The position numbers and the translations under genes are program-made. From Daphnia pulex (taxonomy: Eukaryota; Arthropoda; Branchiopoda; Diplostraca; Daphniidae), in NCBI RefSeq assembly GCF_021134715.1, contig NC_060023.1, forward strand, positions 9,238,001-9,302,000: DNA of 64,000 nucleotides, written 5' to 3'. Positions 1 through 64,000 of the stretch are shown in pieces (the first letter of the stretch is position 1; each line of letters begins with the position of its first letter). The notes under the pieces were generated by a model. That model saw only the letters and a program-made list of their open reading frames with translations, ran no database searches and had not been told where the DNA came from.

Positions 1-36
1 TGGTTTTAAACATACTAATTCATCTTTCATCTATAG

Positions 37-3000
37 GAAACATCAAATATAATGACCATTGTCGAGTTTGCCACAAAGTTGGAGATTTGCTCTGCTGTGA
101 GACATGTCCAGCCGTCTATCACCTCCACTGTCTCGACCCACCACTGGAGCACGTTCCAAACGAGGATTGGCAGTGTCCTATATGCACGGCCCAACTATGC
201 AAAGGAGTAACTGATTGTATAAGTGATGTTGAACGATCCGGTTTTCTCTGCCGACAAGTAATTATCCTGAAACCCAATGCTGGCGGATGAATTCCTTTTT
301 AATTCATGTATTCTCTTTTAGGAATCTTTGGGCTACGACCGACACGGACGCAAATACTGGTTTATTGCCAGACGGATCTTTGTCGAAGAAACTGGCAGCC
401 GGGAAGAAATTGACGGAGATGAAGAAACTATTGCCGTGGAGGACCGTAAAACTTGGTACTACTCCAGTCCCCATCAGTTTGAACAGTTGCTTGCAGCTTT
501 GGACAAGACAGATTTTGAAAAGGCTCTTTGTCAAGAACTATACAATCTAAGGCCGGAAATATTGAGGCAGATGGCTCTCACGATACAGCTGACAAACGAG
601 AATAAAGGTGAATAATATTTTAATCTACCTAATTTTATTCATAAAAGACGCTAATCATTTGTTATACATTTTAGGCAACAACAAATCATATCTCGAACTT
701 GACGAAGAAGTTGCAAGGGAGGCCTCTCAGACGGTCGTCAAAGTTGAAAAAGAAGAAGATGACGAGGCTGATGAGAACCTCTCTGTCGATGCAATCAAAA
801 CAGAGAAGGAAAAAATAGAAACTGAGGAGGTTGTGGAAGAATGCGGTGTGGAAGTGGATGACGATTTCATGCAACAATTGCATGTGGAATCTGAACCTAA
901 AGTAGAGCCTGAAGAAACGCCTACTACCGGTACACCAACAGCCAACGGAACTTACTCTACGCGCTCCAAAACCGGCACCATTGTGGCACGCACCTATGTC
1001 GACATGAAACGGCGAAATTTAACAACCAACGGTTCTGGCGGAGTCACTATTAAGGAGGAAAGAAGTGGCACCCCTACCAAATCAAAATCTCAATCTCCTT
1101 TACCCTCCGACGTCATCTTTAAATTGGGCATGGAAGGACGGCACAAGACGTACGTCAACCAGTACACGAGCAATCCCCTCGCGCTCAACAAAAACCAGGC
1201 AGCAGAGGAGAGAGACCGCAAGCGTTACTTGTCGCACAAGTTCTCCATTACGGGTTGCGGCGAGTTTAAGTGGTTGGGCAGTACATTTGGCAACCGCACT
1301 ATCATGCAGCAAACTGTTCGTTCCACCTTGCTCCAACTGCACTCTCAATTGCCTGCTATTTTCATGCATCCTAACTGGGCTGGGAGTATGCGAAAGTCTT
1401 GGATCCAAGCTGTCAATCAAAGCGTCTCGCCAACAGACCTCGGTCGTGTCCTCTCAATCCTGGTTGCGTGCATCCGCCCAGTTGTTTTCTCTTCCGTCTG
1501 GCACGAGTCACTTGGCCACATTCGACTTCAACGACAGACGGCCCTTGAACGTGAAGAGCGGAAGAAGGTGGACAAGAAGGAGAAGAAGGATAAAGAACTG
1601 GAAGAAGAGATGCATCGACTACACACCGTCCATTACACCAAAGGCCTCAAGCACCAGGTAATAGAAACTATTTTTATTTCTATTTGAATCCATATCTAAT
1701 TGGTTTCACATTGTTTTCGACAGATCTGGAAGCACAAAGGTGAAGAGTTTCGTCTTCACGGTCAATGGGGTTGGCTGTGGTTGTCCGCAACTCGCCTTTT
1801 ACGACGTCTTGATGCCAGGAAATGCGGATTAAGAGCTGGACCCTGGCGAATCATCACTTGTACTCAAGGTAATTTTGATGTTGCTTCGATTCTTTTGATG
1901 AATTTTAATGAATTGTATCATTAATAGAAGAAGGCTCGGAATCTCGCTACATTCAGTGTGATCCGGCATCTGGCGTCGAAATTTATGAAATCCCATCTTC
2001 TGATCCAGCGATGGAAGTTGTTGATGTTTGCGCTGCTATGAACGATACCAACCGTCGTGTTTATCCTAAAATCGCCAAGAAAGCCAAGTTAGATTCGTTG
2101 CTCGATTGGCGCCTCAAATTGAAGACGGCCGAAGAGAAAAATCTTCTCAAAACCGAAAAGGCCCCGCTGCCACTAAAAAAAGAGGAAGTCAACGTCACGA
2201 ATCGCAAATTGACCATGGCAGAAATGGAAGCACGACTGGAACAACTACGAAAGCACCGGCTCACTTTCGCACGCTGCTATTCTTACAAGTGTGGTGGTGA
2301 TAGTTGCTACTCTCCCACTTGCCGGGCCATCAAACCTCTAGAAGCTGCAATCCTGCAAGAGAAAGAAGAAGAAGCGAAGCAAAAAGCTGCACTAGTTAAA
2401 AGACGGATTTACTCGAACGAATCGACGCAGGGTCCTCTACCACTAAAGCGTGCTGATGACGAAATTCGATCTAAAAAGAAAAAGGCGCCTGTGAAATACC
2501 CGATGATGTCCAAATATATGACAAAGAGCAACAAACGGACCATCTTCGTCCTGCCCGATCACGAATTGAAGCATCTAGCCCGACGTCACGGTCAAGGATA
2601 CGTTCAAGGCTTCCACCACGGCCCAAAGAATAACTCTCCGGCTTGGATCTACCCATCGGCCAGGCCGTTGTTCAAGAATGTCTGGTTTTTCCGCACAAAC
2701 GGCCTCCAGTCTTTGAGCACGTTCGCTTTGCAAGTTCGAATCCTCTGGGCGTGTCTCCGTTGGGAAGAAATGGTGACCAAAGCTGGCAACATGGGCATGG
2801 ACGGTAAAAACCAAACGACCACCGACACGGAGATTACCACCACCGATATCTTGAAGCATCGTCACATCGGGCGGTTTCTTGAACGCACACAGTACTTTCA
2901 ACGGCGTGTGGTTATTCCACTCGATGTCCCCAAAACGGTCAGAGAAGTCACTCCATCTCGTTCCGGATTGCGTAAGCGCAAGATGGTGGAAGCGCCCAAA

Positions 3001-5992
3001 TTGTCGCAACCCATTGTCACCGAGGAATGGGTGGATGAAGATCGCTTGGAACTTTGGGTCATTAAGCAGTACCACGAGCGTATCGAAAAAGCCGCTGCGA
3101 TGGCAGCTGCAGCTAGTACGACCACCTCTACACCTCACCTTACTCGACTCAAGAGCACACCACAGACTATGGGACCTGGAGGTAAACCTATGACTATGGA
3201 GGAACTCAAAGCTCAGGCCGAACAGCAGTTGCGCGCCCAACGTACTGCCCATCAACTGAAGAGCACCACTCCTGGAACGCCAACTGGTGTTGTCCGTCTA
3301 ACTCTTCCCGCCGGAAACAAAGTTATGTTGCCTGGAAACAAGTTGCTGTCTACGCCCTCTGGGGCCACTGGAAGTCCTATGGGCCGGCGCATTCTCATCA
3401 CCAAAGATGGTAAAACATCTCAAGTTGTTAAGACGACGGTGGCTTCACCTTCAGGATCTGCCCAGCCTGTGCTAATTGCTCCTAGTCCTGGCGTCGCGGC
3501 TGCTACACCTACCGTTAATAAATTGCAAATCTCTCGCGGTCCCGACGGCAAGATTGAAATTCGTGGCTTGAAACCAGGCCAGCAACTTCTGAAACTAAGC
3601 GATGGCCGCTTTACGATCGTTTCACCTGCTCAACCTATGATAACCGCCCAACCAGCGCCAGCTCAAGCACAGACCCAAGTCCAACCTGCTGCAGCCAGCG
3701 ACGGAACAGGAACCAAAACTGTTGTTGTTCAAAAAGCTGTAACCATCGCTGGTCAGAAAACAACGAGTCAAATTGTTCTGCCGGCTGGTACCAACACTGC
3801 AATGCTGGCTCAGCACCTAGCGTCTGGAAAACTTCAGCTAAGTTCAGTCAACGGTCAACAGGTTATTATCCGACCAGCCGCAACTCCCGCTTCCGCTGGT
3901 TCAGCATCCGTGGTCAAAACGGGCGATACACCAACCGTAGTCGTGGCCGGCCAACAGCAGCCAGCTAAACCCATGATGCAAGTGATACAGACGGCTCAAG
4001 GTCAGAAGATAATTGTTCAGAATCTGCAAGGTGGTTCCCTTACTCCCCAACAACTAGCTGCCATTCAAGAACAGCTCAAGGGACAGATGATGGCTCGTAC
4101 CAATCAGCCAGGAGGCAACAACAAACCCATCACATTTGCTGTTCGGACATCAGTGGCTGGCGCAACCGTTGCTACAGTTTCTACAACGGCTGCTGTTACC
4201 ACTACCGTCGCTCCGACTTCTACGTAAGAATAATAATAATTTCATTTGACTAAATATCAGTTTTTAACATTTTTTCTTGTTATTCATTTATAGCGAAACG
4301 TCTACGACGCCCGCTGCCGTTGTTTCGACACCCGCTGTAGCTGCTGCTGTCGCCACCCCCACAACGCCGGCAACCACGACTGGCGCTGCGACTGTCACGG
4401 CAAATCAAAACAAAGTGGATGAACCGTATACTGTTACTCCCGACTATGTCGTACAAGCGCTCCGCAATTCATTGAAGGGAGGAAATCTTCATCCGGACCT
4501 TGAGCAGAAAGTGTTGACGCGCTTGCGTGAGCAGGAGAAAGCGAAAAGGGATGACGCCGAGGTGGAGACTCCTACCTATTTTGCCGCCTCCAATAGGAAA
4601 CGGACGACGTCCGGTGCGTCTTGGATTGATGACGTCGATACCTCAACTGCGATGACCCCCGCAACTGGAACAGATAGTAAAACGATCAGACCACCGGCTC
4701 GCAAGATTGCTCGGGTAATTGAGGCCCCCAGCACGCCAGTCTCCTCCAAGATTGTCAGCGGGGCGACACCGGCTAACGATGCAGCTGCTGATTTGCGCGA
4801 GCAAAAGAACAAGGAACGTGCAATGAAGGCCGCTCAACGAGCCAAGGAGAAACGCCACCAGTCGACCTGTGCCCGTCTGCAGGGCCTGTTGAATAGAAGT
4901 TCCGAGTCGCTAAAGAAGGAAATTCTGCGCAAACGTGCCTCGTTGGAAAAAGAATTGCGATCTGCCATCACGAAGGAGATCTCAGCGCTACAGTTGCCTT
5001 CGCCAGTTCGACAAGCTCCTGTCGCAGTCTCGGAAAATCAAGCGGTCGTCGTTAAGAAAAAGGAGCCAAAGTTGCAAGAATTGCCCGTTGTTCAACCCAA
5101 AGCCACACCTCGACGGAATCAGAGGAAACGCAAGTTATCATCACCGTTGAGTCCTCAAAAGACTTTGAATGAGCCCGAACCTGGCACTTCGCAAGATGAA
5201 GAGGACTATGATGCATCACCCGCGTCAATGCCACCGACATCCAAGAGGAAGTCCAAACGAACTTTGTCGGAAAGTGGATGCAGCGCTGGCGACAAGATAG
5301 AACTTTACTGTATCTGTCGCAAACCGTACGACAATTCCAAGTTCTACGTCGGTTGTGACTTGTGTACGAATTGGTTTCACGGAGACTGTGTCGGCATCAC
5401 GGAGGCCATGTCGCAAACGATGACGGAATTTGTGTGTAATGGTTGTAAAACGGGAAAAACGGTGGCGCCTCGTGAACTGTTCTGCCTTTGCCGACAGCCG
5501 TACGATGACTCGCAGTTCTACATCGGCTGCGATCGTTGTGGAGATTGGTTGCATGGTCGCTGCGTCGGCGTTCTGCAAACGGAATCGGAGTCGATCGACG
5601 AGTACAAGTGCCCCAACTGTGAGCCGCAGGGAGCCTTCAACTACGCCAACACGAAGACCCTTGGCACTCGCGATTACGAGGAACTACGCAAGCTTCTACG
5701 GCAGTTGCAGACCCACAAGAGCTCCTGGCCGTTCCGTGAGCCAGTCGATGTCAAGGATGTCCCCGACTACTATCAAGTCATTAAGGATCCCATGGACTTG
5801 CAGATGGTTGAGACCAAGATTATAGAGAGACGCTACCAACGACTGGTGGAGTTTATCGGCGACATCACCAAGATCTTTGAAAACTGTCGCTATTACAATC
5901 CCAAAGGGTCCAACTTCTACCGTTGCGCCACATCCCTCGAATCGTTTTTTGTGCCCCGACTCAAATTGTTGCGCTCGTCCATGTCCAACTGA
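37..5992 (+). CDS. E(bx): BPTF / NURF301 (E(bx)) nucleosome-remodelling factor large subunit, C-terminal part; 5' end outside window
   Basis: Six exons read in frame: 37-257, 322-607, 675-1657, 1724-1868, 1928-4223, 4294-5992 (TGA), about 1,876 codons. Order: a PHD finger (about 50-190, CRVCHKVGDLLCCETC), then the GYDRHGRKYWF block that follows it in BPTF, an acidic Glu-rich stretch, a large conserved middle, a long Gln/Thr/Ala/Pro-rich segment (3100-4400), two adjacent PHD fingers (about 5300-5460, LYCICRKPY; 5480-5630, LFCLCRQPYDDSQFY) and a bromodomain (about 5670-5970, with WPFREPVD and the acetyl-lysine Asn in CRYYNPKGSNF). In the known family this nuclear protein is the scaffold of the ISWI-containing NURF complex and reads H3K4me3 (last PHD) and acetylated histones (bromodomain). 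Exon 37 begins with two bases completing a codon, so upstream exons lie before the window. The 3' end converges on the PIG-X-like gene. Identification is firm; exact exon edges are by eye. Confidence 0.95.
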
Positions 5993-6330
5993 AGTTGCGT
6001 CATCGTCACCCATATCTCTTTTCAAATCGCCTCGTGTGTGTTTGTGTGTTACGTGTGAAACTATCTCGGAACTCTTTTTTTTTGGCTTGCTTGTTCCGCT
6101 TTTCTTACCTTGCACCCTAAATTTCTTTTGTGTCTTCAAAATTTCAAGACTCTTGCAACGTACATTTCCCCCCCCCCCCTCACTAGACTGACATGAAAAA
6201 CAAAGTGTGGAAAGCGGTATTTATGCCCATATAAATTGCTGTTACATCTGCCGCAATACACAAAATCTTTTTGTATTGATCCGAGTACTGTACATTATTT
6301 ATAAAACAAATTCAATTGCAACATTCATGT
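5993..6330. other. Convergent 3' intergenic gap
   Basis: This gap separates the BPTF stop from the PIG-X-like stop on the other strand, so it must hold both 3' UTRs. It contains a C(10+) homopolymer near 6169 and TATAAAT-type AT-rich runs, but I see no clear canonical AATAAA signal on either strand and no other gene. Confidence 0.6.
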
Positions 6331-7060
6331 TCACTCTACTGCTGAAGACCAAGCAACAGAAGCAATTCCAATGAATGAAATTGCTATTGTAACAATTGTC
6401 ACTAGTGGTGAATGAGACAGCGAACCAATTGGGACTAAAACTTGTTGAATTTGAACATGTTCAGGTAATGACTGCCACACACATTTATGCACAGCTGTCA
6501 AATCTATTGAAGCACAGTCACAAGAGAAATAGGTAGAAGGTGAGGATAGAGATGCTGCTGTATAATCATTTATGCTGCTAGGGAGATGATAACGCAGATG
6601 AAACTGGATTGATTGGGAGAAGCTGCAACTGCTCCCACATTGAAGGTGGGGCAAGCTGTGTAATGTTAAAGGTTCTGCATGATGTGCCATTTGTTCAATG
6701 TTGACATGGCTGGAGAAGCGAACTGTCTTGTTCATTACCGAAGCTTGAAGTTGATATGGGTCTACATAGATTCCAGAAGGAATCCTCCATTTTATAAGTA
6801 CACTACAGCCTAGAAGAGAGGAAGGAAGAAACGAGGAGGACATTCGCATTTCCCTAAAAATAAAGTATACAATTCTGTTATTCTGTTAACGCTCTGTGGT
6901 GTAACTGTTGAACATCTTACCGATGAAAACCGTCTCCAGTCACCTGAAATTCTGAGTACGCACTGTTGAAATCTTCTACTGTAAATTCTCCATGAGCCAA
7001 TTGAGTATTATTTAAATTAAATAGAATAGCCAAAAAACAAGATGTTATTGTTCGATTCAT
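6331..7060 (-). CDS. PIGX: PIG-X-like subunit of GPI mannosyltransferase I (ER)
   Basis: Two exons on the minus strand: 7060-6921 and 6853-6331, phase-2 junction, 220 aa. An N-terminal signal peptide starts at MNRTITSCFLAILF. The luminal part carries IPSGIYVDPYQL, HAEPLTL and FHLRYHLPSS, and one hydrophobic segment lies near the C-terminus (LVTIVTIAISFIGIASVAW). This type I topology and the GIYVDPY block match PIG-X/PBN1, which stabilises PIG-M, the first GPI mannosyltransferase. An in-frame upstream Met at 7162 would add 34 residues before the signal peptide; I chose 7060 because the signal peptide then sits at the N-terminus. Both identity and start are inferred from motif resemblance. Confidence 0.75.
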
Positions 7061-7489
7061 GTTTAGTTGTTTACAAACTGTCATTCCTGTTTTGACATCG
7101 TCTGCTAACGCCAGAGTTGTGGGACAGGGAGAAAATCCGTCCCGTTTTGTCTCAAAATTCAAACGGTTTCATTTTTAAATTCAGAATTGGAGCTTAGGCA
7201 TTTAATATTTGCTACCACTCACACAATGCTCTACTTTCAAATTGCAGCAAAGTGTAACCTATTGTTAATTATCTTTAATATTGCAAGTTATTAGGCTACC
7301 ATTTAGGAGCCGTAGGGCTACCTTCAGGGTTATCTTATCGGAATCTGCGTCTCTAATACAAATAACTCCAGTGCAAGTTTTATCTTTGTACTTGAGACTC
7401 AGATTTATTTAATTGTTTTGTTTTTGGTTTTGTACCAACGTCCGACAGCAGAGAAAATAATTTTATTGCTTCGTCACTGTAATATATTC
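7061..7489. other. Divergent intergenic gap
   Basis: This lies between the PIG-X-like start and P450 copy 1. No ORF or RNA gene is recognised. Its right edge grades into the upstream module shared with P450 copies 2 and 5 (GTCCGACAGCAGAG, then AAAATAATTTTATTGC). Confidence 0.5.
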
Positions 7490-7624
7490 GTCAGCACATG
7501 ACGCAATAAGCTGTCCTCTAACTCAAATAGCACTCGACTCTCCAGGTTTACAACTTTTTTTCATAAAAGTAAGTATGATTTGCATCATACGTTCAGTCCT
7601 GCACAGCAACTAGTCCAAAATGGA
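7490..7624 (+). promoter_or_regulatory. Class A P450 promoter, copy 1
   Basis: Contains GTCAGCACATGAC (7490-7502, inverted GTCA/TGAC half-sites), a TATA-like CATAAAAG (7563-7570) and an Inr-like TTCAGTC with A at 7595. The ATG is at 7620, exactly 25 nt downstream. GGACG at +28 fits the DPE consensus RGWYV and overlaps codons 1-3. No FTZ-F1-type site is present. Confidence 0.55.
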
Positions 7625-9986
7625 CGCATCGGGATTTCTCTCATCGCCCGCTACCTGGGTGTTAGCGATCTCCTCTTCTCTATACATTATTTACAGGTAG
7701 AAAAAAAGAAGAAGACTCTTTAAAATCTCTTTCTTATTGGTAAATCTTTTTTAATTAAATAGATATGCCACGTCCACATTTAACTACTTTTCCGACCAAG
7801 GAATCCCTGGTCCCAAACCGATTCCCATCTTCGGTAATATGTGGGGCGTTTGGAAAGCGGTGAGATAAATCAATCTAGGTTCTCAACATTTTAAAAATTA
7901 AATAATTGTTTTAATTTAGAACCTTCCTGCGTACGACTTGGCATTAGTGAAAAAATACGGAAAGGTTTTTGGTTATTTCGATGGCCCGATTCCAAACCTT
8001 TGGATCACAGATGCCGATGTGATAAAGGCGATGTACGTCAAAGACTTCGACCATTTTGTCGATCGCAGAGTAAGGAAAAATGCGTTTTACACAATTAGCC
8101 ATGTAGTTAATTATGAATTGTTTCTTTTCAGTCTTTCGAGATAAAAACGAAAGTCATGCGCAAATGGTTGAGTCTAATGAGAGGTCAAGAGTGGAAGGAC
8201 ATTCGCTCGTCCGTTACACCTGCCTTTACCACCGGAAAAATCAAGCGAGTAATTCAATATTTAAAGGGGAAAAAAACAGGGGAAGAAATTAATCAACGGC
8301 TGTCGCTTTTTTTTTTATTATTATAGATGTCTGTTTTGATCAAAGATTGCGTTGCCAATTTGTGCGATCGTGTCACGACTTTCACCGAGAAAGATGGAAA
8401 AATTGACGCCAAGCTGTAATAACATCACCTATCGCTTAACCTTTTATTATACCTGTTTCAAACTACGTTGATTGATTTGACAGGACGTTTAGTGCTTTCA
8501 CCATGGACGTAATTGCAAGATGTGCTTTCGGTTTAAAAATCGACACTCTTGGCATGAAAGACGATCCTTTCATTACAAATGCTCAGTTCGTCTTCAATCC
8601 ACCAACTAACAAGACACCACTTATTCTTCTACCATGTAAGTCTTAACAGCAGTATCCCTTAATAGTAGATCATTACTAGTAGATAATTAATCCGCTAATA
8701 ATAGATAATTAACTGTTACATTTTCTCCCATAGTTATGTACCCAGACTTGTTTTCCAAGTTTGGATATTTCACCGAGCGTTTAATTGTCACCAAAGAAAT
8801 GAAATTCTTTTTCAAATTATTAGAAAATGTACTGAAGGATCGCTTGGAGTCGAATGAGGTAAATTATTAAGGCAACCAATCAGGCTTGTTTTTGACTGAC
8901 GAAAAATTATTGCGACGAATAGAAATTTAACGACTTTATTGAAGTGGCTGACGAAGCGATTTCAGAATTCACGAAAGTAGTCGATGGCAAAACGGTGCCC
9001 ATGTGGACTCGTGAGATTATAGACGAGATCATAATGGGACAGGTAAATACTTTAAGTTATTTATGTAAGAAATTTTCCCATTACAAATTGCGAATGATAT
9101 TTAGTCGACACTCTTCATGCTTGCTGGATTCGACACAACAGCCACAACTTTGACTAGTACCTGCTTCCAGCTAGCCAGAAATCCGGATGTTCAAGAGAAA
9201 CTATACGAAAGCATCGCTGCGAAAATGGAAAACTATGTAAGTCTACTACAGCCTCCAAAAATTTTATCTTTTTATTAATTTGGCTACTCGTAAAAAGGAT
9301 GAAGTTTCACACGAAATGGTCCAAGACGTTCCCTATTTGGAAATGGTTATTCAAGAAGTGTTGCGCTATTATCCGCCCCTTATCCGGTAATTACAATATT
9401 GCAGCCGCTTTGATAGGACAATTCTGATTCCAACGTTGGCTTTAAATTAGTATTGAGCGACAATGTACGAAGGATTACTCCTATGACAACGGCCGCATAA
9501 AAATTAAAAAAGGTCAAGTCATTACCGTTCCCACTTATGCTCTGCATCATTCAGAGGAATACTACCCCGATCCAGAAAAATTCGATCCTGAACGGTACCG
9601 AAAACATCTTAAAGATTACTTGGATTTATAAGCTAACTTGCTATGTATTTTTTTCCAGGTGGACTCCGGAAAACAAAGCTAAGCGTAATCCTTACTCTTA
9701 CATGGCATTCGGCACTGGTCCGAGAAACTGCGTCGGAATGCGTTTCGCCATGGAAGAATTGAAAATGGCCCTTTGTTCTTTGGTTCAGAAATTCCGCTTT
9801 TTCCCAGTCGAAGAGACACCGGTACAGTTCATTTCCTTATCGCATTAATCAGTCAATCATTTTTCAATCTTTTCGTTATCTTTAAATCAACAGGAGGGGC
9901 TCCAGTTTGACGATGGACTTACACAAGTTCTACAGCCGATCCATGCGATTGTGGGCATTGAATTCCGTCAATCAAATCAGAATTAG
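7620..9986 (+). CDS. Cytochrome P450 copy 1 (CYP3 clan, probably CYP360A)
   Basis: Thirteen exons: 7620-7696, 7763-7859, 7920-8069, 8132-8248, 8327-8415, 8484-8635, 8734-8858, 8923-9042, 9105-9236, 9298-9386, 9451-9594, 9659-9821, 9894-9986; 515 aa with no frame break. Residues 1-26 are a membrane anchor, followed by the hinge GIPGPKP. The C-helix has WKDIR, the I-helix AGFDTTATT, the K-helix EVLR, then FDPERW, and the heme loop is [10 protein letters not shown] with the axial Cys. These are the P450 fold signatures, so it should be an ER monooxygenase using P450 reductase. The substrate is unknown; CYP3-clan enzymes often oxidise xenobiotics. The CYP360A name is an inference from the arthropod context. 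Every other copy in the array uses the same 12 intron positions and phases, which strongly supports the exon model. Confidence 0.93.
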
Positions 9987-10465
9987 TTAGAATTAGATTT
10001 AGTCTTGTTGTTTCAGAGATGAAAAAAGAAACAATATACATGCGATTATCTTATTGCGAACACTTTTCGGACTTGAGTCTACATCTTAATAGCCTATCAA
10101 TTTATCTTTGCCTTGTTCTATAACTTACAATCTATATATTGTCTAACTATATATCCTGTCTGGAAATTTGATACGATGGTAATGTGGCAGCAATAGTTAG
10201 AAATGCGGAATGAAAACTTTCGTTGACCATGAGACGCAACGAGTAGCAAAATTAATCTACGTTCTAGCTCTACCTTTGAGGGGCTTTAATTTTTTACATT
10301 CTGAATCTACGTCTATAGTAGAAATAACCTTGGAAATAACTAGCACAAGTGCTCAAGTTTTATCTTTGTACTAAACTGTAAAATATTTGAATGTTTGTTT
10401 GTTTGATAGCAGCGATCGACATAGAAATAATCTTGTCACTGTCACATGGTTACTACGTAATATTC
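9987..10465. other. Spacer between P450 copies 1 and 2
   Basis: No gene is seen. It holds the copy 1 3' UTR, then from about 10330 sequence homologous to the upstream region of copy 1 (both contain AGTTTTATCTTTGTACT), showing that the duplicated unit includes at least ~250 bp of 5' flank. Confidence 0.6.
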
Positions 10466-10621
10466 GTCAGCGCATGACAGACTTCAGCGACTCGGTCTTC
10501 CCACTGAACGTACTCTAGACTCCACTCCCGGTTTTACAACTTTTTTTTTCAATAAAGGTTTTATTAAGTATCATTTGCATATCACTCGTTCAGTCCCGCA
10601 TAGCAACAAGGCAAACATGGA
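10466..10621 (+). promoter_or_regulatory. Class A P450 promoter, copy 2
   Basis: GTCAGCGCATGAC lies at 10466-10478, an AT-rich TATTAAGT-like stretch near -30, and Inr TTCAGTC with A at 10592. The ATG is at 10617 (25 nt spacing) and GGACG lies at +28. Confidence 0.55.
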
Positions 10622-13006
10622 CGCATCGGGAATTCTCTCATCGCCCGTTACCTGGGTGGTAGTGATCTCCTATTTTCTATACTATCTTTACAGGTAAAAA
10701 AAGAAAGAAGAGGATACTCTTTATAAATCTTTTTCTTATTGTTAATTTGTATTTAAACAGACATACCACGTCCACTTTTAATTACTTTTCCGACCAAGGA
10801 ATCCCTGGCCCCAAACCGATTCCCATCTTCGGTAATATGTGGGGCGTTTGGAAAGCGGTAAGATAAATCAAACTACGGACGTGCTCAAATATTTTTTAAA
10901 ATCAAATAATTATTGCTATATAGATCCTTCCTTATCACGACTTGGCATTAGCGAAAAAATACGGAAAAGTTTTCGGTTATTTCGATGGCCCGATACCAAA
11001 CCTTTGGGTCGCAGATGTCGACCTGATAAAAGCCATGTACGTCAAAGATTTCGACCACTTTGTCGATCGCAGAGTAAAAGAAAAAATGAATTTGACAGCA
11101 TTGGCTATTTGGTTATTATTAGGAATTTTTTATTTTCAGTCTCCCGATATAAAATCGAAAGTCATGCGCAAGTGGTTGGTTCTACTGAAGGGGCAAGAGT
11201 GGAAGGACGTTCGCTCGTCCGTTACCCCAGCCTTTACTACGGGAAAAATCAAGCGGGTAATTTCATTTTGGTAGGGAAAATCACCAGGGAAACACCAACT
11301 CATCAGAGACTGTCGCTTTGTTTTTAATTAGATGTCCGTCTTGATCAAAGATTGTGTTGCCAGTTTGTGCGATCGTGTTACGACTGTCATCGAGAAAGAT
11401 GGAAAACTTAACGCCAAGATGTAAAACCATCACCTATAGTTTTATTTTAGATCTGTTTTTTTTTTTAAACTCATTTGCTTTATTTGGTAGGGTGTTTGGT
11501 GCCTTCACCATGGACGTGATTGCAAGATGTGCTTTCGGTTTAAAAATTGACACTCTCGGGGAGAAAAACGATCCTTTCACTAAAAATGCTCACAACATTT
11601 TCAGTCCAGCAGCTAATAAGACACCGGTTATTCTCCTTCCATGTAAGTCATAACAGGAACCTTCCTTAATAGTGGATGATTGATGTAAAATTGATATAAT
11701 TCTGAAGTATTTGAATTTATTGTTACATCCTTTCCTTACAGATATGTACCCCGGCATGTTTTCTTTGTTTGGATTGCTAACCGAGCGTTTAGTTATTGTC
11801 ACCAAAGAAATGAAATTCTTTTTCAAATTATTAGAAAACGTACTGAAGGATCGCTTGGAGTCCAAACAGGTAAATTATTTAAGGCAACCAAACAGGCTTG
11901 TTTTTTACATTGACGAAAAATTATTGCGACGAATAGAAATTCAACGACTTTATTGAATTGGCTGACGAAGCAATTTCAGAATACACGAAAGAAGTCGATG
12001 GAAAAACGGTGCCCATGTGGACTCGCGAGGCTATACATGAGATCATAATGGGACAGGTATAAATATTTGAAAAAATTTTTGAAAAAAATTTCTCATTACA
12101 ACAATATGATTAATATTTAGTCGACATTCTTCATGCTGGCGGCATTTGACACAACGGCCACAACTTTGACTAGTATCTGTTTCCAACTTGCCATAAATCC
12201 GGATGTTCAAGAAAAACTGTACGAAAGCATCGCTGCGAAAATGCAAGATTATGTAATTAGATTTTAAAACCCTGAAACTACAAGCTTTTAATTCAATTGA
12301 GTTCTTTCGTGAAAAGGATGAAGTTTCCTATGAAATGGTCCAAGACGTTCCCTATCTGGAAATGGTTATTCAAGAAGTATTGCGCTTTTATCCACCCGTT
12401 GTCCGGTAATAAAAATTTTGCAGCCGCTTTGATAGAACAATTCTGAATCCAACTTTGGCTTTTTTAATTAGTCTTGAGCGAGTGTGTACGAAAGATTACT
12501 CCTATGACAACGGCCGCATCAAAATAAAAAAAGGACAAGTTATTACCATTCCCACTTATGTTCTCCATCATTCGGAAGAATACTATCCCGATCCAGAAAA
12601 ATTCGATCCTGAACGGTACCGAAAACATCTTAAAGATTACTTGGATTTATTAGTTAATTTGCTATTATATTTTTTTTTTCCAGGTGGACTCCTGAAAACA
12701 AAGCTAAACGTAATCCTTACTCTTACATGGCATTCGGCACTGGTCCACGCAATTGCATTGGAATGCGCTTTGTTATGGAAGAATTGAAATTGGCTCTTTG
12801 TTCTTTGGTTCAGAAATTTCGCTTTTTTCCAATTGCAGAGACACCGGTACGCAGTTCATTTCCCTATTTTGTTAATCAATAATGATTACTCAATCAATTC
12901 CTTATTTCTAAACCAACAGGAGAGGCTCCAATTTGACTACGGACTTAATCAGGTCATGCAGCCGATCGGTGCGACGGTGGGCATTGAACTCCGTCAATCA
13001 AATTAG
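10617..13006 (+). CDS. Cytochrome P450 copy 2
   Basis: Exons: 10617-10693, 10761-10857, 10924-11073, 11140-11256, 11332-11420, 11491-11642, 11742-11869, 11937-12056, 12121-12252, 12317-12405, 12472-12615, 12684-12846, 12920-13006; 514 aa. It differs from its paralogues in the I-helix, which reads AAFDTT instead of AGFDTT (GCG GCA at about 12139-12144), replacing the usually conserved Gly by Ala near the oxygen-binding groove. Exon 7 has one extra Val codon (RLVIVTKE). The heme loop is [10 protein letters not shown] and all other P450 motifs are present. Its exon 12 and intron 11 are almost the same as those of copy 8, far downstream. Confidence 0.92.
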
Positions 13007-13365
13007 TTTAAAAATGAAAAAGGATATTTCAATGTCCGGTTGAAAATGTTTGTCTTCAAATTAATATCACAGATATAAAGACCATTTTTATAAAGACCAC
13101 GTCTTCTTTATCTATGTTAATATCTAAAAAGTAAATAAATAAATAACTCTGTTGAGCAATTGTCTGACAACAGCGCCTTCTCCCCCTCCCTCTTCGTTTT
13201 TGTCTTTGTCGATTCCCGCACATTTTTGCGAAATGGAAAGTAGAAGTAGTTCGAGAACAAGAGCACACGAGTGAAGAGTACACGTGCTGCTGTCGGCCAC
13301 AATACAGTTTCTTTAACCAGATTCCATAAAGTGTTCAATTCTGAATCAGCAACATGTCCACTCGG
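13007..13365. other. Spacer after P450 copy 2
   Basis: The copy 2 3' flank, with TC-rich sequence around 13170-13205. No supported gene. Confidence 0.5.
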
Positions 13366-13420
13366 CGGGGAATTTCGGTCCGTAAGTAGACCATTTGGAT
13401 ATGATCTCTTCGTTCTGCTT
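13366..13420 (+). pseudogene. P450 exon 1 relic
   Basis: GTCCGTAAGTAGACC followed by TTTGGATATGATCTCTTCG aligns by eye with the 5'-UTR/exon 1 boundary of copies 3 and 7 (GTCCGTGAATGGACC, then TTTGGATATTTTCTCTTCG). The ATG is destroyed. No exon 2 follows directly, so this is a decayed duplicate. Confidence 0.6.
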
Positions 13421-13982
13421 ATTCTCACTAATTTACTAAGGAGGAAAAGTTAACAGTCGATTTACGCAGTAGTAGACATGAGATGAGTACCAACTCAAGC
13501 TAATTTCAAGATTTTTGTTGTAACACCATTCGTAAAAATTTCGTTTAAAGTTAGAGATGTTTTCTTAAGTTTAAAAACCAACAAACCTACGCCGATGCTT
13601 GCTATCATAGTCCGCCCACGTGTTTTCTAATCTTTTGGTGCAAGAAAAACAGAAAAGTCCATCTATCCTAGTGAGCAGTTCTCAAATGGGGATATCCGAT
13701 ATGACTGAAAAGTGAAAAGTATTCCTCTTTGGTCAGTGGTTAATAATAAGAATTCTAAAATTAGACTTGCAGCGTACCAAGTAAAACTCCCGTAAAACCA
13801 ACGCTTCCCTCACTTTCATTTTGATTTCTACCAGAAGTGCCATTGCAAATGATTTCTACCAGCCTAAGAAAGTGCCATTGCTTCATGAAATTCGCTTAAA
13901 GCAAGTTGTCGTTTTCCTTTGAGTTCTAAGCAATATCTCATTGATCCCATTGCAAAGGAAAGAAGTTCGTTTGTTACCGAAT

Positions 13983-14280
13983 TGTTACATCCAGTCCCGT
14001 GAGACATTCGTTCGGGAATGTTAAATATTGTCTCTTCATATTACAACGAGTTCGAACAGTCATTTGTCTTTTGTATATTTTATTATTTTTTACGTGTATG
14101 ACCATATCGAATAATGAACTGCACTAATTTCTAAATATCGTTTGCATTTCATAATTTTACAGATACGTATGCCACCTCAACTCACAATCACTTTTCCGAT
14201 CAAAGGAATCCCTGGTCCCAAGCCAATCCCTTTCTTCGGTAATGTATGGGACTCAATAAGATCTGCTTACACAAGTGCGT
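13983..14280 (+). pseudogene. P450 exon 1 + exon 2 pseudogene fragment
   Basis: From 13983 the sequence follows the class B leader (TGTTACATCC, AGTCCCGTGAGACATTCG) to an ATG at 14018 and a shortened exon 1. Then 14161-14270 aligns with exon 2 (ATGCCACCTCAACTCACAAT, TCCCTGGTCCCAAGCCAATC). Exon 2 carries an ACGT-like insertion at its start and an extra A in GATCAAAGGAATCC, shifting the frame before the Pro-rich hinge. Exons 3-13 are absent before copy 3 starts. It is closest by eye to copy 3, so it probably arose from a partial duplication of it. Confidence 0.8.
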
Positions 14281-14604
14281 ATTTAAATCCTTTTTGAAGA
14301 AACGTTTTCGCTTAGTTCATTTCACTAATAAAAGTTGTGTAGAAAATAATCATCGCCACCCTAAAAAGTCTACATTTCTATTAAGAAATAAAAAATTCAT
14401 AACACATTTAAAACTTTGAAATCTCATCTTGCCTCAAAAATTCTAGATAGCGATTCAAACATTATCTTAAACACTCATCTTCAAACACTTATCTTATCTT
14501 TGTTGTTTATAATGTGGAACGTTTAAATCCCCCCTAAAAAAGTGTAGGAATTAGTCAGCCCATCCTGGAATATTCGATTTGAACACATTTGTTAATTCAT
14601 CGCG

Positions 14605-14690
14605 CGACCTTGAGCGAGGCAAAAAGGAAGGGATCGCTTTGTTTACATCCTTTCACTTTCAGTCTCGTGAAACATTCGTCCGTGAATGGA
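14605..14690 (+). promoter_or_regulatory. Class B P450 promoter, copy 3
   Basis: CGACCTTGA (14605-14613) reads TCAAGGTCG on the minus strand and fits the FTZ-F1 consensus YCAAGGYCR. Inr TTCAGTC has its A at 14661, 25 nt before the ATG at 14686, and GGACC lies at +28 (DPE-like). There is no TATA box. Confidence 0.55.
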
Positions 14691-17130
14691 CCTTTTGGAT
14701 ATTTTCTCTTCGCCCGTCACATGGGTAGTTACTGTCGTCTCTTTTCTCTATCTTTTTTACAGGTACGTAAATGAAGTGATTAGTGAGTATTAGGATCATT
14801 TTATTCACAACATTTTAATTTTATAATCAAACAGATATGCCACTTCAACTCACAACTACTTTTCCGACCAAGGAATCCCTGGTCCCAAGCCAATTCCCTT
14901 TTTCGGCAACATGTGGGGCATCTGGAAAAATGTTGGCTAAGTTACTAATATCAATTGCAAACAAATGCATTACTTTGTGGTTTTCTCTAGAATATTCCTG
15001 AACTTGACGTTGCCTTAGTGAAGAAATACGGCAAAGTTTTTGGATATTTTGACGGTTTGATACCGAACCTTTGGATAACAGATGCTGATATGATTAAGGC
15101 CATGTATGTTAAAGATTTCGAACATTTTGTCGACCGCAGAGTAAGGACAACAAATATCTTTTAATCCTTAATTTGAATTAGAAATTCTAATGCTATCGTC
15201 TGCAAATTTTGCAGTCTTTTGAAATGAAAACCAAGGTCATCCGCAAGTGGTTGACAGTTATGAAGGGACAAGAGTGGAAGGATATTCGCTCATCCGTTAC
15301 CCCAGCCTTCACAACTGGGAAAATAAAACGAGTATTTATAATATAAACAACACACAGATTAAGACATTGGTTACCTAATCAGTCATTGAAATTTGAAATT
15401 ATAGATGTCCGTACTGATCAAGGATTGTGTTGATAAGTTGTGTGACCGTGTAACGAACTTCACCGAAAATGATGGGAAAATTGACGCCAAGATGTAATAA
15501 CAAATTCTTTTGATTTTTCTGCCATTTCTTTGACCTATGAGTAGGACTGCGTTATGGAAACTCGTTTCAATTGAAATCACAATATTTGTCTTTTCAAACT
15601 TTGTTGATTCTTCAGAACGTTTAGTGCTTTCACCATGGACGTGATTGCAAGATGTGCGTTTGGGTTGAATATTGAGACACTCGGGAATAAAGACGACCCT
15701 TTCATTACAAATGCGCAGTATGTTACGAATCCGCCAGCCAATAAATCCCCGATCGTCTTTTTGCCATGTAAGTAATTTTTGGTATTGTTGTGATTATGTG
15801 ATTAAGTGTATTTTTAAGAGAGAAGTAATTTGTTATTTGTGAACTATAATTTTTCTCACCAGTTGCGTACCCTAATTTCTTTACTTCACTGGGAAGCCTT
15901 GCTGAGAGTATATTCGTTACAAAAGAATTAAAATTTTTTTTCAAACTCTTGGAGAATATACTCAAAGAAAGGTCGCAATCTAAAGAGGTATGCGTCGTGT
16001 GTAATTGCTATAGTAAATAACTAAATTATTAATCATCACAATTTTTCATTTAGAAATTCCACGACTTTATAGAGGCGGCCGACGAAGCTATTTCCGAGTT
16101 CACGAAGGAAGTTGATGGAAAACCGGTTCCAATTTGGACACGTGAAGAAATAGATGAAATTGTTATGGGACAGGTATTTTGAGTGAACGCAATACGCTTG
16201 GTCCATTTGATTATGGCCAATTAACTAGGCTATATCGTTCCATTAGTCGACTCTCTTTATGCTGGCCGGATTCGACACAACTGCTGCCACCCTGACTAAC
16301 ACTTGCTTTCAACTGGCAAGAAATCCAGACATTCAAGAAAAACTGTATGAAAGCATCATGGTGAAAATGGAAGACTATGTAATTCTACCTTAAAACCGAA
16401 AACTGTAAGCTTTTAATTTACCTGCTTATTTTCCAAAAAAGGATGAAGTATGCCATGAAATGGTCCAAAACGTGCCTTATTTGGAAATGGTTATCCAAGA
16501 AGTATTGCGCTTTTATCCGCCCCTTATCCGGTAATTCAACAATTTCAATTTATACCGTCGCTGAAAATATAAATTTAACTGTATTGTGATGCAGAGTTGA
16601 GCGTCAGTGCACAAAGGATTACTCTTACGACAATGGACGTATTAAAATTAAAAAAGGACAATTGGTCACCGTTCCGGCCTTTGCTTTACATCACATGGAG
16701 GAATACTATCCCGATCCTGAAAAATTTGATCCCGAAAGGTTAGTACCGCTGCCAAAAATGAATTGCTTGAACCGTTCTACATCGGGTTGTTTCTATTTTT
16801 TGAAAAGGTGGAGTCCCGAAAATAAGGCCAATCGGAATCCCTACGCCTTCATGGCATTTGGGGTAGGACCGCGAAACTGCGTAGGAATGCGCTTTGCATT
16901 GGAAGAAATGAAAATTGCCATCTGTTGTCTGGTTCAGAAATTCCGTTTCTTTCCAGTCGAAGAGACGCCGGTATGGAATAAATAACCTAGTAAATTTTAA
17001 GAATTATCAATTATTTTGTTAATTCCCATTCCAACAGGAACAGCTTCGGTTTGACGACGGACTGGTACAAATTTTACAACCAATTCGTGCAGTGGTGGGC
17101 ATTGAGCTCCGTCAATCCAATTCAAATTAG
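14686..17130 (+). CDS. Cytochrome P450 copy 3
   Basis: Exons: 14686-14762, 14835-14931, 14991-15140, 15215-15331, 15405-15493, 15616-15767, 15863-15987, 16054-16173, 16247-16378, 16442-16530, 16595-16738, 16808-16970, 17038-17130; 515 aa if intron 2 is removed. Subfamily II body: DGLIPNLW and KDFEHFVDRR rather than DGPIPNLW and [10 protein letters not shown]. All catalytic motifs are intact (WKDIR, AGFDTTAAT, EVLR, FGVGPRNCVG). Oddity: the intron 2 donor is GTTGGC, where the other seven copies have GTRARN-type donors, so splicing may be inefficient; reading through the donor meets TAA (GGCTAA) within three codons. Confidence 0.9.
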
Positions 17131-17471
17131 TTGGGAATTTTGTTGTAATAACACAATGCAACATTGACAACTGCTAATAAAATGCTTTTGTAACTTCTTT
17201 TAAACAACTTTAACGCCAAATGCCCCCTTTTTCATAGATCTTGGTTTCATTAAGGCCACGTATGCAGCGATGTAAAGCCTGGGCGTAACAACTAGTCGGT
17301 GAACAGCATTATTTTCTCTGTTGGTTTTCATTTCACGTTTGAAAACGAAACTTGCTAGAGGCAAACAAAGACACAAACATACAGCACCACTGTGATCACA
17401 GGGGGAATGCGTCATCAGCATTGAGCATATTCTGGGATTTTGGGCTTGGCCAAACTCTTCCTTTTGACAGA
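17131..17471. other. Spacer upstream of P450 copy 4
   Basis: No gene. From about 17350, AGCACCACTGTG and GGAATGCGTCA match the region 5' of copy 8 (30315-30350), so a longer class B upstream module is shared by these two genes. Confidence 0.55.
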
Positions 17472-17552
17472 CGGCCTTGAGTGTTCTGCGCAGCCCACAA
17501 AGGAAAAATTTGTTATCTGTCCAGTCTTGTGCCGCATTTGTCCGTAAATGGA
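17472..17552 (+). promoter_or_regulatory. Class B P450 promoter, copy 4
   Basis: CGGCCTTGA (17472-17480; TCAAGGCCG on minus) fits YCAAGGYCR. A weaker Inr CCAGTC has its A at 17523, 25 nt before the ATG at 17548. GGACT at +28 misses the last DPE position. Confidence 0.5.
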
Positions 17553-19908
17553 CTCTTCGGATATTTTCTCTTCGCCCGTCACCTGGGTAGTATCAGTTAT
17601 CTCCCTTCTCTATATTTTACTTAGGTATTTAAATGTGATTTAAATGTTACATTATAGTGTTAACTGAACCAATGAAATATTTTGCGGTTGAATTCTCTAA
17701 CAGATATGCCATGTCCACTTTTAATTACTTTTCCGACCAAGGAATCCCTGGTCCCAAACCAATTCCCATCTTTGGCAATATGTGGGGCACCTGGAAAATG
17801 GTGAGAAAATTTGTTATATCAACATCTTCAAAATTCGAAATAACTACTGAAATTTAGAACCTTCCTGCGTACGATTTGGCGTTAGTGAAAAAATATGGAA
17901 AGGTTTTCGGTTATTTTGATGGCCCGATTCCAAACCTTTGGATCACAGATGTAGAAATGATAAAGGCCATGTACGTCAAAGATTTTGATCATTTTATCGA
18001 TCGTAGGGTAAGAAGACAAACATTTTACTCTTATTAACCACATAAAGTTAAGTAGGAATTCTATCTCTTTAGTCTTTTCAAATGAGAACCAAAATCATAC
18101 GCAAGTGGTTGAGTGTGATGAAGGGACAAGAGTGGAAGGACATTCGCTCGTCCGTTACGCCAGCCTTTACTACCGGAAAAATCAAGAGAGTAATTTCCTT
18201 TAGGAAGGAATAAATACGGAAAATTAGTTTATCAGAAACTTACGTTTGTTGTTTATTAGATGTCAACGTTGATCAAAGATTGCGTTGACAATTTGTGTGA
18301 TCGTGTCGCAATTTTAACCGAGAATGATGGGAAAATTGACGCCAAGATGTAACAACATATCACCTACCATTTCATTAGTTCTGTTTCAAATTTGATTTAT
18401 TTGACAGGACATTTAGTGCTTTCACCATGGACGTTATTGCAAGATGTGCGTTTGGATTGAAACTTGACACGCTCGGAAGCAAAGACGATCCTTTTATTAA
18501 TAACGCTAAATTCGTTTTCAATCAATCAACTAACAAAACTCCAGCTGTTCTTCTCCCATGTAAGTTTTAACAGTATTAAATTTCAATTTTTTAATAGCAG
18601 ACTATTGTGTCGTCATGACTCGCAATTCTTTGAATTTATTTTGTGTTATTCTGTCAATAGTTATGTACCCCAAGTTGTTTTCTGCGCTTGGATCTTTTGC
18701 CGAGCGTTTGTTTGTCACCAAACAATTGAAATTCTTTTTCAAGTTATTAGAAAATGTGCTGAAGGAACGATCCCAGTCAAACGAGGTATTATGATGAAGG
18801 GTAGTAAATTTACAATGGGTTACTTGACTGATGAGTAATTTTTGTGACGAATAGAAATTCAATGACTTTATTGAATTGGCTGATGAAGCAATTTCAGAAT
18901 TCACGAAAGAAGTCGATGGCAAAACCGTGCCCATGTGGACTCGCGAAGCTATAGATGAGATCGTTATGGGACAGGCAAATATTCTAAATGAGTTCTTTGT
19001 ATTTTTCCATATGTAATAATATGAATAACATTCATTATTCAGTCGACACTCTTCATGCTGGCCGGATTCGACACAACAGCCACAACTTTGACTAGCACCT
19101 GCTTTCAACTGGCCAGAAATCCCGATGTTCAGGAAAAGTTGTTCCAAAGCATCGTTGCGAAAATGAAAGACTATGTAATTAGACTTAAAAACCCTGAAAC
19201 TAAAAGCTTTTAATTAAATTGAGTTCTTTCGTGAAAAGGATGAAGTTTCCCATGAAATGGTCCAAGACGTTCCCTATCTGGAAATGGTTATTCAAGAAGT
19301 ATTACGCTTTTATCCGCCCCTTATCCGGTAATTTAATCCTACAGCCTCCATAACAGAGCATTTTGTGATTCCTACATCTGTTTTTATAAGAATTGAGCGG
19401 CAGTGCACGAAGGATTACTCCTACGACAACGGCCGAATTAAAATAAAAAAAGATCAAATTATTACCGTCCCAACTTATGCACTTCATCATTCGGAAGAAT
19501 ACTACCCCGATCCAGAAAAATTCGATCCTGAAAGGTAAGCACTATCGCAGACATCTAAAAAATTTACTATTGTGTTGATTAGATAATTTGCTTCAAGATG
19601 GAGTCCAGAAAACAAAGCCAATCGGAGTCCTTATGCTTACATGGCGTTTGGCACAGGTCCACGCAACTGCGTCGGAATGCGTTTCGCCATGGAAGAGATG
19701 AAAATGGCTCTTTGTTCTTTGGTTCAGAAATTCCGCTTTTTTCCAGTCGAAGAGACACCGGTATGCAGTTTATTTCTTCTCGCGTTAATCAGTTAATATG
19801 TAATAATTTTGGTTATCTCTAAACGAACAGGTTAAGCTTCAGTTTGACGACGGGTTTGTACAAATTCTGCAGCCAATTCATGCAGTGGTGGGCCTTGAAT
19901 TTCGTTAA
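17548..19908 (+). CDS. Cytochrome P450 copy 4
   Basis: Exons: 17548-17624, 17704-17800, 17858-18007, 18073-18189, 18260-18348, 18408-18559, 18661-18785, 18855-18974, 19043-19174, 19239-19327, 19391-19534, 19598-19760, 19831-19908; 510 aa. It has a class B promoter but a subfamily I body ([11 protein letters not shown]). Intron 8 starts with GC instead of GT (ATGGGACAG then GCAAAT at 18975), a GC-AG intron where the seven other copies have GT. The stop comes where paralogues have CAA (CGT TAA), trimming about five C-terminal residues beyond the conserved core. P450 motifs are complete ([23 protein letters not shown]). Confidence 0.92.
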
Positions 19909-20142
19909 TGAAATTCCAATTAACTAGTTAATTAATTTTCGATTTTTTAAAAATTTAATGATTTGATTCACTTCCAAATCTCGCTGTAGTTCAAAATTTT
20001 CCTGCAAATTAGTTATTTTAAAAAGGCACGAGATGTGGCACTAACATGACATTCATATTGTTGTCAGACTGTACACGTTTTCTGTTTTTGTCAATATATG
20101 GCAGAGAACGTAATCTTATTGCACCGTCATTGTTAAAATATT
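19909..20142. other. Spacer between P450 copies 4 and 5
   Basis: Short AT-rich spacer with the copy 4 3' UTR. Its right half matches the upstream module of copies 1 and 2 (GCAGAGAACGTAATCTTATT, compare the copy 1 block at 7448). No gene. Confidence 0.5.
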
Positions 20143-20283
20143 CAGCAGCGCATGCCGGAAAAAAGTTAAGACCTGGCTCAAACTCAAACATAGTTTACAA
20201 CTACCTCAGTTTACAGCTTGGTTCATAAAGATAGGTGTTATTCGCATCAGTTCAGTCCTGCACAGCAACTAGTCCAAAATGGA
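20143..20283 (+). promoter_or_regulatory. Class A P450 promoter, copy 5
   Basis: A degenerate version of the GTCAGC-CATGAC element (TTCAGCAGCGCATGCC) is followed by TATA-like CATAAAGA (20224-20231) and Inr TTCAGTC with A at 20254. The ATG is at 20279 (25 nt) and GGACG lies at +28. Confidence 0.5.
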
Positions 20284-22683
20284 CGCATCGGGAATTCTCT
20301 CATCGCCCGCTACCTGGGTGGTAGCACTCGCCTCTTCTTTATACATTCTTTACAGGTAAAACATAATTACTATTGCATGAGAAAATTTTGTGTTTGTTGT
20401 GTATTTGATTTTGTAATGGGTAAATTTGAATCAAACAGGTACACCACCTCCACATTTAACTACTTTTCGGAACAAGGAATTCCCGGTCCAAAACCAATCC
20501 CAATCTTCGGTAATATGTGGAACATATGGAATGAAGTGAGAAAAAAAAATTGAAACTAACTTAAAAATTCGTTTACATTTTAAACTACATTGAATTTTAG
20601 AATCTTCCTGCATACGACTTGGCATTAGTAAAAAAGTACGGAAAGGTTTTCGGTTATTTTGATGGCCCGATTCCAAACCTTTGGATCACCGATGTCGAGA
20701 TGATAAAGGCCATGTACGTCAAAGACTTTGACCACTTTGTTGATCGCAGAGTAAGGGGGAAATACGTTAATTGGATTACTTATTAACTGAAGTTGGAATT
20801 CTTTATTTTCCAGTCGTTTGAATTAAAAATGAAAGTCATGCGTAAGTGGTTGGCACTACTGAATGGACAAGAGTGGAAGGACGTTCGCTCTTCCGTTACA
20901 CCTGCCTTCACTTCTGGCAAAATCAAGCGAGTAATTTCACATTGAAAGAGAAAACTAACAAGGCAAGCAGTTTATCAGATGCTGTCCTTTTTTTTATTTT
21001 TTTTTATTAGATGTCCATCTTGATCAAAGAATGCGTTGTCAATTTGTGTGATCGTGTTACTACTTTCACCGAGAAAGATGGGAAAATGGACGCCAAGATG
21101 TAATAACATCCCATATGGTTTTACTTTTTTGAATTTATTAGACTGTTTTAAACTCATTTGATTATTTGGCAGGACATTTAGTGCTTTCACCATGGACGTG
21201 ATTGCAAGATGTGCCTTTGGATTGAAAATCGACACGCTCGGGAACGAAGACGATCCTTTCGTTAATAACGCAAAGTTCGTTTTCCATTCAACAGCTAACA
21301 AAACACCAGCTGCTATTCTGCCATGTAAGTCTCAATAGTTTAACCGCTTAATGGATAAGGATTTTCTCATAACGGTTAAATATTTCAAATCATTTTGTCT
21401 TTTTTCTGTCTACAGTTATGTACCCCAACTTTGTTTCTACATTTGCATATTTCACCGAGCCACTAATTGTCACCAAAGAAATGAAATTCTTTTTCAAACT
21501 ACTCGAGGATGTATTAAAGGATCGGGTGCAGTCCAATGAGGTGAGAAGGGTCACAAGGAAATACAGGCATGTTTTAACTAACAACAATTCTTGTTGCCAA
21601 TAGAAATTCAACGATTTTATTGAAGCAGCTGACGAAGCGATTTCCGCATTCACCAAAGTAGTCGATGGCAAAACAGTCCCCATGTGGAATCGCGAGACAA
21701 TAGATGAAATTTTAATGGGACAAGTAAATATTCAAAATTATTTTTGGTGAAAAATTTAATTCAGTCTGACCATGCAATTTGAATAATATTTAGTCGACAC
21801 TCTTCATGCTTGCCGGGTTTGACACAACAGCCACAACTCTAACTAGTATCTGCTACCAGCTGGCAAAAAATCCAGATGTTCAAGAAAAGTTATACGAAAG
21901 CATCGTTGCAAAAATGGAAGACTACGTAAGTTTGCTTCAAACCCTGAAATGTTTAAAATTTATTTATTTTGGTCTGTTCTTTCATTAGGAAGACGTTTGC
22001 CATGAAATGGTTCAAAACATTCCTTATCTTGAGATGGTCATCCAAGAAGTATTGCGCTATTATCCACCTGCTGTGCGGTAATTATAATTTTGCAGCCGCT
22101 TTGATAGGAAATTCGTGATTTTAACAACTACTTTGAATTAGCATTGATCGTAAGTGCACCAAGGATTACTCCTACGACAATGGCCGTGTTAAAATTAAAA
22201 AGGATCAAATGATTACTGTTCCTATATATGCTCTACATCATATGGAAGAATACTACCCCGATCCAGAAAAATTCGATCCTGAAAGGTTGTTTTGAGGAAG
22301 GTTTCTATATCTTTGCGACTTTGCTTATGAGGTTATTTTTTTATATTATTTCCCAGGTGGAGCCCAGAAAACAAAGCTAAGCGCAGTCCTTATGCTTTCA
22401 TGGCGTTCGGTACAGGACCACGTAATTGCATTGGAATGCGCTTCGCTATGGAAGAATTGAAAATTGCTGTTTCTACTATAGTTCAGAAATTCCGCTTTTT
22501 CCCAGTTAAAGAGACTCCGGTACGCAGTTAATTTTCTTATCGCGTTAATTAGTTAATATGTCTCAATTATTTTTTTTTATCTCTTATCCAATATAGGAGA
22601 GACTACAATTTGACGATGGATTTACACAAGTTCTGCAGCCGATGCACGCGATAGTGGGCATCGAATTCCGCTATTCAAACTAG
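20279..22683 (+). CDS. Cytochrome P450 copy 5
   Basis: Exons: 20279-20355, 20439-20535, 20601-20750, 20814-20930, 21011-21099, 21173-21324, 21416-21540, 21604-21723, 21794-21925, 21989-22077, 22142-22285, 22357-22519, 22597-22683; 513 aa. Class A promoter with subfamily I body. It is the most divergent of that group: the hinge is followed by [10 protein letters not shown], exon 10 starts with Glu rather than Asp, and the strand after the K-helix reads RIDRKC where the others have (I/V/L)ER. All P450 landmarks are present ([32 protein letters not shown]). Confidence 0.92.
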
Positions 22684-23523
22684 AAATAGTTAAAGAGCCT
22701 TATTGTTTGAGAGGTGGAAAACCAACGAAAAATATGTGCTATTTTCTTTGGGGGTTACGGTGTCTATATATTTTTAAAGTCCGTTGTTTCGTTTACTTAA
22801 AGTTAGTAAGGCCCAGTATTCAGCACAATCAAGTACGAGCTTGTGCCCAGGTCTTACACCACTCGAATGCACTCGAATAAACGACCGTGCAGTTCCAATG
22901 TGAATACCGTAACCAATTTATTTTTTACAATTGTTGGAGTTATCAAATTATATAATTTATTGAAATTAGCAAAAGTGGAATGGAGTGGTATATGATATAG
23001 GAACAAGCTAGTACTTCATTGCTGCGCACTGGGTCTTTGCCAAGTGAAAGGTATAATGGTAGGCGATCTACAACATGGCTAATCGATAATCGTATGACTA
23101 AAGTTAATTTCGGAGTGCGATAACAATCAACAAAGACACTGGGTTTTTTTCGGATTACGATCTTTATGATAGACGCAGGGCGGCTAATAGATTAGAATTG
23201 GATTGGGACAGGGTATTTCATATTTTGTTTGAAATGACGGCAGAATGATGCGGATTAAATGAACAGGGGATGTTATAACCCCGCTAGATGGCGCTGATAG
23301 CTTTGATTACTTAATCATGAAGTACAGAAAGGTAAAGAGATATACAAAATCTGTACTTCATGACTTAATCGATTTGATTTTATTTGATTAACTTTTCGGA
23401 AACTGTTATCAACTAATAGAAAATATCAAGCCAAGTGATATAAACAGTGCACAAAAGAATGCGTCACCCGCCTTTGACGTACTCTTGAATTCGGGGCTGG
23501 GCCAAACTCTTCCTTTTGACGGA
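22684..23523. other. Long spacer between P450 copies 5 and 6, with a small hairpin
   Basis: No gene is seen in these 840 bp. At 23304-23373 a near-perfect inverted repeat (CATGAAGTACAGA and TCTGTACTTCATG, extended by flanking TTAATC/GACTTAA) encloses about 21 nt. Confidence 0.55.
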
Positions 23524-23615
23524 CGACCTTGAGTGAGCCACACACAGCCCACAAAGGAAGGAATCGTTTGCTGCTACATCCGTTCAGTCTCGTGAAACAT
23601 TCGTCCGTAAATGGA
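23524..23615 (+). promoter_or_regulatory. Class B P450 promoter, copy 6
   Basis: CGACCTTGA (23524-23532; TCAAGGTCG on minus) fits YCAAGGYCR. Inr TTCAGTC has its A at 23586, 25 nt before the ATG at 23611. GGATC at +28 is a full RGWYV match. Confidence 0.55.
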
Positions 23616-26094
23616 TCTTTTGGATATTCTCTCTTCGCCCGTTACATGGGTAGTAACAATCGTCTCTCTTCTGTACATTCTTTACAGGTATGTTATATTA
23701 GCTTTACCAACTGTTAATTACCAATTTTAATTCTACTATCGATTTGTAATAACAACAGAAATGCCAAGTCTACATTTAATTACTTTTCCGACCAAGGAAT
23801 TCCTGGCCCCAAACCAATCCCATTTTTCGGTAATATGTGGGGCATCTGGAAAGCGGTAAAATAAATAAATCTACGTGCTCAACATTTAAAAGAAATCTGA
23901 TAATTATTTTAACACAGAACCTTCCTGCTCACGACTTGGCATTAGTGAAAAAATATGGAAAGGTTTTCGGTTGTTTCGATGGCCCGATACCAAATCTTTG
24001 GATCACAGATGCCGATGTGATAAAGGCAATGTACGTCAAAGACTTCGACCATTTTGTTGATCGCAGAGTAAAGGAAAATGCATTTTAAACAATTAGCCAT
24101 GTAGTTAATTATGAATATTCTTTCTTTTCAGTCTTTCGAGATAAAAACGAAAGTCATGCGCAAATGGTTGAGTCTAATGAGAGGGCAAGAGTGGAAGGAC
24201 ATTCGCTCTTCCGTTACCCCAGCCTTTACCACCGGAAAAATCAAGCGGGTAATTCAGTATTCAAAGGGGAAAAAAACAGGGAAAAAAATTGATTAACGGC
24301 CGTAGCTTTTTATTATTGTATTATTAAATATAGATGTCCGTTTTGATCAAAGATTGCGTTGCCAGTTTGTGCGATCGTGTCACGACTTTCACCGAGAAAG
24401 ATGGAAAAATTGACGCCAAGCTGTAATAATAATAATATCACCTATCACTTTATCTTTTATTAAAACTGTTTAAAACTTTATTGATTTATTTGGCAGGACA
24501 TTTAGTGCCTTCACCATGGACGTAATTGCAAGATGTGCTTTCGGTTTAAAAATCGACACTCTAGGGAACAAGGATGACCCCTTTATTACAAACGCCCAAT
24601 TCGTTTTGAATCCACCAACTACTAAAACACCATTCATTGTCTTACCATGTACGTCATAACAGCATCATCTCGTAATCGTAGATGATTATATCATAAGTCA
24701 AAAGTCATATGTTTTAAATATTTGAATCTCTCAACAGTTATGTATCCCGACTTGTTTTGTAAGTTGGGATACTTGACCGAGCGTTTGCTTGTCACCAAAG
24801 AAATGAAATTCTTTTTCAAGTTGTTGGAAGATGTATTGAATGATCGCTTGCAGTCGAATGAGGTATATTATTTAAAGCAACAAAAAATGGCAGGCAATTA
24901 ATTATTGTTTTCTTTTTTGTTAACGAATAATTATGTGACAAACAGAAATTCAACGATTTCATTGAAGTGCTTGATGAAGCAATTTCAGAATTCACGAAAG
25001 AAGTCGATGGAAAAACGGTGCCTATGTGGACTCGCGAGGCTATAGATGAGATCATCATGGGACAGGTAAATATTCTAAATAAATTCCGACAAAAACTTTT
25101 TTAAAATCATTACCTTATGTAATATAAAAAATATTCAGTCGACAATCTTTATGCTTGCCGGATTCGACACAACAGCCACAACTTTGACTAGTACCTGCTT
25201 CCAGCTAGCCAGAAACCCGGATGTTCAAGAGAAACTATACGAAAGCATCATGACGGAAATGCAAGACTATGTAAGTCTACTAAGCCTCCATAAGTTTTAT
25301 CTTTTAATTAATTTAGCTACTCGTAAAAAGGATGAAGTTTCCCATGAAATGGTCCAAAACGTACCATATCTAGAAATGGTTATCCAGGAAGTGTTGCGCT
25401 GTTATCCGCCCCTTTTACGGTAGACCTTATATTAGTAACACATTTGATTTCTCCATTAATAAGTGTTTTTTTTTTAATAAGTATTGAACGACAATGCACA
25501 AAGGATTACTCCTATGACAACGGCCGCATAAAAATTAAAAAGGGACAAATTGTTACCGTCCCCACTTATGCTCTGCATCATTCGGAAGAGTATTATCCAA
25601 GTCCAGAGAAATTCGATCCAGAAAGGTTGGTATTGAAGGCTTCTAAATTTATAATGCTGTGTTTATTAACCAATTTGCTATGTAGTCCTATTTTTCTTAT
25701 CTATTTTTTTTTTCTAAGAATTTACGCTCTGTTTATTAGGTAATTCGTTGTGTGTTATTTTTCAGGTGGAGTCCGGAAAACAAAGCTACACGTAGTCCTT
25801 ATGCTTATATGGCGTTCGGCACAGGTCCACGCAACTGCGTTGGAATGCGCTTCGCCATGGAAGAAATGAAAATGGCTCTTTGTTCTTTGGTTCAGAAATT
25901 CCGCTTTTTCCCAGTCGAAGAGACACCGGTATGCAGTTAATTTTCTTTTCGCGTTAATCAGTTAATAAGCCTTTATTATTTTGTTATCTCTAAACGATCA
26001 GGAGAAGCTTCAGTTTGACGACGGATTTCTTCAAATTCTGCAGCCAATTCATGCAGTGGTGGGCCTGGAATTCCGTCAATCAAATTCAAATTAA
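23611..26094 (+). CDS. Cytochrome P450 copy 6 (mosaic)
   Basis: Exons: 23611-23687, 23759-23855, 23918-24067, 24132-24248, 24334-24422, 24497-24648, 24738-24862, 24946-25065, 25139-25270, 25331-25419, 25482-25625, 25766-25928, 26002-26094; 515 aa. The promoter, exon 1 (MDLLDILSSPVTWVV) and exon 2 (PIPFFGNMWGIWKA) resemble copies 3, 7 and 8. From intron 2 onward both exons and introns track copy 1, including nearly identical intron 3 (ACAATTAGCCATGTAGTTAA) and intron 4. It has Cys in GKVFGCFDG where paralogues have Tyr. Catalytic motifs are intact. Confidence 0.92.
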
Positions 26095-27540
26095 CTCAAT
26101 TTTTAGTAATGAGTTATGTATTGAATTGTCAACACGCTTTTTCGCTTCCAAATCTCGCTTTGATTCAAAATTGTCTTTCAAAATGGTAAAATCCTTCATT
26201 TTTCATTTGAAGATGCGTAGGTGCCATTTGTTGATGAAACTTTCAGTTGACGTTTCATCTCGCAAAGTTTAAAATATCTATCGCAGTATTACACAGCAAA
26301 AAGTCCGTTATCTTTTATTCTTTTCTTATTCGTCGTTCTGTTCTCGTTAAAAGTCAAGTAGAATGCTGAGTCGCTCATCATTCTCGGTGTTTGTGTAAGC
26401 CTACCGTTAACATCGTGGAGCAAGCGATACAAGTTTCATTAAGTAAAAATTTACTAATACCATTTTATTTTTAAGTACTTGTTTATATATTCGATTTCTA
26501 AGTAGTCCTTAGCTGATTTTTGGTTGGCAGTTGTCACACACCCGTCCTACCTCACTAATTTCTTTCTAGATCTCGAGCTAGATCTTTATTTTACTCACTC
26601 CCTCCGTTTCACGTTTCATGCTTTCATCCACTAAAAAACAGGTATTTCTTATTGAATCGCAATTATGAAATCATGATCGGTAGATTGAAACAATTTATTT
26701 AAAATATTTTGTGGTATTCATCTTCATATATCATTTAATATATTTAATTATTGTTAAAATAAAAAAGTAAATTGCAACACTGCTCCCGGTTTGACTGAAT
26801 CAGGCGCCAGCCTGACCACTCATTGTCAGTAGTTATTCGTCGACCGTCAATCGAGAAGGTTGTGTAGATAAACGGTTGTTTATTCACGATTATGTTGATG
26901 GACCTTTCGGATATTTTCGGACAATTTTGCCTTTTGAGTAAGTTCTACATTTCTGTGTACTATGTTCTGTGTATGTTGTAGTTATTGTAGATTTTATTGA
27001 AAACTGTTAAGTGGGAGTTACCTTTCTAGAAATAATTTATGAGGGCCTTGTAAGAAAATGTAAGATTTCCCACTCTCACTATAATGTAAAATAGCTATTT
27101 TAAAAAGTCTAGTAACCATTATTTTAAAAAAGCTTGTTATTTTCATTTGAAGATGAGGAACCAACAGAGAAGGAATAGATTGCTATTAAATAGCTGAAAT
27201 GAGTTCTTCTTAATTGGGAAAATTTCATATGGACGTCATCATAAAATAAGTACATGTTTTCAGGGTCTGTTTATTGTTTGCTATGTATGCAAGAAGAAAT
27301 GAATTAATGTTTAGGTGGTCTGTGGTCAACCAAAGCAAAACCAAAATTTGAAGATTGAGCAAAAAAGTGAAGACGCCTCTATCTTTGTTTCTATTTCTGT
27401 TGGGATTTCATGGAAATTGTTATCGTGCTTTACAGATGTCGGCGAGAAGCACATGTGAAAGTCGGGAATGCCTCATATCAACTCATTATATACACCCTTG
27501 ACTTCGGGGATGGGCCAAGCTCATCCTTTTAACGGTCGGG
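26095..27540. other. Long spacer between P450 copies 6 and 7
   Basis: About 1.45 kb with no supported gene. It holds a GATGAAAC/GTTTCATC hairpin near 26232-26258 and a possible orphan exon 1 relic at 26891-26945. The rest is AT-rich without recognisable coding sequence. Confidence 0.5.
26891..26945 (+). pseudogene. Possible orphan P450 exon 1 relic
   Basis: GATGGACCTTTCGGATATTT matches the exon 1 start of copies 3 and 7 at all but one base over about 20 nt, then similarity stops. No Inr block, exon 2 or later exon follows. It could be chance; the short match is the only support. Confidence 0.3.
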
Positions 27541-27629
27541 TGGCCTTGACTGAGCCACGTAGCCCCCATAAAGGAAGGAATCGTTTGCTGCATCCGTTCA
27601 GTATCGTGAAACATTCGTCCGTGAATGGA
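27541..27629 (+). promoter_or_regulatory. Class B P450 promoter, copy 7
   Basis: TGGCCTTGA (27541-27549; TCAAGGCCA on minus) is a full YCAAGGYCR match. The Inr-like TTCAGTA has its A at 27600, 25 nt before the ATG at 27625, and GGACC lies at +28. Confidence 0.55.
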
Positions 27630-30009
27630 CCTTTTGGATATTCTTTCTTCGCCCGTTACATGGGTAGTAACAATCGTCTCTCTTCTGTACATTCTTTACA
27701 GGTATTTAAATGTCGAAAGCTGTTGACGACCACACCCGTTTTCTAAATTTGTGTTTTAATTCATATTTTTAAAAACAGACATGCCACGTCAACATTTAAT
27801 TACTTTTCCGACCAAGGAATTCCTGGTCCCAAGCCAATGCCCATCATCGGCAACATGTGGGGCATCTGGAAGGCGGTGAGCAATGAATAAGATTTAAAAC
27901 GACAACATTTCAGACAACATTATTATTTATCAAGTTTTTAGAACCTCCCCGAGTACGATTCGGCTCTGGTGAAACAATATGGCAAAGTGTTCGGATATTT
28001 TGACGGTTTAGTACCGAACCTTTGGATCACAGATGTTGACATGATAAAGGCTGTATGTGTCAAAGATTTCGAACACTTTGTCGACCGCAGAGTAAGAACA
28101 AAGAGATTATTTATTGTACTATAACTTCTTATGCTATTGTTTTGTTAATTTGTTTATTTTGTCAGTCTTTCCAAATTAAAACGAAGGTCATGCGCAAATG
28201 GTTGATAATGATGAAGGGACAAGAGTGGAAGGACGTTCGCTCGTCCATCACTCCGGCCTTCACCTCTGGAAAAATCAAAAGGGTAGACCTAATTCCAATT
28301 TGGAAAAGAAACACACGGAAAAATAAGCTTATCAGTGACAGTTATTTTGTTTTTTATTTAGATGTCCTCATTGATCAAAGATAGCGTTGGCGATTTATGC
28401 GACCGTCTCTCAAATTTCACCGAAAACGATGGGAAAATTAATGCCAAGCTGTAATAACATTTCACTCGTTGCTCATAGCAATTGTTAGACTGTTTTAAAC
28501 TGTTTATTGATTTTGCAGGACTTTTAGCGCCTTCACCATGGACGTGATTGCAAGATGTGCTTTCGGTTTAAAAATTGAAACTCTCGGGAACGAAGACGAT
28601 ACATTTATCAAGAACGCACAGCATGTTTTAAATCCACCAACTAATAGATCACCTGTTGTTCTGCTTCCGTGTAAGTTCTTTGTTTGACAGTTTTAAGCAA
28701 ATAGTTGATTGTGATAGGTCTGAATAATTATCTTTTGATCTTCTTTTTTCTAGTGTTGTTTCCTACCCTGTTTCTTATGTTCGCCGAGCGTATTTTCCTC
28801 ACCAAAGAGATGACATTCTTTTTTGATCTGTTGGAAAATGTTCTCCGAGAAAGATCGCAATCTAAAGAGGTATGTTATTATTGCTACCATGGAAAGTAGG
28901 TAAAAAGCCTAAGCTACATTTATTGATGCAAACTTTTAGAAATTCAACGACTTCATCGAAATGGCCGACGAAGCCATTTCCGATTTCACGAAGGAAGTCG
29001 ATGGTAAAACTGTTCCGATGTGGTCTCGTGAGGAAATTGACGAAATTATTATTGCACAGGTATGTGATAGGTCTAATTGCATAACTATGTGGACTTAATA
29101 CGATCAGTGTAATACATTACATGTTTTTATCAGTCGACACTCTTCATGTTGGCCGGATTTGACACGACCGCCACCACTCTGACTAACACGTGTTTTCAAC
29201 TGGCAAGGAATCCAGACGTTCAAGAAAAGCTATACGAAAGCATCGTTGGGAAAATGGAAGAATATGTAAGTCAAAAATTTTAATCTTTAAATTAAACCAT
29301 TTAAATAACTAGTATTATATGAAAAGGGTGAAGTTTGTCACGAAATGGTCCAAGACCTTCCGTACCTCGAAATGGTTATCCATGAGGTAATGCGCATTTA
29401 TTCCCCGTTTCTAAGGTAATCAACTATAAACACGTATTTCCGAATTCATGGGTTAAAATTTTTGTTTAAATCTTTTTTTCAGAATCGAGCGAGAATGCAC
29501 CAAGGATTACTCTTACGATAATGGACGTATAAAAATTAAGAAAGGGCAAATGGTAACTATTCCGGCATTTGCTCTGCATCGCATGGAAGAATATTACCCA
29601 GATCCTGACAAATTTGATCCTGAAAGGTGACGATTTTATAAACGACGTATGGCATAAAGCATCGAATAAAGTTTTAATTTTTAAAAGGTGGAGTCCCGAA
29701 AATAAGGCCAACCAGAGTCCTTACACCTTCATGGGATTCGGGGCAGGACCGAGAAACTGCGTAGGAATGCGTTTTGCATTGGAAGAAATGAAAATTGCCA
29801 TCTGTACTATGGTCCAGAAGTTCCGTTTCTTTCCAGTCGAAGAGACACCGGTACGCAGTTAATTTCTTATCGCGTTAATCAGTTGTGATTTCAAAATGGT
29901 TTCGTTATCTCCAAATCAACAGGATAAACTTAGCTTTGACGACGGTCTTACCCAAATTCTTCAACCTGTTCACGCGGTAGTGGGCATTGAATTCCGTCAA
30001 TCCAATTAG
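27625..30009 (+). CDS. Cytochrome P450 copy 7
   Basis: Exons: 27625-27701, 27779-27875, 27942-28091, 28166-28282, 28362-28450, 28519-28670, 28754-28869, 28940-29059, 29134-29265, 29327-29415, 29483-29626, 29688-29850, 29923-30009; 510 aa. Subfamily II body (DGLVPNLW, KDFEHFVDRR). Exon 7 is three codons shorter than in the other copies (LLFPTLFLMFAERIF region, F-G loop side), and the helix before the I-helix ends IIIAQ rather than IIMGQ. The K-helix region reads EVMRIYSPF, keeping ExxR but losing the PP that follows in most copies. Heme loop FGAGPRNCVG. Confidence 0.92.
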
Positions 30010-30400
30010 AATTATTTATAGTAGTTCTACTACGAAGAAATTAATTTGTGGATGGAGTAATTATGGATTAAATCTATGCTTAACATATATTCATATGGCC
30101 GCTATCATCGGTAAAATTTTTTTATTTTGTTTCAGAAATGCTTTGGCATAATAAATAACAGTATAGTAATATCCCAACAGCTCATTCGCAAATTCTTTAT
30201 AATATGCATTTTTCAATATCTTTGAAATTCTTGACTTTTAAAAATGTTTGTTTACTTTTGATTCCCACTCTAACCCAAAAATGTGTTGAAGGCAAACAAT
30301 TAGACTGTATAGCACCACTGTGTTTGAAACGGGGGGTATATGCGTCAGCAGTTTCACACCCTGGAATTCGGGGCAGGACTAAACTCTTCCTTTTGACGGA
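30010..30400. other. Spacer upstream of P450 copy 8
   Basis: The copy 7 3' UTR, then from about 30290 the extended class B upstream module (AGCACCACTGTG, ATGCGTCAGCAG) also seen 5' of copy 4. No gene. Confidence 0.5.
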
Positions 30401-30492
30401 CGGCCTTGAGTGAGCCACACACAGCCCACAAAGGAAGGAATCGTTTGCTGCTACATCCGTTCAGTCTCGTGAAGCATTCGTCCGTAAATGGC
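30401..30492 (+). promoter_or_regulatory. Class B P450 promoter, copy 8
   Basis: CGGCCTTGA (30401-30409; TCAAGGCCG on minus) fits YCAAGGYCR. Inr TTCAGTC has its A at 30463, 25 nt before the ATG at 30488. Here codon 2 is GCC, so GGCCC at +28 breaks the DPE consensus. Confidence 0.5.
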
Positions 30493-32887
30493 CCCGTTGG
30501 ATATTCTCTCTTCGCCCGTAACATGGGTAGTAACTGTCTTCTCACTTCTGTGGATACTTTACAAGTACGTAAATATAGCGAACCGAATCTATCGTAGTGT
30601 TATGTTACATGGACTCGATTTTTTAATCACGTTTGAATTTCTTAATCAAACAGATGTGCCACGTCAACATTTAATTACTTTTCCGACCAAGGAATTCTTG
30701 GTCCCAAACCAGTCCCCATCTTCGGAAACTTGTGGGGCATCTGGAAAGCGGTGAGCAATAAAGGTTTAAAAGATAACAATTTTTCAAGCATTAACATTAT
30801 TTTGGTTTTGTTTTTCAGAACATTCCCGAGTATGATGTGGCATTAGTGAAACAATACGGTAAAGTGTTTGGTTATTTTGACGGTTTGTTACCGAACCTTT
30901 GGATTACAGATGCTGATATGATAAAGGCTATATGTGTCAAAGATTTCGAACATTTTGTTGACCGCAGAGTAAGATTATTTTTTTTTATTGCGCAATTATT
31001 ATCGCTAATCACGTTAAATTATTTTTCCGCAGTCTTTTGGTATCCAAACAAAAGTTATGCGCAAATGGATGATGCTGATGAAGGGGCAAGAGTGGAAAGA
31101 CATTCGCTCTTCAGTTACGCCGGCCTTCACAACCGGCAAAATCAAACGAGTAATTTAGTACTGAAAACAAAATAGCCTAATAAATGAATGCGATAATTAA
31201 TTTTAACAAAATTAGATGTCCGGACTGATCAGAGACTGTGTTTCCAATTTAAGTGACCAAATGTCTAGATTGACGGAGAGTGATGGGAAAATTGACAGCA
31301 AGCTGTAAATTACATTTTAAAACCATTCTTTTTTGCCATTTTTTAACTCGTTTTATATTATGATGATTGAATGTACAGCGTGTTTAGTGCCTACACCATG
31401 GACGTGATTGCAAGATGCGCTTTCGGATTGAAAATTGACAATCTCGGGAGTAAAGACGATCAGTTTATGAAAAACGCTGCGTACATTTTAAATCCGCCAG
31501 CCAATAAATCTCCAATCGTTCTGCTACCATGTAAGTATAGTCATTTTGAGATTCCTGTGAAAATTTAAATTAAATTTGTTTTTCTAAATAGTTGTGTATC
31601 CCAAATTGTTGAGCTCACTTAGTACCTATGCTGAACGTTTACTAATCACCAAAGAGCACAGATTTTTTTTCAAACTTTTAGAAGATGTGCTCAAGGATAG
31701 ATCGCAATCTAAAGAGGTACTATGCCAAGTTTACCATGTAAAGTGTGCTATTCGAACAAAAATTATTCAATATTTTTGTTTTTTTTAATATTTCTAGAAA
31801 TTTAATGACTTTATTGAGCTGGCCGACGAGGCCATATCCGATTTCACGAAAGAAGTTGATGGCAAAACTGTACCCGTGTGGTCTCGCGAAGAAATTGATG
31901 AAATCATAATGGCACAGGTATTTTCGTTCGATGACTATAACTATTTATATTGTCTAAATTGTGGTGTTTTGCTCTCTCCGCGTTTTTGTAAAATTAGTCC
32001 ACTCTCTTTATGCTGGCTGGATTTGACACAACTGCCACCACTCTGACTAACATTTGCTTTCAACTGGCAAGAAATCAAGACATTCAAGAAAAATTGTATG
32101 AAAGCATCGTTGCAAAAATGGAAGATTACGTAAGTCTCGAATTTTAAGCTCTTGTGGTTAACTTTTCAATGTATTATTTAATAATTCATTTATAGGACGA
32201 AGTTTGTCATGATATGGTGCAAGATATGCCCTATCTGGAAATGGTTATCCAAGAAGTATTGCGCTATTATCCACCATTAACACGGTAATGTTAACAACCC
32301 ATCACTTTCATCAAGCATAATTTACAGTCAACTGTATTGTTTCAGAGTCGAGCGAGAATGCACCAAGGATTACTCTTACGACAACGGGCGCATTCAAATT
32401 AAAGAAGGACAAATGGTCACCATTCCGGCCTTTGCTCTACATCACATGGAAGAATACTACCCCGATCCAGAAAAATTCGATCCCGAAAGGTTAATACTTG
32501 AAGACATCTAAAAGATTAGTTCTTGGATTTGTTAGCTAATTTGCTATTATATATTTTTTTCCAGGTGGACTCCTGAAAACAAAGCTAAACGTAATCCTTA
32601 CGCTTATTTGGCATTCGGCATTGGTCCTCGCAGCTGCATTGGAATGCGCTTCGCATTGGAAGAGATGAAGATTGCCATCTGTGCTGTAGTCCAAAAATTC
32701 CGCTTTTTTCCAGTTGAAGAGACGCCGGTACGCAGTTTCACCTGATTCTTAAGTAATTATATTTGTAGAGGCCTACTCTTACTTCTTCTTATCTGCCACT
32801 TTACAGGAGAAACTCTGCTTTGAAAACGGACTTTTAGCTGTTTTACAGCCTATTCAAGCAGTAGTGGGCATTGAACTTCGTCAATAA
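30488..32887 (+). CDS. Cytochrome P450 copy 8 (mosaic, last of array)
   Basis: Exons: 30488-30564, 30654-30750, 30819-30968, 31033-31149, 31216-31304, 31379-31530, 31592-31716, 31798-31917, 31998-32129, 32196-32284, 32346-32489, 32565-32727, 32807-32887; 511 aa. Subfamily II body. The membrane-anchor hinge reads GILGPKP instead of GIPGPKP, losing a Pro that normally helps folding and orientation. The heme loop is FGIGPRSCIG, Ser for Asn but the consensus FxxGxRxCxG holds. Intron 11 and the first half of exon 12 follow copy 2, not copies 3 and 7. Start codon context is MAPLDIL rather than MD. Confidence 0.91.
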
Positions 32888-33529
32888 GCCAATTTCAACT
32901 GGCTGTTGACATTGGCCTGTACCATATCGCTTTTTTTTTTCGTTCCCTTGAGCAAAGAGAGTAATCAACTATTTTTTAAATCGAGAAAGTGAAATTTGTA
33001 AAAGTAGCAAAAAGAAACTCAAGCGTGTCTGAACGAGAACAATGTAGCTTATCAACATAGTTGCCCCCCCAAAAATGCGATGTCTGCTGGTGTAGGCTAT
33101 CAAAGATTTTGGTGAAAATACCGGTTTTACAAAAGAGAAATCTTTTTGAAAAAAGAACTGAAACCTAAAGCTATTTTATAACTCATTATAAAATAAATTG
33201 ACCCTGTTATACTCCTATACATCTAAAACTATATGAACGAAATGCAAGTGCGCTGAATTAAAATTTTTTCTAATTATTAATTTAAACAAAAGCAGAAACG
33301 GTCCCAACGACTTGGTGACTTTAACGAGTTTCCGGAAATCAACCACAGATGGCTGAACTTGTAGCATGTCGTAGCAAGGTTTCGACTGCTATTTTTCAGG
33401 ACCATATTTTAGTTACCTTGCTGTTTCTGTTGCATGCTGGTTGCATGTTGTGATAAGAAATCAAATACGGTGAACTGAAGCACGTTAAAGGGAAAAAAAA
33501 ACATGTAGCTTACGTAATCGAGTAATCGT
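32888..33529. other. Spacer after the P450 array
   Basis: No gene recognised. AT-rich with short homopolymer runs (T at about 32930, C at about 33065, A at about 33493). Confidence 0.5.
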
Positions 33530-33867
33530 ATGTCGACAAGTCAGTTGGAATCGACTAGAAACGCTGATGGAGGTGGTGCCAGTCGAGCTCTGCCCAAACT
33601 TGTCACTGTGATGTTTAACGCCCACCATTTTGAATTCGTTCAATCAATGAAAACTGTGCAAAGTTCCCGTTTTTTCCATGATACGGCTTCGTGAAGGTGA
33701 TTTCGCCTACGATCAAGATGAACTAGATGTCATGAAGCAGGACATCATTCTGCTGAAGGGGATTTGTCTTCGGTGGAATCCATCCAGCCGATCCAGCCGG
33801 CACCGTTGATCGACAAGCCTGCCTTCGATGGATTAGATCTTCTTCATTACCATGCACTTTTCACAAG
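33530..33867 (+). pseudogene. Unidentified decayed coding fragment
   Basis: Three stretches look protein-like but are in conflicting frames. An ATG at 33530 opens 54 codons (MSTSQLESTRNADGGGASRA and on) to a stop. A second frame from 33678 reads MIRLREGDFAYDQDELDVMK. From 33761 the first frame resumes (DLSSVESIQPIQPAPLIDKP) and ends at a good donor, CACAA then GTAAGTC. I do not recognise the protein. It may be a frameshifted 5' piece of a duplicated gene or coincidental open sequence. Confidence 0.35.
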
Positions 33868-35001
33868 TAAGTCTTCTTTTATCATTTGGCCCTTTCGTCT
33901 GCTTCTTAAGCTCAATAAGCTCGAATGTAATTAGCGTAAGCAAATTAGCGAGGATATCATTTACTTGATACAGCGAGCTCAGAGATAATCGAGTGTGGTC
34001 AGCTGCAAAGGGATCGTTGATTGAATTAGAAATTCAAAAGACGCTTAGAAATTACCGGCAATTTTTTCCAGGAATATTAGAAATTGAATTGTGAAAATCA
34101 GCCAATGCTGGCTCGTGCTGACTGAAACTGGTTTCGAATTTGACAGAATGCAATATTTTCAACCGGTAGTACCGGTACACTTTTGATTCAGTGTTCCACC
34201 TGTCTGGGCTGACTCATCGATCAGTCCATATCCGGCCATGGACAGTAGCCATCTCCTGTTTGGAGACATTGAATGTTGACATGAAAGGGAAATCATCTCA
34301 ATCTTTTGCAATTCCCTTTAACCCATTTGCGTCATATCCGTCGCCTCCATCGGCTACGATCGTTATAGTTTTCTAACTAATCTTTAAAATCTTTCCCAGT
34401 ATTCTGTTGATAAACTCTTTTTCGCCCATGGCATTATCCATTAATGGATATCATTAGGATAGCTCCTTTTCTAGCGATTCTTCTTCCATAACATAATGTC
34501 TTGTAATTTACTGTCGGTGGTGCAATTGTGTGGGAAATAGTAAAAACAACAACAATTGGTGCAACGCAAAAATGAAAAAGCCCTTTGCTTATTGGCGCAG
34601 GTTTCATCGTCAGCCATGTCACTGAGGCAACCAGCAATCACCTTATCATTCATCAAGTCTTAAAGTGGTTGTCTCATTGAGCACCGAACGGTTTAGTGTG
34701 TCGTTATTTTGAGAAAATTGGTCGAAACATTTTTCTTGTTGTCTGATGCTGTCGAAATCGTCGCTGTGAGCTATATCCCGAATCATTCTTTAGCACATAA
34801 TTAACACTATCGAAAAGACGTTGAACACAGTATACTTCAGTATTGAAACGCAGTTTGCACATTTGATTGATACAACACGAATAATGTTTTGCACTGTTTG
34901 GATAAAAAAAGGCAGTCATTTTATTTGGAAAACAAATATGTAACAGAATTGTACAGAGACCTATTCCAGCTAAGCCTAAGCTACACATCAATTCATTTTG
35001 T
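33868..35001. other. Intergenic gap
   Basis: More than 1.1 kb without a supported gene. Short open frames are present on both strands with no similarity I can name. The right end is the 3' flank of the first Cys-rich gene. Confidence 0.5.
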
Positions 35002-36186
35002 TCAACCAAAGTGTGCCTTATTACATCTGCCATTACGGCTGCGCCAAGAACCTTTCGGGCACTTAGGAATCGATAAGGAACCTGAAATATAATGCTCGGC
35101 TAATCGATGACTACAAAAAACCTGTAATTCTTCCTTGTCTTGTGCCAAATGGATTAGTTGCCCCTCTTCACACGGTCCCTGACTCCAGATTTCCCAGCAT
35201 TTTTTGGCCATGGAAGGGTCGGGATTCCAGTAGACGTGCCGCCCGTCAGTTGGGCATCCTTCCGGGGCCGGCTCGCACTGCGGAGTGTTCTTAAATACGA
35301 ACCATTGTCCATATGAACAGGGACCCTTAATTTTAGTGAGATAAACGCTGTTATATCTTAGTCAGGACAACTCCCGTCAAATTTGCTTACCTGAGTGTGT
35401 TGCTGATGACAAACGCCAGTGTCATCTGAAAATATAGATCCTAGTTCTGATTTCGCTTGATCTCCTATTAGCTCCAGACAGTCACAAATTCCTTCGTTAT
35501 TTTCATCGTCGTAGAGTCCCATGTTTTCCGGACAATGTTCGCTCCTTTTTCTTGTACTGACGGGAAGACATTGGCCCTTGAAAAATGTCTCATCTGGGGA
35601 TTCGCAATACCGATCACTTGAAATCGAAGAGTTGGTTTATTTACAGTTACTTGCTGCTTTGTTTTTAACTGGCCAGGTGTAACACTGCCATGATTTATTG
35701 ATATTTTTCTTTGACTTACTTGACGAGATAAAGGATTTGAGCCATGTACGTTCTCAGAGATTCAAGCGACTCGGTAGAATTCACCAACAGTTCCGGGTTA
35801 TTTACAATACGTTGCCATACAACTTTGATTTCCTTTAGCACAACTTGAGTGTTATTGTCGTCGCCATTGCCATATTCCACTGATTCGGTTAATTCACCTC
35901 CGAGACTTTTCAATATGTTCACTATCAAATAACTTTCGTTATTTTTGGTGTCATCAGCTACTGTTTCGCCTTCATTCACTTTCTCCTCGGTGAAATTTAC
36001 ATCAAATGAAATCTGACGTTTCGCCCTGGTAACACGTATAGCTTCGTAAAATTAGAAATTATGTTTTGATTATAAATTTGAATTTGATTCTTACCGGATC
36101 GTGTTAGTGTGTGATGTGCAGAATAATCCACAGAAAAAAAGGACAAAGAAGGTGAACTCGTGTAAAGTACTTAAATTCGGATTCAT
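35002..36186 (-). CDS. Secreted Cys-rich protein, DUF4789-like, paralogue 1
   Basis: Minus-strand exons 36186-36095, 36025-35720, 35616-35391, 35325-35002; intron phases 2,2,0; 315 aa. An N-terminal signal peptide (HEFTFFVLFFCGLFC) is followed by a charged helical segment. The first Cys module reads DRYCESPDETFFKGQCL and ends in the CDC motif (GICDCLEL). The second starts GPCSYGQWFVFKNTPQCE and contains GCPTDGRHVY and KCWEIWSQGPCEEGQ. The GPC-x2-G-x-W pattern is what I recall of arthropod DUF4789 proteins, whose function is unknown. It is the first of three tandem paralogues on this strand. An Inr-like TCAGTT lies 11 nt upstream of the ATG. Confidence 0.75.
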
Positions 36187-37636
36187 TTTGTTCAACTGAC
36201 TAGCCCTACTCCAAACGTCAGAAATCCAGAAGCGCTCACTGCTAACACCTCAAACAAAATGCGGGCATTTCAGCTTGAGACTGAGAGTCAGAGCACTAAA
36301 TTTTCGTTTCCTAAATACGTTGCTCGTTTAGATTACGACATTTTACCTTGTGAAATCTGCATCCATTTAAGGAATCAATATTCAAGGGGCTAAAACATTC
36401 TTTTGGGGCCAGGTTTCAGAAGGTCCCTTCAGCACGAACTGTTTTACAGACATATGCATAGATAAAAATCGGGATATGCAAATGAGTAAGTCTGCCTTCT
36501 AGCCACAAAGCCACACTTAGTGACCGAATGTCCATAAAGAGAATGCGGACCTTGCCGTGAGACTATTTAGTACCTTTTTAAAAAAAGATATGTGTATATA
36601 AGAAGGTGTGTGAAATGCTGACCTATCAAGTGTTATACCAGAACAGAGTAATGCAGAGGGGGGTATATATGTATTTTGGACATGGTAGGCGAGAATTCGT
36701 CTACAATACAACCAATCATGTTAGGTAATTAAATTAGGGGGAAGTGGTCGATTTCAAGTGCGAACAGATCATATAGGTCAAGTGCTTCTGGTGTAATATC
36801 TCCGAATTTTTGCGTGTCAATTCTTGTTTACCCAGGTCGTACGCGTACACATTTTCCACGTCGGTTACGGCGTCTATAACGCGGACATGGAGGGTTAGAA
36901 TTAAGGGACGCTGGGGCAGCAGCACCAGTACTGACAAATATAGGCTTGAGATTTCGAGCGACTCTCTGATGAAGCTCCAGTCCACCTCTGAGAAACGAGA
37001 CATCAAACGCAGATTTGATGTAAAATTTGCTATTTCAAAAGAATATTACGGGTATTCACCTTTGATTAGAGAGTGTGGCCAGGCAGAGAATGTCAGTAAA
37101 CAACAGGAAGCACAACAGATAGCTTATTAAAATGCGGTTTGAAAATTTGCTGGAAATCATTCTGCAATCTACTAGACAGTTTGCAGCTACGGAACAATTC
37201 GGCGACTTGCTTTGTTTTTCAAGAGTGAGAATGAGATGGTGAGAACTGAGAAGTCACAACACCGAAATAAGTATCAACACTTATCCGATCGGACGTCCTT
37301 TTCCGGTTTCAATATGTTTTATCGCACCGGATTTCTTTTTCAAATTATGGCTTCCGAACATTGTTATGCAATATTGTATTAAACCAACCATAGCAGACGG
37401 TAGATAGGATTGAAACGGAAAATAATTGGTCCAAAATTAAGATTTTTCTTGGAAATAACGACACGAAAACTCCTTGTATTTTTTTATAACCCAGAAAAGG
37501 TCTAACGTAAAATTCATTAGCCGCTATATCCTGCTGTTGATTAATTCGATTAACGACATAAAGAAGTAAATTGTTATAACTAAGAGTAAAATTGTATGTC
37601 AGTATTGTATATCCCTGCGGTAGCGCCAGTAGTATT
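36187..37636. other. Intergenic gap between Cys-rich paralogues 1 and 2
   Basis: About 1.45 kb. A minus-strand frame of 90 codons at 36734-37006 overlaps a plus-strand frame of 106 codons at 36810-37130; neither has recognisable similarity or splice support. Otherwise nothing is seen. Confidence 0.45.
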
Positions 37637-39055
37637 TTAGCCGAAGGCTCCTTTATTGGTACACTCCCCGCTGAAACTGCGGCGTGTTCCCATCCGGCAT
37701 GGATATGAATGGGCACGGGACATTTGAGATACAATTTCTGAAACAGGAACTGAACAATGCACCTGTAATTCCCCGTCCGAATTATGCTCCGCCGTTAGAA
37801 TTTGTCCTGATGAAGGACAGTGGGCACTGCTATTGATTTCCCAGCATTTTGACTCCGTTGAAAAATTATTTCTCGATCTGCTCCTCTTTTCACTCCGTTT
37901 ACCGTAGACGTATGTCCCGTCAACGAAACATTTATTGGGAACCGTTTCGCATTGAGGAACTTTGTTCTTAATTACGAACCACTCCCCGCTGCGACAAGGG
38001 CCCTGAATAAACAAGAAATCAACAACTTCAAGTAACATTCAAGTTTTAAACATTTTCTAGCAAACGTATAAGACCTGAGTATTTTGAAAATAACATTTGC
38101 CAGTCTCATTTGAAAAAATTGGCAATAGACCGTTTTTTCCACTGATGTTATCGTAGCAGTCACAAAAACCTTTGTTATTCGGCCCGTCATGGAGCACCAT
38201 ATGGCTGTCAGGTGGACAGTGTACGTCACTTCCAATGGAATGACAACGATCCTTGTAGAATGTCTCGGTTGAATTTTTGCAACGTCGTATCCTGCAAATG
38301 ACCATTTTTATTGACAATAACTTTCTGAATTAGGCTATGTAGTTTTCGCTCAGACTGTGATATTTTGATTTATCCAGAGCGTTGTCAAACTACTTATGAA
38401 GCCGTTACTTTAAGAGAAAAAGTAATCCAGCCATTTGCGATTTCAGTTCTCGTATTTCGTTATCGGGATTTTGCCAGTTGAAATTGTCTAACTTTTCCCA
38501 AATGTTCTTCATGCCAACTGCAAGACTTTTCAATTCTCTTTTGTCTATTTTCTCCAACTCCGAATCGTGATCCTCGTCATTACTGCATGACCTACCGTTG
38601 AATAATTTTAATTCAATTACTAGGAAATAGATTATAAACGAAAATATGGTGCAGTTAAGTTCGTTATACAGTAAAACTATGTAATTCAATTTAAAAAAAC
38701 AAATCTTTAGTAGGTGCAGGTGGTTTGGAAATACATACTGTGCATCGGTTAGGTGACCCATTTTACTCAAAGCCTTGGATTTCCTGTCGATGTTTTGCCA
38801 TTTTTCTTTCATAGAGGTTAAAATGCTTTCCATCAACTTGATGGAAATCGTGTAATCAGTTCCCATTTTTTCAAGTTCGCAGGCTAATGTGTCTACATTC
38901 TCACTAACGGAGGCTTCAGTCGTCGTAGAGGGACGACTTTCACTGAGAGGTCGCCTTTCCGGCCACAGCATACTGTTAGGATGCGGTGAACAAAAACACC
39001 CGGAGAAAATAAGAACAATACTTTGCCAGAAAATCAGGGTCCGTGTAAATTTCAT
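37637..39055 (-). CDS. Secreted Cys-rich protein, DUF4789-like, paralogue 2
   Basis: Minus-strand exons 39055-38739, 38591-38409, 38291-38075, 38002-37637; phases 2,2,0; 360 aa, the longest of the three. Signal peptide (LIFWQSIVLIFSGCFC), then a Ser/Thr-rich linker and two similar helical blocks around the first intron (LMESILTSMKEKW and LKSLAVGMKNIWEKL). Next comes the first Cys module (CKNSTETFYKDRCHS to GFCDCYD, ending GKCYFQNTQ) and the GPCRSGEWFVIKNKVPQCE module with KCWEI. Intron 1 happens to be open in frame, so an unspliced reading would insert about 50 hydrophobic residues; GTATGT and TAG edges support splicing. Exon 1 is much larger than in paralogues 1 and 3. Confidence 0.75.
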
Positions 39056-39852
39056 TTTCTAACTTTGAAAGATGATACTACTATTCGTCTGATGATATCC
39101 AAGTCTACCAGAGAAATACTTTCTTATTTTCACCGACGCATTGTCTTTTAAACTATCAGAGCATCCTTGAGCAACAGACTGACTCACCCACCTTCATTTT
39201 ATCTCTTGAAAATCTGCCAGAACGACTGTGTCCATCGTGTGATCTCTGCCAGCTTATCCGGTGATCTCTGCTATTCTCAATGTCCAAAAGAAAAGTTGGG
39301 CAATAAAGAGAAGAGGTTTTCTGTGCATTCGCATACTATTTTAATACGTTTTCCAATTTTCTGAGGCTATCAAACACATTTCTTCTCCGATATGGCGAGA
39401 TGTCATGGCACAAAAAGATACGTCTTTTTGGTACTCGGGAATGGTGTCGTTTAGAACTTCTGTGTTTGGATTTTGGCTCCAAAACAATGATGGCTGTCTT
39501 GCCTGTTATATATTGTTATTTTCGATCTTGCTACTTTCGCCTAGTGAAACTTAATCCATGGCCGTCCATGCCAAAACTTTTTACTCAATAAAATTTGGTT
39601 TGTTTTAACGCTCATAAAAGAAAACCCCCATTTTAAACTAATCTGATTGTATTTCAATCATTCAAAATAACATTCAGGTTGAAAAATAAAGTTGACGAAT
39701 GTTAGTGGGCTTGTGAATCATTTAGCGAAAATATGAAATCAGAAAATGGAAAAGTACAAAACGCAAATAGTTCAAATTGAAGTTAAGGCTTTTACAATTA
39801 TTGCTTCTCTTCATTTCCAATGGCGTTATTTTAAAAGCGTGCATTTTGTTTT
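39056..39852. other. Intergenic gap between Cys-rich paralogues 2 and 3
   Basis: About 800 bp, AT-rich. Only short frames of 60-65 codons with no support. No gene is seen. Confidence 0.5.
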
Positions 39853-41112
39853 TCAGCCCCAAAATCCCCGGGCGCATTTGTCGAATCGGCTACGATAAGT
39901 ACCCGCGTTACACGAAGGCTTGAACCCCACTGAAAATTCGGAAGTAGCTTTAACGTAATATTTTTTCACGTCGCAAAACACGCGCAAATTTCCGTCTTCT
40001 GATTGCTCAACTTGCGCGACTTTCACGCCGGATTGGGAAGTCATGCCGGATGTTTTACTGTTTGATTTTGAACAGGGACTTCCAATCTTCCAACACTTTG
40101 ATGCTTCTGAACTTTTAAAATTTCTCATAGTCCCGTAGACGTGTTCACCATCAGCTGGGCATCCTTCGGGAATCAGCTCACATTTTGGAACGTCTTTCAG
40201 TACGAACCATTGACCAACATCGCAGGGGCCCTTATAGGGAAAACGACATTATTTTCGTTAAATTTGAAGTCCACTTTAAACAGCTTAAACACTCCTTGTA
40301 CGGTATACCTGAGTATTTTGAAAGTAGCATTTACCGGTTTCATCCCAATAAATCAGCCGTAGGCTATTGTTGCCTTTGACGTCAGAATGGCAGTCGCAAA
40401 ATCCTTCGTTGTTTGGACCGTCGTAAAGTTCCATATTTTCTGGGCAATCTTCGATGCTTCGGATAGGAAGACACTGATCCTTGAAAAAAGTCTCAAAAGG
40501 TGACTCACAGCGCCGATCCCTTCAAATTTGGTCGATTATAAAATGAGATCAACTTAAGGGTTAAAACGTAAGGGCGTCATAGTTTGTAACGCTAGCTCCA
40601 ATTGCTCTCTCTTTTTATGCAAAAGGAAACGCCCCACATATGAATTGGATAGTAGAGCAACCGTACTTGGCAAGGAAAAGTAGTTTCGCTGTATAATGTG
40701 TGAGGTCATCATTCGAATTGGTGATGTCATCCTCTAACGAAAATGACACATTCATCGGTTGCTGCATTAGTCTTCGCCAAACATCTTTTATTTCTGTCAA
40801 AAGAGTCTCGGTGAGTTGGCGATCGTTGAACTCCACCGATTCTGTCAAGTCAGCTCCGAGACTTTTGAGATTTGTCACTAATATCTCACGGCCCTCTGCT
40901 GTAGTTTCATTTCTCTCGGATAAAGACAAACGTTAAAAAAAGGAAAGAAATTTAATATTATTTTTGCAATTACGTTAAAGATACGGGATTTACCTTGTGG
41001 ATACAGAGAGTTTCAAAGAGCAGAAGGACTCGTTGAATAACAGAAGTAAAAAGAAAATGTTTTGCACACAAATCCGACTGCTGGGATGTTGGTTATGCAA
41101 TGATTCCGCCAT
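39853..41112 (-). CDS. Secreted Cys-rich protein, DUF4789-like, paralogue 3
   Basis: Minus-strand exons 41112-40994, 40912-40667, 40519-40309, 40230-39853; phases 2,2,0; 317 aa. The hydrophobic signal (NIFFLLLLFNESFCS) starts about 17 residues in. The helical segment LKSLGADLTESVEFND is close to LKSLGGELTESVEYGN of paralogue 1. Then RRCESPFETFFKDQCL, GFCDCHSD, GKCYFQNTQ, GPCDVGQWFVLKDVPKCE, GCPADGEHVYG and KCWKI. The exon 2 acceptor (TATCCGAGAG) has no polypyrimidine tract directly before it and was chosen because it restores the frame and the phase pattern of the paralogues, so this junction is less certain. Confidence 0.72.
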
Positions 41113-41815
41113 TTGCAATGCAACCGAACGTGAGCGTATGGTGCTGCCGAAGTCAACTTGAGCACTGAAAAGTAGAGTAGACTACAGTGCACAGTTGGCG
41201 AATTGCTGAGACGATCAGATCGTGTGATTGAATTGGCAATGCTCCAACACCGCTATGTGTAAACGTGAAAGTATTTATGGCGCAGGGTTTCTTCATAGTG
41301 AGACTGTTGATACGTATGTAAATGTATGCATACACCTTTAAAGATGTGTGTATGTGTGTGTGTTTTTTACTGGGCACACTTGAATTCACCTAACGTAACA
41401 TTTGGAGAAAATGTAAGTTGTACATTACGTTTGATCACGAACAATTTGCCACCATCACAAACAAAAGTGGCATCTAATTATTTCTCAAATGATTCTTCTT
41501 TTTCGACGAATACGAAATGAAGCACTTTTTATTATATGAATCCAAAACCAAGGTAATAGTGCTGAAAAATACTCTATTAACGCTCGATGAACGAAATCAG
41601 CTACCAGTAGTATTTTTGTTCACGAAAAACTAACCTTGTAAATTTGCTCGGGTCATAAACCATAAACGGTTTTCGCAAAATATTTTTCAGAGGCATTGTA
41701 TGCCTTTTATTTCAATTTTCCGTGTCTGATAAAGAAAAATGATAATCTAAATGTTGCTAATGCTAAGTAATAAAACACAATCAAATGTTGGTTTAGTTTT
41801 AAGATACTGTATTTT
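41113..41815. other. Intergenic gap
   Basis: Upstream of paralogue 3. Contains a short TG-rich tract near 41344-41365 (GTGTGTATGTGTGTGTG). No gene is seen. Confidence 0.5.
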
Positions 41816-43385
41816 ATTGGGGCATTGATTCACATGAAGGAAGCGAAGGAAAAGAAGACAAGAGAAAGAAGGGGAAACATAGAAAAGTAATCGGGTCGTG
41901 ATACGGACGTTCACCTAACAAAACTTTAATTCGACACCAATCCGACGTTCCTTCAACAGCTAGCAACTATATTTCCGCAATGGTGCGAAAATATTTCGAC
42001 GACAGGTAGCTAATGTATTTTGACCTAACCTAATTTAACCTACTTAAACTAACTTAACCTAACCTTAAAAACTAATTGTCGAAGTACTTTGGCATAGACT
42101 GTGTCTACGTATTCTCACACCATTGTGGAAATATAGTTGCCTTACGTCGAAGGTAACATCAAATGGGTGCTGAATTTCAAGTTTTGTCAGATGAAACTTC
42201 CAATATCCAACCCAATTCTGAAAGAAGAAGATGACGAAAAAGATGAAGAAGAAGAACAATACATGAAGGGAAATAATCAATGGGAAGATAAAGAATAAGA
42301 TAGAAAGAAATATAATGAATGACAAGAGTAGTATTTTTTTAAGTTTTTTTTAGAGAGGGAGGGGGGAATACACGAAAAAAGCGAAGGACAAAAAGATAAC
42401 GAGAAAGAAGGTGAAAAATAGAAAAGAATCGGGTCGGAATACGGACGTTCACCTAACAAAATTTTAATTCGACACCAATGCGACGCACCTTCAACATCTA
42501 GCAACTATATTTCCACGATGGTTCGAAAATATTTCGACGATAGTTATAGCTAATGTACTTCGACCTAACCTAATCTAACCTAACCTTAACTAACTTAACC
42601 TAATCTTAAAAACTAATTGTCGAAGTACCATTAGCATACACTGAGTCTACGTATTTTCGCACCATTGTGGAAACATAGTTGCTACCTGTTGAAAGAGCGT
42701 CAAATTGGTGTCGAATTAAAGTTTTGTTAGTTTAACGTCCGTATTCCAACCCGATTACTTTTTCTGTTTTTCCCCTTCTTTCTCGTTATTTTTTTTCCTT
42801 CGCTTCCTTCGTGTATTCTCCCCTCCCTCTCTAAAATAAAACTGAAAAAAATACTACTCTTGTCATTCATTATATGTTTCTATCTTATTCTTTATCTTCC
42901 CATTAATTATTTACCTTCATCTATTGTTCAACTTCTTCATCTTTTTCGTCATCTTCTTCTTTCAGAATTGGGTTGGATATTGGAAGTTTCATCTGACAAA
43001 ACTTGAAATTCAGCACCGATTTGATGTTACCTTCGACATAAGGCAACTATATTTCCGCAATGGTGTGAGAATACGTAGACACAGTCTATGCTAAAGTACT
43101 TCGACAATTAGTTTTTAAGGTTTGGCTAAGTTAGTTAAGGTTAGGTTGGATTAGGTTAGGTCGAAGTACATTAGCTACCTGTTGTCGAAATATTGTCGCA
43201 CCATTGTGGAAATATAGTTGCTATGGCTGTTGAAGGTGCGTCTCATTGGTGTCGAATTAAAGTTTTGTCGGATGAAACTTCCAATATCCGGCCCAATTTT
43301 GAAAGAAGAAGATGACAAAAAAGATGAAGGAAAAAAAGGGGAAGGTGAATTTAGGGGAAAGAAACAGGAAAGATGACAAGAGTAG
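41816..43385. repeat. Nested fold-back repeat cluster with degenerate CCTAA tracts
   Basis: The unit at about 41816-42345 recurs in direct orientation at about 42346-42610. The sequence 42060-42600 then recurs inverted at about 42610-43100, forming an imperfect palindrome of roughly 1 kb centred near 42600. Landmarks are GCAACTATATTTCC, its inverse GGAAATATAGTTGC, AATTGTCGAAGTAC, and GATGAAACTTCCAATATCC (42191 and 43272; inverted at 42978). Each unit is itself folded around a tract such as GACCTAACCTAATCTAACC. No ORF fits a transposase, so it is best described as a non-autonomous fold-back/MITE-like cluster; family unknown. Confidence 0.75.
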
Positions 43386-43429
43386 TTTTTGTTTGTTTGT
43401 TTTTTGTTTTTTCTTAGTTTTAATTCCTC

Positions 43430-44572
43430 TTACTCGGCTGACGACGCTGCATCCCTAACTTTCCTTGCTTTTCTCCGTCGGTTGGTTCTTTGGTTTGTTT
43501 TTTGTTTACGGGTAAGAGGGTTGGTCTCACAAGGAGGAGAGTCTTCCGTCGGGTTCTTGACTTCAACAGAATTATCCAAGTGAGTTGTAGTGGTGTTCTG
43601 CTGGATTTCTTCAGCTATTGTTCTTTGTGAAGTCTCTTGAGACATATTCTGCTGGTGGACGGCCACGGCTTCAGGTACACTTGGTGCGTAACCGATTGAT
43701 GGGGAAGCATTAATCCAATCGGCGACAAAAACGCCATCCATTGCTGTTGCAGGAACCGGCTCCTCTTCCTTCTGGTACGATCGTTGGCCGTTGATGAAAT
43801 TGGCCACTTCTGCCTTGTTCCCTTTAAACATCATCGGGCAATCGGCCACTTCTATCAGTCCGTTATTCGAGTCAACTGTCGGCTGGTGTTGTTCGACTAA
43901 AGTCTCATCGTCGGTAAATTTAATATCAGAGACTTCAGTCGTCGCTGGAGTTATTGCGAAGTTGCTAGTAGATTGCACCGGCTCGTCACATCCTGATGAC
44001 AATAGCTTGAAAGTCTCCGTTTCGCTTTCGGCAAACAATCGAAGGACTTGTTTGTTCTTTACTTTTAAGTCAATCAGGTTATTATCGAGTAGATTGTCAA
44101 TTTCATCTCGATTGTTGTCAGATGAAATCCCAGATATAACGTCGAGGAGACGGTCTTTGTTTTCAATAACGTGTCTCAACTCTTTTTCCCTGTTGATCAG
44201 ACGAATGTTTTCCTCTTCAAGGAATCCCATCGCACGTTTGAAGGCTTCCAACTCGTCTTGTGCGTGTTCAAGCTTGCGATTCTTGTTGGCAGATAGAGCG
44301 AGTTCTATTTGAAGTTTGGTAAGTTGAATCTTTAGATCTTGATTTTCAGCTGTAACTCTATTCTTTTCCGCAAGCTTCTTGATCAAACTGTTGTAGCTGT
44401 CGTCGCTGGTGGTAGAAAGACTAGTAACATTGGTGGTACCTTTTGGGGTCCCTAAGACGTCCGGTTCAACACTGTTAACAACTGATTGCGATGTGTTATC
44501 AATGCACTGACTGATGAAATATGAGATCATCCAAGCCATAAAAGATATAACGAAGTCAACAATCAAAGGCAT
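43430..44572 (-). CDS. Intronless coiled-coil protein with N-terminal membrane anchor, function unknown
   Basis: One uninterrupted frame of 380 codons. Residues 4-24 (IVDFVISFMAWMISYFISQC) form a hydrophobic signal-anchor. Residues about 60-155 are Leu/Glu/Lys-rich with heptad character (EKNRVTAENQDLKIQLTKLQ), predicted coiled coil. The middle is acidic and Ser/Thr-rich and the C-terminus is strongly basic (TRKQKTNQRTNRRRKARKVR). I do not recognise a family. The promoter upstream is strong, which argues for a real gene. Its stop lies about 45 bp from the fold-back repeat cluster. A single exon is unusual beside the intron-rich neighbours and could reflect retroposition or a young gene. Confidence 0.7.
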   Translation of the reverse strand: MPLIVDFVISFMAWMISYFISQCIDNTSQSVVNSVEPDVLGTPKGTTNVTSLSTTSDDSYNSLIKKLAEKNRVTAENQDLKIQLTKLQIELALSANKNRKLEHAQDELEAFKRAMGFLEEENIRLINREKELRHVIENKDRLLDVISGISSDNNRDEIDNLLDNNLIDLKVKNKQVLRLFAESETETFKLLSSGCDEPVQSTSNFAITPATTEVSDIKFTDDETLVEQHQPTVDSNNGLIEVADCPMMFKGNKAEVANFINGQRSYQKEEEPVPATAMDGVFVADWINASPSIGYAPSVPEAVAVHQQNMSQETSQRTIAEEIQQNTTTTHLDNSVEVKNPTEDSPPCETNPLTRKQKTNQRTNRRRKARKVRDAASSAE

Positions 44573-44620
44573 TTTGAAGACAAGATTCTAAGCTTTTGTG
44601 AATTGAGTACTTGTTTTGAG

Positions 44621-44660
44621 AGTTTATATGGAATGTCTTGGCGTTGCCTCCTTATATAGC
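44621..44660 (-). promoter_or_regulatory. Two tandem TATA boxes for the coiled-coil gene
   Basis: Reading the minus strand, GCTATATAAGG (44660-44650) and CATATAAAC (44630-44622) lie about 50-90 nt upstream of the ATG at 44572. Either could place a start site in the AC-rich stretch before the ATG. Confidence 0.5.
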
Positions 44661-45064
44661 CTACGCTGGCAGAGGAATCCCAACTGCACGAGCTCATTTC
44701 CTATGTTTTTCTTAGCTATTGAATTAAATTTCTTCTGTTTAACATTTTATATTGAATTAAAATCGTAGTTCAAAGTATTACACATATTTTTCAACAAGTT
44801 TAAAGTTGAATACAATTAATTGTAATCCTTTTATTTTCATTTTTGAATGAAGGTCACAATTTGTCTTTCTTCACTGACGAGTTACTGGACCACTTTTCAG
44901 TGGTCGCTTCCGTCCACTATGACACGCACACACCTGTAGTCACTCATCACGAGATTATGCCTAGGTACTGGACAATTCACTTATCAAGTAGGTACATCCC
45001 TGTAAACATTTAGCCTTAAAGATAAGGAAGTTGTTTTGTGGCAGCAAAAATGTTGTGATTACTA
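44661..45064. other. Intergenic gap
   Basis: AT-rich flank between the coiled-coil gene and the giant inverted repeat. No gene is seen. Confidence 0.5.
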
Positions 45065-45204
45065 AATACTAATGATAACTATTCCGAAAACTAAAGTCCA
45101 CTTGTTAAATTTTCGATGGTTGCTATTTTTCTGTCTATTTTCTGTTTCTAAATTCGTTAGTAAGTGTGTAAATTTTCGTGTGACGCCGAAAAGAACCCAT
45201 TAGT

Positions 45205-46165
45205 TAATTATTAATTACCCGAAGGGTTACTGGTCAAAGTTTCGTTTACAGTATGGTTTACATGGGCACCCTCAGTTCTCGTAACACAACATAGATGGCT
45301 GCACTAGTTTTTGGCAATTATTGATTGTAATCAACAATTTAATTGCATTTCAATGGCAGCAATCGGTAGCTTACAATTTTTTACATCTATTCTGAAAATT
45401 TGGCTGCAATCAATTCAGGCGTTTGATCAAACGGAGTTCTTGTTACTTTTTGACAGAATTTCAATAGCTGTTAGAGCAGACGATAACACAGAGACATGTG
45501 ACAGGATGACAGCATCGTCTCTATTGAATATGACCAGCATGACCCAGGATCGAAGAAAAAGCGTAGAGTACCGCCGTTGATTGTTGGACCATCTCTAGCC
45601 TGTCTTATTTTTCTTTTCAAAATTATCATCCTGTTGGAGTAATATTGTAGGCTTATGATAGAATAGAAGTCACTGTATGTTATTACCTAACCGCACCTAA
45701 CGCTATCAATCTCCAGTAAAAGAAGTGCTGATAGGTAGTTACTTACATTTAATTTTAACAACATCCGGTGTGACGTGGGGTGGCGGGGCGAAGCCTCCGC
45801 CGCAACAAAGTCACGCCTTACCCTTACGCCGCGCCATATCATATTAGGTTTTTGGGAATTGAATTTGTATTTAATGTTTGGATAGAAACATGCGGAAATA
45901 TGCTTTTCATCTCTTTCTCGATTTCTGCATATTACATTCTTCCGGAAACTAAGGGCATAACATTTTTGTTTTAAATATTATTAATTAATCTTAATAATAG
46001 GCCTACCTTTATAACAGAATATTATTTTTATTCTATAACTATTCTATAGCTCTGCCTTTATAAAACTATACCAATACAGCAATTCTACTATTCCAACTAG
46101 TATACCCTTAACATCCCCTTCGGGTACCTTGCGGCGTACGTACGCTGCCTACAGTTAACACCTAG
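45205..46165. mobile_element. Insertion specific to the left arm (possible transposon remnant)
   Basis: About 960 bp present in the left arm but replaced by about 35 bp at the matching place in the right arm (near 56905-56938). It contains a GC-rich hairpin-like stretch (GGCGGGGCGAAGCCTCCGCC near 45782) and AT-rich sequence, with no transposase ORF. That it is an insertion rather than a deletion in the right arm is an inference. Confidence 0.4.
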
Positions 46166-46339
46166 TTTATTTTCCGTCCGAGGTCCGACTCGAGTCGTCC
46201 GTGGATTCTAAGGGCTGTCACTAGGTGGCTAAATATTTCAGTGTGTTTAAGGATTGAACAATTCGACCCTAGTGTGTCAAAGTCCTAACTGCTTAGTCTT
46301 GTCTTTTCTTTCGAGACGGGCCACCAGACGGCGTCGGAG

Positions 46340-47880
46340 AACGTTAGCTTTGCGGGGTAATTTTCTTCTCTTCCTGAAATTGTTCGTCAGATAAATGGTA
46401 GCTACTTGTATTCTTTATGGTTATTGAAAATGAGATTATTGTGCGTGGTGAATATTCAAGTAACATGTTCATCAACGTGTACAATTTCGTAAAATGTCGT
46501 CTCTTGCTGTACGTCGCACGTTTCGAACAAGATGAGGTATTACCACGCCATTCGACTTCGATCAAGCTGAACCGAAAGTGAACTAATACAAAGCAAGTAA
46601 GTTAATCGTGGTATTTAAAGTTTTCGAAAAGCAAATGTGTCAATCTACCTTGATCTATTTGTTGAAGCATATCGAAGATCTTGCTTTTCTCCACGTGGTC
46701 GCTGCCGTGTCATGAAGATGCTGGTGCTGCCTCTTCTATATTGCAGGACAAATGTGATGCAAAGAAGAAATCTGAAAAGGTAATTAAGTACCTCTTCTAC
46801 TCTTGATTTGTAAGCTTAACCAAGTAGGTAAGAAGTATTGATGTTGAAGACGATTGATATTTTTTCATACTTCCATACAAGACAGCAATTGTCAGGTTGA
46901 TCAGAACGGACATTCCCATTAACTTTAAAAAGTAATCTTAGTGCCAAGTAAAAACCATAGATACCCATGACTATGTTTATTTTTCGTGTTTGGTTTTGCA
47001 ATTTCCTTTAGGCTGAGATGCATTTGGCTTCTGCAGACATGTACTTAGGCCAATACTTGCTGGAATTATAATCTGTTGGTATGTGTAGATATAGTATCTG
47101 TTTAAAAATCCAGCCATGTGTGATTAAACTGCTGTCCATTTTGCTTTTACGTTGTATATCGTTTCCCGTGTAGGTTCAATGTGAGTACTATCCCATGCAG
47201 ATGCTTAAGTTACATAAATATCCCTTCAATAGTGTAATTGATTATATAATTTAATTTTAAGATAAGACATTCCTTATGAAGAATTTAACAACATGACCAC
47301 ATCTAAGCTTCATTGCTGTCCTGCAGGAAGTTTTCTTGCAGCCAATTGGCGAAAGAGAGTTAAAATCAAGTTGAGCTGCGGCCCCTGGAAGCAGTCTACA
47401 TTGCTGGTGTCATTCTGAAGTGGGGAAATGTTACCTGAAGTTTAAACAGCAACAAAGACACAATGAAATGGTAATTTGATTGTGATTATGGGTTGTAACT
47501 GGGGATGTCTGGTCAAGTCCAATTTAAATGTTGAAGTGGGACTAAGGTTTTTTTGCGAGGATAGATGCCTGCTTGATCAGCTTGTGCTGAGTAAAATTTT
47601 CTCTTTGATGAAACAAGAAATTCCAATTCCCTCAAACAAACTTATGGTGCAACCTTGTCTTATAATTTAAAGAATTTGCTGTATTTAATCTATATTTTAG
47701 GTTAAACTTGATGGTTATTTTCTTTCCTATTTTTTACTTCATGTTTGTTTTACATCTGGAACATGTTTTAAGTTAATCAATGGGTTTCGTTTTTTCCCCC
47801 ACAGGTGACAACGTGATGCATCCTACGTATGTTGGTAATTTAAGGGCATGTGTCGAGCAGAAGGAAGACGAGTCTCATTT
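46340..47880 (+). repeat. Tandem unit A, left arm (exon/intron-like, non-coding)
   Basis: Diverged duplicate of the unit at 47890-49080. Shared landmarks in order: CACGCCATTCGA with CTGAACCGAAAGTGAAC, GCAAGTAAGT, CATGTCGAA/CATATCGAA, GTGTCATGAAGATG, a roughly 35-nt purine-rich block between TTGCAG and GGTAATTA, GGAAGCAGTCTACATTGCTG, and TGGTAATTTGATTGTGATTA. Several blocks have AG-exon-GT edges, suggesting a spliced transcript without coding capacity. The mirror copy is at about 55190-56730 on the opposite strand. Confidence 0.65.
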
Positions 47881-47889
47881 CATTTATTT

Positions 47890-49080
47890 CTGGGACGCTG
47901 TTCGAGGACAATTTTTAGTTATTTCTTGGTGATGAATGCCTTGACATTTTTCACCATCTAAATGGTATTTGCTTGTATTCTATATGTTCATTTAAAAATG
48001 TGAATGTTTGATGTGGTGAATTTACAGGTAACATATCCTTGGTTCATGTGATCATGTAGCCTGCTGTAGATATTCCAAAAATGTCGTCCCTTGTTGCATG
48101 ACGAGTTTCGTCACATGAATAGGTATTTCCACGCCATTCGACCAAACTGAACCGAAAGTGAACCATTTAATGCAAGTAAGTGAATCCTATTAGATAAGAC
48201 TTCTGAAAAGCCCATTTGCTAATTTATTTCTATCTAAATGTAAAAGCATGTCGAATATTTTGCCTTTCTCCATGGGTCCATGGGCTGTGTCATGAAGATG
48301 GATCTTTGAGAGGGTCACTACTGCATTGCAAGACAGAATGATGAAAAGAGGGAAAATATTAAGGTAAAGTACATGTAAGCTTAATAAAGTAGGTTAGTAT
48401 TAATGATGTTAAAGATAAGTTTATCGGTTTATTTTCAGGTAAAAGAATCCTTTCCTTATCTGCTGAAGAATTTGAGAACACAGCAAAGTCTGGACCACAT
48501 TTCTGTCTTGCAAGAGGTTTTGCTGCTGCAGCCAGCCATTGAAAGGGAGTTCAAATGAAGTTTAGTTGAAGCTCCTGGAAGCAGTCTACATTGCTGGTGT
48601 CATCCTAAAGTTAAACAGCAACACAGATAAGCTGGTAATTTGATTGTGATTATGTTTGTAATTGGGGAAGTCACATTAAAATGTTGTAGTGGGTAAATTG
48701 TTTTTAAAAGATAGGTCTTATTGAAAGAGTTGTCTGCTTGATCAGATTGTTTTAGACTGTAATTTTGTATTTGTTTCAACTAGAACAAACTTCTTTAAAA
48801 ACTTTTGATGAAACCTTGTCTTGCAGTTTAAAGAATTTTCCTGCTGCTAGATTGCATTTGGTCTAGATTTTAATTTAAAGTTGACATGACATTTCTGTTT
48901 CTTTCATCACATGGTTTTTTACATCTGCTATAGGTTAAAATGATAATTAATGAATTTGCTTTTTCTCAGCAGTGTCAATGTGATGCTGCATACTGTCAAT
49001 GGAGCTGGTGTTATCCACAAGTTTAGAAGCAAAACTAGAAGCACAGGTGCAAGAACACATCCCGAAATGGTAATTTGATT
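47890..49080 (+). repeat. Tandem unit B, left arm (exon/intron-like, non-coding)
   Basis: Second, diverged copy of unit A, with the same block order (CACGCCATTCGACC, GCAAGTAAGTG, GGAAGCAGTCTACATTGCTG, TGGTAATTTGATTGTGATTA). A third occurrence of the last block follows at about 49071, so a further partial repeat begins there. The mirror copy is at about 53990-55180. Confidence 0.65.
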
Positions 49081-50452
49081 GTGATTGTTAGTTGTAACTC
49101 GAGAAATGTAGGCTTTTATTGAAATGTGTTAAGTCACAAGTTAAACTGTTAACCGACGCGGGATTTTAGCAGTATGATTGAAGTTATTGTGAAAGGATGG
49201 TGTATTGCATTATTGACGGAGTTCTAGATTGTCGATTTTCTGAGGAAGAAGTTATCAGATAAATTTCCTCTTAATTCTACAAACTATTTATGAAGTTTTG
49301 AAGTTGTATTATATCTATTTTTTGGGTTTCTGACAGGAAGGTGGAAATTTGCCGTGGTTTTGCAGTCTGCTGCCTGTTCAAGCTGTTGCTATCCTGGATT
49401 TTGCCTTAGTCCTTGAAATAGCAATGTTGGTGGTATCCAGATGTTGCTGTGGCAGTGTGGCAGTGAAATTCGGGTTGAAGATTAAAATATTTTCGTCTGA
49501 TAAATGTTTATCGATCCATGTAGCGTATGATTGAAGTAACTTGATATTAATTTGCTATTCCATGTCACATGTTGCAGCCCGTGTTGGTGAGAGTTCTTTG
49601 ACATTAAGTTCTATCTGCTGTTGATGTTGGTTATGATATTACCTTTATCCACATCCACATGATATCAAATTATTCCTTATTAATTGATGGCCAAACCTCC
49701 TAAGTCAAACCTGCAATCTTGTGTTATGTTAACTTCATTGTTTATATCTTATCACATTTCACTTGTAATCTATATAAATATAAATAATACACAAATAAAA
49801 AAATACTAATCAACTGAAATGCTTTTAATAGAATGAAATAAATCTAAATAAATATTGACCAATAAAATTTAAACAAATTAAAATATAATTAAACTTAAAT
49901 AAGTTAACTTAATTAATTTAAGTTAATGTAATTAACTTAAATTAATGTAATTAAATTAAGTTAATGTAATTAAATGACTAAAATTTCACTGTTTTTAATC
50001 AAAATGGTTGTAATTTAATAAACAAAGCGTCCGGTACAAGACAATTGTTTTTCTGTGCAAGTTTTAAAACCAACTATACCCAAATAAAAGAAGCCTAACA
50101 AACTCCTTTTGTTTCATTTGGGTGATAAACTGCTTCTAAAACTTGCACAGGTAGTCAATGAAGACGGGGGTCACACTGCCTTAATTGACTGTAGCCAGGG
50201 AGATCAGACCACAGTAAAGAAGGGAGCCCAGATATACACTTGTGATTTATCTAACAACTACACAATCTATCAGTCTTGAATCACAGCATTCTCTTGTCAG
50301 CTTTTACCAATTGGATGAAGTCCATTAAAAGTAGCAAAGGAGTTACCCCTGTAGACAGAAAGAACTTTTACTAGGATGACAGTAATTTTTAATAAGATTT
50401 TAGCAACAGAAAGCCATACCTCAAATCAAGAGGGCCCGTTTTAGCTAGTTAG

Positions 50453-51037
50453 TTAGCTAGTTTTAGCAACTAAAAAGGGATATTCAAGGGTAGCAGCAAT
50501 CGGGTTTACCACTGTATTGCCATTGTCCTTTTTCTTCAAAGGACATGACTTCTCATAAATTCTAAGAACCTGTAAATAAAAAATCAAGTCACCTTGTTCA
50601 TAATTTGTTTCATCGATGTGCTTGATGTCTATCATGTAAAAGAATAATTAAACATAAACATTAGATAGACGTTATCGAGAACAATACTCTATTGTATATA
50701 TATTTCAGAAAAATACTTGATCAAGCTAGTGTTAGTTGTTACCTCTGTCATTTACGCATTTGGATGACACATTCAGTAGGATCCCAGGATTTACAACACA
50801 ATAGTTGACAGGTAGGCTGCATGCCACTTTCACATTTTCTCCTGGAAATTAATGAGAAATAGTAAGGTTATAAAACACATAAAAGGAAAAGAACACATGC
50901 CCAACAAATTACACACAAAATATATCCAATTTACCTACGAATTCTTTGGTAATTTTTGAAGAAATTAGCTTTAGCTGAACTGTTGATAACGAGCCGCCAT
51001 AATTAGCACATATCAACACAATATTCTTTAGCGCCAT
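50453..51037 (-). CDS. Small three-exon gene at the inner edge of the inverted repeat, function unknown
   Basis: Minus-strand exons 51037-50935, 50841-50743, 50628-50453; both introns phase 1 with consensus GT/AG edges; 125 aa. The protein starts MALKNIVLICANYGGSLSTV, continues through VKVACSLPVNYCVVNPGILL and ends LEYPFLVAKTS. No signal peptide or motif is recognised. All three exons join in one frame, which is the main support. The last ~35 coding bases and the 3' flank lie inside the inverted repeat, so the right arm carries a copy of the gene's end (52978-53025, plus strand) without the rest. Could be a truncated or lineage-specific gene. Confidence 0.5.
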
Positions 51038-51165
51038 CTATTTGACACGTCCAAAACCCACTTTCTAAAGGACCGACCTTAGATAGTAAAAAAAGTCATA
51101 AAAGTAATCAAAAAGACCATTTCTGTTCGCTTAAATTGGCACGGAGTGTTTAGAATTGTACAGAG
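51038..51165. other. 5' flank of the small spacer gene
   Basis: Short stretch between the gene start and the MITE-like element. Nothing else is seen. Confidence 0.4.
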
Positions 51166-51555
51166 AACAAAGCTCACTTGCTAGTTTTATGCAAATTTTT
51201 CGGAAGTATACCGGAAGTAGTCGATAGCGCCTCAACCATTGAGCTGCCGACCAAATAAACGTGATATTCGTGAGCTACGTGAAATTTGGGGTCGATTAAG
51301 TCTAATTTAAACGAAATCCAGAATTTGGCCAAAATCGAGAATTTTCCTGAACTATAGTTCAGGAAAATTTTCAAAACCGGAAGTACGAAAACGTACAAAA
51401 CAAAACATGAACTTTACCACAAATTTAACGAGGATCACGAATATGTGGTTCTTTTGCTCCTCGAATGAATATTTACTGAACTACTGACTGAAAAGTAGAA
51501 AACCGGAAGTAGAAAAAAAAACTCATTATTAAAATTCTAACAAGTGAGCTTTGTT
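51166..51555. mobile_element. MITE-like element with 15-bp terminal inverted repeats
   Basis: AACAAAGCTCACTTG at 51166-51180 is mirrored by CAAGTGAGCTTTGTT at 51541-51555. Inside are several CCGGAAGTA-type motifs (about 51208, 51378, 51502) and a perfect 30-bp palindrome at 51340-51369 (half-site AATTTTCCTGAACTA). No ORF. Target-site duplication is not evident by eye. Confidence 0.55.
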
Positions 51556-52977
51556 GCTGAAACAGAAAGTGACAGTTATCACCCAAATTTTTTTTAAAGT
51601 AGCATTGAGAAAATTCTTCAGAGATGTGCAAAGTAAGCGTATTTAAACCGATTCTAACAGGTAAAAAATGATTAAAAGCTATGCCGTCTAGCGTCAGAAA
51701 GAATAAACGTTTAAATGTAACATGAAAACAATGTCCGCTCTAGCTCGTTGACATTCAATTGAAAGAACTGGCAAACAAAGGTAACAAATAACTTTGATAC
51801 TCACGTAATATTCTCCATGCAAATTTCATAAGAAAGCCACCACGCAGCATCACACATCACAAAAGACGAAATTCCCAAGGTGATATTGAACGCCACTTTA
51901 ACTTCTACACTGAGGAGAAGGCACTCAAGACAGATATCCGTTCATGTTGTCTGCAACTGATTCTAGACGTTTCAGCACCTGGGCAACAGTGCTGGACTGG
52001 ACAGTGGATTGCTGAAAGGGAAAACCATTTGGTAAGGTAAACCTGCCAGTTATTCAGAATGTGTTTCTATTCATTGAGGACACTACTAGGCCATGTACTA
52101 CAAGGCAACAGCAAACATTAAATCAATCACAAATGATGGTGAAGATGAAAAATCCTTTCCACAAGCTACCCTATCTGACAACAACAGCATGTTCCTGGCT
52201 CATTTGATCCAGGGACTGGGCATCTTATTAAATTAATATTCACCTGTATCACCCTTTTAGCTTTATTCCTGTCATTCTGCACTTTACCTTACCTGTGATA
52301 AATCTTTCTTTTTTTTCTGTAGGTTTCGATGGCCATTGATAATTGAAGAGAAGCATTGGAATGCAACAGCTTGTCTGGCTTCGTCTGGACCTAAGTTACA
52401 CCAAACAGAACACGGGATCTAAACAAATTTAGATTCAGATTTTTTAGGTAAGTTATTGGACCGTTTTTAATTAATAGATAACACAACATATAGCTAATGG
52501 TTCTTGTTGCTTTCTGACTTAATGTTTCAGCTTAAATTTCAGCTGAAGTTTTCGTGTGACCTAGGTGCTTGTGACAATAGAAATCAAGGTAATAATGCAA
52601 GCTATGTCTTCCAAAGCAAAATAGTTTCTACTGTCATTTGATTTTTATGATAATATTTCAGGTTAACTTCCCCTGTCAAATCATGGTAAATCTTCAAGAT
52701 ATTGATGCCTTACCCAGATCCAATTCTTTGCTGCTATCTCTTCTCTTTTGTAGATAACAGCAAAATAATGCTGCCACTCAAGAGGCTGTGGTGCCTGCCA
52801 CCACCACAGTTCTAATTTAGGACAATGTAACATCATTGATAGATTGGAGATATTGCTTGCTGTTGCTATATATTGTTTGAAATTTAAATCTAAATATTCT
52901 CGCCTTTCAGGGCGAGATTCTCACCACCGTTACAATTGTTTGGAAACTGACAGCACTAACCAACGCTCACAGGTGGG
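51556..52977. other. Spacer of the giant inverted repeat
   Basis: Unique sequence with several splice-like edges on the plus strand (TTTCTGTAG at about 52320, TTTTTTAGGTAAG at about 52442, CTTTCAG at about 52910) but no coding frame. It may be the 5' part of a non-coding transcript running into the right arm; inference only. Confidence 0.4.
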
Positions 52978-55900
52978 CACTACCCTTGAATATCCCTTTT
53001 TAGTTGCTAAAACTAGCTAACTAACTAGCTAAAACGGGCCCTCTTGATTTGAGGTATGGCTTTCTGTTGCTAAAATCTTATTAAAAATTACTGTCATCCT
53101 AATAAAAGTTCTTTCTGTCTACAGGGGTAACTCCTTTGCTACTTTTAATGGACTCCATCCAATTGGTAAACGCTGACAAGAGAATGCTGTGATTCAAGCC
53201 TGATAAATTGTGTAGTTGGAAATATCTGACCACCCTTCTTTAATGTCGTCTGGACACTCTGGCTACAGTTAATTAGTGGCTACAGTTTCCTTGTCGCACG
53301 TATATATATATATATTTATATTTCTAAAGATTACAAGTGAAACGTGATAAGATATAAACAATAAATGATTAATGGGGTTTGACCATCAATTAATAAGGAT
53401 TAATTTGATATGTGGATGTGGATAAAGGTAATATCATAACCAACATCAACAGCAGATATAACTTAATGTCAAAGAACTCTCACCAACACGGGCTGCAACA
53501 TGTGACATGGAATAGCAAATTAATATCAAGTTACTTCAATCATACGCTACATGGATCGATAAACATTTATCAGACGAAAATATTTTAATCTTCAACCCGA
53601 ATTTCACTGCCACACTGCCACAGCAACATCTGGATACCACCAACATTGCTATTTCAAGGACTAAGGCAAAATCCAGGATAGCAACAGCTTGAACAGGCAG
53701 CAGACTGCAAAACCACGGCAAATTTCCACCATCCTGTCAGAAACCCAAAAAATAGATATAATACAACTTCAAAACTTCATAAATAGTTTGTAGAATTAAG
53801 AGGAAATTTATCTGATAACTTCTTCCTCAGAAAATCGACAATCTAGAACTCCGTCAATAATGCAATACACCATCCTTTCACAATAACTTCAATCATACTG
53901 CTAAAATCCCGCGTCGGTTAACAGTTTAACTTGTGACTTAACACATTTCAATAAAAGCCTACATTTCTCGAGTTACAACTAACAATCACAATCAAATTAC
54001 CATTTCGGGATGTGTTCTTGCACCTGTGCTTCTAGTTTTGCTTCTAAACTTGTGGATAACACCAGCTCCATTGACAGTATGCAGCATCACATTGACACTG
54101 CTGAGAAAAAGCAAATTCATTAATTATCATTTTAACCTATAGCAGATGTAAAAAACCATGTGATGAAAGAAACAGAAATGTCATGTCAACTTTAAATTAA
54201 AATCTAGACCAAATGCAATCTAGCAGCAGGAAAATTCTTTAAACTGCAAGACAAGGTTTCATCAAAAGTTTTTAAAGAAGTTTGTTCTAGTTGAAACAAA
54301 TACAAAATTACAGTCTAAAAAAATCTGATCAAGCAGACAACTCTTTCAATAAGACCTATCTTTTAAAAACAATTTACCCACTACAACATTTTAATGTGAC
54401 TTCCCCAATTACAAACATAATCACAATCAAATTACCAGCTTATCTGTGTTGCTGTTTAACTTTAGGATGACACCAGCAATGTAGACTGCTTCCAGGAGCT
54501 TCAACTAAACTTCATTTGAACTCCCTTTCAATGGCTGGCTGCAGCAGCAAAACCTCTTGCAAGACAGAAATGTGGTCCAGACTTTGCTGTGTTCTCAAAT
54601 TCTTCAGCAGATAAGGAAAGGATTCTTTTACCTGAAAATAAACCGATAAACTTATCTTTAACATCATTAATACTAACCTACTTTATTAAGCTTACATGTA
54701 CTTTACCTTAATATTTTCCCTCTTTTCATCATTCTGTCTTGCAATGCAGTAGTGACCCTCTCAAAGATCCATCTTCATGACACAGCCCATGGACCCATGG
54801 AGAAAGGCAAAATATTCGACATGCTTTTACATTTAGATAGAAATAAATTAGCAAATGGGCTTTTCAGAAGTCTTATCTAATAGGATTCACTTACTTGCAT
54901 TAAATGGTTCACTTTCGGTTCAGTTTGGTCGAATGGCGTGGAAATACCTATTCATGTGACGAAACTCGTCATGCAACAAGGGACGACATTTTTGGAATAT
55001 CTACAGCAGGCTACATGATCACATGAACCAAGGATATGTTACCTGTAAATTCACCACATCAAACATTCACATTTTTAAATGAACATATAGAATACAAGCA
55101 AATACCATTTAGATGGTGAAAAATGTCAAGGCATTCATCACCAAGAAATAACTAAAAATTGTCCTCGAACAGCGTCCCAGAAATAAATGAAATGAGACTC
55201 GTCTTCCTTCTGCTCGACACATGCCCTTAAATTACCAACATACGTAGGATGCATCACGTTGTCACCTGTGGGGGAAAAAACGAAACCCATTGATTAACTT
55301 AAAACATGTTCCAGATGTAAAACAAACATGAAGTAAAAAATAGGAAAGAAAATAACCATCAAGTTTAACCTAAAATATAGATTAAATACAGCAAATTCTT
55401 TAAATTATAAGACAAGGTTGCACCATAAGTTTGTTTGAGGGAATTGGAATTTCTTGTTTCATCAAAGAGAAAATTTTACTCAGCACAAGCTGATCAAGCA
55501 GGCATCTATCCTCGCAAAAAAACCTTAGTCCCACTTCAACATTTAAATTGGACTTGACCAGACATCCCCAGTTACAACCCATAATCACAATCAAATTACC
55601 ATTTCATTGTGTCTTTGTTGCTGTTTAAACTTCAGGTAACATTTCCCCACTTCAGAATGACACCAGCAATGTAGACTGCTTCCAGGGGCCGCAGCTCAAC
55701 TTGATTTTAACTCTCTTTCGCCAATTGGCTGCAAGAAAACTTCCTGCAGGACAGCAATGAAGCTTAGATGTGGTCATGTTGTTAAATTCTTCATAAGGAA
55801 TGTCTTATCTTAAAATTAAATTATATAATCAATTACACTATTGAAGGGATATTTATGTAACTTAAGCATCTGCATGGGATAGTACTCACATTGAACCTAC

Positions 55901-57085
55901 ACGGGAAACGATATACAACGTAAAAGCAAAATGGACAGCAGTTTAATCACACATGGCTGGATTTTTAAACAGATACTATATCTACACATACCAACAGATT
56001 ATAATTCCAGCAAGTATTGGCCTAAGTACATGTCTGCAGAAGCCAAATGCATCTCAGCCTAAAGGAAATTGCAAAACCAAACACGAAAAATAAACATAGT
56101 CATGGGTATCTATGGTTTTTACTTGGCACTAAGATTACTTTTTAAAGTTAATGGGAATGTCCGTTCTGATCAACCTGACAATTGCTGTCTTGTATGGAAG
56201 TATGAAAAAATATCAATCGTCTTCAACATCAATACTTCTTACCTACTTGGTTAAGCTTACAAATCAAGAGTAGAAGAGGTACTTAAATACCTTTTCAGAT
56301 TTCTTCTTTGCATCACATTTGTCCTGCAATATAGAAGAGGCAGCACCAGCATCTTCATGACACGGCAGCGACCACGTGGAGAAAAGCAAGATCTTCGATA
56401 TGCTTCAACAAATAGATCAAGGTAGATTGACACATTTGCTTTTCGAAAACTTTAAATACCACGATTAACTTACTTGCTTTGTATTAGTTCACTTTCGGTT
56501 CAGCTTGATCGAAGACGAATGGCGTGGAAATACCTCATCTTGTGGCGAAACGTGCAACGTACAGCAAGAGACGACATTTTACGAAATTGTACACGTTGAT
56601 GAACATTTTACTTGAAAATTCACTACGCACAATAATCTCATTTTCAATAACCATAAAGAATACAAGTAGCTACCATTTATCTGACGAACAATTTCAGGAA
56701 GACAATTACCTCGCAATAACTCGCCCAACGTTCTCGGACACCGTCTGGAAATAAAAGACGGGCCCGGGGCTTTTGCAGTCAGGACTTGGACGCACTACGG
56801 TCGAATAGCTCAATCCCTAAACACACTGAAATATTTAGCCACCTAGTGACAGCCCTTAGAAATCCACGGACAACTAGAGTCGGACTCGGACGGAAAATTA
56901 AAAAAAGGTTAAATCTATTGCCACCGTGCCACGACATAAATAATGTTGGGTTCTTTTCGGCGTCACAGGAACACTCATACTTATTATCGAATTTAGAAAA
57001 TGACAGTAGATTAAAAAAAAACGCAATTATCGGAAATTTAACAAGTGGACTTTGTTGATGGAATAGTTATAGTCAGATATCACAA
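52978..57085 (-). repeat. Giant inverted repeat, right arm
   Basis: Reverse complement of the left arm. Inner boundary at CTACCCTTGAATATCCC (52984), outer boundary near 57085. It contains mirror copies of units B (about 53990-55180) and A (about 55190-56730). It lacks the left-specific segments, so it is about 1.3 kb shorter. Outer differences from the left arm include CGTTGCACGTTTCGCC versus CGTCGCACGTTTCGAA near 56545. Inside the inner half only scattered single-base differences were found by eye. Confidence 0.9.
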
Positions 57086-57513
57086 ATAAGTTACCACACG
57101 ATAACTGCCGATCATTTTTACCGGGATGTCCCAAGTAGCTAAAACTGACTAATTTGAAATTAGTCCTAGAAATTAGTAATTTCTAATTTGACAGCTGAAA
57201 ATTATCAAAGGCAAAATTTAATAAAGCCATCAAGCGTTATTAGAAAAAAGAAACGTAGTTACAAGTAAAACTTCGTTTGCGCGCAAGAAGGGCCTGATTT
57301 TTGAATTATAGTTTATGTAACTATTGTAAACAATGTTCTGTGACAAGGTTATAAGAAAAAACACTATATTACATTTTATTTGCCTATTACTATTAATAAG
57401 GAACTTTGATAAATTAAAAATTAGTACAAAAGGGATATATTAAAAAATGTTGGTAAAACTTATCTCATCAGCAAATGATTTCATACTGATGAAATAATAT
57501 TATGTTTTTGATA
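57086..57513. other. Intergenic gap
   Basis: AT-rich sequence between the inverted repeat and the 3' end of the 5'-nucleotidase gene. No gene is seen. Confidence 0.5.
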
Positions 57514-60500
57514 TTACTTAATCATTGTTTGGGAGAGCAGTAGTAGAAGTGCCGTCAATGAAGATATGGGAACAGCGGAAGTTGCGAAACCAGAAAGATT
57601 TGTTGATCCTGAATTCGCATTATTTTTGGTCTTTCCACAATCCATAAGATTTGTTTCATTGGCAAAGCGGATTCGACCTTCCACACCTGTCGTAATTGGT
57701 GAAATCCTTTCCATGTAACCTATAATCGTGTCTACATCGAGACTACCTATAGCGAAATCAAAATAAATAGCGAAGGATCAGTGAGATTTCTGACTAAACG
57801 AAATTGAAATTTTTAGGTGTCACCCGTAAGTGTATGTTCAATAATGTTTCCTTTAATGGCGAAACCGTCCCCTCCACCCGCAAAAAAGCTAGCCACAGCG
57901 ATGTCGTAAGTTTCCTAGTAATTGTGCAATTACAATTTCAGAATTCATATTAGTATTTTTTCCCTGTAAAATGCATTAAATGAACCTCAGGCTGTACGGG
58001 ACGATAAATTGGAATGCGGCAATTATTACAACGAGCTAAAAGTTCCATTACTCTGTCCCCTTTGGACCTAGAGATGTCGTAGACAACACGGACACCTGTT
58101 GGGGTCAGTATAACAGGGTTAAACAACACAGTATGGAAATAAGGTATCGCCACAAATTCACCTGCAACCTGCAGAAATCCACCGAAAGGATCCAAAGCTT
58201 TAGGATCATAATCGTGCACAGTAAACTCGAAAATATTCTTCAGCGTTTCGCCGCTGATTTTGATAATATCGACCGTATTACTGAAAGGAGCGACAGCAAG
58301 GAGATCGCCATAAGTGATGGATCCTGTCAATCAAAGTTAGGCCATTGAATCCATCAAATCGAAACTAAAAACAATAATTCAACCGACCATTTTGAGCACG
58401 TTCGTCGATAGAAGCCCGAATTCCTCCGCTGTTGACGAGAGCGATAGCTACTTTATTCCACTGGCCCTCGCCTGCAAACTTAGTGAACTGCATTGAAATA
58501 AAAGGCATCATTAAATCATCGCATAGCATTTTTCATTATAAATCAATTCGGTTGTTTACCAAATCGACGTACGCGTCAGCTAGGAAATTTCCGAGATTGC
58601 ATTCAACCATTCGACATGACAGGCGATTTCCGTCTAAGAAAACCCGAGTTTTCCCAACTTCCTTTTCGGATAATGCTTCAACTTCTTTACGAAAAGGAAT
58701 TAATTCCTGCAAGACGCTCGGATCTGTTGGAAAGCTTTGATTAAGGCACAGCGTTGATCAATCAAATTTGGCTTGGCATAAAATACTACCTTGAGGTATA
58801 CTCTTATCCATAAGAATAGGGAGACCTGCTGTGGCGATGACCTCTCCTTCATCGTTAAATGTCACCATCAAGTTGCCCAGGTATTTGCCAAACGCAAAAG
58901 CTTGGACGACTGGCACACTTTTCCCAGATGGCTGTTTCACCATAGTCGGATACGGCCCCTGTGGCTCTTCGATTGATGGAGCCGGACCTATAACGAATAA
59001 GAAAGTATTAAACACTCAGAATAAAGAAAACAAAAACGAGCCAATAGATTAGACTATAAAGTTGTGTGCGCTACCATTCCACAGAAAAGTGTTGGTATGA
59101 CCGCCTACCACCACGTCGATGTCTGGAACTTTTGCAGCAATTTCCATATCTTTTAGATAACCTGCGTGACCGACTGCAATCAAAATATTGACTCCGCTCT
59201 TCTTGAGGCGTTCCGCTTCATCCCGAACGCCCTGAACTTCGTCAAAGATTTTGACGTTACCCGCGGAGGAGATATACTGCACAATTTGTCGTAATAAGCC
59301 AAAGGAAACACATTTTTAGGTTTTACAGATTCGCCGGATTGTCTAAAGGTAAACTTATATTACCGTTGTTTCTGTAGTCAGATAACCAATAATTCCAACA
59401 CTTTTTCCTCCAACTTGCACGACAATCGATTTAGAAATTTTCCCCTGTAGCCGAGGTTCATTACTGCTGTCAATATTGGCTGCCAACACCTTATATAGAA
59501 AATATTTTAAAAAATTGTCTAAAATTATTTCAAATACACATTTGATTGTTTACTGGGTGGTTGGCAGATTCCACAAATGGTATAAGCCCGTCAACTCCAT
59601 CGTCAAATTCGTGATTACCAAGCGACTATAAAAACAAAGGAATTGAATGAAAAAGCAATTAATACAGGGAAACACACAATCACATTAAAATCAAACCAAT
59701 GGGTGGTGAAAGAGCATTAGCAAGGGGATAGTAGTAAAGGAAGTAAACAAATCCTTATTAAAAGGCTTTCACGACCACGTACGTACCGGGAAGTGGGGCG
59801 TTTCCCCATTTATTGTGGTGAAATAAAAGCACAAAAACGTTTTACAAAATCCGGTTTTCCCCCTACGTCAAACATCATTACCGTACGTGATAGATCAATA
59901 ATTCACAAACAAAAAAAAACAATGCTATCGGGATGTGTACACATTTGAATCTAACGCGCCACACGGATGGGCGGCAACCACAACCAGGTCGATGAACAAG
60001 GAAAAAACACACTAAACATTTTGACTACAAAAAAAAAATAAACAATAGGGAATTCAGCATAACCTTCGTTGCAAAATCATCGGATTGGAAAGTGACCATT
60101 AAAAACGATGACGTCTGGTAAAAAATTTAGACAACGAAACTAAAAAGAGATAAGCAGCAAGTCGACAGGCACTTCTTTGAAAAGATTTCGCTAAAAAGTA
60201 GGCCACAACCAGCCCACGATCGTATCGCTGAAGGGTTCGTACGTTAGGAATTTGAGAGTGAAAAGTAAACAAAAAATAACTTACCATGGCGGTTAGGTTT
60301 AGCATGTTTCCAAAGTGGCTAACGGCCTTCCATTTGTGGATGCTATACCAGCTGCCGAGCGGTGACGGTGTGTCAATAAACCGAATGTAAAAAAAAAAAG
60401 CAGAAAGAAAATTCAGATTTCAAATTTGCCGCAATATTTTTAGATGGATGAGACTCACATGGTGCCCTGGAAGAAATCGCCAGCGTTGAGAAAAATCGTG

Positions 60501-60742
60501 TTCGGATGCTGATTCCGGATTTGTCGCGCTTGGTGGACGAGACGAGCGTAGCCGCCGAAACAATTGCCTTTATCCGAGTCCTGTTGTCTGCAAGTCCCTG
60601 CATTTTTGTTGGCCTCGTCGAAACGGCAGTGAATGTCGTTTGTGTGCAAAATGGTCAAATTGAATGAAGCTGACGTCCAATGGACAACAAATAGAAACAG
60701 CCATAGAAGCGGCAGAGCGTTGCGTGTCGATAAGGTTCGCAT
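57514..60742 (-). CDS. NT5E: Ecto-5'-nucleotidase (CD73-like), GPI-anchored
   Basis: Twelve minus-strand exons: 60742-60459, 60351-60285, 59625-59554, 59489-59364, 59276-59075, 58987-58790, 58723-58560, 58487-58388, 58323-58162, 58095-57986, 57914-57824, 57746-57514; 602 aa. Signal peptide LPLLWLFLFVVHWTSA. The metallophosphatase domain has the metal ligands in ILHTNDIHCRFDE, NAGDFFQGT, LGNHEFDDG, VGHAGY and VGGHTNTFLW. The C-terminal nucleotide-binding domain has VALVNSGGIRASID-type sequence (IALVNSGGIRA), GDLLAVAPFSN and FFAGGGDGF. The end, SAVPISSLTALLLLLSQ, is hydrophobic, as for a GPI anchor. The family hydrolyses extracellular AMP to adenosine; an apyrase-like relative is possible because arthropod salivary apyrases share this fold. 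Intron 2 is the largest at 659 bp. Confidence 0.92.
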
Positions 60743-60816
60743 TTTTCACTAGACTGTGAAAACGCTAAGCGCTTCACGTTATGTTTATACTCGGATTTAC
60801 TGAGAGGCGTCACGTG
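60743..60816 (-). promoter_or_regulatory. 5'-nucleotidase core promoter with TATA and two ACGTG cores
   Basis: On the minus strand: TATAAA at 60789-60784, an Inr-like TTCACAG with A at 60757, and the ATG at 60742, giving a 5' UTR of only about 15 nt. A CACGTG E-box (60811-60816) lies just upstream of the TATA box and AACGTG (60780-60775) just downstream; both contain the ACGTG hypoxia-response core. Confidence 0.45.
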
Positions 60817-62316
60817 AAAAATTTCCTATTCACTTTCGTTGGCCTTGGCAACTAACCCACGCCCAATAAACGGTCGACTCGAGCTGCGCTCTACGGCAGC
60901 TCTGTACGTTTCGTCTCCTATTCAAATTCTTGCTCAACTTCCCGTGCCATTTGATCGCAAGTATTTCCAAACTTAATTTCGTGAGAAGGATGTATGGGAA
61001 AAGGTACTAATTGAAATTGATATCTCATCAACTAGATTATAAACCCATTTGTCTCATACGATGAAAGCGTAAAATTAGTAAGTCACCCCCAAACATTTAT
61101 CTCACAATAGTTGGTTATTGTTTTCGTACAGCTGCTTACCAGGCAGCAGGCAGGAGGCAGCTGCTTACCGCATTCACACTGGCAGGAACGACGCAACGTT
61201 ACGGAAGCGAGGACTGGCGTAGCGTCATCAGTTGGGGGGAATCTGTAAGACAATAACACAATAACCCTTATGCCAATTCCTTTGCCTTGCAATGGGGGTG
61301 GTCGGTTGGAGCTTATACCCATCTAACGCCACGGTACAAATTATTCAAAGGCAAAGGCTCTACGCTACGCTTTGCTTAAGTTTCTAAATGTTAAGCACAA
61401 CAGTTAAACCTAAAATTCTACAATCATATTACTTATGATGCACTGTTATCTGAATTTTGTAACCTATGTGCTTATTATACTAAACAGCCAAGTGAAGCAA
61501 TAATACTGCCGTTGTCTCGTTACTGCTACGTCTTGTTAATAATATAAGTGTTAAGGATATCCAATGCAAAAATATTTCCATAAAAGACAATACTAAAAAA
61601 AAAAGAAAATAATAATAAAAAAACCTTTCACTTTTAGGTTTACCTGTGGCGTGTGAAGAAATTCAGAGAAAGGTAATAATATTCATCACCATAACCAGGC
61701 TAATGACATCTCGGGTGAGTGAAGGATGGTGGCCTCCACCGCAACTAGCGGATCTTGTTGACATAATAAGGAGACGATTTAGGTACAGGAAACGAAGAAA
61801 AGAAATCAGAAACAAGGAACTTTATCCAAAATTGATATTAAACAAAGCTGTTACCAAAATCGATCTTGCGATGTAGGTTTTCCGGTATTGACTGCGGAAT
61901 GCATTATACCAACTTGCGGTGAGCGATGACGACTATGATAAGAATGATAATTATAACTATTGAATCATGATTGTATAATTGTTCATTGAACGGATTAAGC
62001 GACTTGAATATTTGGAATGAAGCGATGCTTATGTAATTACCTTCAATCAATGTATGAATCACCTGAGCATTTAAGTGCAACAAACAGAAAATGCCCACCA
62101 AACAAACAGAATGCAGGATGTGTGCTGCATCCTAGTGTTAATTAATATTCAACCTTTTAAATGTTCCGGACTGATGAAGTAAATAAGAATATTTAATATT
62201 TACCCGCATAAATAAATTTATTTTCTTATTCACATTTAACACCCATCGATTAATAACAATGAAAAAAAAAATTACCGCCATAATTTAAAGAATATCGAAT
62301 AAAAGAAATTTCAGCT
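60817..62316. other. Intergenic gap
   Basis: About 1.5 kb. A short repeated GGCAGCAGGCAGGAGGCAGC tract lies near 61142-61165. A 76-codon plus-strand frame at 61646-61876 and a 79-codon minus frame at 61083-61322 have no recognisable similarity and are not called. Right end: 3' flank of the Tyr-rich gene. Confidence 0.45.
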
Positions 62317-63672
62317 CTAGTATTTGGGAGCTTCCTTGTAGTAAGCTGGAGAAGCATAGGTTGTGGTGTAATATTCTGGTGCTTTAGTGGTGTAGTAGCT
62401 AGGGGCAGAGTAATACTTCGGGGCTTCGGTGTAGTAACTGGGTGCAGCGTAAGTTGTGGTGTAATATTCCTGGGCTTTGGTGGTGTAGTATTGAGGAGCC
62501 TCTGTTTGGTAGTAACTAGGAGCTGAGTAGTACTTGGGAGCCTCGGTGTAGTAAGCTGGAGCGGCGTATGTTGTGGTGTAGTAAACTGGAGCTTCAGTGT
62601 AGTAACTGGGGGCAGCATACGTCGTAGTGTAGTAAGAAGCTGTGGTGTAATACTCGGGTGCCTTGGTGGTGTAGTAAACAGGAGCCTCGGTTTGGTAGTA
62701 GCTTGGAGCAGAGTAATACTTGGGTTCCTCGGTGTAGTAGGCTGGGGCAGCATACGTGGTTGTGTAGTATTCGGCCTTTTCGGTGTAGTACTTGGGGGCT
62801 TCGGTGTAGTAGCTAGGTGTAGCGTAGGTTGTGGTGTAATAAACTGGAGCCTCGGTGTAGTATTTGGGTTCAACGTAGTACGAAGGGGCAGCCGCTGTGT
62901 AGTAAGTTGGGGCTACGTAATACTTGGCAGCCTCAGTTGTGGTTGTGTAGCTCGGGGCAGAGTAGTACTTGGGGGCTTCAGTGTAGTAGCTAGGAGCAGC
63001 GTAGGTTGTAGTGTAGTAAACTGGAGCCTCGGTGTAATATTCAGCCGCTTTGGTGGTGTAGTACTTGGGAGCCTCGGTGTAGTAAACTGGGGCAGCGTAG
63101 GTTGTAGTGTAATACTCGGGTGCCTTGGTGGTGTAGTAAGTTGGAGCCTCGGTGTAGTAGCTTGGAGCAGAGTAATACGTGGTAGCCTCGGTGTAGTAAG
63201 ATGGGGCAGCGTATGTAGTAGTGTAATACTCCGGTGCTTTGGTGGTGTAGTACTTGGGAGCCTCGGTGTAGTAGCTTGGAGCAGAGTAATACGTGGTAGC
63301 CTCGGTGTAGTAAGATGGGGCAGCGTATGTAATAGTGTAGTACTCGGGCGCTTTCGTGGTGTAGCTCGGGGCAGAGTAATACTTTGGCGCTTCGGTGTAG
63401 TAGCTAGGGGCAGCGTACGTTGTGGTGTAATACTCGGGTGCCTTGGTGGTGTAGTACTTGGGGGCCTCGGTGTAGTAGGTCGGTGTAGCGTATGTTGTTG
63501 TGTAGTAGGGCGGCGGCGTGGGGTAGTATTCCTTCGCCGTTGTGGTTTGGTAAGAATATCCACCGTACCCAGGAGACATCGGTACACCCGTGGTCGACCC
63601 AGCCATCAACGATACAACACCCAACAGCAGCACGACGCCATAATTAACTAGACAATTTATAAATTTAAACAT
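62317..63672 (-). CDS. Secreted Tyr/Thr/Pro-rich repeat protein, probable extracellular structural (cuticle, shell or adhesive) protein
   Basis: 451 aa from the ATG at 63672. Signal peptide region GVVLLLGVVSLMAGSTTG, then MSPGYGGYSYQTTT and about 20 imperfect repeats built from YYTEAPKYY, YYTTKAPEYY, TTTYAAPSYY and YYSAPSYY to the C-terminus (YKEAPKY). Tyr is spaced as YY pairs with Glu/Lys between, a composition seen in cross-linked matrix proteins (dityrosine or quinone tanning); that role is inference. No chitin-binding RR motif is visible. The DNA is a GT-rich minisatellite-like array and length polymorphism is expected. A longer reading from an in-frame TTG at 63702 has no ATG and is not adopted. 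Confidence 0.8.
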   Translation of the reverse strand: MFKFINCLVNYGVVLLLGVVSLMAGSTTGVPMSPGYGGYSYQTTTAKEYYPTPPPYYTTTYATPTYYTEAPKYYTTKAPEYYTTTYAAPSYYTEAPKYYSAPSYTTKAPEYYTITYAAPSYYTEATTYYSAPSYYTEAPKYYTTKAPEYYTTTYAAPSYYTEATTYYSAPSYYTEAPTYYTTKAPEYYTTTYAAPVYYTEAPKYYTTKAAEYYTEAPVYYTTTYAAPSYYTEAPKYYSAPSYTTTTEAAKYYVAPTYYTAAAPSYYVEPKYYTEAPVYYTTTYATPSYYTEAPKYYTEKAEYYTTTYAAPAYYTEEPKYYSAPSYYQTEAPVYYTTKAPEYYTTASYYTTTYAAPSYYTEAPVYYTTTYAAPAYYTEAPKYYSAPSYYQTEAPQYYTTKAQEYYTTTYAAPSYYTEAPKYYSAPSYYTTKAPEYYTTTYASPAYYKEAPKY

Positions 63673-63702
63673 TATTAACCGATATAAATTGCCAAGTAAC
63701 AA

Positions 63703-63755
63703 CTAGAACCACAACAGAATTTACTTTAGGAATCAATTAAAAAGTAACTATTTAC
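63703..63755 (-). other. Probable 5'-UTR intron of the Tyr-rich gene
   Basis: On the minus strand GTAAATAG (from 63755) to GGTTCTAG (63703) gives a 53-nt intron in the leader. After splicing, an upstream ATG at 63759-63757 opens a 13-codon frame whose TAA overlaps the main ATG region. Confidence 0.4.
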
Positions 63756-63840
63756 CCATGATTGCGAACTGGTATTACGATGGAGATACAATAGGAGACA
63801 AGTAGTGCACTGCAGTTGTCGTGTCGGAGATGCTCACTCG

Positions 63841-63876
63841 ACTGATTTCAATTGTCTTTTCCCTCGCATTTTATAG
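63841..63876 (-). promoter_or_regulatory. TATA + Inr promoter of the Tyr-rich gene
   Basis: On the minus strand CTATAAAAT (TATAAAA 63875-63869) is followed by ATCAGTCG with the Inr A at 63843. The 32-nt spacing from the first T of the box to +1 is what a functional arthropod TATA/Inr pair requires. Confidence 0.65.
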
Positions 63877-64000
63877 GACTTCCCCTCACCCTGATTTGCA
63901 CCTTTAGCCTTACGGCTATTCTAATACCTACTTGCTGATAATGATGTAACACGTGCCATTCTCACTCTTCCTCTCTATTACTGTATGACACTCTTACCTA
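63877..64000. other. Window end, upstream of the Tyr-rich gene
   Basis: Short flank, nothing recognised. Confidence 0.4.

What the first reader, a model, noticed from the sequence alone, without database searches (positions are those of the whole stretch)
45065..57085. Giant inverted repeat of about 12 kb with near-identical inner arms
Arms of 4.1 and 5.4 kb flank a 2.5-kb spacer. Over 3.5 kb the coordinate sum stays at 103070 with almost no indels, and identity rises from the outer end towards the interior. This gradient is what arm-to-arm gene conversion would give. No transposase, long ORF or known palindrome family explains it. Large palindromes with spliced non-coding content are known from sex-linked and amplicon regions of animals.
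Basis: partly seen in the sequence, partly recalled or inferred. Interest (0 to 1): 0.72.

Follow-up and report, generated by a model that had tools for sequence, protein, structure and literature searches.

The report
Large DNA palindrome kept self-identical
A stretch of animal chromosome carries two mirror-image 3-kb copies that stay almost letter-for-letter identical, most likely because they overwrite each other, and it belongs to a scattered family of loci that share one strictly kept 26-letter palindromic core of unknown function.

Summary
The inverted repeat is real. Core arms 46527-49658 and 53412-56543 differ at 6 of 3132 bases with no indel. The "gradient" does not: identity is a plateau with sharp edges, and the longer left arm is mostly a 944-bp dispersed repeat that the right arm lacks.

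Two relatives on the same chromosome, a single copy about 100 kb away and a second palindrome about 270 kb away, allow a test. Inside the core 38 of 38 informative sites join the two arms, although the core is a mosaic of two paralogue types; in the outer edge 0 of 6 do. Arm-to-arm conversion of an old palindrome predicts this; misassembly or recent duplication does not.

The spacer is not filler. It holds a 410-bp symmetric block with a 26-bp perfect palindrome, matched at 409-495 places genome-wide (controls 0). Among the first 100 listed, neighbours within 15 kb are inverted in 17 of 18 cases, against 34 of 77 farther apart. But 0 of 4 sampled lone cores were palindromic. No coding content was found in the arms. 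Sex linkage is not supported. A heat-shock-element reading was tested and not supported.

The parts
45068..45211 (+). outermost part of left arm; partner 56936-57083; about 105 bp of it also resembles one half of the spacer core (66%)
45212..46155 (.). dispersed repeat inserted in the left arm only (100% to copies on C2 and C8)
46166..46526 (+). outer edge of left arm, unconverted: 28 of 343 compared columns differ from the right arm
46527..49658 (+). left core arm, 99.8% to the right core; mosaic of two paralogue types with a switch at about 48.03-48.33 kb; two related 1.6-kb modules inside (65-67%)
49662..49786 (+). inner edge of left arm, 10 of 94 compared columns differ
50255..50493 (+). 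innermost left arm block, 98% to 52980-53218
50494..52979 (.). spacer; 50696-52950 is conserved in order with the arms in related loci
51147..51556 (.). 410-bp core, imperfectly symmetric, shared with loci whose other sequence is unrelated
51342..51367 (.). 26-bp perfect palindrome at the centre of the core; 409 places genome-wide with up to 3 mismatches, control 0
52980..53218 (-). innermost right arm block
53412..56543 (-). right core arm
56544..56901 (-). outer edge of right arm; nearest to the C7:9.40 copy, not to the left arm
56936..57083 (-). outermost part of right arm; also resembles one half of the core (66%)

Best explanation
An old inverted duplication of one unit of a large dispersed repeat family, lying around a shared symmetric core, whose two arms are kept nearly identical by gene conversion between them. 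Shown: the arms match at 99.8% only in a 3.1-kb core; that core is a mosaic of two paralogue types with the same switch point in both arms; the edges outside it have a different history. Inferred: an exchange with a relative on the same chromosome made the mosaic, and arm-to-arm conversion then copied the outer half from right to left and the inner half from left to right. Also inferred, with less certainty: the 410-bp core is a two-way regulatory element, perhaps a promoter, bound by a dimeric protein at the 26-bp palindrome, and inverted pairing of units around cores supplies the template that conversion uses. The arms look non-coding.
For: 6 of 3132 differences in the core, against 28 of 343 just outside it. 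With four sequences (both window arms, C7:9.40 copy, one arm of the C7:9.57 palindrome) 38 of 38 informative core sites unite the window arms, and 0 of 6 in the outer edge. Both arms are C7:9.40-like in the outer half (77 against 210 differences) and C7:9.57-like in the inner half (47 against 179). The C7:9.57 palindrome shows the same thing independently: its arms are 99.8% alike while it is 77-94% to the window. C7:9.40 keeps a stump of a second arm, and the outer right flank is shared by eye with C7:9.40 and one side of C7:9.57, so the palindrome is older than the split of these loci. Core: 0.98 mean pairwise identity in the 26-mer, 0.91 in the core, 0.77 and 0.61 in the flanks, 13 copies.
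Against: Inner block 50182-50493 does not follow the pattern: there the left arm is nearer C7:9.40 (8 differences) than C7:9.57 (20), and the one informative site unites the arms. Edge blocks give few informative sites (6, 1 and 1). One genome only, so conversion is inferred from pattern, not seen between individuals. Lone cores need no palindrome: 0 of 4 sampled. Transcription was not tested; splice signals are weak.
Confidence: 0.75

Rival explanations
1. Recent inverted duplication without conversion: the arms are alike only because the second copy is young.
For: High identity and no indel in the core.
Against: The edges on both sides, which would be equally young, differ far more (28 of 343, 10 of 94, 79% outermost), and in the outer edge the right arm is nearer another locus (11 differences) than the left arm (28).
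Confidence: 0.07
2. Assembly artefact: two haplotypes or a hairpin read joined head to head.
For: No reads were available to span it.
Against: The two sides differ beyond the core, with a repeat private to one arm, unlike edges and different neighbouring genes; other palindromes of the family in the same assembly have their own spacers and differences.
Confidence: 0.06
3. The family is a transposon-like element with gene capture; palindromes are head-to-head insertions or inverted dimers, and half-cores at the outer arm ends are element ends.
For: 409-495 core places, dispersed; core half-copies at the outer arm ends; different cargo beside the same core.
Against: No transposase or known domain in the ORFs tested; I found no sharp common ends and no target duplication, though I compared the outer ends of only five arms; neighbouring sequence is duplicated with the unit. 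It does not by itself explain the sharp-edged identity of the arms, so it could be true together with conversion.
Confidence: 0.25
4. Hairpin-RNA locus: transcription through both arms gives a long double-stranded RNA that is cut into small RNAs against related genes.
For: Near-perfect inverted arms with a 3.7-kb gap; broken copies of a gene family in other palindromes with the core.
Against: No transcript or small-RNA data; the gap is long; lone non-palindromic cores exist.
Confidence: 0.08
5. The 26-mer is a double heat-shock element, making these heat-inducible loci.
For: With its flanks it reads as GAAnnTTCnnGAA / TTCnnGAAnnTTC; at least one perfect three-unit array at each of the 16 core sites in the fetched loci and window.
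Against: The 12 GAA/TTC positions are intact at 380 places (control 11) and 12 of the other positions at 384 (control 9): no extra constraint on the heat-shock letters.
Confidence: 0.06

Closest known systems
Mammalian X and Y chromosome palindromes with arm-to-arm gene conversion (PMC3723533, PMC8981503: search listing with start of abstract only)
   Same: inverted arms over 99% alike, kept so by conversion; non-identical spacer
   Different: here the arms are about 3-5 kb, the relatives lie on many chromosomes, no sex linkage is indicated, and a shared core sequence lies in the spacer
Long inverted repeats of paralogous gene pairs in Caenorhabditis (PMC1803023: abstract and Discussion read)
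   Same: autosomal-type inverted repeats of similar size (2207-bp arms, 99.7%, 126-bp spacer at F44E5.4), structure kept while sequence changes, conversion proposed
   Different: here the arms show no coding content, the spacer is 2.5 kb and carries a core found hundreds of times
Palindromes in parthenogenetic animals, Adineta vaga and Folsomia candida (PMC7953838, PMC5490193: passages only)
   Same: palindromes in genomes of (partly) parthenogenetic invertebrates
   Different: those are blocks of collinear genes, 19 and 15-16 per genome; the survey could not screen D. pulex; conversion was doubted for F. candida
Heat-shock-element-bearing Helitrons of Caenorhabditis (PMC6927752: search listing with start of abstract only)
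   Same: dispersed repeats carrying a regulatory-looking motif
   Different: no Helitron feature was tested here, and the HSE reading is not supported

Membership tests
palindrome maintained by arm-to-arm gene conversion | two long inverted arms over 99% identical around a spacer | tested here: met
palindrome maintained by arm-to-arm gene conversion | arms more alike to each other than to paralogues although the duplication is older | tested here: met
   core 38 of 38 informative sites; outer edge 0 of 6; stump of second arm in C7:9.40
palindrome maintained by arm-to-arm gene conversion | conversion seen between individuals or species | not testable with these tools
   only one genome of this organism is held
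sex-linked or ampliconic palindrome | location on a sex-limited or non-recombining chromosome, germ-line genes in arms | tested here: inconclusive
   related sequence on all twelve large contigs and no known domain in ORFs tested; sex-chromosome status of C7 not testable
DNA transposon | transposase or common ends with target duplication | tested here: inconclusive
   no domain at cut-off in nine ORFs of the region; five outer ends compared by eye without a common sharp end
HSF-bound repeat | extra constraint on GAA/TTC positions | tested here: not met
   380 (control 11) against 384 (control 9)
hairpin-RNA locus | transcript across both arms and small RNAs | not testable with these tools
   no RNA data

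The most novel reading that the evidence does not exclude
The 410-bp core with its 26-bp palindrome is a sequence-specific element, bound or folded, that both seeds inverted duplication of whatever lies beside it and promotes conversion between the arms, making palindromes again and again across the chromosomes of an animal.
Probability: 0.12. Interest if true: 0.85.

Novelty: new variant of a known kind. Interest (0 to 1): 0.55.

Why it matters
Long self-converting palindromes are best known from sex chromosomes. A dispersed family that shares one conserved core would let palindrome birth, conversion and decay be compared across many replicates in one genome, and the strictly kept 26-mer gives a concrete target for finding a binding protein.

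Tried and rejected
Rfam scan of 44000-58500: no match up to E 1. Pfam on nine ORFs of the region and one neighbouring ORF: four matches in all at E up to 0.1 were possible, three came, none reaches its curated cut-off. Coding reading of 50744-50843 (-): splice-like ends are kept in most copies, but length runs from 71 to 105 nt over 16 rows and the frames break. Heat-shock element: constraint test negative. Regular spacing of cores at about 125 kb, suggested by eye: of seven stretches only C5 reaches P 0.03 and C2 left (0-6 Mb) is no more regular than random (P(CV<=observed) 0.93), so not claimed; several positions in that script were rounded by me and the lists are partial. Splice signals: weak. 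Every core in a palindrome: rejected, 0 of 4. Literature: the core 14-mer is in no held paper; five searches on Daphnia with palindromes, inverted repeats, gene conversion or heat-shock elements listed nothing on this family; one on the YYTEAP repeat found nothing; one was for the organism. A census of 45 inverted loci used rows that I picked by eye, so it is not used as a statistic. The 15-kb limit was chosen after I had seen close inverted pairs in earlier listings.

Full report
What is there. The window lies at G000:C7:9238001-9302000 in an assembly of 133,188,837 bases in 13 contigs. Size and contig number resemble the Daphnia pulex KAP4 assembly; that identification is recalled, not tested. 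Core arms 46527-49658 and 53412-56543 differ at 6 of 3132 aligned bases without an indel. Outside the core identity falls sharply: the outer edge 46166-46526 differs at 28 of 343 compared columns and has several indels, the outermost 45075-45211 matches 56936-57070 at 79%, inner edge 49662-49786 differs at 10 of 94, and the innermost block 50255-50493 is 98%. The profile is a plateau, not a gradient. The extra length of the left arm is mainly a dispersed repeat at 45212-46155 that the right arm lacks and that is 100% identical to copies on C2 and C8.

Relatives. The left core arm gives 65 matches in the genome, a lower bound because only 40 of 195 candidates were scored. The closest are a single copy at C7:9396230-9399336 (89%) and a second palindrome at C7:9563928-9574631 with 4.4-kb arms at 99.8%. 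Further palindromes with related modules are at C3:277026-291783 (5.9-kb arms, 99.4%), C12:8972567-8996378 and several places on C6. The spacer belongs to the family too: 50696-52950 is 93% in the single C7 copy, and blocks of it lie in the same order beside the arm blocks in most of the C3, C5, C7 and C12 loci fetched, though in C3:277026 and C3:1.28 only 50696-51585 is kept and the order differs; the C6 loci share only arm modules and have no 26-mer.

Gene conversion test. I aligned both window arms with the C7:9.40 copy and both arms of the C7:9.57 palindrome and counted informative sites with four of them, leaving out the second C7:9.57 arm, which is nearly identical to the first. In the core 38 sites unite the two window arms and none contradict. 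In the outer edge none unite them, five unite the right arm with C7:9.40 (and the left with C7:9.57), and one shows the other pattern. In the outer half of the core both arms are C7:9.40-like (77 against 210 differences), in the inner half both are C7:9.57-like (47 against 179), with the switch between about 48.03 and 48.33 kb. Two arms that share one mosaic, between edges of different ancestry, is what conversion between the arms predicts. The inner block 50182-50493 is an exception: the left arm there is nearer C7:9.40 (8 differences) than C7:9.57 (20), and its one informative site unites the arms. Beyond the right arm, flank sequence is shared by eye with C7:9.40 and one side of C7:9.57, a 75-bp piece of the left flank matches the same side of C7:9.57 at 81%, and C7:9.40 keeps a stump of a second arm. 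So the palindrome is older than the separation of these loci.

The core element. In the spacer lies a 26-bp perfect palindrome (51342-51367), present with 0-1 mismatch at all 16 core sites found in the fetched loci and window of that stage, and absent from the four C6 loci. It sits inside a 410-bp block with an imperfect inverted symmetry (51147-51556). Over 13 copies (three within-locus repeats dropped of 16; two of the 13 still come from one 30-kb region) mean pairwise identity, gaps counted as differences, is 0.98 in the 26-mer, 0.91 in 51150-51580, and 0.77 and 0.61 in the flanks. The 26-mer occurs at 409 places with up to 3 mismatches, reversed control 0. A one-sided core pattern with up to 2 mismatches has 495 matches, control 0. 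Of the first 100 of these 495 (C1 to C5, all that the tool lists) 18 neighbouring pairs lie within 15 kb and 17 are inverted; of 77 farther pairs 34 are inverted (Fisher P 1.1e-4). The C2 locus L029 is a palindrome with 97% arms that shares with the window essentially the core and pieces beside it; next to its core lies a broken copy of a YYTEAP-repeat gene, itself related to the gene at 62317-63702 of the window. Of five cores taken at even steps from the list, one was already known to lie in an inverted pair and was not fetched; the other four show no palindrome within 5 kb. Two of these lie next to YYTEAP-like sequence and two next to sequence like the window's arms. So palindromes are common around cores but not required.

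What it does. None of nine ORFs of the region has a Pfam domain at cut-off, no Rfam family matches, and one splice-like exon is non-coding by its length changes. Strong donor sites are mildly enriched on the inward strand of the left arm (4 against 1.3, P 0.05), less in the right arm (3 against 1.3, P 0.15), and acceptors are not; the gene array at 7.4-33 kb, used as a control, gives 15 against 5.8 on its + strand. I therefore call the arms probably non-coding and possibly transcribed. The symmetric core, with CCGGAAGT repeated on both sides (a motif recalled as ETS-like), looks like a two-way regulatory element; this is inference. A heat-shock reading of the 26-mer failed its constraint test.

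Place among known things. By the features that could be tested it belongs with palindromes kept alike by arm-to-arm conversion. It differs from the sex-chromosome cases by its small arms, by relatives on many chromosomes and by the shared core. A 2020 survey of palindromes in parthenogenetic animals could not screen D. pulex (PMC7953838, passages). The paper searches made here list nothing on this family; the library lacks most subscription papers and bioRxiv preprints, so this does not show that it is unpublished.

Noticed in passing
62317-63702 (-): Open frame of 461 aa made of YYTEAP/YYTTKAPEYY-type repeats, no Pfam domain; 262 matches genome-wide (listing cut), many as inverted pairs with equal scores and shared stops.
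   Followed up: partly
7448-32737: Direct tandem array of about nine related units, 71-90% identical, all in the same orientation, unlike the palindrome beside it.
   Followed up: no
41918-43268: A separate imperfect palindrome of about 1.35 kb, 88.7%, with further internal repeats.
   Followed up: no
45212-46155: Recent-looking dispersed repeat, 100% identical to copies on C2 and C8, private to the left arm.
   Followed up: partly
57950-60745 (-): Exons of a 5'-nucleotidase-like gene (Metallophos and 5_nucleotid_C domains) directly beside the right arm.
   Followed up: no
L015, L016, L017, L018 (C6): Palindromes without a 26-mer that carry about four alternating inverted repeats of about 290 bp near their centre.
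   Followed up: partly
L022:8207-8881 and 9284-9958; L023:3260-3928; L024:6439-7179: Related open frames of 223-247 aa (MKKGFGDWS...) beside the C3 palindromes; family not looked up.
   Followed up: no
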